Assembly: GCA_025800395.1 (NCBI GenBank)
Contig: JAOXRU010000119.1
Span: forward strand, 1-64,000
From: Flavobacteriaceae bacterium
Lineage (GTDB): Bacteria; Bacteroidota; Bacteroidia; Flavobacteriales; Flavobacteriaceae
Direction: 5' to 3'
DNA length: 64,000 nt
A program made the translations under genes and the position numbers. Numbering within the stretch: position 1 is the first letter of the stretch; the number at the start of each line of letters is the position of its first letter. Of the stretch, positions 1 to 64,000 are shown piece by piece. The notes beneath the pieces were generated by a model, which was not told the DNA's origin, made no database searches, and was given only the letters and a program-made list of their open reading frames with translations.

Positions 1-519
1 ACTGACACCTTTATTTGCAGATTTTAGACCGCCATTGGTCAAATATATATCGTGTTTTCCCGTACCGGCTAGATTGATTAAATTACCCGTTTGGGTTATA
101 TCTGTTTTATTAGCTACCGCAAAAACCTGATAATTACCAACTTCTAAATCCGAAAAATCAAACTTGTCATCCGTTGCATCAAAAGATAGGGTTGGGTTAA
201 AATTAATAGCCGAACTGTGGCTTCCTGCTCTAAAAATTGGTCGGGAATTTACAGTAGCCTGTGTTGGCGCTGTGGCAGCAGCATTGCCAAGAGCCTGATT
301 GGTCCAAGTTTCGACATTGGCATCTGCAACTGCAGCTGTAATCTCATCGGCCTTCAGCCATACTTCCAAGCCCTGTGAAACGGCTCCTGGTGATTGGGCG
401 GATACTAAATTTGTCCATAAACCAAAATATAAGACCAGACTTAAGTATGGTAAAATTTTATTGAAACGACAATTAATACAATGATTTAGATTGCCCCGAA
501 AGCTTTGTAAAGTTTCCAT
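1..519 (-). CDS. Large secreted surface/adhesin-like protein, N-terminal part only (gene runs off the left edge)
   Basis: Reverse-strand ORF open from ATG at 519 to base 1 (173 codons, no stop): METLQSFRGNLNHC...LVSAQSPGAVSQGLEVWLKADEITAAVADANVETWTNQ..., a signal-peptide-like start followed by the 'GLEVWLKAD' N-terminus typical of large Bacteroidota surface proteins. Not in the supplied ORF track because it has no stop in the window. Confidence 0.8.
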   Translation of the reverse strand, partial: METLQSFRGNLNHCINCRFNKILPYLSLVLYFGLWTNLVSAQSPGAVSQGLEVWLKADEITAAVADANVETWTNQALGNAAATAPTQATVNSRPIFRAGSHSSAINFNPTLSFDATDDKFDFSDLEVGNYQVFAVANKTDITQTGNLINLAGTGKHDIYLTNGGLKSANKGVS

Positions 520-569
520 AGATTATGATTAGAGTTCAAATTCAAAATTTGAGTTATTGTGCTTTATAC

Positions 570-631
570 TAAAAATACTACAACTTATATAAACTAATAC
601 ATATTTGTTGTTAACTCATCCGATTTTGTTG
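570..631 (-). promoter_or_regulatory. Candidate LytTR-type operator plus promoter (site A) for the left-edge surface protein
   Basis: Plus-strand TTGTTG at 605-610 and 626-631 (21-bp period); 27 bp from the proximal repeat lies taaaaata (570-577) = minus-strand TATTTTTA (-7 box TAnnTTTR). Confidence 0.65.
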
Positions 632-660
632 TGAAATCTATATTATTTATAAACAGTACT

Positions 661-2568
661 TTAATTGGAAATAACGATAAATTCCGTTCGTCGATTGGTT
701 CGATGGTCTTCCGCTTTACATTTTTTTCCTTGGCATGGAACAAGCATATTGCTCTCTCCCATTCCTTTTGTATGTAATCTATCTGGAGCAATACCGTGTT
801 TCACCAAATAATTCTTTATTCTCTTTGCGCGTCTATCTGACAACCAAAGATTGTATGCTTCGGATCCACGACTATCGGTATGCGCACGTATTTCTATCTT
901 TAAACTACTATAATGGTGTAGTACTTTCATTAAACGAGCTACATCAGCAGAAATTTGTGAATGGTCTATATAGGAGCTATTAGTTTTAAAGAACACCTCT
1001 GAAAGATGTAGTACTTTTAGCAAATCGACCCCAATATCAGGTTTGCTATGTTCGATTTCCAATTCCCAAATCTGGTGTTTTTGATTTTTAACTCTATATG
1101 TAGCAGCTTTTTCCTTTATAGAATCATTGGTTAAATAAGAAATGGTTTGAAAAGGTAATACTTCTAAATATAATCTCCCCTGCATATTGGTAGTTGCCAC
1201 CAAAGTGTCTTTCGATTGGTCTATAAGAAAGCGTAATTCTATATTCTTCTGTAAAATGTGTTCTTTGTCTAGGACTACTAGCTCTATTTGTTTGGGCATC
1301 GGTATTTCTTCTCTTCGTTCGAACCGAAAAATATCGTCATTGCCTTTTCGATCCGATGCAAAATAACCAGAATTTGTACCCTCATCGATGATAAAACTGA
1401 TATCGTCTTTATTTGAATTTACAGGACTTCCCAGATGTATCGGGACCATAGAACTTTTTTCAAGTTTCAATTTATACACATCATATCCACCCAATCCCAA
1501 CAACCCATCAGAAGAAAAGTAAAGCGTATTAGATGAGGATACAAAAGGGAAGCTTTCTCTACCCGCTGTATTTACCGAGGGACCTAAATTCTGTGCTCTA
1601 CCAAATTTTCCATTTGAATTTATGGGCGCATAATAAATATCAGACTTCCCAAATCCACCTGGCATATCCGAAACAAAATACAGTCTGGTTTCATTTGCAT
1701 TGAGAGCGGGATGGGCAATAGAATAATATTGGTTGCATAAAGCTATTTTTTTGGGCTTACTCCATTTCTTTCTTTTGCGGGTAGACTTAAAGATATTGAG
1801 TTGTATGGTTCCTCTATCATCTTTCTGTGTTTTTCCGTGTTGGATGCTGCTACGAGTAAAGTAAACTGTTTTTTTGTCCTTAGTAAAGACAGCCGTTGCT
1901 TCATGCAAAGGAGAGTTAAACCTTCTCACAAAAGGTTTAACCCTAGGTTTCTTATCGTTATTGGGATCCACGATATACAAATCGTTGAAACCTTGTTTGG
2001 TCCATGCGTCTCTCACAAATCGTTGCTTTACTTTCTTGGAACTCTTAGAAAAAACAATTAGACTATCATAAAATGCAGGAGCAAACTCACTATCCTTTGT
2101 ACTAAATTTGGCTGTAGCTACTGAAAAAGATTCATAAGGATCTCCTATATTTTCTAACCAATTGGGAACTTCTTCTAATAGTTTTCTACGAAGATCTGAT
2201 TCATTGGTTTTTGCCCTGAAATCATTTAATACCACTTTGGCTCTCTCCTTCTCCCCTATACTAATCAAACATTTGGCAAAGCGAAAAAGCGATTCCGTAT
2301 TTGGTACAGACTTTTTGGTATCATACCAATGCTGGTACCACCTAGTAGCTTCTTTGTAGCTGCTATTCCAATAGTAGGATTCTGCCAACATTTCGTATTC
2401 CAATGCCAGAGGTTGATGCTTCTTCATCTTCTTTTTAAACAAATCTATTGCCATGGCATAAGATCTATCTTCATATGCCTTTACTGCATCAGAAAATACT
2501 GGATTTTGCGAAAACCCAATCAAACTATATATCATCAAACTATATGTAAACCATATCTTTTTCATCAA
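661..2568 (-). CDS. OmpA family protein with N-terminal TPR-like and PD40/WD40-like repeats (PorE-like)
   Basis: 635 aa; signal peptide, TPR-like start, 'ETRLYFVSDMPGGFGKSDIYYA' PD40 motifs, C-terminal OmpA motif 'IEIRAHTDSRGSEAYNLWLSDRRAKRIKNYLVKHGI'. Start overlaps the PorP/SprF gene by 4 nt. Confidence 0.9.
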   Translation of the reverse strand: MMKKIWFTYSLMIYSLIGFSQNPVFSDAVKAYEDRSYAMAIDLFKKKMKKHQPLALEYEMLAESYYWNSSYKEATRWYQHWYDTKKSVPNTESLFRFAKCLISIGEKERAKVVLNDFRAKTNESDLRRKLLEEVPNWLENIGDPYESFSVATAKFSTKDSEFAPAFYDSLIVFSKSSKKVKQRFVRDAWTKQGFNDLYIVDPNNDKKPRVKPFVRRFNSPLHEATAVFTKDKKTVYFTRSSIQHGKTQKDDRGTIQLNIFKSTRKRKKWSKPKKIALCNQYYSIAHPALNANETRLYFVSDMPGGFGKSDIYYAPINSNGKFGRAQNLGPSVNTAGRESFPFVSSSNTLYFSSDGLLGLGGYDVYKLKLEKSSMVPIHLGSPVNSNKDDISFIIDEGTNSGYFASDRKGNDDIFRFERREEIPMPKQIELVVLDKEHILQKNIELRFLIDQSKDTLVATTNMQGRLYLEVLPFQTISYLTNDSIKEKAATYRVKNQKHQIWELEIEHSKPDIGVDLLKVLHLSEVFFKTNSSYIDHSQISADVARLMKVLHHYSSLKIEIRAHTDSRGSEAYNLWLSDRRAKRIKNYLVKHGIAPDRLHTKGMGESNMLVPCQGKKCKAEDHRTNRRTEFIVISN

Positions 2569-3557
2569 AAAAATCTTGGTGCCATTACCTCTCCTTTGTT
2601 TCTAATCATTTCATATCTCAAAAAAACTTCGAAGGATCCTTTGTTAAATATGGTGTTTCCAAGTGTAGTTGTTTCTCTATCATATGCGAAGCCTAACATA
2701 ATATTCGAGTTGAGCTGAAAACCCAACATGGCACTCATTGCCGTATCCCAACGATAAGCAATTCCCAAAGTAAACCGATCTAAGTAATTGGCATTTAGGG
2801 ATACATCTGTTTGTAATGGGGCTCCTTTGCTATATTTCAACATTATAGTTGGTTTTAATTTCAATATTTCGGACAAATACCAAACATAACCACCTTTAAA
2901 ATACGTGATGAGGGTTTCGGTGGCTATATAGGAAGACTGGCTTTTGGAATCATCAAAGTGTTTGGTTTTTAATACCTTTGGCATGCTCATTCCCAAATAA
3001 TAATTGTAACCATACCAAAAAACTCCAGCACCAAAATTTGGAATGAACTTTTTGTCGATATTAGCTAAATTACCTGCCTCATCTATAAAACCTATCAATT
3101 CACTAAAGTTTACAGTAAACAAACTAAAGCCTCCATTTACTCCCAGAGACAATTTGTTGTCTCCTGCCAATTGAATATGATAGGCAAAGGCCAAATCTGC
3201 GGAAGATTCTTGTACAATACCTTTTCCTATTTCTTCATTTACTATGGATATTCCCATAGCCAAATTTTTTCTATAAGGACTATGGAGGTTGATACTTTGT
3301 GATACTGGAGCCCCTTCGACTCCAAGCCATTGTGATCTATGGAAAACAGCAGCACTCAGGCTTTCTCTAGCACCTGCATAAGCGGGGTTTACCAACATAA
3401 AGTTATACATATATTGTGTGAATTGGGCATCTTGTTGTGCTAGGATATCACCAGAGAAGCAAAAGCTAATTAAAAAAAAAGACATATAAAATCTACGATC
3501 GTATCGTCTTCTCCAAAAACAATCAAGATGGTAAGTAAGCGGTCGTTTCCAAAACAT
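2565..3557 (-). CDS. Type IX secretion system membrane protein, PorP/SprF family (start possibly at 3485, MSFFLISF...)
   Basis: 330 aa; 'QQDAQFTQYMYNFMLVNPAYAGARESLSAAVFHRSQWLGVEGAPVSQSINLHSPY' is the PorP/SprF signature. Confidence 0.92.
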   Translation of the reverse strand: MFWKRPLTYHLDCFWRRRYDRRFYMSFFLISFCFSGDILAQQDAQFTQYMYNFMLVNPAYAGARESLSAAVFHRSQWLGVEGAPVSQSINLHSPYRKNLAMGISIVNEEIGKGIVQESSADLAFAYHIQLAGDNKLSLGVNGGFSLFTVNFSELIGFIDEAGNLANIDKKFIPNFGAGVFWYGYNYYLGMSMPKVLKTKHFDDSKSQSSYIATETLITYFKGGYVWYLSEILKLKPTIMLKYSKGAPLQTDVSLNANYLDRFTLGIAYRWDTAMSAMLGFQLNSNIMLGFAYDRETTTLGNTIFNKGSFEVFLRYEMIRNKGEVMAPRFF

Positions 3558-3589
3558 GGATGATAAAACAATAAGGTTGGTTTAATCCT

Positions 3590-3651
3590 CAATATTAAGT
3601 ATATTGCGTAGGAAAGTAAATTTTTTGTTGTAAGAAATATCTCTTTTGTTG
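3590..3651 (-). promoter_or_regulatory. Candidate LytTR-type operator plus promoter (site B) for the PorP/SprF-OmpA operon
   Basis: Plus-strand TTGTTG at 3625-3630 and 3646-3651; 27 bp away caatatta (3590-3597) = minus-strand TAATATTG (one mismatch to TAnnTTTG). Confidence 0.65.
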
Positions 3652-3770
3652 CAAAAGATAGACTCCGTGTAGTTTAGTAAGAAACTCGAGGTGATTTTAT
3701 AGGTTATTTACCGCTAAAACTGCAAAATGCATTATTATCTATTCATAATACAGTATAAGAACTTGTTTAA

Positions 3771-3808
3771 AAAAAAGTCGTCCTAGACCACATGGGCATA
3801 GAACGACT
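3771..3808 (-). terminator. Rho-independent terminator downstream of the giant adhesin-PorP/SprF operon
   Basis: Minus strand AGTCGTTCTA-(loop)-TAGGACGACT followed by T-run; lies 3' of the PorP/SprF gene ending at 3841. Confidence 0.75.
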
Positions 3809-3840
3809 ATATAAGCACCTAATATTATTTTTCGTAGATA

Positions 3841-4800
3841 TTAGAAGAATCGAGGACTCTTCATGATGCCATCTCGTTTAAAGAATTCGTATCTTAAAAA
3901 GAACTCGAATGATCCACTATTTGCAGTGAGTGTGCTCAAAGAAGAGGTGTCTCTATCGTAGGCCATTCCGAGCATAAGCTGATCAGAAATTTGAAATCCT
4001 AAAAGAGCACTCCATGCTGCATCCCATCTATAGGCACCTCCCAAGACAAAACGTTCGTAAATCAAAGTATTTAAAGAAAGATCTACCTGAAGCGGAGCAC
4101 CGCGAACGGCTTTCACCAAGGTGGCCGGCTTTAGCTTAAAATTGTCATTGAGTGGAAATACGTATCCCAACATCAAATATGCATGCATTCTCTCTGTAGC
4201 CAAATAGGAAGAATTGTTTTCACCACTTCCATCAAAATGCTTGGTTTCTAGAAAGCTTGGTATCGATAATCCCGCATAAAACACATCGGTTGAATAGTAA
4301 ATACCTGCTCCAATATTTGGAGAAAATTTCTTGTCTATCTGTGGTAAATTGGGCTCTATTTCTGCACCTGGAAGTTTGGTAAAATCTACATTTAATAGAT
4401 GTCCCCCAAATCTTATGCCAAAAGATAGTTTCCCATAATAGGATGTTTCTATAGTATAAGAAGCCATCGCATCAAAATTGGTTTCCTGGGCGGTACCATC
4501 TCCAATTTCATCATGTAAAATAGATAATCCTCCTCCCAATTGTCTTCCTAACGGACTATGTATATTGGCTGTTAGAGAAACCGGATTCCCTTCCAAACCT
4601 ACCCATTGGCTTCGATACATCACCAAAGCACTAGTTACAGTTCTCTGCCCCGCATAAGCTGGATTAAAAGTCAATGTATTATACATATACTGTGTAAACT
4701 GAGCATCCTGCTGAGCTTCTACTCTGCCAACAACAAAGCATGTAAATAATGTTAGTAAGCCTATTGCCTTATTCAAATACAATTTTATATTCTTCATCAC
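3841..4800 (-). CDS. Type IX secretion system membrane protein, PorP/SprF family
   Basis: 319 aa; 'QQDAQFTQYMYNTLTFNPAYAGQRTVTSALVMYRSQWVGLEGNPVSLTANIHSPLG'; 16 nt downstream of the giant adhesin gene. Confidence 0.93.
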   Translation of the reverse strand: MMKNIKLYLNKAIGLLTLFTCFVVGRVEAQQDAQFTQYMYNTLTFNPAYAGQRTVTSALVMYRSQWVGLEGNPVSLTANIHSPLGRQLGGGLSILHDEIGDGTAQETNFDAMASYTIETSYYGKLSFGIRFGGHLLNVDFTKLPGAEIEPNLPQIDKKFSPNIGAGIYYSTDVFYAGLSIPSFLETKHFDGSGENNSSYLATERMHAYLMLGYVFPLNDNFKLKPATLVKAVRGAPLQVDLSLNTLIYERFVLGGAYRWDAAWSALLGFQISDQLMLGMAYDRDTSSLSTLTANSGSFEFFLRYEFFKRDGIMKSPRFF

Positions 4801-4816
4801 AAACTCTTTTTATCTG

Positions 4817-7800
4817 TTATAGATTGATATAGAGATATCCTTGTAAAACAACTTCTTCTCCTTTTTTCTGATAGGTAATTATGTAGAAGTAGGTCCCTGT
4901 TGGCAACAAATCATCTGCGGATAATGTGGCTCTAGCATTTGATCTACCTTCAAATTTCACAGCATTATTGTCATACCCTTCGGCTTCAAACACCTTCACT
5001 CCCCAACGGTTAAATACTTCTACTTTATTATTTTTGAAACTTTCAATATTGTTGATATGGATATAATCATTAATTCCATCGTTGTTTGGAGTGACTATTC
5101 CGTTTTCAATTTCGATGTCACAAGCAGCTCCTGGCGGTGGAGTTCCACCAATAGAGTCACAAGGATCTAATGGATCGGTGCCATCTTCAATTTCATCCCC
5201 ATTATTCACACCATCTCCGTCACAATCCAGAGCATTCCAATCTGCTGTTGGTGTAAGGGTTTGGCTTTCTTTGATAAAGGAACAAGGGTCTTTTGGATCG
5301 GTATCATCTGTAGATTCTCTACCATCAGTTACACCATCTCCATCGGTATCAGGTTTGTAAGGATCGGTTGTTGTCTTTGCTTCTATGGCAGTATCAGCAC
5401 TATCGATACCCGAAGCCTCTTCCCCATTATTTAAACCATCACCATCACAATCTAAAGCTGCCCATGCATCGTAATTTTCACCATCTGACGGAGGCAATTC
5501 TTTATCCGTATTATCACAACCATTTAATGGATCGGTATTGTTGTCTACTTCATCTCCATTATTCTCTCCATCTCCATCACAATCCAAAGCTCTCCAATCC
5601 TCACTTACCTTGGTAATATCTTGTGAAGCTTTTAGGTAACTACATCCATCGCTAGGATCTGTTTTGTCTTCGATTTCTTTGCCATTGGAAACCCCATCGC
5701 CATCACAGTCCAAAGCTCCCCAAAGGGTATTGGGTACAATAACTGTTTTATCTGCACAACCAGGAATCTGCACAAGGATAGATAAATCGGTGCCATTTGG
5801 TATATTCACAACACTATTTCCTTGCAAGGTACCTGCTGATGGTAGGAATGTTGCATTGGGAAGACTCGAGGTGAAATTTACCGAATACGTGCTTGTACTT
5901 GTACATTCTACAGTCTCTACATTCAATGGTTTTACCAAACATGCATCAGAACAATCTTGAGGACTGGTAACCCTGCGCGTGATTTCACAACCATTTAACT
6001 CGGCATTTATAATTATATCATTGCCAAGACTGGCTGTAATGGAATTGGTATTCTCATTATATGTTCCACCGGTAACAATTATGGTAGTTCCAGGGGTAAC
6101 ACTAAAAGAAACACTATATATATTCCCATTTAGGCTCTCACAAAGCGGATCACTTATCACCAAATTCAATCCTGGACATTGGTTTGGAACATCCGAGCAA
6201 GCATCTATAGTAGTAGAAATCTCATCGCAATCCTCTGTACTAGCTTTTATCGTTACTGCACCCTGATCAAATGGAACTATAACACTTCCAATACCGGTAG
6301 TATTATCAAAGCTCAAGCTACCCTTATCCGCATTCACGGTGGCGTTAATATTGGCAACGAAGTTTACTATATAATTTCCTCCTTCAACCTCTGCACATTC
6401 TGTACCCGAGAAGCTTATTACAGGTGTAGTACATGTTACACTACAATCCAAAGGACTGTTCAATTCCATGACTACCTCGCAATTACCATTTTTGGCGGTA
6501 ACGCTTATATTGGTTCCTACAGAAGCGGTTATCACCTTTTGACTTGCATCTAATGTTGCCCCCGCAGAGAGGGTTAATGCAGCTCCAGTAGTTTCACTTA
6601 TCGCAACTTTGTAGGTATTATTTCCTTCACAAACAGGATTTCCTAAAAACAGTTTAGGCATCGTACATTCTGTAGGACAGCTTCCTGGTGCTTTCACTGT
6701 AATATCTGTAGAACAATCTCCATTTTGGCTAGCTGTAATAACTACATCCGCACCTAACGGAATATTAATTATACGTTTGTTTTCTAGATCAACAGAACCT
6801 GCAGAAGCCGAAACAGAACCATTGGTAACAAAACCAACCTCGTAGGTACTTCCATTACAACTTACAATTCCAGCACTAAGTGTAGGCAATTCACAAGCCG
6901 TTGGATCTGCAACCAAGTAAACTGTTGCCTGATCACAAGCCTGTTCACTACCATCGTCACAAACCTGATATACAAACTGATCTGTGCCCGAACTTCCAGG
7001 ATTTGGCATATACTCAAAAGAACCATCATTGTTTAAAACCAAAGTACCATTTTGTGGTGCCACCACAGGAGTGGTGTTTACTGTTTGTGTATTTCCTTCG
7101 GGATCAAAATCATTCAATAATACGTTTTCTTTAACGATTTTACCAGCAAATGTCAAATAGGCATCATCATTGGCAAAGGTGCTATTTCCTCTATCCAATG
7201 GGAATACGGTGACAACCACAAGTCCTTTAGCAGTATTTTTTGGATTGGCATCATCTTCCAATATGTATTCAAAAGTATCCTGACCTATGAATCCAGGTAC
7301 TGGTTCATAGGAGAAGTTTCCGTTTTCTTGTAACACTATTTTCGCTCCTTGTTTCGATGCTATATTGGAGTTAGTAACTGGTTTTGAAATTATCGCATCG
7401 CCATCTGGATCAAAATCATTGGACAGTACATTGCCATTTATAGCGATGTCCATCAAAGTTTTGGCAGTATCTGTATTTGCTATCGGCGGACTGTTTGTTT
7501 CATCACCAGGTTCTGGTAATACTTGAATGTGCACGACAGCTTCATCACAAACAGCTGGGTTACTTCCATCACAAACGGTGTAAGCAAAAGTATCTCCTCC
7601 TATATATCCTGTTGGTGGCGTATAAATATAAGTTCCATCTTCTGTTATGCTTACTGCAACACCTTGTGCACTAGTTACCGAATTGGTGGTCACTGTTTTT
7701 ACATCACCTGCAACAACATCGTTGGTAAGCACATTTCCTGTTGCGGTTTCATCCATAAATATGGAATTGATATCGTCTATAGCTACCGTAGTACCCATTT

Positions 7801-10800
7801 TTATAGTCAGATACACAGTAGCCAAGTCACAGGCCTGTGGATTTCCATTATCACAAACACGATAAACGAATTTGTCTGCTCCCACATAACTAGGATTTAC
7901 TGTATATACAAAGCTTCCATCTGCATTCAAAACCAAACTACCATTTAGCGGCACTTCTACTGCAGCGGTAATGACTGTTTGCGCATCTCCTTCTGGATCA
8001 AAATCATTATCCAGAACATTTCCGCTGATATCGCCATTTCCTAAACGGAAATAAGCATCATCATTTGCAAAGGTCTTATTCTCTCCATTACTTGGTATAA
8101 CAGTGATTGTCACTTTTGCCGTATCGCAAAGACCTCCGCTAGCTACTTCACAAACGGTATAAGAGAAACTATCTTTTCCTATAAATCCATTCTTTGGTGT
8201 ATAGGTATACTTACCGGTAGCTGCATCTATATTTACGTCCACGCCACTACTGGTGGTAACCGTAATAGTAGTCACCTGTATGGCATCTCCGTCTGGATCA
8301 AAATCATTGGACATAACATTCCCTCCTACTGCTACACCAGCATAAGTGTTTGCAGTATCTGCATTTGCTATAGGCGCATGATTGTCCTCCAATGTACTAT
8401 GTAATATTTTTATAGTAACTGTGGCACTATCACAATTTGCAGGATCCGCTCCATCACATACTTCATATACAAAAGTATCCACTGTTCCTCCAGCATCTGA
8501 ACCTGCTTTATATTCATAGTTTCCATTGGTGTTAATTACAATCTCCACGCCATTGGTAGAAGTAATTCCTCCGCTTGGAATGCGAACTGATTTACTACTA
8601 CCAGCCACAATATCATTGGTAAGTACATTTCCTATAGCTACTTGCCCTTCAAAAACATTGTTGATATCATCTACAGCTATAGTAGAACTCATATTTACCG
8701 TGAGATATACTGTTGCCTGATCCATTGCGATTGGATTCCCATCATCGATCACTTCGTAAACAAAACTATCTGATCCGGCAAAACCATCATTTGGCTGATA
8801 ACTAAATGCTCCGTTTGCAGCTATAGTTACTTCACCATTGCTGGCGGCCACCACCAAGGTTGTATTTACAACTTGGACGTTGCCTTCAGGATCAAAATCA
8901 TTATCCAATACATTAGCAGTAATCGGATTACTTCCAATTCCTATGTATGCATCATCATTGGCTACGGTAATGTTTCCTTCATTTGGAATCACTTTGATAA
9001 ATACCATTGCCGAATCACAATTGGCTGGGTTTGCGGTATCGCATATGGTATAGCTAAAGCTATCATCGCCAACAAAGTTCGTTTCTGGAGTATAAGTAAA
9101 ACTACCATCCGCATTTAAAGTGACTTGAACTCCTTGTTGTGTCGTTAAATTCGTTTCTTGTATCGTTAAATTATCTCCTTCAGGATCAAAATCATTGGCC
9201 AAGATATTCGCTGTAAGAGGGGAATTCTCCTCTGTTAGCAAATTATCGTTGTTTGCCGTTGGGGCATCATTTTCATTTGGATCTTGAATATCAATCACTT
9301 CTATAAATACTCTCGCAGTATCACAAAGTGGTGGTGTACTGTCATCACATACAGTATAGTCGAAGAAATCGCTACCAACAAAATTCCTATTTGGCACATA
9401 GGTATAAGAACCATCACTTTTGAGGGTAATTTGTACCCCTGTATCGGAAGTGATTACAATTTCTTGTTGACCACTTGGTACCTGTACCATTTTGCTTTTT
9501 CCTTCTCCAACCCTATCATTGGTAAGTACATTACCAGATACTGCAACATTTTTCAAAGTATTATTGATATCATCTATCGCTATAGTAGATGCAATACATG
9601 TTTTTCCTTTAATAGGGGTTCTTCTAGGTTCACAACCTTGTTCTGTAGCATGTACAACAATGTCCATACCACTCGGTATTCTTTCAATTATGCCATTGGC
9701 AGGTGCTGGAACATTTGGAATTGGATTTCCAGAACTATCCGTAACAGTAATTGTCGTATTTGCTTTGCTCAAAAACTTGATGGTATACGTACCATCTCCT
9801 GCATCACTACAATTGGCTAAAACTAGCGCAAATGGTTTATCTGAACAGGTATTGGTAACATCACAATCATCTGGAGCATCTGTACCCATAGTCGTGCTAC
9901 AGTCTCCTATTGTAGCTGTAATAGAAACACTGCCATTGCCATCTACTACCACTTTGTTTCCTGTTCTTGTTCCTCCATCAACCGTAATCTGGGCTGCAGC
10001 ATCCGCATCGAAAAGAACTTCATAACCTACAACTTGGCCATTATCTATTCTACATAAAGTACTACTTATACTAAGATCGGGACTTTCACATACCGCTTTA
10101 CATCTATCTGCCGTATACCCAGTAACTGCAAGTTTGGTTTCACAACCTTGCTGATTGCTAGCCACCAATTCTATATTTGTACCATGCGGTATTCCTCGAA
10201 TTTGACTTAATTCTCTATGAAGTTCCCCTACCTGCTCTCCATTAGCAACATTTATCGCCTTAATGTATTTTGCATCGGTTATATAAGTCAATCTATACGT
10301 ATTACTATTTAATTCACATTCTAAATCTCCTGCAGATAGAATCGGGGAAGTACATATAGGACAGGCTTTCACTATGGTTGTGATTTCGTTACAATCTCCT
10401 TTTTTGGCTGTAACTTTAATATCCATTCCCCTAGGTATGTTTCTAATTGTACCATTGGCTTCATTTACCTGAATTCCAGCGATGGCATTGTTTTCCGTAT
10501 CTGTTACACTTATTACTGTTCCTATTTCCATTTGGAATACAACACTATAAGTGTCCCTATCTGTGTCACAGCTTGCAGCACCTATGGTAATAGGAGCATT
10601 AGCACAAGAGCTGTTACAATTCTCTGGACTTGTAGCTTCTAAACTAATGGTACAATCCCCATTGGAAGCAGTGACTATTACATCGTTACCCACAGGTACA
10701 ACCAGTATATTGTTCTCTATATTCCCAACACTCGCTTGCAAAACTGCTCCTGTAGTTTCTGTGATCACCAATGTATAGTTGTCTCCATCACACAATGGCT

Positions 10801-13800
10801 GACTTATGCTTAGATTGGGTTCAAAACAAGTAGTTTTATCACAATCTTCAGCTTCTGGTCCCGTGGCATCTATAGTCGTTTTACAACCAGTATCTAAAAC
10901 TGCTTCTAAACGGATATCGGTTCCTAACGGAATTTCGCTAATTTCTCCGGAAACCGAAGTATTTCCAACTTCTACTCCCTGTCCATTTATAGCTACTACT
11001 TTAGTCGCGCTAGACAAATATTTTATAATATAATTGGTACCATCTCCTGCACAGCTAATATCTCCTATGGTAAGTGTAGGTGTTGTACATAAAGGACAAG
11101 AAGGCACATCAATGACAGTACTATTGGCGCATCCTGCCAAACTTCCCTTTATACGTATATCTGTACCTCTAGGTATATTATTGATAGAGCCTTTGGCATT
11201 GTCTATACGAAGCCCATCGATAGTATTCCCTTCTAAATCAGTAACTTCTATAACTAAATTTGGAACAGCTACAAAGCCAACCGAATAGGTAAGGGCGTTA
11301 TCTGCATCACAACTTGCAAACAAGTTGCCCAATTTTGGTCCTTTACATTCATCTGCACAAACCTCAGCTGTAGGACTAAATACGGTATTTTCAAATCGAC
11401 AGTCTCCTTGCTGTGCGACAACAACTACATCTGTTCCTACTGGAGCCGTTATCGTATTGCCGTTTATAGTTCCTTGAACGCTACTTACTTCAAAACCTTC
11501 GCTTACAGAGAATTTAACAGCATACATATCATTTCCGATACAAACCGCATTGGTAACGCTAAACTCACCATCATCACAATTTGCATCACAGTGTTCTTGC
11601 GTTAATCCCTTCACTCCAATCTTCATTTCACAATCAATCTCGTTTTTCGCAAATACAGTGATATCTGTTCCTATAGGAATGTTGGTGATTATGCCATCTT
11701 GAGCCTCCCCAACTATTTGCCCTGCATTGTTGCGAGCAAAAACTTTAGCGGCATTACTCAAGAAACTAATACTATAGGTATTTCCTTCTGTACATTGCGC
11801 CTTTCCAACAGAAAGTGTCGTATCGGAACAACTTTGACAAGCATCCACATCAACGGTTACTGCATCACATCCAGCAACTTGTGCCTTGATTCTAACATCT
11901 ATACCTCTTGGTATATTCGATATACTATTCGCTCCTACTACAATTCCATTGATAGGATTATTTTCGGTATCGGTTACAATTACCTCTGCATTTGAAGCAA
12001 GGGTAAATAAGATTTTATAGGTTTCTTCATTCGCATCACAGGATGCTGCACTTATAGAAATTGGTGGATTCCCACAAACATCTGCGCAATTTTCTGGACT
12101 AGAAACGGTTATTTCATTTGTACAATCTCCATTGCTTGCTTTTATAAGGGCATCGGTACCAACTGGCATTCTAAGTATACCATCTGTAAGAACTCCATTG
12201 GCTGGAACTTCTATAGTAGCTCCTGTAATTTCTGATAAGGCTACCTCATAAAAGTTTCCATCTACACAGACTGCTTGTCCTACACTTAGGTTGGGTTTTT
12301 CACAAGTATCTTGACAGTTAGCAGCTGTCAATCCTTTTACATCCATAGAAAGAACACAACCGTTGTTCTTACTGGATTCAATAGTGACATCTACTCCTAG
12401 TGGTATATTACTTATTATACCGTTTATACTAGTATCTCCTACCTCGGAACCATCAGCTCTTTTGGCTACTACATTGGTACCATCGGTATGGTACTGAATG
12501 CTGTAAGATTCACCTAATAAAGCACACTCCAATTCTCCAACAGTAAGTAAGGAAGGTGAACAACTTGGACAACCAATTATTTCTACCTCCTTGGTATTCG
12601 CACAATTGGGGTCTGTAACGGTAAGTCGTATTCCTTGTCCTTTAGGAATATTATCTATGCTTGTTGCTGTTTGTGTTATTCCAGCTATGGCATTTCCATT
12701 GAGATCTGTCACACTTACACTTGTGGTGTTCGCTACGCTAAATGCAACAGAATAAAATTCATTCCCACTATCGCATTGTGCATCTCCTAGGGAAATATTC
12801 GGATTCAAACAAGCGACATCACAATTTTCTGGGCTCTTTATTGAAACCGTTTTAGTACAACTTCCTGCTGTAGCTGTTATAGTTACATCTTGATCTAACG
12901 GCACTGTAAGTACCATTCCATTTAACTGAGCATTTGCATTATCGAAACTTAGCGAAGCTCCTGCAGAAGCAGTTAATTGTACTACATAATTTCCGTTTTC
13001 ACAACGTGGTTGTCCAGCACTAATTTTTAATGCGTCACAATCTGTATTGTTACAATCGACCTCCGTCAAACCGTCAAATTCAATGCTACTCACACATCCA
13101 TTTTGATTGAAGGCTTGCACCACTACTTTCGTTCCAAAAGGAATATCCTTTATTGTTCCTTGTGTTTCTGTATTTCCAACCTTATTTCCATTTTCATCAA
13201 TAGCGATAACCTTTTCGGCATCGGTGGTATATTTTAGATTATACGTATTTCCACCAATATCACAACCGAGATTACCTGCAGTAAGTATTGGTAAATTACA
13301 GGTTGGACATGATGGTACATTGATTTCCACAGCTTCACAATCTCCAACTTCTACTTTTACGATAATATCAGTTCCTCTGGGAATACCTGTTATAGTTCCT
13401 TGAGAAGCATCAACATTTACCGTATTTGGCAGTATCCCACTTACAGCATTAACGCTAACGGTACTATTTTGCGGGTCTCGAAGTTTGAAATTCACCGTAT
13501 AGGTTTCACTATTATCTGCATCGCATATGGCATTCAACACACCTATTGGAGATGTAGAACATATTTGGTCACAATCTAAAGGCGGGCTAACTTCTATGGT
13601 TACTTCGCAATTATCTCCATTGGAGGCTGTTATCTGCAAATTATTTCCGTCTGTAACTGTTATAAGATTTCCATTTCTAGTTCCATTATTTGAAAAACTA
13701 ATAGTTGCTCCAGTATTTTCTGAGAACAAAACATCATATCCTCCACCTTCTCTACAAACTGCTTGTGCCACACTCAATTCAGGCATAAAACAGGCGGTGT

Positions 13801-16800
13801 TTTCACATTGGGCTTGGGTCATACCTGTTACTGAAGTACTCACCGTACACCCTGCTTGTTTGGTGGCCGTAACTATCACATTGGTTCCTAAAGGAATACC
13901 ACTAATCACACCATTTTCTTTGGTGCCTACAACTTGGCCATTGGTATCCAATGCAACCACATTATTGGTATTGGAAACAAAGGAAATATTGTATCCATTA
14001 CCATCCTTATTACACTGCAATGGTCCAACAGCAAGTGCTGGAGTTTGACAACTAGGACAAGCAGTGATATCCATTTCACTTACTTTGTCACATCCCGCAA
14101 GTGTTCCGCGAACTCTAATATCTGTTCCTCTGGGAATATTGGAGATTTTTGTAGCCTCTACCTGAATTCCATCAACGGCATTGCCATTAACATCGGTAAC
14201 TGACAGTTGAATGTTGTCATCACTTTTAGTAAGATTTACACTATAGGTATTGCTATTATCTGCATCACAAGAGGCTGCACCAAAGCTGATTTTTGGTTCT
14301 TCACAATCTTCTACTGTTGTACAATCTACTTTTGGCGCTACCGCTCCAAGTGTGACCGTACAATTTTGACCATTGGTGGCGGTAACAGTAGCTGATCCAA
14401 AGCCCATTACTATCAAAATTCCGTCTTCTATAGTTCCTCCTGTAGCGCTTAGGGTAGCGCCAGTATTTTCTGTTATCTGCACTTTATAGCCCGTAGTACC
14501 ATTGCATATGGAATTACCTATACTTAATTTTGGTTTTACACATTCCAGACTTGGATCGCAATCTTCTGCTGTAAAACCGGTGACGTTTATTTCGGAAACA
14601 CAACCTGATTCTACAAAAGATTGCACCGTAACGTTGGTACCGTGTGGAATATCACTGATCCTACCTTGTACCGAATTATCTCCTACAATATTTCCTGCTT
14701 CATCTCTTGCTATTGTGGTAACCCCATTTGTTGTATTATAATGCACTATATAAGTGTTGCCATCTCCACATTCTAGGTTTCCTGCCGTAAGTGGTGGGGC
14801 ATTACAGGACGGACAAGATTTTACAGTTACTGAGGAAGCAGTACATCCTGCTTCTGATACGGTTACTTTAAGATCTGTTCCTCTAGGAACATTAGTAATG
14901 GTTCCTGCTACTTTGTCTATTGCGATTCCTGCTACCGCACTTCCGTCTAAGGCAGTTGCGGTAACTATCGTATTGTTATCATTAGCATTTCTCACCAGAA
15001 ACTTAACCGTATATGTAGCAGAATCATCTGCATCACAAGAGGTTCCTGTAAGGGAAATACTAGGATTCAAACATGCCTCATTACAGTTTTCTGGAGCTTG
15101 TATCGTCAATTCATCTGAACAAGTTCCATTGGTAGCCGTAATGGTCACCTCATTTAAATTAGGGACGGTAACCACTTGTGTATTGGCGTCTATACTACCG
15201 TTACTCACAGAAATGGTAGCATCCATATTTACAGAAACTTGGACTCTATATCCATCTGAGTTATCATCCAAACAAATGGCCTGTCCACTAGAAAGCTTTG
15301 GCTCGACACAACTTTGGTTTTCACATTCTGCTTGGGTTTTCCCTTTAACAGATATAATTGTCTTACAACCCGCCTCTTTCTCTGCTTCCAATTCTACGTC
15401 TAGACCAAATGGAATATTAGAAATCAGACCTTCTAGATCATAGTTACCTACTATGGTTCCATCGGCTCGACGGGCTACCACCTCAGCATCTGAATCCGCG
15501 GCGTATTCTATTTCATAAGTAGTGTCCGAACACTTAGTATCTACTACAGTCAATAATGGTTTACTACAGTTAGGACAAGCCTTTACAAGTACCTCTGCCT
15601 CTTCACAGTCTCCTGTTTTGGCTTTTACCAATACATCTACACCTCTAGGTATACCGCTTATCCTACCATTGGCAATATTGGTTCCATTTATGGGGTTTCC
15701 TGAAGAATCTGTTACCGTAACTGTGGTATTTTCTCTGGCAACAAAACCAACACTATACGTTAGTTCGTTATTATTATCGCATTCGGCAGTACCCAAACTT
15801 ATAGGCGCTGCCAAACAAGTATCTTCACAATTGATTGGTGCCTCTAAAGTGATTTGTATTTGACAGGCTCCGTTGGTAGCAGTAATTGTAGTAGCGGTAT
15901 TGGCATCAACGGTTATTACACCATCGACTAATGTTCCTTGAGAAATAGCAATGGTAGCTCCAGTTGTTTCGGTGATTTTTGCTTGATAACCGTTCTCTCT
16001 ACAAATAGCTTGTCCCACCACAAGCTTGGGCTGCTCACAATCTACTGAATCATCACATTGGGCATTAGTTAATCCATCTATCTTCATAGTTGTTGCACAG
16101 CCAATACCAGTTGCAGCCTCTACTATTACATTCTCTCCCAAAGGGATGTTTGTAACTTCGCTATTGGCCATATCTATATTTCCAACTGCATTTCCAACTG
16201 CATTAGTAACTTTAATATCTTGTGCATTGGATTGGAAAATGAAGCTATAGGTTCCTCCATTTTCACAAGATAAATCCCCAACAGTAAGCAAAGGGGTTTG
16301 ACAAAACGGACAAGCAGGAACGGTAACCACAAACTCTTGATTACATCCCTCTCTCTGCGCTTTTACAATGATATCAACACCTCTTGGTATATTGCTGATC
16401 CTTCCATTATTAGTGTCGATCTGTACTCCTGCTATTGCATTTCCATTGGTGTCTTCTACACTTACTGTCGTATTGGATATTGTTTTAAACGGAACAGCAT
16501 AAACGCTTCCATTTGGATCGCAAATTGCCGCTCCCAAGGCTACACTAGGATTCCCACAAGGATCATTGCAATTGATAGGTCTGTCGACACCCATGGTAAC
16601 CGTACAAGCCCCGTTACTAGCTGTAATGGTAGCACTAGCATTTGCTTCAGGAATCTGCCAAACACCATTCACTATATTTCCAGAAGAAACATTCAGCGTG
16701 GCACCATCAGAAGAATTTACGATTACCTCATAAAAATCGCCATTACATATGGGTTGACTTACCCTCAAATCGGGTACTTCACAGTTGAGAGTACCATCGC

Positions 16801-17563
16801 ACTGTTGCTGTGTCAGACCATTTATAGCAATAGTTGTGGTACACCCACCTGCGGTGGAGGCTATAAGATTAAAATTTGTTCCAAATGGTATACCCGAAAT
16901 CACTCCAGCTACACTATTATCTCCTACAGTAGTACCGTCGTTTGTTCTTGCACTAACAGGCTGATCTGAAAAGTAGAACAGACTAAATGTACTGCTACTG
17001 CTATCACAAGTCAATTCCCCAGTATTGAGAATTGGTCGTTTACACAAGCTTGTGGATGTTCGCTCCGATATCTCTCCTTCTGAATTTACATTTGGATTGG
17101 TAGAGGAAACACTTGCACTCATCACTATATCATTTACTCCTATAGCAGAATTTTCTAAAACTTCTAAAGGAACAACAGCTGTTACACCTGTATTGGCAGG
17201 AAATAATACGGATTGGGTAAATACTAGCTCTCCCTCGGCACTGTTATAAGAAGCCGTAAAGAAATCTAAAATATTTCCTAATCCTTCTATTTCTTGGAAG
17301 GTGATGAGGCTTACATCGCCATCCTTTAACCCAATTTTTTCTAGTTCTAAAGTGATCCTCAATACTGGTTGTCCATTATTCAATGGTATATCCAATCCGG
17401 TAATTTCACTGAAGGCGAAACTAAATTCACCTTCCCCATTTTCCTCCACAGGAGGAAGAACGCTAGGTTCAAAACCGTCTAGAGGTGTTACGACCACAGA
17501 TTGCGCCATAAGGCCCTGACCCAATAGCCAAAATACCAACAGTAATCTAAGTGCTTTTTTCAT
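4817..17563 (-). CDS. Giant repetitive cell-surface adhesin (SprB-like organisation) with type-B T9SS sorting domain
   Basis: 4248 aa; signal peptide; tandem Cys-containing modules; cadherin/Big_9-like repeats ('VLTNDxVxG...FxYxVCDGxNPAxCD'); TSP3-type Ca-binding repeats ('DCDGDGVSNGKEIEDKTDPSDGC'); C-terminus 'ENGIVTPNNDGINDYIHINNIESFKNNKVEVFNRWGVKVFEAEGY...GTYFYIITY' (gliding-motility-associated C-terminal domain type). Confidence 0.93.
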   Translation of the reverse strand: MKKALRLLLVFWLLGQGLMAQSVVVTPLDGFEPSVLPPVEENGEGEFSFAFSEITGLDIPLNNGQPVLRITLELEKIGLKDGDVSLITFQEIEGLGNILDFFTASYNSAEGELVFTQSVLFPANTGVTAVVPLEVLENSAIGVNDIVMSASVSSTNPNVNSEGEISERTSTSLCKRPILNTGELTCDSSSSTFSLFYFSDQPVSARTNDGTTVGDNSVAGVISGIPFGTNFNLIASTAGGCTTTIAINGLTQQQCDGTLNCEVPDLRVSQPICNGDFYEVIVNSSDGATLNVSSGNIVNGVWQIPEANASATITASNGACTVTMGVDRPINCNDPCGNPSVALGAAICDPNGSVYAVPFKTISNTTVSVEDTNGNAIAGVQIDTNNGRISNIPRGVDIIVKAQREGCNQEFVVTVPACPFCQTPLLTVGDLSCENGGTYSFIFQSNAQDIKVTNAVGNAVGNIDMANSEVTNIPLGENVIVEAATGIGCATTMKIDGLTNAQCDDSVDCEQPKLVVGQAICRENGYQAKITETTGATIAISQGTLVDGVITVDANTATTITATNGACQIQITLEAPINCEDTCLAAPISLGTAECDNNNELTYSVGFVARENTTVTVTDSSGNPINGTNIANGRISGIPRGVDVLVKAKTGDCEEAEVLVKACPNCSKPLLTVVDTKCSDTTYEIEYAADSDAEVVARRADGTIVGNYDLEGLISNIPFGLDVELEAEKEAGCKTIISVKGKTQAECENQSCVEPKLSSGQAICLDDNSDGYRVQVSVNMDATISVSNGSIDANTQVVTVPNLNEVTITATNGTCSDELTIQAPENCNEACLNPSISLTGTSCDADDSATYTVKFLVRNANDNNTIVTATALDGSAVAGIAIDKVAGTITNVPRGTDLKVTVSEAGCTASSVTVKSCPSCNAPPLTAGNLECGDGNTYIVHYNTTNGVTTIARDEAGNIVGDNSVQGRISDIPHGTNVTVQSFVESGCVSEINVTGFTAEDCDPSLECVKPKLSIGNSICNGTTGYKVQITENTGATLSATGGTIEDGILIVMGFGSATVTATNGQNCTVTLGAVAPKVDCTTVEDCEEPKISFGAASCDADNSNTYSVNLTKSDDNIQLSVTDVNGNAVDGIQVEATKISNIPRGTDIRVRGTLAGCDKVSEMDITACPSCQTPALAVGPLQCNKDGNGYNISFVSNTNNVVALDTNGQVVGTKENGVISGIPLGTNVIVTATKQAGCTVSTSVTGMTQAQCENTACFMPELSVAQAVCREGGGYDVLFSENTGATISFSNNGTRNGNLITVTDGNNLQITASNGDNCEVTIEVSPPLDCDQICSTSPIGVLNAICDADNSETYTVNFKLRDPQNSTVSVNAVSGILPNTVNVDASQGTITGIPRGTDIIVKVEVGDCEAVEINVPSCPTCNLPILTAGNLGCDIGGNTYNLKYTTDAEKVIAIDENGNKVGNTETQGTIKDIPFGTKVVVQAFNQNGCVSSIEFDGLTEVDCNNTDCDALKISAGQPRCENGNYVVQLTASAGASLSFDNANAQLNGMVLTVPLDQDVTITATAGSCTKTVSIKSPENCDVACLNPNISLGDAQCDSGNEFYSVAFSVANTTSVSVTDLNGNAIAGITQTATSIDNIPKGQGIRLTVTDPNCANTKEVEIIGCPSCSPSLLTVGELECALLGESYSIQYHTDGTNVVAKRADGSEVGDTSINGIISNIPLGVDVTIESSKNNGCVLSMDVKGLTAANCQDTCEKPNLSVGQAVCVDGNFYEVALSEITGATIEVPANGVLTDGILRMPVGTDALIKASNGDCTNEITVSSPENCADVCGNPPISISAASCDANEETYKILFTLASNAEVIVTDTENNPINGIVVGANSISNIPRGIDVRIKAQVAGCDAVTVDVDACQSCSDTTLSVGKAQCTEGNTYSISFLSNAAKVFARNNAGQIVGEAQDGIITNIPIGTDITVFAKNEIDCEMKIGVKGLTQEHCDANCDDGEFSVTNAVCIGNDMYAVKFSVSEGFEVSSVQGTINGNTITAPVGTDVVVVAQQGDCRFENTVFSPTAEVCADECKGPKLGNLFASCDADNALTYSVGFVAVPNLVIEVTDLEGNTIDGLRIDNAKGSINNIPRGTDIRIKGSLAGCANSTVIDVPSCPLCTTPTLTIGDISCAGDGTNYIIKYLSSATKVVAINGQGVEVGNTSVSGEISEIPLGTDIRLEAVLDTGCKTTIDATGPEAEDCDKTTCFEPNLSISQPLCDGDNYTLVITETTGAVLQASVGNIENNILVVPVGNDVIVTASNGDCTISLEATSPENCNSSCANAPITIGAASCDTDRDTYSVVFQMEIGTVISVTDTENNAIAGIQVNEANGTIRNIPRGMDIKVTAKKGDCNEITTIVKACPICTSPILSAGDLECELNSNTYRLTYITDAKYIKAINVANGEQVGELHRELSQIRGIPHGTNIELVASNQQGCETKLAVTGYTADRCKAVCESPDLSISSTLCRIDNGQVVGYEVLFDADAAAQITVDGGTRTGNKVVVDGNGSVSITATIGDCSTTMGTDAPDDCDVTNTCSDKPFALVLANCSDAGDGTYTIKFLSKANTTITVTDSSGNPIPNVPAPANGIIERIPSGMDIVVHATEQGCEPRRTPIKGKTCIASTIAIDDINNTLKNVAVSGNVLTNDRVGEGKSKMVQVPSGQQEIVITSDTGVQITLKSDGSYTYVPNRNFVGSDFFDYTVCDDSTPPLCDTARVFIEVIDIQDPNENDAPTANNDNLLTEENSPLTANILANDFDPEGDNLTIQETNLTTQQGVQVTLNADGSFTYTPETNFVGDDSFSYTICDTANPANCDSAMVFIKVIPNEGNITVANDDAYIGIGSNPITANVLDNDFDPEGNVQVVNTTLVVAASNGEVTIAANGAFSYQPNDGFAGSDSFVYEVIDDGNPIAMDQATVYLTVNMSSTIAVDDINNVFEGQVAIGNVLTNDIVAGSSKSVRIPSGGITSTNGVEIVINTNGNYEYKAGSDAGGTVDTFVYEVCDGADPANCDSATVTIKILHSTLEDNHAPIANADTANTYAGVAVGGNVMSNDFDPDGDAIQVTTITVTTSSGVDVNIDAATGKYTYTPKNGFIGKDSFSYTVCEVASGGLCDTAKVTITVIPSNGENKTFANDDAYFRLGNGDISGNVLDNDFDPEGDAQTVITAAVEVPLNGSLVLNADGSFVYTVNPSYVGADKFVYRVCDNGNPQACDLATVYLTIKMGTTVAIDDINSIFMDETATGNVLTNDVVAGDVKTVTTNSVTSAQGVAVSITEDGTYIYTPPTGYIGGDTFAYTVCDGSNPAVCDEAVVHIQVLPEPGDETNSPPIANTDTAKTLMDIAINGNVLSNDFDPDGDAIISKPVTNSNIASKQGAKIVLQENGNFSYEPVPGFIGQDTFEYILEDDANPKNTAKGLVVVTVFPLDRGNSTFANDDAYLTFAGKIVKENVLLNDFDPEGNTQTVNTTPVVAPQNGTLVLNNDGSFEYMPNPGSSGTDQFVYQVCDDGSEQACDQATVYLVADPTACELPTLSAGIVSCNGSTYEVGFVTNGSVSASAGSVDLENKRIINIPLGADVVITASQNGDCSTDITVKAPGSCPTECTMPKLFLGNPVCEGNNTYKVAISETTGAALTLSAGATLDASQKVITASVGTNISVTAKNGNCEVVMELNSPLDCSVTCTTPVISFSGTECAEVEGGNYIVNFVANINATVNADKGSLSFDNTTGIGSVIVPFDQGAVTIKASTEDCDEISTTIDACSDVPNQCPGLNLVISDPLCESLNGNIYSVSFSVTPGTTIIVTGGTYNENTNSITASLGNDIIINAELNGCEITRRVTSPQDCSDACLVKPLNVETVECTSTSTYSVNFTSSLPNATFLPSAGTLQGNSVVNIPNGTDLSILVQIPGCADKTVIVPNTLWGALDCDGDGVSNGKEIEDKTDPSDGCSYLKASQDITKVSEDWRALDCDGDGENNGDEVDNNTDPLNGCDNTDKELPPSDGENYDAWAALDCDGDGLNNGEEASGIDSADTAIEAKTTTDPYKPDTDGDGVTDGRESTDDTDPKDPCSFIKESQTLTPTADWNALDCDGDGVNNGDEIEDGTDPLDPCDSIGGTPPPGAACDIEIENGIVTPNNDGINDYIHINNIESFKNNKVEVFNRWGVKVFEAEGYDNNAVKFEGRSNARATLSADDLLPTGTYFYIITYQKKGEEVVLQGYLYINL
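5110..5720 (-). repeat. Thrombospondin type-3-like Ca-binding repeats preceding the C-terminal sorting domain
   Basis: DCDGDGVSNGKEIEDKTDPSDGC, DCDGDGENNGDEVDNNTDPLNGC, DCDGDGLNNGEEAS, DTDGDGVTDGRESTDDTDPKDPC, DCDGDGVNNGDEIEDGTDPLDPC. Confidence 0.9.
6890..9600 (-). repeat. Array of cadherin-like/Big_9-type repeats within the adhesin gene
   Basis: Repeated 'NDxDPEGDxxxV...GxxxxNxDGSFxYxPxxxFxGxDxFxYxVCD...CDxAxVxIxV'. Confidence 0.85.
9600..17050 (-). repeat. About ten tandem ~745-bp (~248-aa) three-module super-repeats encoded in the adhesin gene
   Basis: The conserved CPxC-type junction recurs near 16310, 15570, 14810, 14060, 13305, 12568, 11838, 11095 and 10360 (spacing ~730-760 bp), each between 'IPRGTDIxVKA' and 'LTVGxLxC' modules. 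Confidence 0.85.
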
Positions 17564-17868
17564 AATTCTCTTACCTTATACAAATCATTGACATCTCAAT
17601 TATTCTGATATTTGAGATTTCATTTCTATTACTATTTATGTTTTAAAAAAATCAATTTTATTAAGAATATTATACTTATACATAGCCTATAGACGACTAT
17701 AATTAGAAATCATTCTTTAAATTTAACAAATATTACCTTACTTAGTATCTAATATTTATTTGTTTTTTCCGTAGTCTCACGACTATATGGATAAATAATA
17801 AAATGTTGGATGGGAGAAAATTATTGTTTTACTTATCTATGTAGTTGTACCTCAAAAAAGTACTTCTT

Positions 17869-19374
17869 TCAATTGTTTTCATAATAAAAAACAACTAAAT
17901 CTATATCATTATTTTTATTTATTTGGCCTCCTGATGCATTCATAATAGCAGACTTCAGTGTAAACTGGCCATTAGTATTATCTCGTGGTTTTAATTTTGC
18001 ATTTATCCCTATATGAGAAGTTCCATTTCTTGGAAATTTACCTTGATCTCCTATATATATAAAATTCTGGCTTATACCAGTGGAACCTATGTATCGCCAA
18101 TTACTATTATCTAATTCAATTCCACCAAGAACTTCCATTGATTCATCGAAATTTATCTCCATAAAATCTATATATGAAAATCGCACCTCTATAGGCTTGC
18201 TATCTGGAAGTGGATATGCATCGTTTAGTTCGCTAACCTGAATCACAAAATCTACATTTGTTTCTGCCCCGCTAGCTACTGTAACTCCTGTTCTCATTTT
18301 CAGACTATAATCCGGCATAGGGATGCAAACATTAATTCCAGAAAATTGTATATAATTTATATTCGGAAGTTCATAAGATGCCGAAATTACCCGACCATTA
18401 ACTGCTATTATTTGAGATCCATCATTGTATTTCGCTACATCCGAATTGTAATATTCCAAACCATCATCATTATCTGCATATTCATCATCATATGCCTCAT
18501 CTGCATCTCCACAGCCATCGTTATCGGAATCTAAATCTTGAAAATTGGGTAAACCATCATTATCGGTATCGATATTTTTTTCGACGGCATCCAAAATACC
18601 GTCATTATCGGCATCTTCATCCCAATGATCGAATATCCCGTCTTCATCTGTATCTATACCATTACAACCCAAGGTCATATCTGTATAAGAGCCTATTTCT
18701 AATTTCAGTTTTATATCATCTGCTTGTTTTGCAGGTATAATTGGCCATTTTCCGCAATGTGCACCTTCTTCTACTTCCAACGAAATGAAAAAAGTCATTA
18801 CATCGGAGGTTGGAATCACTAACTTTGTGAAAGTCGTATTGCCCTCATAAGATGCATGCTCAAAATGCAATTCCGGACCTTTAACCCTAAGTCTAGCTGC
18901 TATGTCCGATATTTTTGATGTCTGTATATTAAAGGACACTTCTACGGCTTGTCCTTTTTTCAAATTCGAAAATGTAATGCTTGATGTGTCTTGCCATTGT
19001 ACATCTCCTGTAACACTATTGGTAAATACATGTGTGCCAGTTGTACTATTAAAGCTATACGAAGTATCCGCACCTCCTTGAAAACAATCTATTAGCGGCT
19101 GCGGTTTTAAACTAGTATAGGTTTGCATAGCTACAGCTACAGTTTCTCCAGTACAAGGAAGTGCTCCTTCCTCATCGTTTGGAATACCATCACCATCACA
19201 ATCTATAGCCACAATGCCCCCCTGACATTGAGCATATGCATGACTTCCAAACATCATCATCGTAAACACCAAAACAAGAAAATACACAGATTTCTTGGTT
19301 TCTATTACATACATTTTTTTAAGGCTTTGCATGGAATTATGCTTCATCAATTGGTTTTGGTTATTCTTATTCAA
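17869..19374 (-). CDS. Secreted protein with TSP3-type repeats and a C-terminal domain shared with the next gene
   Basis: 501 aa; signal peptide; '[25 protein letters not shown]', '[50 protein letters not shown]'. Confidence 0.85.
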
Positions 19375-19572
19375 TTTTTATGCTTATAAACAAATTTACA
19401 ATCGCACACCTATAATTTCCTACAAATACTACAGATTACTTCTAATTGTAGATCAAATTAAATTTACTGTCGTTGAATGGTTCAAATGCATCTTTTAACT
19501 TATGTTTGTGCTCTCCTTTATTTATTGTTTCTTATTTGGATACGAAAATTTCCTTCTAATCTGCTCCTCGCA

Positions 19573-20148
19573 CTATTGGAAAGTAACCCTAACGCTATCG
19601 CTATCGTTGTTTCTATTGGTCTGTCCACCAGAATTTGCTTTTAAACTAGCCTTTAGACTAAAGCTTACTTCTTTCTGAGTCTTATCCTGATATTTTGCCT
19701 GTATTCCTATAATTTGATAAGATCCCGATGGAAACCCAGTTTTACCATCCTTATATAATAAGGTGTAATAAATTGGATGATTATCCTCAAAAATCCATTT
19801 ATCATTTTTTATGTCGCTTCCTTCTAGCTTCTGCAGATCTGTTTGAAAAGATAATTGAAGATGGGCAATTCTTGGAATCCGTATTTCTATAGGCGCACCA
19901 AGCCCACTAGGTTTTTGGTTTAGCTCTTTAATTTCCAACAATATATTAAAGGTGCTTTTGGCGAGATCCAAATGAAAATTGTCTTGCAATATGGCCAATT
20001 GATAATCCGGATTCTTATCCTCTTTATTTTTACTCTGTGCATGACCATGGCCAGAAAGCATACTTGCCATAATAATAGTCAACAGATAACTTATAGATAA
20101 TTTCATACTTAGACTGATCTTTTGTGCAAAATAATTGCAAATTAGCAT
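19573..20148 (-). CDS. Hypothetical secreted protein
   Basis: 191 aa; signal peptide; C-terminus resembles that of the 501-aa protein. Confidence 0.75.
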   Translation of the reverse strand: MLICNYFAQKISLSMKLSISYLLTIIMASMLSGHGHAQSKNKEDKNPDYQLAILQDNFHLDLAKSTFNILLEIKELNQKPSGLGAPIEIRIPRIAHLQLSFQTDLQKLEGSDIKNDKWIFEDNHPIYYTLLYKDGKTGFPSGSYQIIGIQAKYQDKTQKEVSFSLKASLKANSGGQTNRNNDSDSVRVTFQ

Positions 20149-20282
20149 TTGTGTTTACTAACCTAAATAAATCATAAAGTAATTCGAAAAATCTTTCCTT
20201 GAAATACCAAATTGTATCGACGACTCTACAAGCCTCTTAGATAAGCTGAAACTGTGTTATGTCCTAAATAAATATTCTGAAT

Positions 20283-23200
20283 TTAGAAATTCAATTTGCG
20301 ATTCTTCAACCAACTAAGAATCCCCAAAACAAAAACACTAGCTACAGTATACCATACAAAAGTAGGTGTGATAACCTGATCTCCACTAGCATAGGAATGT
20401 AATCCTGATAGATAAAAGTTGACGCCAAAGTATGTCATCATGATACTAGCGAAAGCAATCACACTTACAAAGTTGAACAACCATTTTCCTTTTAATGCAG
20501 GAATCAATCTCATATGAATAACAAAGGCGTATACCATAATGGAGATTAATGCCCAGGTTTCTTTTGGATCCCATCCCCAATATCGTCCCCAGCTTTCATT
20601 GGCCCACATACCACCCAAAAAGTTTCCTATAGTAAGCATTATCAATCCTATAGTAAGCACCATTTCATTGATAATCGTAAGCTCTTTGATGTGCAATCCG
20701 ATTGTTTCCTTGTTGGCTTTGTTTGCCAAAAGTATCAAAACCATATTCACCACACCAAGTATCATACCTAAGGTAAATGGCCCATAACTCCCTACGATAA
20801 CGGCAACGTGTATCATCAGCCAATAACTATCCAATACGGGAACCAAATTGCCAATTTCGGGGTCTACCCAGTTTTGATTGGCAATAAATAGCAACATACA
20901 ACTTACAAAAGTGGTTGCAGCTAATGTCAGATCACTTTTTCTTCCATAATATATTCCGACTGCCATAGTCGCCCAAGCTACGTACAGTATACTTTCGTAA
21001 GCATCGGACCAAGGTGCATGCCCAGAGATATACCAACGCATAGCAAGCCCTAGTATATGTGCAACAAACATGAGATAGATGAGATATTTGAACACTTTTA
21101 TAATACCCCTATATATTTTTCTATCTTTAAAAATCTGTAATATCAGAAGCAAAAACAACAAGCCACCCAACAAAGCATAGTAGCGAAACAGTTTATTAAA
21201 AACATCGATTTTGTTATAAGTGATTTCTGCTTGAATTTTTCTGTCGGAGGGCATAACCGTCTGACCGTATTTCTTTTGGTTGTCTTTAAGCGCTTGTAGC
21301 ATTTTATCTGCTCCCGTATAATCTCCAGTTTTTTGCGCAGATCGAAGATTCATCAAATAATAAGGTATGGCATTTTTGATAAAATTCCCATATAGGCTGT
21401 CTTGCTCAAATTTTCCGGAATTGAAATCTACTGGTGACACCCATTTATTGTTGTCATCATTCAACAAAGGAAATATGCGCAACAGGGTTCCTCCCAAAGC
21501 CTGATTGAGTAATCCCAATTTTTGATCGCTTTTAATAAAATCTTTCTGAAACGAATTTGGGGTATTCGTCGCATAAGCATCTTTCAAATATGGTTGTAGC
21601 TTATAATTCCCTTGTGCGTCAAAGAAATCTAATGCCTTACCCATATTCTGCCCATCAGGAATTTCCAAAACCCTACGTATACTATCATTTTTCCAGTCCA
21701 AATGAATCATTTCCATATTGTACCACAAACTAGGATGTAGCATCATGGCCAAAAACACCTGATCAGAATTGAGTCCTTTATATTTGTTTTTCCGTGTTGT
21801 TTTGCGGAGTAATTCACTGGAAAAGGTGTTGATAGGCTTCATTCTTCCTCCCGCATCTTGTATGACTAAAGCACCAAATTTCTTGGCATGTGCAGCATCT
21901 ACTTTCAGGGTTTGAAATACCGAATCGATCTGCTCTTTTGTGGGTCTTTGATGCTCTGTATGTGCAGTAGATTGCCCTTGGACGGACAAAACTGTAAGCA
22001 ACAAGATACCCATCAAAATTTTGGTTTTCTGCTTGCGCACTCTTTCCAATTGCCTCTTCAAATCCATAAATCGGGTATTTCCAACAAAAAGGCTTGCTAG
22101 CATTCCGAAATAAAGCAAGAAATAACCCACATAGGTTATCCATTTTCCCCAAAAATCGTGACTTACAGATAATACGGTACCCTTTTCATCTCTGGTATCA
22201 AAACTAGACTGAAAAAAACGATATCCCTTATGATCCAAAACATGGTTCATATAAATATCATAATCAAAACTAGGTTCATCTTGTACGGTAACTTTACTCG
22301 TAAATGACTTATAACTAGATTCTGTTCCTGGATATTTTTCTGCTATAAAATCGTTGAGTTTTACCGAAAAAGGCAAAGTATATCCCAAAGAACCATAATT
22401 AATATTAAAATCGAGACCTCCTAAAGACAATTTTGTAGGAGCATTCAGCCTTCCTTTACTTCCCAATATGGCGACCGACTGCGTTTGATCTTGGACAGTG
22501 ATATCCAACAACAAGGCATCCTGATCGTTTTCGGTTTGATCCGATTTGGATATTTGCTGTACTTTATAGACCCCGTGCATAGGCGTATTGGGCAGTACAA
22601 ATTGCATGCTACCTACTCTATATAGCGAGCGCAACATCAAAGGCTGCACACTATCCGCTTTTACTATTCCTTCCAAACGATCGGCCATTCGCATAAAAGT
22701 ACCATCCCATGGCATCTGTATGGTCTGTATGGAGTCTTCTATACGGATGTTGATAGCACCCTCTGTTTGTTTGTTGAATGAAAATAAAACATTGTGTACA
22801 CTGGCTACTTCACCCTCTTCCACAAAATGATCGTGTCTATTGCCCCCACTAGATTCTACCAATTTGATGTATTTTTTTCCAGAGGGATCTTCTACCAATG
22901 TTTCTTCCGCATGGGAAACAAATCCTTTGTAAGCTACTTTTACAGGTGTTTGGTTGAAATCCGATTTCCATGGCAAAGAGCTTCGTTTTCCTTCTGCCGT
23001 CACCAAAATAGGTTCTTGTAGCACTTTGCGTACCTTCTCCCCATCCTTCATACCGTCCATTCTAACGGTAAGAAAAGTACGATCGGACATAAATACGTTT
23101 TCGCTCGCACCTTCTCGTATACTCATCATACCTTCGTAGCTGATATATCTGGTCACAAATGCTCCCACAATAATCAGTACCCAAGACAAATGCAACATCA

Positions 23201-23489
23201 ATACTGTCCATTTCGATTTTTGAAATAAATTGTATTTTTTGATGTTTCCAATGAAATTAATCATAAAAAACAACATGATCCATTCAAACCAACGGGTGTT
23301 ATAAATATAGATACGTGCTGTATCGGTACTATACCAATGCTCTATAAAGGTTCCTAAAGCCATAGCTACAGCAAACAATACGAACAAAATTGCCATTAAT
23401 TTGGTAGAAAAGAGATACTTTTTAAAGAAGTCAGTCATAGTGGTAGTTCCATAAAAATCAATGCGACAAAAATACATTGTTTTTTGCAA
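20283..23489 (-). CDS. ccsBA: Fused cytochrome c biogenesis protein (ResB/CcsB + CcsA); start probably 23438
   Basis: 1068 aa; ResB-like N-terminus; CcsA 'WGWDPKETWALISIMVYAFVIHMRL' haem-handling motif; multiple TM segments. Confidence 0.93.
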   Translation of the reverse strand: MQKTMYFCRIDFYGTTTMTDFFKKYLFSTKLMAILFVLFAVAMALGTFIEHWYSTDTARIYIYNTRWFEWIMLFFMINFIGNIKKYNLFQKSKWTVLMLHLSWVLIIVGAFVTRYISYEGMMSIREGASENVFMSDRTFLTVRMDGMKDGEKVRKVLQEPILVTAEGKRSSLPWKSDFNQTPVKVAYKGFVSHAEETLVEDPSGKKYIKLVESSGGNRHDHFVEEGEVASVHNVLFSFNKQTEGAINIRIEDSIQTIQMPWDGTFMRMADRLEGIVKADSVQPLMLRSLYRVGSMQFVLPNTPMHGVYKVQQISKSDQTENDQDALLLDITVQDQTQSVAILGSKGRLNAPTKLSLGGLDFNINYGSLGYTLPFSVKLNDFIAEKYPGTESSYKSFTSKVTVQDEPSFDYDIYMNHVLDHKGYRFFQSSFDTRDEKGTVLSVSHDFWGKWITYVGYFLLYFGMLASLFVGNTRFMDLKRQLERVRKQKTKILMGILLLTVLSVQGQSTAHTEHQRPTKEQIDSVFQTLKVDAAHAKKFGALVIQDAGGRMKPINTFSSELLRKTTRKNKYKGLNSDQVFLAMMLHPSLWYNMEMIHLDWKNDSIRRVLEIPDGQNMGKALDFFDAQGNYKLQPYLKDAYATNTPNSFQKDFIKSDQKLGLLNQALGGTLLRIFPLLNDDNNKWVSPVDFNSGKFEQDSLYGNFIKNAIPYYLMNLRSAQKTGDYTGADKMLQALKDNQKKYGQTVMPSDRKIQAEITYNKIDVFNKLFRYYALLGGLLFLLLILQIFKDRKIYRGIIKVFKYLIYLMFVAHILGLAMRWYISGHAPWSDAYESILYVAWATMAVGIYYGRKSDLTLAATTFVSCMLLFIANQNWVDPEIGNLVPVLDSYWLMIHVAVIVGSYGPFTLGMILGVVNMVLILLANKANKETIGLHIKELTIINEMVLTIGLIMLTIGNFLGGMWANESWGRYWGWDPKETWALISIMVYAFVIHMRLIPALKGKWLFNFVSVIAFASIMMTYFGVNFYLSGLHSYASGDQVITPTFVWYTVASVFVLGILSWLKNRKLNF

Positions 23490-23545
23490 TAAATTACAGA
23501 CTAGAATCCTAAACTTTCTTTAATACAAACTACTTTGATGGGTTC

Positions 23546-23944
23546 TTAGATGCCCTTACGATGTGTAAAAATATCAATATGAATAAAACTTGCCATTTTT
23601 CGCGCCTTATTTTTGAGAATCTCAGCATTTTCTCCTTCAAAATGGGTGTCGATTGTTTGCATCCACAAATTGAGCCACAATCCAAAATGCTGCTCATTTA
23701 TGGTTCCTTCCACAAAACGATCAACCTTTCGATGAATCTCAATAGGATTCCCCGTATAGTTTCTCTCAAACATCAGATGCATACTCCAAAATCGGGTTAA
23801 CAATTCGAGATGCCTATCCCAATCCCCTATCATGGCATTAAATATAGGTCCTAAGCTTGCTTCCTCCCGTACCTGAGCATAAAACTGATCAACCAAAAAA
23901 GCAACATCTTCTTTATTATCTATGGTTTTTACAATGAAAGACAT
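23546..23944 (-). CDS. Group III truncated haemoglobin
   Basis: 132 aa; 'LVDQFYAQVREEASLGPIFNAMIGDWDRHLELLTRFWSMHLM...Y.GNPIEIHRKVDRFVEGTINEQHFGLWLNLW'. Confidence 0.9.
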   Translation of the reverse strand: MSFIVKTIDNKEDVAFLVDQFYAQVREEASLGPIFNAMIGDWDRHLELLTRFWSMHLMFERNYTGNPIEIHRKVDRFVEGTINEQHFGLWLNLWMQTIDTHFEGENAEILKNKARKMASFIHIDIFTHRKGI

Positions 23945-24042
23945 TTAAGTGTTTTTATTGTAAATTTACTGGTATTTTAACAAGTTTGAAGCTGTCTTCA
24001 AAAAAAATGCGCTTTGGTGACCAGATTGTTTATTTTTGTACC

Positions 24043-24810
24043 ATGATTAAAATTACCCTTATTGGAGCTGGCAATGTCGCCCAGCACTTGTATAGAGCAA
24101 TACAACAATCTCCCAGTTGCGAGATGGTACAATGGTATGCCCGAAACCTCGACCGTATTTATAAATACCAAGAAGAAGTAAAACTCTGTGACCAAATAAA
24201 GTCGCTGGAAACTGCAGATGTTTACATATTGGCTATTTCCGACGATGCTATTGTACCTTTCGCACAAGTATTGCCTCCTTTGGGGGGACTATTGGTGCAT
24301 ACCTCTGGCACAGTAGGCATGCATCAATTGCCAAAACAATTTCGCAGAGGGGTTTTATATCCCATTCAAACCTTCAGTTCAGATGTTGCCATGCCTTTTG
24401 ACCAGGTTCCTTTTTGCTTGGAGGCCGAACAAAAATCAGATATGCAACTGCTCAAATCTATAGCAAGTAGTTTTGGATGCCCAACTTATAAAATGAGTTC
24501 GAGTAGCAGAGCGCATATACATTTGGCTGCTGTGTTTGTCAACAATTTCACCAATCAATTATATCGTATCGGACATGAAATTACGGAATCGCAAGGAATC
24601 CACTTTGATATATTAAAACCTCTCATTAGAGAAACAGCCAATAAAGTCCAAGAACAATCTCCTTATCGCTCCCAAACAGGCCCCGCCAAGAGAGGAGATA
24701 AAAAAACAATTAAAAAACATCATAAACTTTTACATGAGCGAGAAGATTTTATGAAAATATACCAACAGCTTACCAATTCAATAGCAAAAACACATGGAAA
24801 AAAATTATAA
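24043..24810 (+). CDS. Rossmann-like + DUF2520 domain protein
   Basis: Start MIKITLIGAGNVAQHLYRAIQ at 24043 inside the longer listed ORF (23986); DUF2520-like C-terminal half 'HLAAVFVNNFTNQLYRIGHEI...TGPAKRGDKKTIKKH'. Confidence 0.88.
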   Translation: MIKITLIGAGNVAQHLYRAIQQSPSCEMVQWYARNLDRIYKYQEEVKLCDQIKSLETADVYILAISDDAIVPFAQVLPPLGGLLVHTSGTVGMHQLPKQFRRGVLYPIQTFSSDVAMPFDQVPFCLEAEQKSDMQLLKSIASSFGCPTYKMSSSSRAHIHLAAVFVNNFTNQLYRIGHEITESQGIHFDILKPLIRETANKVQEQSPYRSQTGPAKRGDKKTIKKHHKLLHEREDFMKIYQQLTNSIAKTHGKKL

Positions 24811-25321
24811 AGAGTATTTAGGCCAAATCACCACCTTCATTTTTGATGTAGACGGTGTGCTTACCGACGGCACGGTCACCATTACCTCAAATGGAGATAT
24901 GCTTAGACGCATGAACATCAAAGATGGTTATGCCCTAAAAACTGCAGTGGATAAAGGATATCATGTATGCATTATTTCTGGAGGAACCAACGAAGGTGTA
25001 AGACAACGTCTACGAGGTTTGGGTATTACCGATATTTATTTGGGTGCACATCACAAAATGGAGCAATTTGAGGAGTATTGTGAAATGTATGACATTCGTC
25101 CAGAACAAATTTTATATATGGGGGATGATTTGCCAGATATTCCCGTGATGAAAGAGGTGATTTTGCCAAGCTGTCCTCAAGATGCTGCTGCCGAAGTTAA
25201 AGCGATTTCCAAATACGTCTCGCACAAAAATGGAGGAAATGGCGCAGCACGAGACATTATCGAACAGGTACTGAAAGTGCAAGGTAAGTGGAACCAAAAT
25301 ATTTCTGCCAAATATGATTGA
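24794..25321 (+). CDS. KdsC-like HAD phosphatase
   Basis: 175 aa; 'FIFDVDGVLTDGTVTITSNGDMLRRMNIKDGYALKTAVDKGY...ISGGTNEGVRQRLRGLGITDIYLGAHHK...YMGDDLPDIPVM'. Confidence 0.92.
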   Translation: MEKNYKEYLGQITTFIFDVDGVLTDGTVTITSNGDMLRRMNIKDGYALKTAVDKGYHVCIISGGTNEGVRQRLRGLGITDIYLGAHHKMEQFEEYCEMYDIRPEQILYMGDDLPDIPVMKEVILPSCPQDAAAEVKAISKYVSHKNGGNGAARDIIEQVLKVQGKWNQNISAKYD

Positions 25322-25907
25322 ATCCATTTTAAAAAACAAGAAACTCGTTCTCGCATCGGGTTCTCCCAGAAGGCAGCAATTTCTAAAAGATCTCCAACTT
25401 CCTTTTCGCATACAAGTTAAAGAAATAGACGAAGTCTATCCTGCACATTTGGAAGGAGCTGCCATTAGTGATTACTTGGCTGTACTCAAAGCTAAAGCTT
25501 TTGAAAACGAATTAAAAAAGGAGGAGATCCTGATCACTTCCGACACTATAGTTTGGCATCAAAATAAAGCCTTAGGAAAACCAAAATCCTACCAAGAAGC
25601 TTTTGATATGCTAAAGTCTCTGAGCAATACAAGCCACGAAGTTATTAGCTCTATATGTTTGAGCAGCAACAAACACCAAGAAGTTGTACATCATACAACC
25701 AAAGTCTGGTTTAAATCGCTTAGCGATCGAGAAATCAACTATTATATATCCCAATATGAACCATACGACAAGGCTGGGGCATATGGAATCCAAGAATGGA
25801 TTGGATTAATTGGTGTGATACGCATAGAGGGTTCCTATTTCAATGTTATGGGAATGCCAACACAGTTATTGATAGAGGAACTGACAAAATTTGTTGCCAA
25901 AAACTAG
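25314..25907 (+). CDS. maf: Maf-like nucleotide pyrophosphatase
   Basis: 197 aa; 'LVLASGSPRRQQFLKDL...ITSDTIVWHQNKALGKPKSYQEAFDMLKSLSN.SHEVISSI...DKAGAYGIQEW'. Confidence 0.94.
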   Translation: MIESILKNKKLVLASGSPRRQQFLKDLQLPFRIQVKEIDEVYPAHLEGAAISDYLAVLKAKAFENELKKEEILITSDTIVWHQNKALGKPKSYQEAFDMLKSLSNTSHEVISSICLSSNKHQEVVHHTTKVWFKSLSDREINYYISQYEPYDKAGAYGIQEWIGLIGVIRIEGSYFNVMGMPTQLLIEELTKFVAKN

Positions 25908-26926
25908 GCTTCTCTTCGAATAAAGTCACTTATCAATAACGCAACTAACTTACCAAAATGCAACTCTCGTTTCTTTAGCAAGCTGCTTTCGCATATGTGC
26001 AAATAAACCACTTCACATTGGTCTTTAATTTGATAGACCATATGTCTAATTTCTCGAGGATGAAAACCCTCCGAACTCATGGCACTAGATGGATAATTTT
26101 GAACAGCGTCCATATCCAGCTCCAGTCCCAAAGGTGCATTCTGATGGGTGTTTATCGTAGATTGAACCGCCTTTTTTAAGCTCCGTTGTTTTCTTAAAAA
26201 CACTTCTTCAAAACTGATGTATTCTAAATCTTGGTTTTGTTCGAATGCTTGCAATGCGTGCGGATCTATATAGCTTTCGTGCAATCCTATAGCGGTATAT
26301 CTTTTTAAAAAACCTTCGTGAAAAGCATAGGAGAATCCATTGCCACTATGTCTTCCTTCCAGAGTGCGAAAATCAGCATGCGCATCTATATTTACCGCAT
26401 CTATAGCTTGGTTTTTCCCCAATGCCACACCTTTTATCAAACCATAGCAGTTGTTGTGCCCTCCTCCGACTACAATAAGCTTTTTACCTGCTTGAGCTAC
26501 TATGGCTGTGTAATGTGCCACTAGTTTGTCTAGAGATTCCACTGCCGCTCTTGCTTTTTTTAGTTTCTTAGCAAGGTTTAGATCCGCTTTTTGGATAAAA
26601 TCATAGTCTGAAGTTTCAAATCCAATTCGTCCCAAAAACAAAATATCACTTCCTTGGTGGAGCCTTTGGTGCTGCATATTGCAGAAATATTGCAAAATGG
26701 TTTCCAAACTTTGTCTACTTCCTCTCTTACCATAATTGGCATACACTCCCATATCTTCGGGTAAACCCAACAACACAAAAGGAGCTTTACACTGCCGAAT
26801 GGCTATGGGTATATTTTTATCGGAAGCTAGAAATTGTATTCGCTCTCCTAGTTTTATTTCTCCTTTTCGTTTCCGTAATAAAGAGGCAATATAGGCTGAG
26901 GTTCCCAACCAAAATGTAGCAGGCAT
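25904..26926 (-). CDS. Arginase/formimidoylglutamase-family protein
   Basis: Likely start MPATFWLG at 26926 (listed ORF to 26995); 'VVGGGHNNCYGLIKG', 'AVNIDAHADFRTLEGRHSGNGFSYA', 'GLELDMDAVQNYPSSA' metal-binding motifs. Confidence 0.85.
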   Translation of the reverse strand: MPATFWLGTSAYIASLLRKRKGEIKLGERIQFLASDKNIPIAIRQCKAPFVLLGLPEDMGVYANYGKRGSRQSLETILQYFCNMQHQRLHQGSDILFLGRIGFETSDYDFIQKADLNLAKKLKKARAAVESLDKLVAHYTAIVAQAGKKLIVVGGGHNNCYGLIKGVALGKNQAIDAVNIDAHADFRTLEGRHSGNGFSYAFHEGFLKRYTAIGLHESYIDPHALQAFEQNQDLEYISFEEVFLRKQRSLKKAVQSTINTHQNAPLGLELDMDAVQNYPSSAMSSEGFHPREIRHMVYQIKDQCEVVYLHICESSLLKKRELHFGKLVALLISDFIRREA

Positions 26927-27028
26927 ACATGAAATTTTAAAATAAAAGTAAATCGAAAAATCTAAACCACAAATTTTATCGTATATATTTTGCATTTAAA
27001 ATTTTTGCAGCAATCAACGAATTTCATT

Positions 27029-27916
27029 ATGACTGGAAAAAAAAGTAACAACGGATTAATGGTGTTAGCAGCTCTTTTAGCAGTAGTGCTTATAGGGACT
27101 ATCATCTACACAGTGACTTTGTATCAAGACAAAGTAAAAACAGAAGAAACTCTTACGCAAGAAAAAGGTAGAGTTCTCGAAAGTTTAAACAGCTTGCAAT
27201 CGGAATACGAAAAAGCAATAATGGAGAGTAATGCCACCAATGAGGAATTGGTTGAGGCTAGAGACCGCATTGCCAAGTATATCGATTCGGTAAAAGCAAT
27301 GAAAGCGGATATCAAATATTTGTTTCGTTACAAAAACCAAGTTGCGGTTCTAAAAAGAGAACGCGCTGCTTTGATGCGCAAAGTGGATTCTTTGACGCAA
27401 ACCAACACATTGCTTACCAGTACTATAGACAGTACTTTGGTCGAGATTGAAAAACAATCAGTTTTTAGAGACTCTCTCATTGTCCAAAACACCCAATTGG
27501 CCGATGCTGTCCGTTCTGGTTCTGCTTTGAGTATTTCCAAAATCAATGTTTCTGGTGTAAAGGTTAGAAACAGTGGAAAAATGGTAGAAACTGCCCGTGC
27601 TCGAAGAATTGACAAAATCAAAATTTGCTTTACCGTAAACAACAACAAGATTGCTACTGCTGGCGATCGCAAATTCTATATTGAATTGCTAGATCCTCAA
27701 GGCAATGTAATGGGTGAAAAAACACCTATAGAAGTTGAAGGAAAACCTGTTCTAACAGCTAGCAAAATGGTCGGTTTTTATTACGAAAATGCCAATCTAG
27801 ACGTTTGTGATTTTGTTATCAAACCAGGGGACGGATTTCAAAAAGGAGAATATCTAGCGTCTATCTATGACGACAACTTGGAATATCTTATAAGCAACAA
27901 ATTCACTTTGAAATAA
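27029..27916 (+). CDS. Hypothetical membrane-anchored coiled-coil protein
   Basis: Start MTGKKSNNGLMVLAALLAVVLIGTIIYTV at 27029 inside the longer ORF; one TM helix, heptad-rich region, beta-rich C-terminus. Confidence 0.75.
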   Translation: MTGKKSNNGLMVLAALLAVVLIGTIIYTVTLYQDKVKTEETLTQEKGRVLESLNSLQSEYEKAIMESNATNEELVEARDRIAKYIDSVKAMKADIKYLFRYKNQVAVLKRERAALMRKVDSLTQTNTLLTSTIDSTLVEIEKQSVFRDSLIVQNTQLADAVRSGSALSISKINVSGVKVRNSGKMVETARARRIDKIKICFTVNNNKIATAGDRKFYIELLDPQGNVMGEKTPIEVEGKPVLTASKMVGFYYENANLDVCDFVIKPGDGFQKGEYLASIYDDNLEYLISNKFTLK

Positions 27917-27944
27917 CACACGATTAACACTTAAATTTAAAAGA

Positions 27945-27973
27945 GGGGGTCTTTATCTAAGGCCCTTTTTTTT
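27945..27973 (+). terminator. Rho-independent terminator
   Basis: GGGTC-TTTATCTAA-GGCCC followed by 8 T, 30 nt after the stop at 27916. Confidence 0.7.
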
Positions 27974-29678
27974 ATGTGGTCTGTGCTATTGGTTTTCTTT
28001 TTCCAAATATCCCTTGTAAGATCATGGCCAACAAAATAACCACCGCACACCCAAAAGCATTTAGCCACAAATAGGTCATCCAATCCAAATAATATACTAC
28101 TACAACCGCAATCTGTGTGAGCACAGCTGCATAAAAAACAGCATTGCCACGTATCCATTTAAAGAAAAATGCCAATAAAAACACCCCCAAAACATTACCA
28201 TAAAATATAGAACCGATGATATTTACCAATTGTATGAGATTGTCAAACAAATCGGCTACACAAGCTATTCCTATAGCAATTATCCCCCAGCTTAAAGTGA
28301 AAAACTTAGAAGCTCTTAGAAAGTGATTGTCTTCTTTGTCGTCTTTGCGATTGCGCTTGTACAAATCAATTGCAGTGATCGTACCCAAAGCATTGAGCTC
28401 GGAAGCTGTTGAGGACATAGCTGCACTAAGAATTACAGCCAACAAAAGACCAATCAAGCCTTTGGGTAATTTGTTTAAAATAAAATGTATAAAAACATAG
28501 TCTTTATCATTGGTTTCTAGGTTCGAATCTGCTTTTTCAATCCAATTTTTTGCCTCTTGTCGTAGCACTAAATCTTTAGTATTGAGTATTCTTATTTGCT
28601 CTTTGGTATCGTTGATTGCATAAAGATCGTTGTGATCGAGTGCCGTAGCATACTTTTCTTGGGCTATCTTTTTCTCCTTTTCCAACTCCTCATACTTGGT
28701 CTCTACAGCACTATACTGTGAAGCATATGCAGAATTTTGAACAGCTTCTACCGCAACTGGATTAAAGTTCAACGGAGCATGATTGAATTGGTAGTACACA
28801 AATACCATTACCCCTACCAAGAGTATAAAAAATTGCATCGGCACCTTCAACAAGCCATTAAAAACTAAACCTAACTGACTCTCTCTAATAGACTTGCCAG
28901 ACAAATACCGTTGCACTTGACTCTGATCCGTACCAAAATAGGACAAAGCCAAGAAGAATCCTCCTGTAAGTCCAGACCACATGGTATACCTACTGGAGGC
29001 ATCAAATGTAAAATCGAGGATTTGGAGCTTATCATTAGCCCCAGCAATCTTCATTGCCTTCGAAAAATTGATATCGTTGGGCAAGCTATCGAGTATCAAA
29101 AAGAAAGCAACAAACATGCCTCCCATGATGATAAACATTTGTTGTTTTTGAGTAACATTAACCGCTTTGGTACCACCACTTACCGTGTAGATGGTTACAA
29201 TGGAACCTATAATGATATTGAGTAAAATTAGATCCCAACCCAATACTGCAGAAAGAATAATAGATGGTGCAAAAATGGTAATACCCGCAGCCAACCCTCT
29301 TTGGATGAGAAAAAGCAAAGCTGTAAGTGTTCGGGTTTTCAGATCAAATCGCTGTTCCAAAAATTCATAGGCCGTAAATACTTGTAAACGATGATAAATA
29401 GGTATAAAAACCAAACATATCACCACCATTGCCAAGGGCAATCCAAAATAAAATTGTACAAAACCCATACCCGAATGAAAGGCTTGTCCAGGGGTAGATA
29501 AAAAGGTAATTGCACTAGCTTGGGTTGCCATTACAGACAAACCTACTGTCCACCACTTTGCCTCTCTGCCCCCGAGAACATAATCTTTAACATCGGCTGC
29601 CCCTTTTGTTTTCCATATACCGTAGCCTACAATAAAAAGAAGGGTTCCCGACAATATAATCCAATCCAATTGCTCCAT
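27972..29678 (-). CDS. Sodium:solute symporter family protein
   Basis: 568 aa, ~13 TM; 'YVLGGREAKWWTVGLSVMATQASAITFLSTPGQAF', 'LSYFGTDQSQVQRYLSGKS'. Confidence 0.92.
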   Translation of the reverse strand: MEQLDWIILSGTLLFIVGYGIWKTKGAADVKDYVLGGREAKWWTVGLSVMATQASAITFLSTPGQAFHSGMGFVQFYFGLPLAMVVICLVFIPIYHRLQVFTAYEFLEQRFDLKTRTLTALLFLIQRGLAAGITIFAPSIILSAVLGWDLILLNIIIGSIVTIYTVSGGTKAVNVTQKQQMFIIMGGMFVAFFLILDSLPNDINFSKAMKIAGANDKLQILDFTFDASSRYTMWSGLTGGFFLALSYFGTDQSQVQRYLSGKSIRESQLGLVFNGLLKVPMQFFILLVGVMVFVYYQFNHAPLNFNPVAVEAVQNSAYASQYSAVETKYEELEKEKKIAQEKYATALDHNDLYAINDTKEQIRILNTKDLVLRQEAKNWIEKADSNLETNDKDYVFIHFILNKLPKGLIGLLLAVILSAAMSSTASELNALGTITAIDLYKRNRKDDKEDNHFLRASKFFTLSWGIIAIGIACVADLFDNLIQLVNIIGSIFYGNVLGVFLLAFFFKWIRGNAVFYAAVLTQIAVVVVYYLDWMTYLWLNAFGCAVVILLAMILQGIFGKRKPIAQTT

Positions 29679-29783
29679 GTTAGCTAAAGTTGCTCATAAT
29701 AAAATAAAAAACTATTATGTATAACACATTGAAAAACAACACCAAACTATATCGCTTTTTCCATACCGACTTTTCTTTCATGA

Positions 29784-32318
29784 TTAATTTTTAATAGGTT
29801 GTTTCATATTTTTGTTTCCAAGTGATAGAATATTGGCAAACAATTTGTAGGCTCCTGGAACTCCTGCAGGTAACTCTCTAAAGAAACTTAGCCCTGTATA
29901 TACATATACGCCCTTCCCATAATTAGCGATAAGCAGACTGCCTTGGCTGGTACTTTCTCCTTTGTCTTTCATGGAAAATATAGGTGTAAAGGCTTTATCC
30001 CATTTGTTGGGAAAATACAGACCTCTCTCTTGTACCCAACCCTCAAAATCTGATTTTGTAATCACATTGGGAAACATCATTACCGGATGGGAAGGTTCCA
30101 AAATGCGTATGCTTGCAGTTTCTTCTGTTACTCTATCTCTCGATAAAGTAAGCGGATAAGGGGCTATATTCTCAAATTGTCTCGCCCATCTATTGGCGGT
30201 ATTATACTGCACTACCATGGTGCCTCCTTGTTTTACATAATCGAGTAAGGTCTGTTGTTTAAACTTCAATTCTTCCACTACATTATACGCCCGGATCCCC
30301 ATTACTATCGCATCATATTTCTTTAGGGTAGCCAATTCTATCTCTTCTGGGTCTAGAACTACTACCCTATAGCCAATCTGTTCTAAGCTCTGTGGTACGG
30401 CATCTCCTGCTCCCATAATGTATGCAATGTTCTCTCCTGCTTTTTTAATAGGAAGCCGTACCCATTTTGCTTGGGCTGGGGTAAGTACCCTTTGGGTTGG
30501 GATATGATCATACGCAATGACTTCTAGACTCCTATCATACAGGTTCTTACCAATTTGCAATTGGGCTTCGGCAGTAAATTCTTCTGCGTTCTCTGGTGGA
30601 ATTACTCGAAAAACAAAAGTTTTATTGGCGCCAACTTCCTTGAGACTCACCTCTATCTCTTCAGGAGATATTTTCCACTTAGAAGACACCGGTATACTAA
30701 GGATGCCATTCATATTTTCTTTGTGTGCAGTCACTTTCACTACTATTTCTTTTGCCATTTGATTAGAAAAAACAACTACCTTATCGGATAAGGACACTGT
30801 TGCTTCTGGTAAAATATCAAATGGCTCGTAGCGCTCTCCTTTGTCTGGCTTAGAATAGCGATAAACCACTTCTCGATCTAGTGAAATAGAACTGTTTTCT
30901 ATTTTCAAATCCAATTGAGCAACAAGCGCTCTAGGCGATTCTGGTTTTCCTATCATCGATTTATCTTTGACATGATACATCCCCAAACTGGATTTTTGAT
31001 TGAGCCAATAGGCATTGGTATATTGTTGGTTTTGATGCAAGTTTATCGATAAATTAATTAGTTGCTTTTGATTGTTCTCCAAATTTTTACTCCATGTTTT
31101 TTCAGCCAATTGTTTGTTACCTTGTAGAAGTTTTAAGCGTTCCAATTTTATCTTGGCTCTAGAACGATTGAGTGCTTCTACACTTAGTTCAATAACAGCA
31201 CCAGGAGTTTTATAGGCTTCCGCAGCGGTGATTTCCAAAAATAATCCAGAACAATGTGCAATAATTTCTTTGATCTCTTCCAATTTTATAGCCTTCCAAT
31301 GCGGGTCTTTTAAATCATTTATTTTTTGATATGCCTCCATCAATTGTGGCAGATGACTTGCGGGATCTTTAAAATTAAAATTGGCTTCTATTTGGGCAAG
31401 TATATTGCCTATGGGGGCACCGCCTTCTACCCTATTCCAACTGGTATCTATACCTGCAAAAATATCTTTAGCTTTTTTGGGAAAATCACCCTTTATGAGT
31501 TCCACATATTCTGGCTGTGATCCTCGTACCGAGAGTCTACCAAAACCTTGACAAAGGTGTTGACTACTGGCCTTAGAAGCTATCTCATTGTTGGAAAGTC
31601 CCAAGTCTGGGTAATAAACCCCTACATCTACTTTTACAAATTTGCTCTTATCTGCTTTCTCAAAATTTTCTCTAGATCCGTACATCCACCAACCAGTATT
31701 AAAAAACAGTCGTTTTGGCTGCCAAGTTGTAGTTTCTCCCAATTGGGTGGGGTAGACCGACTTGTCTCCCGCCAAATCAAATGCTTCGACTCCCAAAATC
31801 GCAGAGGCCGTGTGATGCCCATGCGTCCTTCTACCGTTGCGATGGTCAAATCTATTGATAATCACATCTGGCTTGAAGTTGCGAATCACCCAAACCACAT
31901 CTTGCAATACCCTGTCTTTGTCCCATATTTGCATAGTTTCTTCTGGGGTTTTGGAATACCCAAAATCATTGGCTCTAGTAAAAAATTGCTGTCCCCCATC
32001 TACAGATCTTGCTGCTAGCAATTCTTGGGTACGAAGTACCCCCAACAATTCGCGTAATTCCGAACCAATAAGGTTTTGCCCTCCATCTCCTCTAGTAAGG
32101 GACAAATAAGCCGTACGCGCATACTGATGGTTGGACAAATAAGATATTAGTCTCGTATTCTCATCATCGGGATGCGCCGCCAAATAAAGCGCGGATCCAA
32201 GAAAATTGAGTTTTTTGATTTTGTGATAAATCTCTGAAGCACTGGCTTGGTGCTGTTTTTGGGCTTGCATAGCTGACCCAAACAGCAAAAAACATATAAG
32301 AATCGTGATTTTTCGCAT
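29784..32318 (-). CDS. PIG-L family deacetylase with extended C-terminal region
   Basis: 844 aa; 'LAAHPDDENTRLISYLSNHQYARTAYLSLTRGDGGQNLIGSELRELLGVLRTQELLAARS', 'NRFDHRNGRRTHGHHTAS'. Confidence 0.92.
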   Translation of the reverse strand: MRKITILICFLLFGSAMQAQKQHQASASEIYHKIKKLNFLGSALYLAAHPDDENTRLISYLSNHQYARTAYLSLTRGDGGQNLIGSELRELLGVLRTQELLAARSVDGGQQFFTRANDFGYSKTPEETMQIWDKDRVLQDVVWVIRNFKPDVIINRFDHRNGRRTHGHHTASAILGVEAFDLAGDKSVYPTQLGETTTWQPKRLFFNTGWWMYGSRENFEKADKSKFVKVDVGVYYPDLGLSNNEIASKASSQHLCQGFGRLSVRGSQPEYVELIKGDFPKKAKDIFAGIDTSWNRVEGGAPIGNILAQIEANFNFKDPASHLPQLMEAYQKINDLKDPHWKAIKLEEIKEIIAHCSGLFLEITAAEAYKTPGAVIELSVEALNRSRAKIKLERLKLLQGNKQLAEKTWSKNLENNQKQLINLSINLHQNQQYTNAYWLNQKSSLGMYHVKDKSMIGKPESPRALVAQLDLKIENSSISLDREVVYRYSKPDKGERYEPFDILPEATVSLSDKVVVFSNQMAKEIVVKVTAHKENMNGILSIPVSSKWKISPEEIEVSLKEVGANKTFVFRVIPPENAEEFTAEAQLQIGKNLYDRSLEVIAYDHIPTQRVLTPAQAKWVRLPIKKAGENIAYIMGAGDAVPQSLEQIGYRVVVLDPEEIELATLKKYDAIVMGIRAYNVVEELKFKQQTLLDYVKQGGTMVVQYNTANRWARQFENIAPYPLTLSRDRVTEETASIRILEPSHPVMMFPNVITKSDFEGWVQERGLYFPNKWDKAFTPIFSMKDKGESTSQGSLLIANYGKGVYVYTGLSFFRELPAGVPGAYKLFANILSLGNKNMKQPIKN

Positions 32319-32405
32319 GATTAATACTTTTTTAAAAGCTATTCAAATATAAAAATATTGTTAAGGAACTGCACTGATTTAATGTTTCTTTAACAAGTAC
32401 TTCCA

Positions 32406-32440
32406 TAAAAAAACCGTTGCTTATACCTAGCAACGGTTTT
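32406..32440 (-). terminator. Rho-independent terminator downstream of the hybrid histidine kinase
   Basis: AACCGTTGC-(loop)-GCAACGGTT with T7 on the minus strand. Confidence 0.75.
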
Positions 32441-32501
32441 GGTTAGTTGTGGTTCAGTATTAATCCTCTTTCTAAGTACCCCCCCCTGTTTTTGTAAGCC
32501 A

Positions 32502-34709
32502 TTAGGAGGCCTCACTCATGGCAAAACTTATATTCTTTTTTATACGTTGGAAAAACTCAAAATCTTTATATGGCTTGCTTATAAAATCGTTGAAACCAGA
32601 ATTAAACACCTCTTCTATGGTCTCTTCTGTTTCTGAAGCGGTAAGCGCTATAATGGGCGTGTGACTGTTGAATTTTCTGATCTCCTTAGTTGCTTCTATA
32701 CCATCCATACGGGGCATATTGAGATCCATCAATATCAAATCGTATTCTTTCTCTTGTACCATCTCTAAAGCCTCCAAGCCATCGTTTGCAATTTCAGAAT
32801 TGAAGCGCTCTTTTTTCAAAACATTTTTGGTTACTATCTGATTTACCTTATTGTCTTCCACAATCAAAATAGTATAATCGCTATTATCGCCGATAAAGAT
32901 ATCCTTATCCAAACTATTCATCGATTTGGAGAATTCTCTATCAAACTCAATCACAAAGGAAAATCTTGATCCTTTTCCCGGCACACTTTCTAGTTTCACT
33001 TTAGTTTCAAACAAATCGAGTAACTTTTTTACTATAGAAAGCCCCAAGCCAGTTCCTGCTTCATAATTGTTGACATTTACCTGTGAGAAATTTTCAAAAA
33101 TATCTTCTTGCTTATCATACGGAATACCAATACCGTTATCTTCTATTTGAAACAATATACCACAAGATTCATCCGATATTTGCTGTGCACTTAGCTTGAG
33201 CCAAACATCCCCATTATCTGTAAATTTATTGGCATTGCTCAGCAGGTTTATCAAGACCTGAGAAAGCTTTACCGAATCCCCAATTAGCATATTTGGAATG
33301 GATTGGTCAAATTCCAAATGTAGTTTATTCATATTTTTGCCCATTCTATACTCCATAGATTGGGTAATATTTTTTACCAAATTTTGAATATTAAAATTGG
33401 TTTGATGCAAAGAAACTTCGTAAGAATCCATTTTGGTAATCTGCAGTACATCGTTGATAAGATTCAATAAATGATCTGCCGAAAATTTGAGTAATTTCAA
33501 CAGCTCATTGTCTTTTTTGGATTTGCTTCGTTCCAAAAGGATAGAACTAAGACCTATAACGCCGTACAAAGGGGTTCTCAATTCATGACTAACGGTAGAG
33601 ATAAATTTGGTTTTAATTTCAGCTACCTGCTCGGCTTTCTCTTTTGCTATTTTCAATTCCTCATTCTTCAATTCTAAAGATTTTCCTAAGCGGTTTTTGG
33701 TTTTGTAATTATAAATAAAAGGCCCCACCAAAACGATAAGCAACAGCAATAGGCACACCAGCCCAATTGTCAAAAAGCGAGATTCTTGTAGCTTTTTCTC
33801 TTCTAGCAATACTTCAGACTTAATGTCTTCCAATGCCCTCTTATAGTCGTTTACAGAGAACTTAGCGTTAGCTATTTCCTGAAACACCTCTTTTTTCTGT
33901 TGAATTTCCTTTTCGCGAAAACGCAAGTGCTCATTCAGCATATTATAGGCCAAATCGGATTGTCCCAATTTGTTATACATTAAAGACATGGCCTTAAAAC
34001 TATCCGCAATGATTTTAAAATCATTCAATGCTGTACCGATCTTAATCGCCTCTTTGAAATTTCCTTCGGCCAAATCGTATTTGCCATGATAAGACTGGTG
34101 GATACCGTATAATTTAAAAAGAATAGCTTTATCACTATCAAAAGAACTTTCCATGATAAAATCCGAGCAATCGGTAAGATATTTATAACCTTCTGTATAG
34201 TTGTCGATTAGAAAATATGATTGTGCAATACTTACTGCAACTCTTTTTTTGAGTGACACGTCCAATTTGGAGGCTTGCCGATAGGCTATTTCAAATTGGT
34301 TTAGCCCTTTTTCAATCTCTCCCAATTCTTCTACATATACCAAGCCAAGATTGTTTGCTACTATAGCTTTATATCCTATATCCTTGGCCCTTTTTGCATA
34401 GGTTTCTGCTTTGATCCAGTTGTCTACTGCATCATTGAAGGAGTTTACTTCATAATTCAAGCACCCTACCAAATTATATGCTTTAGCTTTGAGTAAATTG
34501 GCATCGTTATCTGGGAAATTTGCCGACTGCTCAATCACGAAGTCAAGACTAGATAGTACCAATGAGGCATCATAAGTATCGATTTGCTTATTGGCTTCTT
34601 TCAATATACTATCGAGCTGTGTAAGGCTGATTTTCTCTTTGAAATCTTGTGCAGCTAAAGAAGTACATACAAATATTGCAAGCACAAACCACATAGTAGC
34701 TTTATTCAT
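32502..34709 (-). CDS. TPR-containing hybrid sensor histidine kinase/response regulator
   Basis: 735 aa; TPR sensor region, TM, 'FISTVSHELRTPLYGVIGLSSILLE' (HisKA), HATPase_c, 'TILIVEDNKVNQIVTKNVL...DLILMDLNMPRMDG' receiver. Confidence 0.93.
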   Translation of the reverse strand: MNKATMWFVLAIFVCTSLAAQDFKEKISLTQLDSILKEANKQIDTYDASLVLSSLDFVIEQSANFPDNDANLLKAKAYNLVGCLNYEVNSFNDAVDNWIKAETYAKRAKDIGYKAIVANNLGLVYVEELGEIEKGLNQFEIAYRQASKLDVSLKKRVAVSIAQSYFLIDNYTEGYKYLTDCSDFIMESSFDSDKAILFKLYGIHQSYHGKYDLAEGNFKEAIKIGTALNDFKIIADSFKAMSLMYNKLGQSDLAYNMLNEHLRFREKEIQQKKEVFQEIANAKFSVNDYKRALEDIKSEVLLEEKKLQESRFLTIGLVCLLLLLIVLVGPFIYNYKTKNRLGKSLELKNEELKIAKEKAEQVAEIKTKFISTVSHELRTPLYGVIGLSSILLERSKSKKDNELLKLLKFSADHLLNLINDVLQITKMDSYEVSLHQTNFNIQNLVKNITQSMEYRMGKNMNKLHLEFDQSIPNMLIGDSVKLSQVLINLLSNANKFTDNGDVWLKLSAQQISDESCGILFQIEDNGIGIPYDKQEDIFENFSQVNVNNYEAGTGLGLSIVKKLLDLFETKVKLESVPGKGSRFSFVIEFDREFSKSMNSLDKDIFIGDNSDYTILIVEDNKVNQIVTKNVLKKERFNSEIANDGLEALEMVQEKEYDLILMDLNMPRMDGIEATKEIRKFNSHTPIIALTASETEETIEEVFNSGFNDFISKPYKDFEFFQRIKKNISFAMSEAS

Positions 34710-34919
34710 GATAAATTAGATTAAAAGGCAAAACTAATTTAGAAAAAAGATTCTATGCGTTAATGAAAAGGCGATGTAATGCAAAAAAAACAGATTAAAT
34801 ACCAAAAAATCCGATAAAAAGAAAGCTTAAATTCTATTTAAGAATAGAAATACTACACCGCAAAGAGATTTTAAAAAATATATTATTTAGCCCATTTGCG
34901 ATACTAACTTGAATACTTT

Positions 34920-36611
34920 TTATCGAATAAGCTTTTTATACTTAATGCGTTTTGGGGTAATATCCGCGCCAAGGCGTTTGCGTTTATTCTCCTCGTATTC
35001 GGAAAAACTCCCTTCAAAATAATAAACTTCACTATTTCCTTCAAAAGCCAAAATATGGGTACAAACTCTATCCAAGAACCATCGGTCGTGACTGATAATT
35101 ACCGCACAACCAGCAAAGCTCTCGAGTCCTTCCTCCAAAGCCCTTAGGGTGTTTACATCCAAATCATTAGTAGGCTCATCTAGAAGCAATACATTGCCTT
35201 CTTCTTTGAGCGTCATTGCCAAGTGCAAACGGTTTCTTTCTCCTCCCGAGAGGGTTCCTACTTTTTTGTTTTGCTCACTGCCAGAAAAATTAAATCTACT
35301 TAAATAGGCTCTAGAATTTACTTGTTTGCCTCCCATTAAAACTAATTCCTGCCCATCCGAAAAATTCTCCCAAATGGTTTTTTCTGCATCCAAATTAGAA
35401 TGGGTCTGATCTACATAGGCAATTTTCGCAGTATCTCCTACCGAAAAACTCCCTTTGTCTGGAGATTCTTCTCCCATAATCATTTTAAATATGGTTGTTT
35501 TACCCGCTCCGTTGGGTCCAATGATACCAACAATACCAGCTTGAGGGAGGTTGAAATTTAAGTCTTCGTACAATAACTTCTCACCAAAAGCTTTACTTAC
35601 TCCTTTGGCTTCAATGACATTGGTTCCCAATCTTGGGCCATTTGGAATATAGATCTCCAACTTTTCATCTAGTTGTTTTTGATCTTGGTTTAATAATTTA
35701 TCATAGTTAGCCAAACGTGCTTTCTGCTTTGCTTGCCTTCCTTTTGGGGCCATACGAACCCATTCCAACTCCCGTTCTAGCACTTTTTGTCTCTTTGATG
35801 CTTGCTTTTGCTCTTGTGCCAAACGCTTGGCTTTTTGATCTAACCAAGACGAATAATTTCCTTTCCAAGGGATTCCTTCTCCTCTATCGAGTTCCAATAT
35901 CCATCCCGCGACATTGTCTAAGAAGTACCTATCGTGAGTAACGGCTATTACCGTACCTTTATACTGCGCCAAATGTTGTTCCAACCACAATACCGATTCG
36001 GCATCTAAGTGGTTGGTTGGCTCATCTAGTAATAAAATATCTGGCTCTTTCAACAAAAGTCTACACAGTGCCACCCTCCTACGCTCTCCGCCAGAAAGCA
36101 CTTTAATTGGTGTATCCCCTTCTGGGGTGCGCAATGCATCCATGGCAATTTCGAGTTTGGTATCTAACTCCCAAGCATTGGTAGCATCTATCTGGTCTTG
36201 TAATTTGGCTTGCTTATCCATTAACTCTTGCATCTTGTCTGGATTTTCATAAACCTCTGGCAAACCAAACATATCGTTGATTTTATTGTATTCGTCTAAG
36301 ATAGATACCACTTCAGCAACCCCTTCTTTAACCACATCTAAAACCGTTTTCTCTTCATCTAGCTGTGGTTCCTGCTCTAAGTAACCTATTGTGTAGCTTG
36401 GGGCAAATACCACCTCTCCTTGATAATTTTTTTCTACTCCAGCTATGATGCGCAATAGGGTAGATTTACCACTACCATTGAGTCCGAGTATACCTATTTT
36501 TGCACCATAAAAGAAACTGAGATAAATATCTTTTAAAACTGTTTTGTTGGAACTTTGGTAGGTTTTGGATACTCCCGACATAGAGAATATCACTTTTTTA
36601 TCATCTGACAT
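34920..36611 (-). CDS. ettA: Energy-dependent translational throttle protein EttA (ABC-F)
   Basis: 563 aa; two ABC cassettes, 'LSGGERRRVALCRLLLKEPDILLLDEPTNHLDAESVLWLEQHL'. Confidence 0.93.
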   Translation of the reverse strand: MSDDKKVIFSMSGVSKTYQSSNKTVLKDIYLSFFYGAKIGILGLNGSGKSTLLRIIAGVEKNYQGEVVFAPSYTIGYLEQEPQLDEEKTVLDVVKEGVAEVVSILDEYNKINDMFGLPEVYENPDKMQELMDKQAKLQDQIDATNAWELDTKLEIAMDALRTPEGDTPIKVLSGGERRRVALCRLLLKEPDILLLDEPTNHLDAESVLWLEQHLAQYKGTVIAVTHDRYFLDNVAGWILELDRGEGIPWKGNYSSWLDQKAKRLAQEQKQASKRQKVLERELEWVRMAPKGRQAKQKARLANYDKLLNQDQKQLDEKLEIYIPNGPRLGTNVIEAKGVSKAFGEKLLYEDLNFNLPQAGIVGIIGPNGAGKTTIFKMIMGEESPDKGSFSVGDTAKIAYVDQTHSNLDAEKTIWENFSDGQELVLMGGKQVNSRAYLSRFNFSGSEQNKKVGTLSGGERNRLHLAMTLKEEGNVLLLDEPTNDLDVNTLRALEEGLESFAGCAVIISHDRWFLDRVCTHILAFEGNSEVYYFEGSFSEYEENKRKRLGADITPKRIKYKKLIR

Positions 36612-36628
36612 AATATGGTTCTATTAAT

Positions 36629-36811
36629 TTAAACACGTCCTTTTAAGGCATTAAACACCCACGCTATAGCAAAAAAGCCAATGCCTACTGCTCCAAATCC
36701 CCATCCGGCAACATCGTCGTAACGAAATGCACCTAAAGCAATTAGAATCAATCCTACAATAATCATTATAAATGTGGCCCATGCCAATACAGCGTTCTTA
36801 TCTTTCATCAT
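36629..36811 (-). CDS. Small two-TM membrane protein (CAL67264-family-like)
   Basis: 60 aa; 'KNAVLAWATFIMIIVGLILIALGAFRYDDVAGWGFGAVGIGFFAIAWVFNALKGRV'. Confidence 0.75.
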   Translation of the reverse strand: MMKDKNAVLAWATFIMIIVGLILIALGAFRYDDVAGWGFGAVGIGFFAIAWVFNALKGRV

Positions 36812-36889
36812 AATTTTAGTTGTTTTGTTGGCTTCACAATCAAAGCTTTCAAATATCGTTATTTTCTACCGCTTCTACCAAAATTGAAC

Positions 36890-36916
36890 AAAAAAAAGCG
36901 TTTTCCAAAGAAAACG
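36890..36916 (-). terminator. Rho-independent terminator of the ace operon
   Basis: Minus strand GCGTTTTC-loop-GAAAACGC + T-run, 30 nt after aceA. Confidence 0.8.
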
Positions 36917-36945
36917 CCCTTTTAAAGAACCTGATAAACTAAAAA

Positions 36946-38223
36946 CTAAAATTGTTCTGTTTCCGTAGAACCAGCCATTGCCACAGTAGATGATACCCCA
37001 CCGGTAATGGTATTTTGTATTGCATCGAAATATGTGGTTCCTACAAATCCCTGATGCTTCACTGCATTATATCCTTCAGATTGTAATGCAAATTCTCTTT
37101 CTTGTAATTCGGAATAACCTGCCATTCCTCTTTCTTTATATGCTTTAGACAACTCAAACATACTGGTATTTAGTGCATGGAATCCTGCCAAAGTGATAAA
37201 TTGGAATTTGAAGCCCATTTTAGCCAATTCTTCACGGAAGCTTTCCATCTCTGATACACTCAATTTTGCTGCCCAATTAAAAGAAGGTGAACAGTTATAG
37301 GCCAACATTTTTCCTGGATATTTAGCATGAATCCCTTCTGCAAATTCTCTAGCAAATTCTAGATCTGGATTAGAGGTTTCCATCCAAATAAGATCTGCAT
37401 ATGGAGCATAAGACAATCCTCTATCTATACCTTGTTTAATACCGTTATTTACGTAATAGAATCCTTCTGAACTTCTTTCTCCTGTTACAAATTTCTTATC
37501 TCTATCATCTATGTCAGAAGTAAGTAAATTGGCTGCATCAGCATCTGTTCTAGCAATAATTACCGAAGGAACTCCTGCCACATCGGCAGCCAAACGAGCA
37601 GCAACTAATTTGTTTACAGCTTCTTGAGTTGGCACTAACACCTTACCTCCTAAGTGTCCACATTTTTTAGCAGAAGACAACTGATCTTCAAAGTGTACTC
37701 CAGAAGCACCTGCCTCTATCATGCCTTTCATTAACTCATACGCATTTAGATTTCCGCCAAAACCTGCTTCTGCGTCTGCTACGATAGGCACCATATAATC
37801 GGTCTTATTCTCCACGCCATTTACCCATTGTATTTGGTCTCTTCTCATCAAAGAATTGTTAATTCTTTTTACTACCATAGGCACACTGTTTGCTGGGTAC
37901 AAAGACTGATCTGGATACATTTCCCCACCTAAATTGGCATCTGCAGCAACTTGCCAACCGCTTAAATAAATAGCTTCTAAGCCAGCCTCTACCTCTTGAA
38001 CAGCTTGGTTGCCAGTAAGAGCTCCTAGACCTGCTACAAAATCCTGATTATTCAAACGATCCCAAAGCTTATTTGCCCCTTGGGTAGCTAAGGTGTGTTG
38101 AATGACGTTAGAACCTTGTAAGGTTACCACCTCTTCCGCAGAATAAGGACGCTTAACTCCCGCCCAACGTGGATTTGTTGCCCAATCTTGCTCTAATTGT
38201 TGAATTCTTTCTGCTGTTTTCAT
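36946..38223 (-). CDS. aceA: Isocitrate lyase (start probably [14 protein letters not shown] at 38223)
   Basis: '[46 protein letters not shown]' (KKCGH active-site motif). Confidence 0.96.
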
Positions 38224-38294
38224 AATTTTTTCTAATATTAATATTTTATTTTTATTTAGATTCACCCAGGAATATCGCAGTTTTGGGTGGTTTT

Positions 38295-39893
38295 TTATAT
38301 GTGAGGGTATGCCTTCAAGGTTAAAAAATTCTCAAAATACGTATCCGTAACCAATTCTGTAAAAAGCTTGGTTGCTAGCGCAAATCGTCCGGTTTGGTAG
38401 CGTTCTTCTCCAAGCATTTTTTTGATGTTCTCGGTTTCTTCTACCACTATGGTTTCCAATAGTTCTTTATTCATAGTGGTACCATCATTGAGAGTAACTC
38501 CATTTTGCAGCCATTGCCAAACCTGAGATCTGGATATCTCAGCGGTGGCAGCATCCTCCATCAAATGATATAATGCAGCTGCACCTTGCCCTTCCAACCA
38601 AGATGTAATGTATAATATACCGACATTCACATTTTTGGCTACACCTGCTCTGGAAACAGTTCCTTTTGGCAATTCTATCAAATCTGCCTCGGTAACTCCA
38701 CAAGCTTCTTTTTCCACTGCCTTCTGATTGGCCAATGGCATATGCTTGTCAAATATTTGTTTGGCTACTGGTACCAAGCCTGGATGTGCTACCCATGTAC
38801 CATCATGTCCATTTTTGGCTTCTCGTTCTTTATCTTTTCTTACCTTTTCATAGGCTATCTCATTGGCCGCTTCATCATTTTTGATTGGAATCTGTGCTGC
38901 CATTCCTCCAATAGCGTGTATATTACGTTTGTGACATATTTCGATCACTCGTCGCGAATAGGCATCCATAAAAGGACTTGTCATGGTTACCTGATCTCTG
39001 TCTGGCACTATGAAATCCTTGTGATTTCTAAAAGCTTTGATATAAGAAAATATATAATCCCATCTTCCACAATTCAACCCTACTATATGATCTTTTAGCT
39101 CGTAGATGATTTCGTCCAACTGAAAACTAGCCGTAATCGTTTCTATAAGAACTGTAGCTTTGATTGTTCCCTTTGCCAATCTAAGATATTCTTGAGCAAA
39201 ATAAAACACCTCATTCCACAGCCTAGCTTCCAAATAATGTTCTAATTTGGGTAAATAAAAATACGGACCAGTATCATTGGACAACAAATTTTTGGCATTG
39301 TGAAACATATACAATCCAAAATCTACCAAAGATCCTGACATTTCTTCTCCTTCAACCAACAAATTTTTCTCATTCAAATGCCATCCCCTTGGGCGAACAA
39401 TAAGGGTTGCTATGTTTTCGTTTAGCTGATATTTTTTTCCTTTAGCATTGGTAAATGCTATACTTTTGTTGATGGCATCCCGCATATTTTGCTGCCCTTG
39501 CATCACATTATCCCAAGTAGGAGAAGTACTGTCTTCAAAATCAGCCATAAAGGTATTGGCTCCCGAGTTGAGCGCATTTATCACCATCTTACGATCCACC
39601 GGTCCAGTGATCTCTACGCGTCTATCGAGTAGGTCTTCAGGAGTATGACCAGCTACCCAATCCGCATCTCTTACTTTCTGCGTTTCAATCGGAAAACTAG
39701 GCAAAGTCCCTTTATCAAATTTTTCTTGCTGCCTTTGTCTTTTCTCCAATAAGACCAATCGCTGGCTATTGAATTTTTCATGCAATAATCTCAAAAAAGA
39801 TAATGCATCTGGTGTCAAAACATCTGTGTACATGTTTTCTGTTCCTTGGCGAACTGTTATCGTTTCATTTTCCGTAGTATATAACTCTCCCAT
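38295..39893 (-). CDS. aceB: Malate synthase A (start probably [10 protein letters not shown] at 39893)
   Basis: '[27 protein letters not shown]', '[14 protein letters not shown]', '[17 protein letters not shown]'. Confidence 0.95.
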
Positions 39894-39911
39894 TTTCAAT
39901 AAGATTTGAAA

Positions 39912-39952
39912 CAAAGATAAAAGAAGTTTTTGATATTTTAGCGAACGTTCGC
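39912..39952 (-). promoter_or_regulatory. aceB promoter (-7 TATCTTTG) with perfect 12-bp palindrome GCGAACGTTCGC upstream
   Basis: Palindrome 39941-39952; minus-strand TATCTTTG at 39919-39912, 21 bp downstream of it, 18 bp upstream of the aceB ATG. Confidence 0.65.
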
Positions 39953-39974
39953 TTTTTTGTGAAATTCGCATTTT

Positions 39975-40005
39975 TTGATAGTCTCCGCTAAAAAATTTAC
40001 ATTTG
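39975..40005 (+). promoter_or_regulatory. Promoter of the divergent regulator (TTG-N20-TACATTTG), probably leaderless
   Basis: TTG 39975-39977, TACATTTG 39998-40005, ATG at 40011. Confidence 0.6.
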
Positions 40006-40010
40006 TAGCT

Positions 40011-41486
40011 ATGGAAATTGAAGAAGAATATATCCGAATCATTTTTGGCCTTAAGCTAAAACAAATTAGGAACGAAAAAAACCTTTCTCTTTTTGGGCTT
40101 TCTAAACTGAGTAAAATCTCAAAATCATACCTCAACGAAATAGAAAAAGGGAAAAAGTATCCCAAACCAGATAAAATTGCTATCTTATCCAATGCTTTAG
40201 ATGTTCCTTATGACTCTCTAGTTTCCTTAAAGTTAGACAAAAATTTAGCACCAATTGGAGAAGTTCTACAGTCTAAAATTCTAAAAGAAATTCCTTTAGA
40301 CCTTTTCGGTATACAGGAAATGGATCTTATAGATATTATCTCTAGCGCTCCCGCCAAGGTAAACGCTTTTATAAGCACTCTTATTAAAATTGGCAAAAAT
40401 TACAATCTCACCAAAGAAAGTTTTTTCTTGGCTGCTTTGCGCTCTTACCAAGAAGCACATAACAACTATTTTGAAGAACTAGAAACCGCAGCAGAGAAAT
40501 TTGCAGCAGCTTATCAATTATCCTATCATAAACGCATTAATATTAAAGATTTAGAAGAAATTCTAATCGAAGAATACGAATACAATATTGTAACCGAGAA
40601 CATTTCTCAACACAGTGGTTTGCATAATATAAGATCTGTTTACGTTCCAAAATCTAAGACCTTGGTAATTAGCAAGAATATAGACGATTCGCAAAAAGCT
40701 TTTATTTATGCCAAAGAAATTGGATACAACTACCTCGACCTGCAAGAACGCTTGTATACATTTACTTGGGTGAAATTTGACAGTTTCGACCAAGTATTAC
40801 ATAACTTTATGGCTTCTTATTTTGCGGGTGCTTTATTGCTTCCGAAAACACCTTTAGAAGAAGGATTAAAAACATTTTTTGAAAAAAAGAAATGGAAAAA
40901 TAATCATTTTGAGAAACTCATTTTTAACTATACGGATTCTCCCGAGATGTTTATGCAACGACTTACCAATATATTACCTAAGTCTTTTCATTTAAAAAAT
41001 CTCTTTTTTGTTCGTTTTGGAAACATTGAAGGTACAGAGAGCTACAGCCTAACCAAAGAATTACATATTACCCAGCAACAACCTCCAACTGCCAACGAAA
41101 ACCACGAACATTATTGTAGAAGATGGATTAGTCTCGACATTTTTAAACGGCTACCAAAAGAATCTCTAGCTATAGATGCTCAAATCTCTAATTACCCTGA
41201 AAATCAAGCCAAATACTTAGTATTATCTTGTGCTACATCGGATCCGTTTGATGACACTCTTTTTCGTTCCGTAAATCTCGGTATTTTCATCAACAATCAC
41301 GCTAAGAATAAGATACAGTTTTTAAACGATGATAGTGTTCCCGAAAAAGAAGTTGGTGTTACTTGCCAACGCTGTGCAATTGATCATTGTGCAGAAAGAG
41401 CCGCTGCACCAACCTATATAAAACAACATCAGATTAATACAGAAATTGAGGCCAGCATTCAAGAAATAATGGATCTGCATTCGTAG
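40011..41486 (+). CDS. XRE-family regulator with ImmA/IrrE-like (DUF2083/ScfR-like, RamB-type) C-terminal region
   Basis: Start MEIEEEYIRIIFGLKLKQIRNEKNLSLFGLSKLSKISKSYLNEIEKGKKYP (HTH) at 40011; C-terminal Cys motif 'VGVTCQRCAIDHCAERAAAP'. Confidence 0.88.
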   Translation: MEIEEEYIRIIFGLKLKQIRNEKNLSLFGLSKLSKISKSYLNEIEKGKKYPKPDKIAILSNALDVPYDSLVSLKLDKNLAPIGEVLQSKILKEIPLDLFGIQEMDLIDIISSAPAKVNAFISTLIKIGKNYNLTKESFFLAALRSYQEAHNNYFEELETAAEKFAAAYQLSYHKRINIKDLEEILIEEYEYNIVTENISQHSGLHNIRSVYVPKSKTLVISKNIDDSQKAFIYAKEIGYNYLDLQERLYTFTWVKFDSFDQVLHNFMASYFAGALLLPKTPLEEGLKTFFEKKKWKNNHFEKLIFNYTDSPEMFMQRLTNILPKSFHLKNLFFVRFGNIEGTESYSLTKELHITQQQPPTANENHEHYCRRWISLDIFKRLPKESLAIDAQISNYPENQAKYLVLSCATSDPFDDTLFRSVNLGIFINNHAKNKIQFLNDDSVPEKEVGVTCQRCAIDHCAERAAAPTYIKQHQINTEIEASIQEIMDLHS

Positions 41487-41538
41487 AATTGCCTATTATC
41501 GCACAACAATTAGTATTTTTAGTTTTTAAAACGTATTT

Positions 41539-43167
41539 ATGAATCTCAAATATAACATTAACGAAGACCACAATAAATTACTACTTTCGCAACTGCGCAA
41601 ACGTCTACAAAAAGTATCTCTCGGAGGAGGAAAAAAACGAATTGCTAAGCAACACGCCAAAGGCAAAATGACTGCCCGAGAGCGGATCGATTATCTCTTG
41701 GACGATCCAAAAGAAGCTATAGAAATTGCTGCCTTTGCTGGAGAAAACATGTATAAAGAACACGGCGGATGCGCGTCTGCAGGGGTTGTTGTTAAAATTG
41801 GCGCAGTTCGAGAAAAACTATGCATACTAGTTGCAAACGACGCTACAGTTAAGGCTGGAGCTTGGTTCCCCATTACAGCTAAAAAAAACTTACGCGCTCA
41901 GGAAATTGCCATGGAAAACAAACTACCTATCATTTACTTGGTGGATAGTGCTGGCGTATACCTTCCTATGCAAGATGAAATCTTCCCAGATAAAGAGCAT
42001 TTTGGGCGGATTTTTAGAAATAATGCCAAAATGAGCGCCATGGGCATTACACAAATCAGCGCTATTATGGGCTCTTGTGTTGCAGGTGGCGCCTATTTAC
42101 CCATTATGAGCGATGAGGCCATTATAGTAGATAAAACTGCTTCTATTTTCTTAGCAGGAAGCTATTTGGTTAAAGCTGCTATAGGAGAAAGCATTGATAA
42201 CGAAACCCTCGGAGGCGCTACTACCCATTGCGAAATTAGTGGCGTAACCGATTATAAAGCTAGTAATGATAAAGATGCCTTAGACAAAATAAAAAATATA
42301 GTAGATAAAATTGGGCATTTTGAGCAAGCGGGTTTTAACAGAAAAGAAAGCAAAGCACCAGCCAAAACCATAGAGGAAATTTATGGTATTCTACCAAAAA
42401 AACGAAACGAACAATACGATATGCAAGAAATCATTGATAGAATGGTGGATGCAGATAGTTTTGAAGCCTATAAGGATGGCTACGGAAAAACCATCATCTG
42501 TGGTTATGCACGTATAGATGGTTGGGCTGTAGGCATTGTTGCCAACCAGCGCAAAATTGTAAAAACCAAAAAGGGAGAAATGCAATTTGGAGGTGTTATC
42601 TATAGCGATTCGGCCGATAAAGCAACGCGATTTATTGCTAATTGTAACCAAAAAAAAATTCCTTTAGTTTTTTTACAAGACGTTACTGGCTTTATGGTCG
42701 GCAGCAAAAGCGAACATGGTGGCATTATTAAAGATGGGGCAAAAATGGTGAATGCCGTAAGTAATTCTGTAGTGCCAAAATTTACAGTAATTATTGGCAA
42801 CTCTTATGGTGCTGGCAACTATGCAATGTGTGGTAAAGCCTACGATCCTAGACTTATAGTTGCATGGCCAAGTGCCGAATTGGCGGTAATGAGCGGCAAT
42901 AGTGCTGCAAAAGTACTTTTACAAATAGAAAAAGCATCTCTAGAAAAGCAAGGCGAAACCATTACCGAAACCAAAGAAAAGGAATTGTATAACAAGATCA
43001 AGTTGCGTTATGACGAGCAGGTTTCTCCTTATTATGCCGCTGCAAGAATCTGGACCGATGCTATAATTGACCCCCTAGATACCAGAAAATGGATTTCTAC
43101 AGGCATAGCCGCTGCAGATCATGCACCCATAAAAGAACCGTTTAATTTAGGTGTTATTCAAACCTGA
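41539..43167 (+). CDS. Acyl-CoA carboxylase beta (carboxyltransferase) subunit
   Basis: 542 aa; 'KMTARERIDYLLD', 'GSCVAGGAYLPIMSDEAIIV', 'VFLQDVTGFMVGSKSEHGGIIKDGAKMVNAVSNSVVPKFTVIIGNSYGAGNYAMCGKAYDP'. Confidence 0.94.
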   Translation: MNLKYNINEDHNKLLLSQLRKRLQKVSLGGGKKRIAKQHAKGKMTARERIDYLLDDPKEAIEIAAFAGENMYKEHGGCASAGVVVKIGAVREKLCILVANDATVKAGAWFPITAKKNLRAQEIAMENKLPIIYLVDSAGVYLPMQDEIFPDKEHFGRIFRNNAKMSAMGITQISAIMGSCVAGGAYLPIMSDEAIIVDKTASIFLAGSYLVKAAIGESIDNETLGGATTHCEISGVTDYKASNDKDALDKIKNIVDKIGHFEQAGFNRKESKAPAKTIEEIYGILPKKRNEQYDMQEIIDRMVDADSFEAYKDGYGKTIICGYARIDGWAVGIVANQRKIVKTKKGEMQFGGVIYSDSADKATRFIANCNQKKIPLVFLQDVTGFMVGSKSEHGGIIKDGAKMVNAVSNSVVPKFTVIIGNSYGAGNYAMCGKAYDPRLIVAWPSAELAVMSGNSAAKVLLQIEKASLEKQGETITETKEKELYNKIKLRYDEQVSPYYAAARIWTDAIIDPLDTRKWISTGIAAADHAPIKEPFNLGVIQT

Positions 43168-43176
43168 TTTTTTTTA

Positions 43177-43275
43177 GAAGCTGTTTCCCGCTCTCACTAG
43201 TCGCTTTTTTCTGTCGCACTAAGTTGCTCCAAAAAAAGAGCTCCAACATGCCGTTCCATCGGGGCTAGGGCTATA
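43177..43275 (+). ncRNA. Putative structured 3'-UTR element, copy 1
   Basis: GAAGCTGTTTCCCGCTCTC...GTTGCTCCAAAAAAAGAGCTCCAACATGCCGTTCCATCGGGGCTAGGG; related to 52808-52905 (reverse strand); 10 nt after a CDS stop. Confidence 0.45.
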
Positions 43276-43348
43276 TGTTTTAATTATATTAATGCATAAA
43301 AGGGGCACTACACCACTTTTAAAACTATATGTTGCAAACCATTTCATT

Positions 43349-45409
43349 TTAACTAGACGGATACAATTCTACCAGTCGCATAAACTCCGCACGGTAACCT
43401 GCTTTATCTTCCCCTCTTCCTTTTATTGCCAATTCTAAAACCAAATCCAAACTAGCGTTGTTGGTATAGTTACCTGTTTTTACCAACTGACCAAAAAGAG
43501 CCACTGCTGCAGCAAAAGAGAAGTCAGCAGAAAGATTATTTTGAACAGTTTGTTCTATACCTTTTTCAATTAAAATACTTGTTTCTCCATCTGGCTTCTT
43601 GTACCGAAACTTAATGTGTGCCAACAGATTATCTGTAGTTACTTCCTTTGTGAATTTAGGCATGCTAGCCTCTGGCACAAAATTACTTTTTACCCCTTTC
43701 GGTATTATTTCATACAAAGCGGTTACACTATGTCCACTGCCTAATTCACCAGCATCTTTGGCATCATTAGCAAAATCTTCTGCAGCCAACATACGGTTTT
43801 CATATCCTATTAAACGGTATGCCTCTACCAAACTCGGATTAAACTCAATCTGTATTTTCACATCTTTAGCTATAGTATGCAAGGTTCCACCAAATTCTTG
43901 TCCGAATACTTTTTTAGCCTCTTGCATGGTGTCTATATAGGCATGGTTTCCATTTCCCTTGTCTGCAAGAACCTCCAATTTCGAATCTTTATAATTGCCA
44001 TACCCAAATCCCAACACCGATAAAAACACACCTGTTTTTCTTTTCTCTACTATTAAATCTTCCATAGCTTTATCGTTAGAATCACCAACATTAAAATCGC
44101 CATCTGTGGCTAAAATCACGCGATTATTACCATTTTTCTTGAAATGTTTGGTTGCCAAATCGTATGCTAATTCTATACCAGCACCACCGGCAGTACTCCC
44201 TCCTGCCTCTAGTTGTTCTAGAGCGCCTAAAATCTTTTCTTTGTTTTTTCCAGAGGTTGGTTCTAAAACCACTCCTGCCGCACCAGCATACACCACTATA
44301 GCAACCTTATCTTTTGCTCGAAGTTGATTTACTAACAAACCAAAAGCCTTCTTCAATAAGCCTAATTTATTAGAAGCACGCATAGAGCCAGATACATCTA
44401 TTAAAAATGTAAGATTAGAAGCCGGCAACTGTTCATTTGCAATAGTTTTTCCTTGTAAACCAATTTTTAACAATTTTGCGTCTTTGTTCCATGGAGACTT
44501 TCCTAATTCTGTATGTATTGCAAACGGATGCTTCCCAGTAGGTTGCGGATAATCATATTTAAAATAGTTTACCATCTCCTCTATTTTAACCGCATCTTTA
44601 CGCAGATTTTGCCCGTTATTAATCATTCTTCGTACATTGCTATAGGAAGCCTTGTCTACATCTATAGAAAAAGTTGAAAAAGGATGTAAGGCTGGCAATT
44701 GAAATGGATTTTCCACATAGCTTTCATACGTCTCTGTATCTGGGTTATAGGTACCATTTTTGGTAAGTATAATAATACAGCCATTTTTTCCGCGTTTGCC
44801 AAATCGCTGTATAGCTTGTTCGCCTTTAAGCACCTCCACCTTTTTTATTTTGTAAGGCTCTCTTTGCATTAAGTTTTGCAAGGCTTCGTTTTTCAACACC
44901 TTGCCATCCACTATATACAATGGTTCTTCTGACATGGTTGCTGTTGAAGTGCCTCTAATTTGCAATCGATCAAACAAAACTGGCCTAGTTCCAGTAACTA
45001 AATTCACACCCGAAACTTTACCACTTAGTTGGTTTGCCACCACGCTGGTTGTAGCATAACCCAAAGCTCTCTTTTGCCTTTTAATCCCATAGCCAGAAAC
45101 AACAACCTCCTCAAGAGCCTGAGCATCTTCTTCCATGACAACATTAATGGTTTTTAAAGTTGTTACTTTCTTCACCACATTTTTGTAACCAATAAAACTA
45201 AATTGTAATTTTTTTCCAACCGAAGTTTGTAGGGTGTACCGCCCATCAAAATCGGTTTGAGTACCTATGGTGGATCCTAAAACCACTACATTTACACCTG
45301 GCAGGGGGTCGTTATTTAGATCGGTTACCACACCTTCCACTAGAATTCCCTGTGCACTTAATACATATGGTATAAACAAAATAAATAGAGAGCATAATAA
45401 CTTTTTCAT
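43349..45409 (-). CDS. VWA-domain protein with carboxypeptidase-D-like regulatory and TonB-plug-like N-terminal segments
   Basis: 686 aa; 'GVVTDLNNDPLPGVNVVVLGSTIGTQTDFDGRYTL', 'VSGYGIKRQKRALGYATTSV', VWA 'LTFLIDVSGSMRASNKLGLLKKAFGLLV'. Confidence 0.9.
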   Translation of the reverse strand: MKKLLCSLFILFIPYVLSAQGILVEGVVTDLNNDPLPGVNVVVLGSTIGTQTDFDGRYTLQTSVGKKLQFSFIGYKNVVKKVTTLKTINVVMEEDAQALEEVVVSGYGIKRQKRALGYATTSVVANQLSGKVSGVNLVTGTRPVLFDRLQIRGTSTATMSEEPLYIVDGKVLKNEALQNLMQREPYKIKKVEVLKGEQAIQRFGKRGKNGCIIILTKNGTYNPDTETYESYVENPFQLPALHPFSTFSIDVDKASYSNVRRMINNGQNLRKDAVKIEEMVNYFKYDYPQPTGKHPFAIHTELGKSPWNKDAKLLKIGLQGKTIANEQLPASNLTFLIDVSGSMRASNKLGLLKKAFGLLVNQLRAKDKVAIVVYAGAAGVVLEPTSGKNKEKILGALEQLEAGGSTAGGAGIELAYDLATKHFKKNGNNRVILATDGDFNVGDSNDKAMEDLIVEKRKTGVFLSVLGFGYGNYKDSKLEVLADKGNGNHAYIDTMQEAKKVFGQEFGGTLHTIAKDVKIQIEFNPSLVEAYRLIGYENRMLAAEDFANDAKDAGELGSGHSVTALYEIIPKGVKSNFVPEASMPKFTKEVTTDNLLAHIKFRYKKPDGETSILIEKGIEQTVQNNLSADFSFAAAVALFGQLVKTGNYTNNASLDLVLELAIKGRGEDKAGYRAEFMRLVELYPSS

Positions 45410-45624
45410 AGCAATTCTTTTTAATGCAGTTTACTGCGTTTGTTTTTTAAAACTACTGTACTTCTTCACTTTAAAAAACCAATATTGCGTAAAAACCCCT
45501 TTTGAATGCGTGAACCGGATAATTTTATCCTTGTTTGGCAAGAGCAGTTCCAAGTTGGACGAAAAAACTTCTATCTTTCCACTGTTTATTCTTGTTTTGA
45601 TCAAACATTAAAAAAACAAGTGTT

Positions 45625-46284
45625 ATGAAAAAGAAATTATTTATTGGATTAGTTGGATTGTTTCTCCTTCAATCTTGTATCTTAAAATCTCTACGTCCTT
45701 TTTACACCCAGGATAAGCTAATAGACCTATCGGAATTTCAAGGAACATGGTCAGATTCTAAAAACGGTAGTTGGGAATTGCTATCTGTGGAAAAAGATAT
45801 TACAAACCATAACGACGGAAAAAAATTATCTAAAGACGATCAGGAGGCTTTAAAAAAATACGGCAAAGGACTTTTAATAAAATACACAGAAGACAAAAAA
45901 GAGGTCACCTTTATTGCTATGGGGTTTCAGGTTAACAATGCAATTTTTATAGATTTCACTCCAGTTCACTTAGAAAGCAATGATATGAATGAACTTGGAA
46001 AACAACATTTGGTGGAAACCCATTCGGTAGCCAAATTAGAACGAAAAAACAAAAATGAAGTTTCTCTAATATGGTTAGAAGAAAAAGACTTAAAACCATT
46101 ACTGGAAGAACAAAAATTAAAACTAGATCATATGAAAAACAACATATCATTATCTGGGAATGATCTTTTACTAACTGCCTCTCCCAAAGAATTATACCAG
46201 TTTTTAGTAGCTTTCAACAAAAGCCATGCTAAGGAAATTCAAGAATCTGATGACGCGTATCACTTAAAGCGAAAGGATGTCTAA
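45625..46284 (+). CDS. Hypothetical lipoprotein
   Basis: 219 aa; MKKKLFIGLVGLFLLQSCIL lipobox-like N-terminus; overlaps the following kinase gene by 8 nt. Confidence 0.75.
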   Translation: MKKKLFIGLVGLFLLQSCILKSLRPFYTQDKLIDLSEFQGTWSDSKNGSWELLSVEKDITNHNDGKKLSKDDQEALKKYGKGLLIKYTEDKKEVTFIAMGFQVNNAIFIDFTPVHLESNDMNELGKQHLVETHSVAKLERKNKNEVSLIWLEEKDLKPLLEEQKLKLDHMKNNISLSGNDLLLTASPKELYQFLVAFNKSHAKEIQESDDAYHLKRKDV

Positions 46285-47314
46285 AGCGCAAAAACTATTT
46301 TCTAAATATTTCATTTGGCCTATTGTTCTTTGGACAATAGGCTTGGTGATATTAGGGTTAATTTTTGGCCATGGAACCCCTAAAAAAATTGATTGGATCT
46401 ACAGCTTAGTTTTTAGTTTATTGGCACTGCCTGTAATTTATATAGTAAATCATTGGTTTTTTCGTTTGTTGTTAAAAAAAGACAAGTGGTTTTTGTATCT
46501 ATCATTTAGTTTGCTCCTCATTCTAATATTTACTTGGTTAACCGAGAAGTTTATGCCTATGGTTTTAGAAAGCAGCTTCCCTACTTATTTATTTATTTCG
46601 TATCCAAGTTCTTATGCTTGGATGGGGTTGTATGCCACTTATGTTTTGCTTGCTATTTTATTTTACATGGCTATCGATTGGCACCAACGATTTCAGAATG
46701 AAAAAAGACTTTTGCAAGAACATCACCAACTCTTACAGGGTCAGCTCCAACAACTGCGAGGGCAAATACACCCACTTTTTTTATTTAATGCATTAAATGT
46801 GATTTATTCTTTGCAATTAACCAAGAGAAAAGAAACGACTGCCGCCATACTGCAATTGTCGGATATACTGCGCTATGTATTGTATCAAACCAATAGGCCC
46901 ATTCCACTAGAAGAAGAGATTGCCCTATTGGAAAATTATATACAATTCCAACAATTTCGCATACAGCATCGGGTAAAGTTCGAAAAAGAAATAGAAGATC
47001 CCCAGTATCTCCTATCTCCCATGCTGATTTTGCCAATCTTAGAGAATTGCTACAAACACGGTTTTGAAAACAGTTTAGCCGACAACGAATTATATGTATA
47101 TTTATCACAAAAGGGAAACCATTTTGAGTGTCGAATCCGAAACAGCAAGGGTCAGTCATCCAATGCAGAAAAAAAGGAAGGAATAGGCTTGGCAAACCTT
47201 AGGCAACAATTGGAGATTCAATATCCACAAGGCTTCCAGTTAGCTATTAAAGAAACAGATCATTATTTTGAAGTATGTCTACAATTAAACCAAGCTATAG
47301 TTGCATCATCATAG
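46277..47314 (+). CDS. LytS/YehU-type sensor histidine kinase
   Basis: 345 aa; 'LRGQIHPLFLFNALNVIYSLQLTKR', 'LSPMLILPILENCYKHGFEN', 'GIGLANLRQQLEIQYP'. Confidence 0.9.
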   Translation: MSKAQKLFSKYFIWPIVLWTIGLVILGLIFGHGTPKKIDWIYSLVFSLLALPVIYIVNHWFFRLLLKKDKWFLYLSFSLLLILIFTWLTEKFMPMVLESSFPTYLFISYPSSYAWMGLYATYVLLAILFYMAIDWHQRFQNEKRLLQEHHQLLQGQLQQLRGQIHPLFLFNALNVIYSLQLTKRKETTAAILQLSDILRYVLYQTNRPIPLEEEIALLENYIQFQQFRIQHRVKFEKEIEDPQYLLSPMLILPILENCYKHGFENSLADNELYVYLSQKGNHFECRIRNSKGQSSNAEKKEGIGLANLRQQLEIQYPQGFQLAIKETDHYFEVCLQLNQAIVASS

Positions 47315-48003
47315 AAGATGAAATCGCTTCACAAAATGTGCTTGTACAGTATATAAAGGATAGTCTCAACTTAGAATTAATTGGCGTATACGCCAATGCC
47401 ATATTGGCACAACAAGATCGAGATCACTGGGATCAGGTAGATTTGCTTTTCTTGGATATCCATATGCCCAAGCTTACTGGCTTGGAGTTTCTAAAAACTC
47501 TGAGCACACCAAAGCCTGTAATTTTCACCACGGCCTACTCGGAATATGCAGTAGAGGCCTTTCAAATACAAGCCATCGATTATTTATTGAAACCTTTTTC
47601 TTTTGAGCGCTTTTTGCGAGCCGTAGACAAATTTATCGCTACTCAAGCTCACAGTTCCCCCAAAAAAGAAGCCATACTCATTAAAGAAAACAAAAGTTTG
47701 TATCGCATACGATATCAGGATTTGCTATATATCGAAGCCAAAGGAGACTATGTACAATTGCATCTAGAGAACGAACGTCGGCTTACACATGCCAGATTTT
47801 CTACTTTTCTAACGCAACTACCAAGCAACTTTGTACGTTGCCATAAATCCTATGCAGTGAATATACATTACATACAAAGCATTAGCGGAAAATATTTGCA
47901 ATTAATTAATTTTAAAGTACCTATAGGAGCCACTTACAAAGAAGCCTTCCTTAAACAAATTTCTCTCCAAACTTTGTTCAATAGAAATAATTACAACTTA
48001 TAG
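47275..48003 (+). CDS. LytTR-family response regulator
   Basis: 242 aa; receiver 'DLLFLDIHMPKLTGLEFL' and LytTR 'YIEAKGDYVQLHLENERRLTHARFSTFLTQLPSNFVRCHKSYAVNIHYI'. Confidence 0.94.
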   Translation: MSTIKPSYSCIIIEDEIASQNVLVQYIKDSLNLELIGVYANAILAQQDRDHWDQVDLLFLDIHMPKLTGLEFLKTLSTPKPVIFTTAYSEYAVEAFQIQAIDYLLKPFSFERFLRAVDKFIATQAHSSPKKEAILIKENKSLYRIRYQDLLYIEAKGDYVQLHLENERRLTHARFSTFLTQLPSNFVRCHKSYAVNIHYIQSISGKYLQLINFKVPIGATYKEAFLKQISLQTLFNRNNYNL

Positions 48004-48851
48004 TATAATGCCAAACTAATAGCCGCGCGCTTTGCTACATTATTTCCAGAAAAAGCAGATGCATAACTTGCAGTGAGTCCCATCTTAGCGTTTATTTCTC
48101 CTATGAACTTTAAACCGTAAGCAAGGTATTCTTGATTATTCACATAAAACGCAGTTCGGCTATTATAAAATGGCACTTGAATATCGCCATTGTCAAAAGA
48201 CTGATTTAAATCTAAGAAACCTATAACCCATAATGGTTTAAGGGCTTTTAGTCCGTATTCCGCCCCAAAACGATAGCCATTACTATAGCCGCCACCTCTA
48301 AAATCTGCCGCAGCATACCCCTGAATAAACATATTGGAAAACCCACGTCCAAAGCTCAAAACTGGACTAATGCTGTTGGTGTTATAGCCAGATCGAATTC
48401 CCGTTTTCACATCGTAGGTAGTGGTGTTGAGCTTCAACATTAATTGTGCTGTAAGCAGCCATTTCTTTTTTATAAGATTGTGTTTTACCCCAAGAGTGGT
48501 ATTTCCCAGAGCGGTTTGTGAACCTGCAGGTGCCGTAAGTGCATCTATAAAATTAACATCGGGATGCAATCCATTGGATTTTTGCATTTTTAACGGTAAT
48601 GCAGCCACTACGGTAGTTTTGTTAGAAAGACCGTACTCCCCATACAATTGTAAAGTGTTGTCTGTTAACTCCCTATCGGTTCTATAGTCGGGGTCTCCAA
48701 AAATATTGGTATAGCCAGAAATAGTACTAAAGCCTAATTGCACATAAGCTTTGTTTTTTTGTTGCGTCCAAGGACCTTGTGCTATTGCTGAAAAGATACC
48801 AACTAGTCCAAAAATTAATACCAAGAATGGTTTACTCCAGTTATAATTCAT
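47991..48851 (-). CDS. Putative outer-membrane beta-barrel protein
   Basis: 286 aa; signal peptide, alternating amphipathic strands, 'ALYYKL' C-terminus. Confidence 0.7.
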   Translation of the reverse strand: MNYNWSKPFLVLIFGLVGIFSAIAQGPWTQQKNKAYVQLGFSTISGYTNIFGDPDYRTDRELTDNTLQLYGEYGLSNKTTVVAALPLKMQKSNGLHPDVNFIDALTAPAGSQTALGNTTLGVKHNLIKKKWLLTAQLMLKLNTTTYDVKTGIRSGYNTNSISPVLSFGRGFSNMFIQGYAAADFRGGGYSNGYRFGAEYGLKALKPLWVIGFLDLNQSFDNGDIQVPFYNSRTAFYVNNQEYLAYGLKFIGEINAKMGLTASYASAFSGNNVAKRAAISLALYYKL

Positions 48852-48870
48852 GTTTTTATTTTTTGCTTGG

Positions 48871-49911
48871 CTAATTATTGTTTATTAACTCCATTGTTTT
48901 TAGCCTGTTGATCTTTTTAGTCGGTGTTTCTGCAAAATGCTTAACAAAAAATATTGCTTTTGGTTTTTCAAAAGCTTTAAAACCCTGAAAAAAAGCAGCT
49001 TCCATCACAATTCCCTCCCCTTCCACTATCAAAATCAATTGTTCTCCCAATCGCTTATCAGGTTGGGATGCAAAAAAGAAACGAGTTGTAAGTTTGCCTG
49101 CAAGTTTTGCTTCCAGCTGTTCTGGAATAATTTTAATTCCGCCAGAATTAATTACATTATCTATACGGCCCAATAGTACAAATTGGGTATTGCTATGCAA
49201 TTCTACAAGGTCATTTGTCAGCAGCACATCCTTATTTAGCTTTGGAGCATCTATACACAAACAGCCTCTTTGGTCGGTATGTACTTGTATTCCTTCTAGA
49301 CATCGATATGCCTTTTCTCCCAATTTGCGTATCGCAATATGGGTAATGGTTTCTGTCATACCATAGGTAGCCCAACAAGAGGTAGGAAATTCCAATAGGG
49401 CATTCTCCAAATCTGCTGGTATGGCTGCACCCCCAATAATAAGAGTTTTGATCCGATATAAATCCTTTATACTTGCACGAACTTGTAAAGGCACCATAGC
49501 CGCAAAATCGAATGTTTGTTTTACCCCTTTTAAAGGCGAACTACTTGGTGGAACTATATGTAAATCCCAACCGAATAATACTGCTCTTACAAACATCATT
49601 TTACCCGCTATATATCTTCCCGGCAACGCATGTAGTGCTTTAGTTCCCTTGTTTAAATTAAAAAATTCTACGGTAGCTTTTGCCGAAGCAGCCATTTGAT
49701 GCTTTTGCAATACTATGGTTTTAGGCTTGCCTGTAGAACCAGAAGTTTGCACACTTATGGCTGGGTTATCCTGTAACCAATCTATAATAAACGCCCCCAA
49801 GCCTTGAAACTCGTCTTGTTTTTTTAGTCCTTGCCCATAGGTTAATAATCTAGACCTGGACATTGGCTGCCCATTAATACAAAAATCTTTATGTATCGGT
49901 AATTTATTCAC
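48871..49911 (-). CDS. menE: o-Succinylbenzoate-CoA ligase / AMP-binding protein
   Basis: 'VQTSGSTGKPKTIVLQK', 'YGMTETITHIAIR', 'LGRIDNVINSGGIKI'; adjacent to CPBP and menC. Confidence 0.9.
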   Translation of the reverse strand: MNKLPIHKDFCINGQPMSRSRLLTYGQGLKKQDEFQGLGAFIIDWLQDNPAISVQTSGSTGKPKTIVLQKHQMAASAKATVEFFNLNKGTKALHALPGRYIAGKMMFVRAVLFGWDLHIVPPSSSPLKGVKQTFDFAAMVPLQVRASIKDLYRIKTLIIGGAAIPADLENALLEFPTSCWATYGMTETITHIAIRKLGEKAYRCLEGIQVHTDQRGCLCIDAPKLNKDVLLTNDLVELHSNTQFVLLGRIDNVINSGGIKIIPEQLEAKLAGKLTTRFFFASQPDKRLGEQLILIVEGEGIVMEAAFFQGFKAFEKPKAIFFVKHFAETPTKKINRLKTMELINNN

Positions 49912-50857
49912 CTGGCATTACTGTCTCTTGCTTAATTGTTTTAACTGGACCAAACAAACGATCTTTCCAATTGGTCCATTTATATTTTTTTGCCATGATG
50001 AATAACAACAATGGATAAAACACTAAAATCGGAACTAGCATATCAGCACCTAAGCTAGGCTCGGAAATATCAATTAAAACAGAATGCGTTTGAAAGGCAG
50101 TCCATTTAGCGGTAACCAATAATGCCGAAACTAAATTATTGGCAGCGTGAAATCCCATGGCCAACTCCAAACCATCATCCATAAGAGTGAGCACACCCAA
50201 AAAAAATCCTGTACCTATATAAAATCCCATGATTCCATACCCCAATTTGGTAACTTCAGGATTGGCCAAATGCATTAAACCAAACAACACAGAAGTCACA
50301 ACCAAAGGCACCCATCTGTTTTTAGCAGCCACACCAACACCTTGCATCAAATACCCTCTAAACAAAAATTCTTCGTAACTGGTTTGTATTGGTATTAGAA
50401 ATACTCCTATTGTGAGCAAGATTAAAAATGGCACCAAATTAAAATTCCATTGGTAGCTTTCAGGATTCATTTGATAATCTACTGCTATGGGCACAATTAT
50501 AAATACTGCCCACAATAAAAATGCAAATCTTATACGTTTCCAATCTACTTTATCTCTAGAAGTGATAAGACTAACAAAGGTTTGTTTATGTACTCCTTTC
50601 ACCCAGAAATACAAGGCAACAGCACCTACTATAAAACTAAATAAGATTAATGGCAACATGATATTGGAATCGTATAAGCCATAAATCTTTTCCATCATAT
50701 CCCCAGCTGGCAAACTTCCATTTTCTATACTATACAAAGCCATTGCTAATACCAAAGGAACAGCCCCTACAGTTTGAGAAGCTAAAAAAACTACTAAAAA
50801 TCCTACAAGATAGAGCCAAAGCCCTTTATAATTTGTTAATGCTTTTTCTATATACAT
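49904..50857 (-). CDS. CPBP family intramembrane metalloprotease
   Basis: 317 aa, multi-TM; 'SYEEFLFRGYLMQGV', 'VTSVLFGLMHLANP', 'GFHAANNLVSAL'. Confidence 0.9.
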   Translation of the reverse strand: MYIEKALTNYKGLWLYLVGFLVVFLASQTVGAVPLVLAMALYSIENGSLPAGDMMEKIYGLYDSNIMLPLILFSFIVGAVALYFWVKGVHKQTFVSLITSRDKVDWKRIRFAFLLWAVFIIVPIAVDYQMNPESYQWNFNLVPFLILLTIGVFLIPIQTSYEEFLFRGYLMQGVGVAAKNRWVPLVVTSVLFGLMHLANPEVTKLGYGIMGFYIGTGFFLGVLTLMDDGLELAMGFHAANNLVSALLVTAKWTAFQTHSVLIDISEPSLGADMLVPILVFYPLLLFIMAKKYKWTNWKDRLFGPVKTIKQETVMPGE

Positions 50858-51900
50858 TTTATTTTATTGAGATTCCAAGTTAATTGTTTATTGTAATATA
50901 AGCCCCCATTACTTACCTCTAAAGGACTATCTATATTATTGGTATACAAGCTACCAGTTCCCAAACCCTGCGGCATAGTGTTGTCCAAAACTGCGGTCCA
51001 TTGTGCTATAGCATTTAAACCTATGTTGCTTTCTAGTGCAGAGGTAATCCACCAACCAATACTGCGACTTGCCGCTAATTGAATCCAAGTTTCGCTTCCT
51101 TGAAAACCACCAACCAAACTGGGTTTAAGAATAATGTATTGTGGCTTTATTGTATCTAAAAGTTGTTGTTTTTTTTCTGTTTCAAAAACTCCTATTAGTT
51201 CTTCATCTAAGGCAATAGGTAAAGGCGTTTTTTCACATAAAGCAGCCATAGCCTCCCATTGCTTGGCTTTTATAGGTTGCTCTATAGAATGTAAATCTAA
51301 TGCTGCCAAACGATCTAGCTTTTTCATTGCTTCTTCTGGAGAGAATGCACCATTGGCATCTACACGAAGTTCAATAGTCTCCGCATTGAAATTACTTCTT
51401 ATTTCTTGCAGCAACTTCACTTCTTTTTCAAATTCTATGGCCCCTATTTTCATTTTAATGCAATGAAAACCTTGTTTCAGTTTTTCTTCAATTTGGTCTT
51501 GCATAAAACGGGCATCTCCCATCCACACCAAGCCATTAATACCTATTGGTTGATTTTGAGACACAAATCCCGATTCGAAAAGTACAAAAGGATTGTGAGC
51601 TTCTAAAGACAGCATGGCTTGTTCTAAACCAAATTGAATACTTGGAAATTCTTTAAGTTCTTGGTACAATTCTGAAAATGACAGATCGATGTTGCTACAA
51701 AGCCATTCTAATTTCACTTCATAATCTGTTCTATCATCTACACTTAAACCTCTAAGTAAACCACATTCCCCTATCCCCTTTTTTCCATCTTTCTCTAAAC
51801 AAAGGAAATAGGTGTCTTTTTGTTTTAAAATACCCCGAGAAGTTCCACTAGGTCTTTTAAATTCTAAAATGTGTTTTTTGAAATTCGCTTTCAAAGTCAT
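50848..51900 (-). CDS. menC: o-Succinylbenzoate synthase
   Basis: Enolase-superfamily features 'CIKMKIGAIEFEKEV', 'LRVDANGAFSPEEA', 'LDEELIG', 'SALESNIGLNAIAQW'. Confidence 0.88.
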   Translation of the reverse strand: MTLKANFKKHILEFKRPSGTSRGILKQKDTYFLCLEKDGKKGIGECGLLRGLSVDDRTDYEVKLEWLCSNIDLSFSELYQELKEFPSIQFGLEQAMLSLEAHNPFVLFESGFVSQNQPIGINGLVWMGDARFMQDQIEEKLKQGFHCIKMKIGAIEFEKEVKLLQEIRSNFNAETIELRVDANGAFSPEEAMKKLDRLAALDLHSIEQPIKAKQWEAMAALCEKTPLPIALDEELIGVFETEKKQQLLDTIKPQYIILKPSLVGGFQGSETWIQLAASRSIGWWITSALESNIGLNAIAQWTAVLDNTMPQGLGTGSLYTNNIDSPLEVSNGGLYYNKQLTWNLNKIKCI

Positions 51901-51946
51901 TTGGATTTGGATGTAAATTTAACGTATTTTTAGGCAAACGCACAAA

Positions 51947-52741
51947 ATGAAAGAACTAAAGGACAAAGTGATTTGGGTTACTGGGGCATCTTCGGGCATA
52001 GGAGAAGCTTTGGCCTTGGAACTTCAAAAAAATCCTTGTAAACTAATTTTATCTGCTAGACGAAAAACGGTTTTAGAACAGGTTAAAACAAGGTGTAAAC
52101 ACCCAGATAATATTGCTATTCTCCCTTTGGATTTGGCAGATACCGAACAAGCCACTGCGGTGGTGCAAAAAGCTTGGGAGTTGTTTGGGCGTATTGATAT
52201 TTTGGTGAACAATGCTGGGGTTAGTCAACGCTCCTTTATCTTGGAGACAAAAATGGAAGTGTATGCACAATTAATGCATATTAATTATTTAGGTACGGTG
52301 GCGCTAACAAAAGCTTTGCTACCAAAATTTATAGAGCAACAAAGTGGTCAGTTTGCAACCGTTACTAGTTTGATGGGAAAATTTGGTTCTCCTGTACGAT
52401 CGGGATATTGTGGTGCTAAACACGCCTTACACGGCTTTTTTGATGTATTGCGAATGGAACATGAAAAAGACGGTATTGTGGTAACGATGATTTGCCCTGG
52501 GTTTGTACAAACCGATGTAGCTAAAAATGCTTTTGTTGGAGACGGAAGCAAACAAGGCGTAGAAGATCATGCAACAGAAAATGGGATGCCTACGGTGATT
52601 TTTGCAAAGAAAATGGCGCGTGCTATAGCCAAGAAAAAATTTGAAGCTTATATAGGAGGTAAAGAGGTATTAGGGGTATATGTAAAACGGTTTTTTCCGA
52701 AGTTACTGCATAAAATGGTATTGCGGTCTCGGGTGCGATAG
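51947..52741 (+). CDS. SDR family oxidoreductase
   Basis: 264 aa; 'VIWVTGASSGIGEALAL', 'LVNNAGVSQRS', 'YCGAKHALHGF'. Confidence 0.93.
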   Translation: MKELKDKVIWVTGASSGIGEALALELQKNPCKLILSARRKTVLEQVKTRCKHPDNIAILPLDLADTEQATAVVQKAWELFGRIDILVNNAGVSQRSFILETKMEVYAQLMHINYLGTVALTKALLPKFIEQQSGQFATVTSLMGKFGSPVRSGYCGAKHALHGFFDVLRMEHEKDGIVVTMICPGFVQTDVAKNAFVGDGSKQGVEDHATENGMPTVIFAKKMARAIAKKKFEAYIGGKEVLGVYVKRFFPKLLHKMVLRSRVR

Positions 52742-52807
52742 ATTTACAGTAGAAACCAATACTTTACTTTTAGTTTCTTATTTCCAAGGCTTTTTAATCT
52801 TACTAGG

Positions 52808-52905
52808 TTTGGGTTAGGGATAGGAACGGCATCCTTTTGGTTTTTAAAAAAACCAAAAGATACAGTGAATAGCCCGACCAGTCGTCATCGGACGGCTGGG
52901 AACCC
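52808..52905 (-). ncRNA. Putative structured 3'-UTR element, copy 2
   Basis: Minus strand CCAGCCGTC-CGAT-GACGACTGG hairpin, GGGCTATTCACTGTATC, TTTTGGTTTTT/AAAAACCAAAA hairpin, GGATGCCGTTCCTATCCCTAACCC; immediately 3' of the hydrolase gene ending at 52931. Confidence 0.5.
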
Positions 52906-52930
52906 CCAAATACAAATTACTTTGAAAGGC

Positions 52931-53611
52931 CTACACCGCCATAGACGCTCCGATTGCCAATAACACTAATTCTTTCTGCTGCGTCTGAAAGTGCTTTTTT
53001 GCTTCGGCCTGGTCGATTTCAATATATCCAAAAGTATCAAAATGATACCCCATTACCCTATTACATTCCACAAAATCACTTGCTATGGCAGCATCTTTAT
53101 AATCCATAGTAAAATTGTCTCCTATAGGAAGAATTGCCAAATCCAGCTTATGCCGCATAGGGATGAGCTTCATGTCCAAGGTAAGGGCGGTATCCCCTGC
53201 TATATAAATGGTTTTACCATCTGCCACAATAATGAAACCTCCTGGTTGCCCGCCATAAGATCCGTCTGCAAAAGCAGAGGTATGAACCGCATTGACATAT
53301 TGTATGGTTCCAAAATCGAAATTCCAAGAGCCACCATGATTCATAGGATGCACATTAAATTCTTTGGCACCATAATGCATGGCAATTTCGTAATTGCTTA
53401 CGATAGTTGCATTTTTTTGCTTTGCCAACACTTCCACATCTAAGACATGGTCTTGATGTGCGTGGGTAAGCAGTATATAGTCGGGTTGTAGGCTGTCTAG
53501 ATCTACTTTATCCTTGGCTAATTCGTTAGCGGAAACAAAAGGATCTACAACAATACGATGGTTTTTGGTTTGGATAAGTAGGCTGGCATGCCCTAAATAT
53601 GTTATTTTCAT
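52931..53611 (-). CDS. Metal-dependent hydrolase (UPF0173/MBL fold)
   Basis: 226 aa; 'MKITYLGHASLLIQTKNHRIVVDPF', 'DYILLTHAHQDHVLD', 'YIAGDTALTLDMKLI'. Confidence 0.93.
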   Translation of the reverse strand: MKITYLGHASLLIQTKNHRIVVDPFVSANELAKDKVDLDSLQPDYILLTHAHQDHVLDVEVLAKQKNATIVSNYEIAMHYGAKEFNVHPMNHGGSWNFDFGTIQYVNAVHTSAFADGSYGGQPGGFIIVADGKTIYIAGDTALTLDMKLIPMRHKLDLAILPIGDNFTMDYKDAAIASDFVECNRVMGYHFDTFGYIEIDQAEAKKHFQTQQKELVLLAIGASMAV

Positions 53612-53646
53612 CTGGAATAGTGTTGGTTTAAAATTCTAGCATAAAG

Positions 53647-55593
53647 TTAGCTAAAATTAAACCAAAAACGAACACCATCCGCTTTTTCGTCTATATTGAG
53701 GTGGGATTTGAGCTGATTTACCAATCGATTCACCAAATTGAACCCCATAGAAGACTTGGTACGTTCTTCCATATCGGTAGGGAGACCTATACCATCATCG
53801 CAATATTCGAAATAACCATTATTCTCTTTCAGTTCTAGTTTTATTCGAATGGTTCCATCCTCTTTGTTTGGAAAAGCATATTTGTAGGAATTGGATACCA
53901 ATTCGTTTAGTATCAACCCAAATGGTATCGCTCTATCGATATCCAATTCTGTATTTGCGGCATCTATCTCTATCTCTACATGATTGGAGTCTCTGTTATA
54001 CAGTGTTTTGATGCTATTGACCAAGGTTTCTATATACCCCTGCATCTCAATTACAGACAAATCGTCGTTTTGATACAGTTTTTGGTGTATGAGCGCCATG
54101 GCTTTCACCCGACTCTTTCCTTCTTCCAATGCCTCTATTGCAGCCTTACTCTTGGTGTTCTTGGCTTGTATAGACAACAGACTGGATACCATTTGTAAAT
54201 TGTTCTTTACACGGTGGTGAATTTCTTTCAACAGAGAGTCTTTCTCTATGAGCGAAGATTCGATGATTTTCTTTTGTTCGTTGATCACCCTTCTACTGCG
54301 AACGGTTTTGCGATATGCCAAAAAGAGACCAGTAATAGCAAAAAGAGTAAGTCCCAAAGCAATATATGTATTGGTAAGGGTTTGGTCTTTTTCTTGTATT
54401 CTACCCTCTGTTTCCTTTATGTTTTTTTCGTATTTAACAATCTCACTTCGGTGTCTTTCCAAATCCACATCAGCAAGCAAGGCTGTGGCTTTCATTCGAA
54501 ACATTATATTGTCCAAAGAATCCTGCATACGAATGTATCTTTTATAATAGATACTAGCAGAATCGAACTGCTGGTTTTTGTTGTAATATTCTGCCAACAT
54601 ATGATCCCTTTTCATCTTGCTATTTGGATTTTTTATTGGCACCTTATTTATTAGAAAGTTTTTGGCAATTTGAAAGTTCCCAAGTTTCATGTGACAATGT
54701 GCTAAATCCAACATATAATCCAATTCCTCCTTGGTGTATTTGTTTTGTTTATACTCCCTTATCATTTCGATGGCATTGGTCAAATCTGGTATGGCATCTT
54801 TATACCGTTTTTGTGCCAATTTGCACTTTCCGATATTTCCTATGATGGTAGCCTCTATCCAATGTGCTTGGGCGCGTTCTTGTTCGGATCGGGGGGTGTT
54901 GAGGGTGTTGTTGTACACTCCCAAATAATTGAGTGCTGCATCGTAGCGCTTCATAGCCGTTTCTAGGCTACTCCCTTTTTTGCGCAAAAATTCAGCTATC
55001 TGATTCCAATAAATCGCTTGTCCGAGATGATCGCCATCTGGTAAAAAACGATTTTCATGGAAATAATCACTCATGGCCTCATCGTACAATCCTATATTGT
55101 CATATATGTCATACAGCCTGTCTCCAGGAAAACCATATTCTCTTTTTTGTTGACGAATTTTGAGCTGTTTGTTGTACTCCATCAACTCCCCATAATTACT
55201 ATCCATCACTTGTAGCAAATATCGCAGCTCGTTCTTACTCAGACTTTCTTGATTTTGATGGAGATAGTTTGCTGTATTTAAACTCTCCTGATAGTCTCCA
55301 AGGTCGTAGTGGATCTGTGCTAAAATTATTTGATATTTAATGAGTTTGGAAGAATCTTGAGCTTTGTTGGCCATTTCGATTTTCTTCGAAAGCTTATCCC
55401 GCCAATCATATGCTGACTTAATAATATATTTATCGGAGGTTTCAAAGAAATATTGAAATTTGCCGTTTATCGTAGAAATTGTATCAAAAACACTTAAAGG
55501 ATTTAAGTTGGTTTGCATCTGAGCAGTTGCTACTCCAATACAGCCATACAGAAAGATCCCTAAAAAAGAAAACTTTTTTAACACCTGAAACAT
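53647..55593 (-). CDS. TPR-containing sensor histidine kinase (HisKA_2/HWE-like)
   Basis: 648 aa; signal peptide, TPR region, TM, 'LLKEIHHRVKNNLQMVSSLLSIQAKNTKSKAAIEALEEGKSRVKAMALIHQKLYQND', HATPase 'LILNELVSNSYKYAF'. Confidence 0.94.
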   Translation of the reverse strand: MFQVLKKFSFLGIFLYGCIGVATAQMQTNLNPLSVFDTISTINGKFQYFFETSDKYIIKSAYDWRDKLSKKIEMANKAQDSSKLIKYQIILAQIHYDLGDYQESLNTANYLHQNQESLSKNELRYLLQVMDSNYGELMEYNKQLKIRQQKREYGFPGDRLYDIYDNIGLYDEAMSDYFHENRFLPDGDHLGQAIYWNQIAEFLRKKGSSLETAMKRYDAALNYLGVYNNTLNTPRSEQERAQAHWIEATIIGNIGKCKLAQKRYKDAIPDLTNAIEMIREYKQNKYTKEELDYMLDLAHCHMKLGNFQIAKNFLINKVPIKNPNSKMKRDHMLAEYYNKNQQFDSASIYYKRYIRMQDSLDNIMFRMKATALLADVDLERHRSEIVKYEKNIKETEGRIQEKDQTLTNTYIALGLTLFAITGLFLAYRKTVRSRRVINEQKKIIESSLIEKDSLLKEIHHRVKNNLQMVSSLLSIQAKNTKSKAAIEALEEGKSRVKAMALIHQKLYQNDDLSVIEMQGYIETLVNSIKTLYNRDSNHVEIEIDAANTELDIDRAIPFGLILNELVSNSYKYAFPNKEDGTIRIKLELKENNGYFEYCDDGIGLPTDMEERTKSSMGFNLVNRLVNQLKSHLNIDEKADGVRFWFNFS

Positions 55594-55722
55594 AATTAGG
55601 TTATAAAATTATATAATTATAATGTGTTATTTGATGAAAACCAAAAATACTTCAATTATTTTAATCCACATCACCTTATAATAATATAAGCTTGGGGCAT
55701 ATTTATTATACTAACAACAGTA

Positions 55723-55784
55723 CAAATCTAACGTAAATTGCATGGGAATAATAGTTTTTGTTGTAAATGGAAAAAATATTGTTG
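55723..55784 (-). promoter_or_regulatory. Candidate LytTR-type operator plus promoter (site C) for the histidine kinase gene
   Basis: Plus-strand TTGTTG at 55758-55763 and 55779-55784; 27 bp away caaatcta (55723-55730) = minus-strand TAGATTTG, a perfect TAnnTTTG -7 box. Confidence 0.7.
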
Positions 55785-56022
55785 TGAACAAGAACGGAAC
55801 TCAAGTCAATCCGACTAAATGCCGAAAATTGTAGGAAAACCATTTTTTGTAGTACAATGGAATGCTAATCAACTTTATAGAAAGTGCTGGCTTATTTGAA
55901 AGATACATCAGTCCGTATCGGTATTGATCACTTGGAGAAGTGTCACACATCTGCAAAACCTCTTATAGATCGTGCGTGAGAAAAAACCTATTTATAAAAG
56001 GTGTCCATTAAACATTCCAGAT

Positions 56023-56111
56023 AAAAAAAAGCCTCAAATAAATCCGAGGCCTTTTCTAACTTGAGAACACTATATGAAAATGAAAAGAATTATACTTTTT
56101 TTCGTTGTTTA
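56023..56111 (-). ncRNA. sRNA-like unit 3 (~89 nt) ending in an intrinsic terminator
   Basis: Core TTTTCATTTTCATATAGTGTTC (complement of 56065-56086), then TCAAGTTAGAAAA and terminator GCCTCGGATTTATTTGAGGC-T8; promoter site D upstream. Confidence 0.65.
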
Positions 56112-56116
56112 CATAG

Positions 56117-56178
56117 TAAAAGTACAACACAATCTACATTTGCACTAATTATTGTTGTGAACCACATCTAGTTTGTTG
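56117..56178 (-). promoter_or_regulatory. Candidate LytTR-type operator plus promoter (site D) for sRNA unit 3
   Basis: TTGTTG at 56152-56157 and 56173-56178; -7 box TACTTTTA (56117-56124), 27-bp spacing. Confidence 0.65.
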
Positions 56179-56331
56179 CCAATTAGCTAAAATCGTATGT
56201 GTAGGTTTTTTCTTTTTCTTAGCTATGTTTTTACTACTGTTTGATAATAGCAAACTGCTTGGCATGTGCCACAATAAGTTTTTTATTTTTATTAAAATAC
56301 TCAGGCATATTCGTATAAAACGTATTGGAAT

Positions 56332-56430
56332 AAAAAAAACCTCAAAAAGGACTTCTGAGGTTTTTCTAACTTGAGAACACTATATGAAAATGAAAAAAAT
56401 TATCTGTTTTTTTTTATTGTTTTTCAATTA
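56332..56430 (-). ncRNA. sRNA-like unit 2 (~99 nt) ending in an intrinsic terminator
   Basis: Core complement of 56375-56396; shares 35 nt (TTTTCATTTTCATATAGTGTTCTCAAGTTAGAAAA) with unit 3; 10-bp stem AAAAACCTCA/TGAGGTTTTT + T8. Confidence 0.65.
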
Positions 56431-56435
56431 CAATG

Positions 56436-56497
56436 TAAATATATAGCAAGCTTTTGTTTGCACACAAAAATTGTTGTAAACGCATTGAATCTTGTTG
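56436..56497 (-). promoter_or_regulatory. Candidate LytTR-type operator plus promoter (site E) for sRNA unit 2
   Basis: TTGTTG at 56471-56476 and 56492-56497; -7 box TATATTTA (56436-56443), 27-bp spacing. Confidence 0.65.
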
Positions 56498-56630
56498 TGA
56501 GGTGCTTCAAAAATGTTATTTAGAGAATTTTATAACTATTTATCGCTATTTTACCGAAATCATGATTTCCTATTGCGCCAATTAGATCGTTCTTAAGAAT
56601 CGAAAAACTAAAAATGGAATTATCTATGAT

Positions 56631-56726
56631 AAAAAAAAAGAGTCCTATTGCTAAGACTCTTTTAAATGAACACTATATGAAAATGAAAAGATTTGAGGCG
56701 ACTCGTAAAGAGTCCTCTAAATTTTC
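56631..56726 (-). ncRNA. sRNA-like unit 1 (~96 nt) ending in an intrinsic terminator
   Basis: Core complement of 56668-56689; 5' hairpin GAGGACTC-TTTAC-GAGTCGCCTC; terminator AAAAGAGTC/GACTCTTTT + T9. Confidence 0.6.
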
Positions 56727-56731
56727 ATCAC

Positions 56732-56793
56732 CAAAAATAAGTGGCTTGCTTGTTTCTATAAAAATAATGTGGTGAAATACAGAATAGCTGTTG
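56732..56793 (-). promoter_or_regulatory. Candidate LytTR-type operator plus promoter (site F, degenerate) for sRNA unit 1
   Basis: Minus strand CACAACA and CACCACA at 21-bp period; -7 box TATTTTTG (56732-56739) at the same 27-bp spacing. Confidence 0.55.
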
Positions 56794-56808
56794 TGTAAAA
56801 GGTATTAC

Positions 56809-56845
56809 AAAAAAAAACAGGTCATTCGTCGATAGTGAATAACCC
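56809..56845 (-). terminator. Rho-independent terminator of the LytTR response regulator gene
   Basis: Minus strand GGTTATTC-ACTATCGAC-GAATGACC-TG-T-run, separating the regulator gene from sRNA unit 1. Confidence 0.75.
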
Positions 56846-56869
56846 GTTTAAATTTTTTGGTCCTAAAAC

Positions 56870-57613
56870 CTATAAATTCATAGAAGAAAGAATAAACTCT
56901 CTAAATTCCTTAGAAATTGGTATTAAATTATCATTTATAAGAATGCCCCTAGAATTGATTGCTTCAATTCGGTCTACATTTACGATATAAGACTTATGTG
57001 CCCTATAAAAGCTGTTGGGGAGTTTTTCCAAATAATCTTTTAGCGGAGATCGTACCAAGAACTTTTTTTCTTTGGTGTTGATTTCTAGATAGACATTATC
57101 CGCCTTTATAAAAAGTATATCTTCAAACTGTACTCTATAATATAGGTGTTGTTTTTTGACGAAAATGGAATTATCCAAAATAGAACTAGTGGTAACTTTT
57201 GCTTCTTCAACCTCTTTGATTTCGCCAGATTCTTTGAGGTGTAAATTCGAAATGGCGATTTCGATTGCAGCGTACAAATCCTGTTGTTCAAAAGGTTTTA
57301 CCAAATAGCCGTTTGGCTTCACATCTTTCGCCTTCTCCACCGTAGCGCGATCGGAGTTTGAGGTAACAAAAACAAAAGGAATATTGTAATTTTCTCTAAT
57401 GTGTCTACCAAGATCTATTCCGGTTTTATCGGAGGCTAAAATAATGTCAATTAAAACGAGGTCTACTTGTTTGTTTTTTAGGACTTCTACAGCTTGCTCA
57501 TATATAATAACGTTTCCAACCACCTCGTATCCAATCTCTTCCAACATAGATTGCATATCATCGGCAATAATCACGTTATCTTCTACTATCAATATTTTAA
57601 TAGGATCGTTCAA
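56870..57613 (-). CDS. LytTR-family response regulator
   Basis: 247 aa; 'IKILIVEDNVIIADDMQSMLEEIGYEVVG...DLVLIDIILASDKTGIDLGRHI' receiver, LytTR 'FIKADNVYLEINTKEKKFLVRSPLKDYLEKLPNSFYRAHKSYIVNVDRI'. Confidence 0.95.
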   Translation of the reverse strand: MNDPIKILIVEDNVIIADDMQSMLEEIGYEVVGNVIIYEQAVEVLKNKQVDLVLIDIILASDKTGIDLGRHIRENYNIPFVFVTSNSDRATVEKAKDVKPNGYLVKPFEQQDLYAAIEIAISNLHLKESGEIKEVEEAKVTTSSILDNSIFVKKQHLYYRVQFEDILFIKADNVYLEINTKEKKFLVRSPLKDYLEKLPNSFYRAHKSYIVNVDRIEAINSRGILINDNLIPISKEFREFILSSMNL

Positions 57614-57650
57614 AACTGCGTCTTTTTAAGTTATTAATCAATGGCTAAAA

Positions 57651-58565
57651 CTACAAAAAATTATGATAACCAATCAAAAACAATAGGGAAATTAAAAAGG
57701 TACTTAGGGCAACTTTCTTCAATTCCGGGTCTAATGTTCCCGTGTTTTTATTTCGGATTACAATATTAAAATGCACAGCCAAAGGCAAAAACCCAATTAG
57801 AAATAAAGAATTGGTCCAAGACTCCCAATGTAGGTTGAGATATATCAAAAAACAGATTAATGCTATCAACAACAGGCTCAAATGATATTTTTTTGCTCTA
57901 TCTAGACCAATTTTTACTACTAGTGTATTCTTACCCACATTCTTATCGCTCAGATAATCTCGCATATTATTGAGATTGAGCACGGCGGTACTCAAGCAAC
58001 CAATCCCTATTGCTGGAAAAATCACAGTCGCATCAAAAGTCACATTGTATAACCAATAGGTACCAATAACGGCTAGCAGTCCAAAAAACAAAAACACAAA
58101 TACATCGCCTTTTCCACTATAACCATATGCTTTGTTCCCCACGGTATATTTAATCGCCGCTATTATGGCGGTAATACCCAAAAAGATAAACAACAACAAA
58201 AAGGGAAGTCTTTCGCTACCAAATGCCAAAAACAATAAAAACAACATACTTATAAAACTCAGGACCACACTCACAATTATACCCCATTGTAATTCTCTGG
58301 CATTGAGAAGACCACTTTGCATAGCCCGCTTTGGACCTATACGCTCTTCGTTGTCCGTTCCTTTAATACCGTCACCATAGTCATTTGCAAAATTGGAAAT
58401 AACCTGAAACCCAATAGTGGTAGCAATTGCTAAAACAAATATTTTGGTATTCCATACGTTTGGGTCCTGATAGATCGCCATTGCTGTTCCTACCAAAATA
58501 CCTGATATAGAGAGCGGTAAGGTTCTAGGGCGCGCAGCTTGCACCCAAGCTTTTAGTTTCATCAT
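57651..58565 (-). CDS. menA: 1,4-Dihydroxy-2-naphthoate polyprenyltransferase
   Basis: 304 aa, multi-TM; 'ARPRTLPLSISGILVGTAMA', 'NFANDYGDGIKGTDNEERIGPKRAMQSG'. Confidence 0.94.
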   Translation of the reverse strand: MMKLKAWVQAARPRTLPLSISGILVGTAMAIYQDPNVWNTKIFVLAIATTIGFQVISNFANDYGDGIKGTDNEERIGPKRAMQSGLLNARELQWGIIVSVVLSFISMLFLLFLAFGSERLPFLLLFIFLGITAIIAAIKYTVGNKAYGYSGKGDVFVFLFFGLLAVIGTYWLYNVTFDATVIFPAIGIGCLSTAVLNLNNMRDYLSDKNVGKNTLVVKIGLDRAKKYHLSLLLIALICFLIYLNLHWESWTNSLFLIGFLPLAVHFNIVIRNKNTGTLDPELKKVALSTFLISLLFLIGYHNFL

Positions 58566-58566
58566 T

Positions 58567-59181
58567 TTAATAGGGATCCTCTATTTTTAGTCGTTTTCCA
58601 CTTTTGTAAGATGCTACAAATGCATCTTCAAACCCAAGTTTTACCAAATTTTTCCGTAGCTCTCTAGCCTCCTCCAAAGTTCGAAATACACCCAACGAAT
58701 AAGACAAATAGGCATTGTCTTTCACAAATACCGAATTGAGCAAAAACGCATCCGCCAAATTGATATCGGAAGACTTTAAAGATTTTACTTGAACTGCATA
58801 CACCAATTCACCTTCCAAAAACTCTTTGGCTAAATAAAACTCTTTTAACACACTCAGCTCGCTATTCTCTTTTTCCAAAGTTTGCAACTTGTCCTCGTAC
58901 CGAATGATACTATCCATAGACACAAAAACCTGATTACCACTGCCATCGGCTTGAGCGAAACGCTTGAGCACGCTAGAAGCACCAAAAGTATAAGATGCTA
59001 CAACTACCATTACAACCAAAAAAAACACGGTAATTCCAGCAAAAATATTTCGGTGTTTTCTACTTCGCATTATCTCCTTGTCTTTCATTCGTACCTGATC
59101 CAAAAGACGGTCGTTGATTATCTGCGCTTTTTCAACATCCTTGTGAAGGGCTAGTAAATCGGATTCTTCTATAAACGGCAT
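58567..59181 (-). CDS. Membrane-anchored protein with SPOR-like C-terminal region
   Basis: 204 aa; one TM, coiled coil, 'AYLSYSLGVFRTLEEARELRKNLVKLGFEDAFVASYKSGKRL'. Confidence 0.7.
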   Translation of the reverse strand: MPFIEESDLLALHKDVEKAQIINDRLLDQVRMKDKEIMRSRKHRNIFAGITVFFLVVMVVVASYTFGASSVLKRFAQADGSGNQVFVSMDSIIRYEDKLQTLEKENSELSVLKEFYLAKEFLEGELVYAVQVKSLKSSDINLADAFLLNSVFVKDNAYLSYSLGVFRTLEEARELRKNLVKLGFEDAFVASYKSGKRLKIEDPY

Positions 59182-59246
59182 AATACTACAATTTGGACAA
59201 CTAAAACCTAGTTATTTCTTACAAAAGTACTCATATTATTTTTATT

Positions 59247-60089
59247 TTATGGAATCCATTTTATACCTCTAAAATTGGGTTTCCTTTTTTCGAGAAAAGC
59301 ATTTCTACCTTCTTTGGCTTCATCGGTCATATAAGCCAAACGGGTAGCTTCTCCTGCAAAAACTTGCTGCCCTACCATACCGTCATCGGTGAGGTTCATG
59401 GCAAATTTTAGCATTTTGATAGAGGTGGGTGATTTGTCCAATATCTCTTGCGCCCAAGCATAAGCAGTTTCTTCCAACTCTTGGTGAGGAATCACAGCAT
59501 TTACCATTCCCATTTCATAGGCCTCTTGTGCAGAGTAATTTCTACCCAAAAAGAAAATTTCTCTGGCCTTTTTCTGCCCTACCATTTTTGCCAAATAAGC
59601 AGAACCATATCCGCCATCAAAACTAGTAACATCGGCATCGGTTTGTTTGAAAATAGCATGCTCTTTACTAGCCAAGGTCATATCGCACACCACATGTAAA
59701 CTATGTCCTCCTCCTACAGCCCATCCAGGTACAACTGCTATCACTACTTTGGGCATAAAACGTATCAGGCGTTGGACTTCTAGTATATTCAATCTGTGAT
59801 AACCATCTTCTCCAACATATCCCTGATGTCCTCTTGCTTTCTGATCTCCACCACTACAAAAACTATAGACACCATCTTTGGTTGAAGGCCCTTCTGCAGA
59901 GAGCAAAATCACTCCAATATTGGTATCTTCTTGGGCATCGTAAAATGCATCATACAATTCGCTAGTTGTCTTGGGACGAAAAGCATTACGCACATTGGGT
60001 CTGTTGAATGCAATACGCGCTACGCCACCACTTTTTTTATAGGTAATATCTTCATATTCCTTGGCGGTTTTCCATTCGATAGTATTCAT
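59247..60089 (-). CDS. menB: 1,4-Dihydroxy-2-naphthoyl-CoA synthase
   Basis: 280 aa; 'VARIAFNRPNVRNAFRPKTTSELYDAF', 'FCSGGDQKARGHQGYVG', 'VVPGWAVGGGHSLHVVCDMTLAS'. Confidence 0.96.
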   Translation of the reverse strand: MNTIEWKTAKEYEDITYKKSGGVARIAFNRPNVRNAFRPKTTSELYDAFYDAQEDTNIGVILLSAEGPSTKDGVYSFCSGGDQKARGHQGYVGEDGYHRLNILEVQRLIRFMPKVVIAVVPGWAVGGGHSLHVVCDMTLASKEHAIFKQTDADVTSFDGGYGSAYLAKMVGQKKAREIFFLGRNYSAQEAYEMGMVNAVIPHQELEETAYAWAQEILDKSPTSIKMLKFAMNLTDDGMVGQQVFAGEATRLAYMTDEAKEGRNAFLEKRKPNFRGIKWIP

Positions 60090-60925
60090 TATTGTTGTTT
60101 TAAATATATTCCGTTTGGTTTTAATTCTACAAGCCTTTCTTTATACAAAGATCCCAGGCCTTTCTTAAAACTTTTTTTACTCATATGAAACATCGTTTTG
60201 ATCTGTTCCGGATCTGATTTATCCGTTACATTCACAAAACCATTATTATTTTTAAGCACTTCTAATATAGATGTTGCAGTAGGCGCTATGTTTTTGTATC
60301 CCAACTCTTGCAATGAGATATCCAACTTACCATCTGCTCGTAGTTTTCGAACCCATCCTATAAGCTGTTGCCCCAATCGAAGTTCCTTAAATATTTGATT
60401 GGTGTATACAAGGCCTTTGTGTTTGCCATTTACAATAACTTCCACTCCCAAATCCACATTGCGAGAAACCAAAAGACTCACTTTGTCAAACTGCTTGAGG
60501 TAATCGGTATCTTGGTCTAAATATTTATTGGTTTTGCTCGATCCTACCAATCGATTGGTTTTCTCATCCAAATAACAATACACCAAATAACTTTTTCCCT
60601 CCAACATTGGAGTAACCTGTTCTCGAAAAGGAACAAACAAATGCTTCTCTAGCCCCCACTCCAAAAAGGCGCCAATTTCATTCACACTAAACACTTTGAG
60701 ATACGCAAAGTTATTTACGGATATCTTTGGTTTTAAAGTGGTTGCAATGGGCCGTTCATCGTAGTCCAAATAACAGAACACTACCAGAGTGTCTCCAATT
60801 TCATAAGATTTTGGAACGTATTTGTTGGGCAAAAGCACCTCGTCTCCTGCCGCATTACCCAAAAATAAGCCCACGCTAGTCTCTCGCAATATCTCCAAGG
60901 TGTTGTAATCGCCTAAGTGTATCAT
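60089..60925 (-). CDS. S1-like RNA-binding protein (CvfB-like)
   Basis: 278 aa; 'LGDYNTLEILRETSVGLFLGNAAGDEVLLPNKYVP', tandem S1-like domains and winged-helix-like C-terminus. Confidence 0.88.
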   Translation of the reverse strand: MIHLGDYNTLEILRETSVGLFLGNAAGDEVLLPNKYVPKSYEIGDTLVVFCYLDYDERPIATTLKPKISVNNFAYLKVFSVNEIGAFLEWGLEKHLFVPFREQVTPMLEGKSYLVYCYLDEKTNRLVGSSKTNKYLDQDTDYLKQFDKVSLLVSRNVDLGVEVIVNGKHKGLVYTNQIFKELRLGQQLIGWVRKLRADGKLDISLQELGYKNIAPTATSILEVLKNNNGFVNVTDKSDPEQIKTMFHMSKKSFKKGLGSLYKERLVELKPNGIYLKQQ

Positions 60926-60973
60926 AAAATAAAAATATCTGCAAAGTTAGCCTATTTTCAGTTTATGCTCCTA

Positions 60974-62710
60974 TTATTTCAAGAAATTAAAATAGGCACG
61001 CAAAACCCGATCATTTTCTTCTCTTGGGGTGTGTATTTCCAATATTGCAGCTCTGTTGTTATCCTTCATAAAGGCCTCCCATTGCGATTCAAAATCGTTT
61101 TCTGTATCCAGCTTGTAATAATCCAATTGGAACATGGCTGCCAGATGGACTGCTGTATAATGGTGTGTGGTCTCAAAAAAAGTTTCAAAATGCTCCTGAT
61201 CTTTGGCACTTGGCAATATTCTAAATATCCCGCCTCCGTTATTATTGAGCAAAATAATTCTAAAAGTTTTGGGAATATAATTGTTCCATAAGGCATTGCT
61301 GTCATACAAAAAACTCAAATCTCCCGTAATTAAAGTCGTTGGATTGGGATCGAACACCGCAGCACCTATTGCTGTGGATGTACTCCCATCTATACCGCTG
61401 GTACCTCGATTGCAATACATTTCAATATTTGAATCAAAATCAAACAATTGGGCATAACGAATGGTCGAACTATTGGCCAATTGTAATTGCATAGGACTAG
61501 GTAATCGTTTTCGGATCAAATCAAACACCTTTAAATCCGAAAATTGCAGCTGTTGCATATATTGCTGATGCTGCTTTTGGCGATGCTCCCGCACCCTATT
61601 CCAATAAGGATAATAATCCGAATCTACGGGACAAATTTGTGAAACAAAACCTTCCAAAAAAGAAGACACATTGGTTTGAACATGATTATCTAGGCAAAAA
61701 TAGGTATCATAGGCCCTGATTCTATCTATATGCCAATGTTGCTTGGGTTGATACTTTCGCAAAAAAACTTTAATTTTTTTGGACACTACCATACCACCAA
61801 AAGTAAGTAATATATCTGGCTGTAATTGCGAAAACAAGGCTTCGCTATTGTCTTCTTTTTCTATAGGTACTATCAATTGATCGATACTGGCAAAAACTCT
61901 AGGATGATGTATATTGGAAGTGTTTTCGGTCAACATCATCACCGAGTCATCTTCCAACAATACAGACAACAATTCGTCAGATATCGTATGAGGGTCTTGG
62001 GCGCCAACCAAAATCATTTTTCGTTTCGATCGATTCCAAACATTTATCATTGGATCTAATACAGGTAAGCCCAATTGAGGCAATTCTAGTGGCTCTAATG
62101 CCTCTATTTCTAAATCTTCTTGTAGACCATATAATGGTTCTTCAAAAGGCACATTAATATGTATAGGACCTTTTTGTAGATGCAGTTGATAAAAACCTTG
62201 CTGCAAAGCTTCCAAATTGGCTTGTATGAGTTGTTGCTGATCGGGATGCTGATCTAGCAAATCGCTTTCTCTTGCTATGGTTTTGCTTGCATGCGAAACA
62301 TCTTGCAGCAGGTTCACTGCAGCAACGGTATGACTAGCATACACGCCTCTTTGCTGTATGGTTTGTCCGTCCCCTACATCTATTCTGTAGCTTGGTCGGT
62401 CTGCAGATATTACCACTAGAGGTATTTGACTATAAAATGCTTCGGACACAGCAGGGTAATAATTGAGTAAAGCCGAACCAGAGCTGCATAGCAAAGCTAC
62501 TGGTTGTTTCAAAAACTTTGCCATTCCCAATGCAAAAAATGCAGCACAACGCTCATCCACTATACTATAACAACTAAAAAATGGATCTCTGGTAAAACTA
62601 ATAGTGAGTGGTGCATTTCTAGAACCAGGAGAAATAACAATATGTGAAAGCAAATTGGCTTTGCATTGCTGAATTATCGCCTGAGCCGTGGGAATATTGG
62701 AGTATTGCAT
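60974..62710 (-). CDS. menD: SEPHCHC synthase
   Basis: 578 aa; 'HIVISPGSRNAPLTISFTRDPFFSCYSIVDERCAAFFALGMAK', 'NRGTSGIDGSTSTAIGAA', 'ITGDLSFLYDSNALWN'. Confidence 0.95.
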   Translation of the reverse strand: MQYSNIPTAQAIIQQCKANLLSHIVISPGSRNAPLTISFTRDPFFSCYSIVDERCAAFFALGMAKFLKQPVALLCSSGSALLNYYPAVSEAFYSQIPLVVISADRPSYRIDVGDGQTIQQRGVYASHTVAAVNLLQDVSHASKTIARESDLLDQHPDQQQLIQANLEALQQGFYQLHLQKGPIHINVPFEEPLYGLQEDLEIEALEPLELPQLGLPVLDPMINVWNRSKRKMILVGAQDPHTISDELLSVLLEDDSVMMLTENTSNIHHPRVFASIDQLIVPIEKEDNSEALFSQLQPDILLTFGGMVVSKKIKVFLRKYQPKQHWHIDRIRAYDTYFCLDNHVQTNVSSFLEGFVSQICPVDSDYYPYWNRVREHRQKQHQQYMQQLQFSDLKVFDLIRKRLPSPMQLQLANSSTIRYAQLFDFDSNIEMYCNRGTSGIDGSTSTAIGAAVFDPNPTTLITGDLSFLYDSNALWNNYIPKTFRIILLNNNGGGIFRILPSAKDQEHFETFFETTHHYTAVHLAAMFQLDYYKLDTENDFESQWEAFMKDNNRAAILEIHTPREENDRVLRAYFNFLK

Positions 62711-62739
62711 AAAGACAAAGTTACAAAGTTGGAAAAGCT

Positions 62740-63777
62740 TTACAAGATATTTTTAATGGTTTGCGCTTTTTGGACTGTTTCTTCCCATTCTAATTTCGGA
62801 TTGGAGGCTGCAGTGATGCCCCCACCAACGAATAAAGCAGCAGTTTGTTTTTCCACATGCATACACCGCAGGTTTACAAAAAGTTCTATACTATCTTTAT
62901 CCATCCACCATTCTCCAAAATATCCGGTATAGAATTTTCTTTGGTAGCCCTCTTTTTCAAGCACATAATTACGTGCCGCTTCCAAAGGCACGCCACACAC
63001 CGCTGGAGTGGGATGCAAAGCGGTGATCAAATCACCCAGCCTAGCTGCCGATATGGGGCCGCCTATATTGGTTCTCAAATGTTCTATATTGCCGGCCAAT
63101 ACCGTTTGTACCTGCCCAATGGTGGCTTTGATATTTTGTTTCTGCAATTGCCCAACTATATAATCTGTCACCATCTTTTGTTCTTCAATTTCTTTTATTC
63201 CCCATTTTGCTCCGTTCTTTTCCGCGAATCTGGTTCCAGCCAAGGCCATAGTGGCAAAATAACCCTTGTGATAGGTACATAACACCTCGGGGGTTGCTCC
63301 CATCCACAAACCGTATTGGGGATGATACCAACAATATACCATTGCCTGCGAATACGCGGATAACATATTATGAAACGCATTCAAAAACTCCCAATCTCTC
63401 AATTGCAGTATTTCTTTGCGCGAAAACACGATTTTTTGGGCTATTCCTTGTTTGATTGCAGCCACGGTATCGGCAATTTTTTGCACATATATCTCGTCTT
63501 GTTTTGGAGGGGGCATCGAAACCAATTGCTCGGGAATTGTCTCTTCCCATTCTTGTCGGATAACTTTCGATACCGCTTTGGGAATCAATACGGTTTTTTC
63601 CCGATTATCAAAACTTGCCATAACAAAGCCAGGAACATCGGACTCTTCCAAAAAATATGTTTTATCAGTTTTTTGCAATATCCCAACAACTTCTTTTTGT
63701 CGTGGTTTGCGATAGGCAACAAAAGGCAAAGCATTTTCAAACTGTTTTTGCACTAAAGAAAAGAGATCGTTTTTCAC
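62740..63777 (-). CDS. menF: Isochorismate synthase (GTG start)
   Basis: 345 aa; 'GIAQKIVFSRKEIL', 'GATPEVLCTYHKGYFATMALAGTR', 'LHPTPAVCGVPLEAA', 'YTGYFGEW'. Confidence 0.93.
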   Translation of the reverse strand: MKNDLFSLVQKQFENALPFVAYRKPRQKEVVGILQKTDKTYFLEESDVPGFVMASFDNREKTVLIPKAVSKVIRQEWEETIPEQLVSMPPPKQDEIYVQKIADTVAAIKQGIAQKIVFSRKEILQLRDWEFLNAFHNMLSAYSQAMVYCWYHPQYGLWMGATPEVLCTYHKGYFATMALAGTRFAEKNGAKWGIKEIEEQKMVTDYIVGQLQKQNIKATIGQVQTVLAGNIEHLRTNIGGPISAARLGDLITALHPTPAVCGVPLEAARNYVLEKEGYQRKFYTGYFGEWWMDKDSIELFVNLRCMHVEKQTAALFVGGGITAASNPKLEWEETVQKAQTIKNIL

Positions 63778-64000
63778 TAACCTTTTTTTGGGATGGATAT
63801 GGTGGTTAATTTACAAAAAGAGACCAACTGATCGGTTTCGTTGGTAATGCGTATGTCCCACAGCTGGGTTGTTCTCCCTACGTGCAACATAGAGGCTTTG
63901 GCATAAACAAAACCATTTCGAGCGCTTTTTACATGATTACCAGCTATTTCTATACCGCGAATTGCCACTTCTGAGGTATCCAAAAAGATAAAAGCAGCAC
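63777..64000 (-). CDS. Hotdog-fold thioesterase (PaaI-like), partial, runs off the right edge
   Basis: 'GIEIAGNHVKSARNGFVYAKASMLHVGRTTQLWDIRITNETDQLVSFCKLTTISIPKK'; stop overlaps the menF GTG start. Confidence 0.8.
   Translation of the reverse strand, partial: AAFIFLDTSEVAIRGIEIAGNHVKSARNGFVYAKASMLHVGRTTQLWDIRITNETDQLVSFCKLTTISIPKKG

Follow-up and report, generated by a model that had tools for sequence, protein, structure and literature searches.

A LytTR-type two-component system associated with a direct-repeat promoter and a family of predicted sibling sRNAs in the Flavobacteriaceae

On a contig of a Flavobacteriaceae bacterium, the genes encoding a LytTR response regulator (RR) and a sensor histidine kinase (HK) are separated by an intergenic region carrying several copies of one direct-repeat promoter, which raises the question of what these promoters transcribe, which regulator uses them and what their products act upon. 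We addressed this question on the first 64,000 nucleotides of the contig, here called the window, and in related genomes. Comparative sequence analysis establishes the geometry of the promoter, the existence of an sRNA family, the linkage of this family to the RR and the conservation of pairing at the start of a CAP lipoprotein mRNA. We consider it probable that the HK/RR system drives its own kinase gene and three sibling sRNAs (D, E and F) through a single promoter type, and that in relatives the sRNA core most likely blocks translation of the CAP lipoprotein. The features involved are collected in Table 1.

Table 1. Coordinates and properties of promoter sites, predicted sRNAs and genes in the window, and of conserved units behind the same promoter in relatives
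Feature	Position	Strand	Description	PWM score
Site A	570..631	-	direct repeats and TATTTTTA box; among the 0-mismatch matches of the genome-wide scan	30.9
Site B	3590..3651	-	good direct repeats, poor box TAATATTG; upstream of PorP/SprF gene 2565-3557	
Site C	55723..55784	-	direct repeats and TAGATTTG box; predicted promoter of HK gene	36.8
Site D	56117..56178	-	direct repeats and TACTTTTA box; predicted promoter of sRNA D	39.0
Site E	56436..56497	-	direct repeats and TATATTTA box; predicted promoter of sRNA E	39.1
Site F	56732..56793	-	degenerate direct repeats and TATTTTTG box; predicted promoter of sRNA F	36.9
sRNA D (predicted)	56022..56110	-	ends approximate; core 56065-56086; terminator stem; fold z -2.5	
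sRNA E (predicted)	56332..56429	-	ends approximate; core 56375-56396; terminator; fold z -1.5	
sRNA F (predicted)	56633..56725	-	ends approximate; core 56668-56689; extra 5' hairpin and terminator; fold z -3.8	
Response regulator RR	56870..57613	-	receiver and LytTR DNA-binding domain; Pfam PF00072 1.3e-21, PF04397 2.7e-17	
Sensor histidine kinase HK	53647..55593	-	648 aa; TPR, HisKA_2 and HATPase (Pfam)	
Secreted protein start	1..519	-	METLQSFRG...GLEVWLKAD...; cut by contig end; ORF ~50 nt after site A box (L331)	
Second LytS-like kinase	46277..47314	+	first gene of a pair spanning 46277-48003	
Second REC-LytTR regulator	47275..48003	+	second gene of the same pair	
Flavo-1 RNA	52801..52883	+	near HK gene; Rfam RF01705, 57.9 bits	
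Conserved 32-aa frame	L341, L342, L352, L360, L365, L366, L369		MLYDTYGEEYL(S/T/A)FLQ(E/D)LNEILS(L/V/I)NEL(V/A)ELDY(M/L); highly conserved; relatives	
Second RNA family	L332, L333, L337, L345, L346, L354, L355, L358, L361, L362		relatives	

Geometry and membership of the direct-repeat promoter

The initial annotation had proposed six promoter sites (A to F), and their coordinates, the 21-bp period of their half-sites and the 27-bp distance to the downstream box were all confirmed in the sequence. The direct repeats are thus real, but the half-site consensus first given as TTYACAACAA is better written TTCACMACAA. Sites A, C, D, E and F consist of two such half-sites at a period of exactly 21 bp, followed after 27 bp by a TAnnTTtR box; the half-sites of site F are degenerate (CAACAG and CCACAT).

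Within the window, the loose pattern CAACAA-N15-CAACAA was found 46 times with up to two mismatches, against 13.2 ± 3.5 in shuffled sequences, and the strict half-site/half-site/box pattern four times, always on the minus strand, against none in 200 Markov-1 simulations. The genome-wide enrichment anticipated for the 21/27 geometry was also observed, as the corrected pattern gave ten matches in the whole genome to which the window belongs (one in the reversed control) and 75 matches over eight genomes (one control match). With at most one mismatch, loose half-site pairs abound in this AT-rich genome (105 places, 72 in controls), as a functionless chance alignment of AT-rich repeats would have it, but the excess of 75 to 1 once the box is included and the strong phylogenetic conservation of sites and sRNA leave that explanation a negligible probability.

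A non-circular sample was assembled from 80 named loci encoding REC-LytTR orthologues with 76-80% identity to the RR, in Allomuricauda/Flagellimonas, Arenibacter, Maribacter, Cellulophaga, Robiginitalea, Muriicola, Eudoraea, Croceivirga and other genera, and a motif model (PWM) was trained on the RR-HK intergenic regions of 68 orthologous loci from other genomes. These 68 regions hold 140 sites on the sense strand and none on the reverse strand, against zero to two in shuffles, and a period of 21 was seen in 74 of the approximately 105 half-site pairs listed. The resulting profile reads TTCACMACAA, 11 poorly conserved bases, TTCACAACAA, 27 bases and TAnnTTtG, with little conservation in between. 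When sites were chosen with no regard to the box, a TAnnTTTG-like box lay at +27 in 124 of 135, and by sequence and position this -7 box fits a Bacteroidota sigma-A promoter. Applied to the window, the model places only E, D, F, C and A above threshold; every other score, that of site B included, is 12 or lower.

LytTR sites in general comprise two 9-11-nt repeats with spacers of 11-13 nt (PMC4847170), and E. coli YpdB binds two 10-nt direct repeats (GGCATTTCAT) separated by an 11-nt spacer, with the same 21-bp period as here but a repeat sequence that differs from TTCACMACAA (PMC4847170). The assignment of the window's sites to the LytTR type, made initially from the window, is supported by the 68 intergenic regions and by the period shared with YpdB: judged from sequence, the sites have the arrangement expected of LytTR targets, in which two direct repeats of 9-11 nt, spaced by 11-13 nt, precede a promoter.

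Promoter matches in the window's own genome precede the sRNAs, the HK gene, genes for secreted proteins or lipoproteins (L331, L349, L350 and L323), genes for two proteins of no known kind (L371 and L307) and a locus outside the window (L348, C640:98560). The incomplete secreted protein behind site A, which returned no match in a Pfam search, is likely to be controlled by this site. Control of surface and secretion genes had also been proposed, and the part concerning surface proteins is plausible because other secreted proteins (L350 and L323) also have sites in this genome. The part concerning the type IX secretion (T9SS) machinery was not supported: it rests on site B, upstream of a PorP/SprF gene, and site B, which has a poor box and fails the independent motif model, is a doubtful member of the regulon.

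Two observations concern loci at or outside these sites. The minus-strand region 661-17563, where two PorP/SprF genes (2565-3557 and 3841-4800) lie between a giant ORF of 4248 aa upstream and an OmpA-PD40 protein gene downstream, resembles a surface protein operon associated with the T9SS. At L348, the motif match precedes a stretch of ~110 nt that ends in a strong terminator-like hairpin, and then a TetR gene, and this stretch is possibly an additional sRNA or an attenuator of the regulon.

Sibling sRNAs and their association with the response regulator

Sites D, E and F each precede a predicted transcript of ~90 nt in which the 22-nt core UUUUCAUUUUCAUAUAGUGUUC stands ahead of an intrinsic terminator, with the putative transcription start placed ~7 nt after the box (sRNA D) and the terminator of sRNA F located by scanning at 56663-56636. 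The core, which the initial annotation had overlooked together with its mRNA target, is unpaired in the predicted fold of sRNA F, and most of it is also free of pairing in the folds of sRNAs D and E. Over 37 aligned copies it is invariant while its flanks have diverged, and in the terminator stem 10 of 13 pairs have changed on both sides. By these sequence features (own promoter, short transcript, intrinsic terminator and conserved unpaired core), D, E and F fit a family of trans-acting sRNAs. No Rfam family matched the sRNA at gathering score, and sub-threshold hits were chance-like terminator matches only.

Two of the three window copies open a short hydrophobic frame on the plus strand, where the repeat GAACACTATATGAAAATG... 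could be read as the start of short ORFs (MKMKRIILFF..., MKMKKIICFF...) or as a repeat element containing no sRNA core. This reading is highly implausible, as the plus-strand frame is kept neither in the third window copy nor in relatives, conservation ends at the core, and almost all copies retain the promoter and the terminator on the minus strand.

Of 301 Flavobacteriaceae genomes sampled, 51 contain a match to the core; three of these matches appear to be fortuitous, which leaves ~48. The core is invariant across dozens of genera. Positive genomes usually carry one to five copies, often dispersed. Of the 84 distinct core matches examined in other genomes, 77, many of them far from the RR, are immediately preceded by the promoter with a score above 20. 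Among the 80 named RR loci, the exact core adjoins the RR in 58, and the other 22 (Arenibacter, Cellulophaga and others) have no intact core beside it.

Most of the 80 named loci keep the gene order UbiA-RR-intergenic region-HK, an HK orthologue with ~45% identity lies downstream of the RR-sRNA region in most of them, and an HK-proximal site equivalent to site C is kept in relatives, as is the RR-sRNA-HK order itself. Orthologues of the RR (E below 1e-100) were identified in all 47 sRNA-positive genomes tested, with 73-80% identity in the 46 other than the window's own, against one of 33 sRNA-negative genomes. The formal probability of this co-occurrence is 1.5e-21, a value whose statistical weight is overstated, since it partly reflects shared ancestry. 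The proposed link between the sites and the adjacent LytTR regulator is thereby corroborated by conserved order and co-occurrence, and the same comparative evidence supports the proposal that this regulator controls its own kinase and several sRNAs.

The promoter could be real and yet bound by another protein, either the second LytTR regulator of the window or a further paralogue: the second REC-LytTR protein has its own kinase (Table 1), and these genomes carry several LytTR paralogues. We consider this quite improbable, given that sites and sRNA adjoin the RR at 56870 in dozens of genera and that orthologues of this RR are absent from nearly all sRNA-negative genomes tested. Because co-occurrence and adjacency combine with a 21-bp period typical of LytTR proteins, the RR encoded at 56870-57613 is the likeliest binder of sites C to F.

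We infer that these sites are transcribed and that the RR acts on them as an activator rather than as a repressor. In the proposed mechanism, the phosphorylated RR would occupy the pair of TTCACMACAA repeats at their 21-bp period, and the TAnnTTtR box, exactly 27 bp downstream, would be recognised by RNA polymerase carrying the housekeeping sigma factor of Bacteroidota. Activation of the HK gene would constitute positive feedback, and activation at sites D, E and F would yield the three tandem sibling sRNAs. A Flavo-1 RNA also lies near the HK gene (Table 1); no connection between it and the sRNAs was seen.

The CAP lipoprotein start as a conserved sRNA target

Three core matches without a promoter belong to protein genes, in each of which the start region is an almost exact complement of the core, AGAACACTATATGAAAATGA, ATG included. 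The gene encodes a lipoprotein of ~158 aa with a CAP domain (PF00188, 3.7e-13). Of all complements of the core outside the sRNAs, CAP lipoprotein starts are the closest. In relatives, a duplex of ~20 bp across the start codon is possible between the core and the CAP start sequence GAACACUAUAUGAAAAUGA. All 47 sRNA-positive genomes tested encode a CAP homologue, in most with 46-100% identity to the query, and in most of them the ATG occupies the same place in the complementary site. The nearest relatives of the query carry one or two extra copies of GAGAACAC upstream.

Conservation of pairing was assessed on 30 CAP orthologues with a lipobox-supported start and 16 other CAP homologues, which include paralogues in the same genomes and the homologues of sRNA-negative genomes. 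Site positions in the orthologues are 81% Watson-Crick, 8% G-U and 11% mismatched, against 36%, 6% and 58%, respectively, in the other homologues. Apart from those at the outermost base, the most frequent substitutions replace C by T at -4 (opposite G) and A by G at -2 (opposite U); the former turns a G-C pair and the latter an A-U pair into a G-U pair. Mean predicted duplex energy is -28.4 kcal/mol in the orthologues, -11.7 kcal/mol in the other homologues and -9.7 kcal/mol (sd 2.8) in shuffled leaders; core pairing at the CAP start is absent in paralogues and in sRNA-less genomes. Initiation in F. johnsoniae benefits from an A at -3 (PMC6847099), but position -3 is T in 29 of the 30 orthologues, and conservation for efficient initiation therefore fails to explain the site. 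Taken as sequence evidence, these results indicate that the sRNA core has conserved complementarity to an mRNA translation start in relatives.

The core might instead mainly titrate a protein, as CsrB-type RNAs do, or pair with many mRNAs, the CAP match being minor or secondary. An invariant 22-nt core is longer than a single target needs, CAP positions vary through G-U pairs while the core does not, and the window's genome keeps three identical cores with no CAP target identified. In 12 genomes, however, nearly all non-sRNA matches without mismatches (wobble allowed) are CAP starts, and the remainder at one mismatch is near control level and includes few gene starts. Almost no other gene start in these genomes pairs as well, which leaves CAP as the single conserved target identified, and a mainly titrating or promiscuous core appears unlikely. 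On the preferred reading, the sRNA core would cover the start codon of the CAP mRNA and most likely block 30S initiation; since pairing lies at the start codon, the predicted sign of the effect is repression. Immediately ahead of the sRNA site, the CAP mRNA leaders (L225-L262) also contain CCTACTTACAAA.

In the window's own assembly (94.6% complete, 667 contigs) there is no close CAP orthologue, and its CAP homologues are distant (32-34% identity to the query) and lack the sRNA site. A pattern search of this genome found no confident sRNA target. The best gene-start candidate at one mismatch, the start of a small secreted protein (L427), and a DEAD-box-helicase-like start (C461:38140, L297) both occur at chance frequency, and gene starts within the window gave a best duplex of -20.7 kcal/mol, which is unconvincing.

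Related systems and the regulon in relatives

A literature search for flavobacterial LytTR-sRNA circuits found no earlier description of the sRNA or of such a circuit, in agreement with the initial annotation, which knew of none. The regulator belongs to a known family; as far as the literature was searched, the RNA family, the promoter code and the target are apparently new.

The functionally closest systems are the CiaR-dependent csRNAs and, where a regulatory RNA is combined with a LytTR regulator, VirR/VR-RNA. The csRNA promoters carry direct repeats at fixed spacing and the csRNA core pairs near the translation start, features predicted for the present sRNAs as well, but CiaR, unlike the LytTR RR, belongs to the OmpR type and uses other repeats. 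VirR/VR-RNA and AgrA/RNAIII of Staphylococcus aureus, both with a LytTR-type regulator, combine direct repeats upstream of a promoter with a regulon that holds both a regulatory RNA and exported proteins. The LuxO-controlled Qrr sRNAs of Vibrio resemble the present sRNAs in being multiple siblings that share an invariant core and are controlled by a single response regulator, but they depend on sigma-54 and Hfq and on a regulator class other than LytTR. We know of no sRNA regulon for YpdB and, within the Bacteroidota, of few sRNAs described together with a conserved transcription factor, a promoter code and an mRNA target. One response regulator in streptococci (CiaRH) is reported to govern several highly similar csRNAs, as proposed here, and these control competence by targeting comC (PMC4507080, PMC8186281). 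The csRNAs are found in Firmicutes and differ from the present sRNAs in sequence and targets. Reports on VirR/VirS and VR-RNA in Clostridium perfringens similarly concern a LytTR-type regulator together with a regulatory RNA (PMC4963840, PMC2838878). VR-RNA and RNAIII are single large RNAs of another phylum, in contrast to small siblings with an invariant core complementary to a start codon. Rfp18 of Flavobacterium psychrophilum is a conserved flavobacterial sRNA affecting secreted proteins (proteases) (PMC9723704). Considered as a relative of the present sRNAs, it is set apart by its description, which gives it at least three stem-loops, assigns target pairing to the third and mentions no connection with LytTR.

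Bacteroidota initiate translation without Shine-Dalgarno sequences, and this circuit offers a specific start-codon target. Exact promoter geometry, an invariant core and a defined target together make LytTR regulation, sRNA action and target choice each testable by single mutations, and members of the regulon are predictable from sequence in many genomes of the clade.

Several further units lie behind the same promoter in relatives. A 32-aa protein (MLYDTYGEEYL.FLQ.LNEILSLNELVELDYM; Table 1), with no match in a Pfam search, directly follows the promoter in seven of seven relatives, and a second conserved frame of ~33 aa (MEAQ.NQT.EDIQVY.NEFFSGIVMLTKKLFML) follows it in four of seven (L334, L356, L363 and L364). 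An ECF sigma factor gene behind the promoter in five of seven relatives (L339, L347, L353, L359 and L370) suggests a cascade. A second type of noncoding RNA, ~130-170 nt long, terminator-ended and often in tandem, contains repeated CCCAAATC and ACCTACTTA motifs and a 5' ATAGTGTTGACC. That all these units form one clade-wide, RNA-centred signalling system of the Flavobacteriaceae, in which the LytTR regulator would control sibling sRNAs acting at a start codon, the second noncoding RNA family, the ~32-aa proteins and an ECF sigma factor, and which would resemble Qrr or csRNA networks in function, is a proposal we regard as evenly balanced.

Two minor observations concern these units. An ORF resembling acetyltransferases, as judged by eye, comes after the ~33-aa frame in L334, L363 and L364, and the second RNA family carries, just before the terminator (L332-L362), the sequence ACCTACTTAAC, a motif common with the CAP mRNA leaders.
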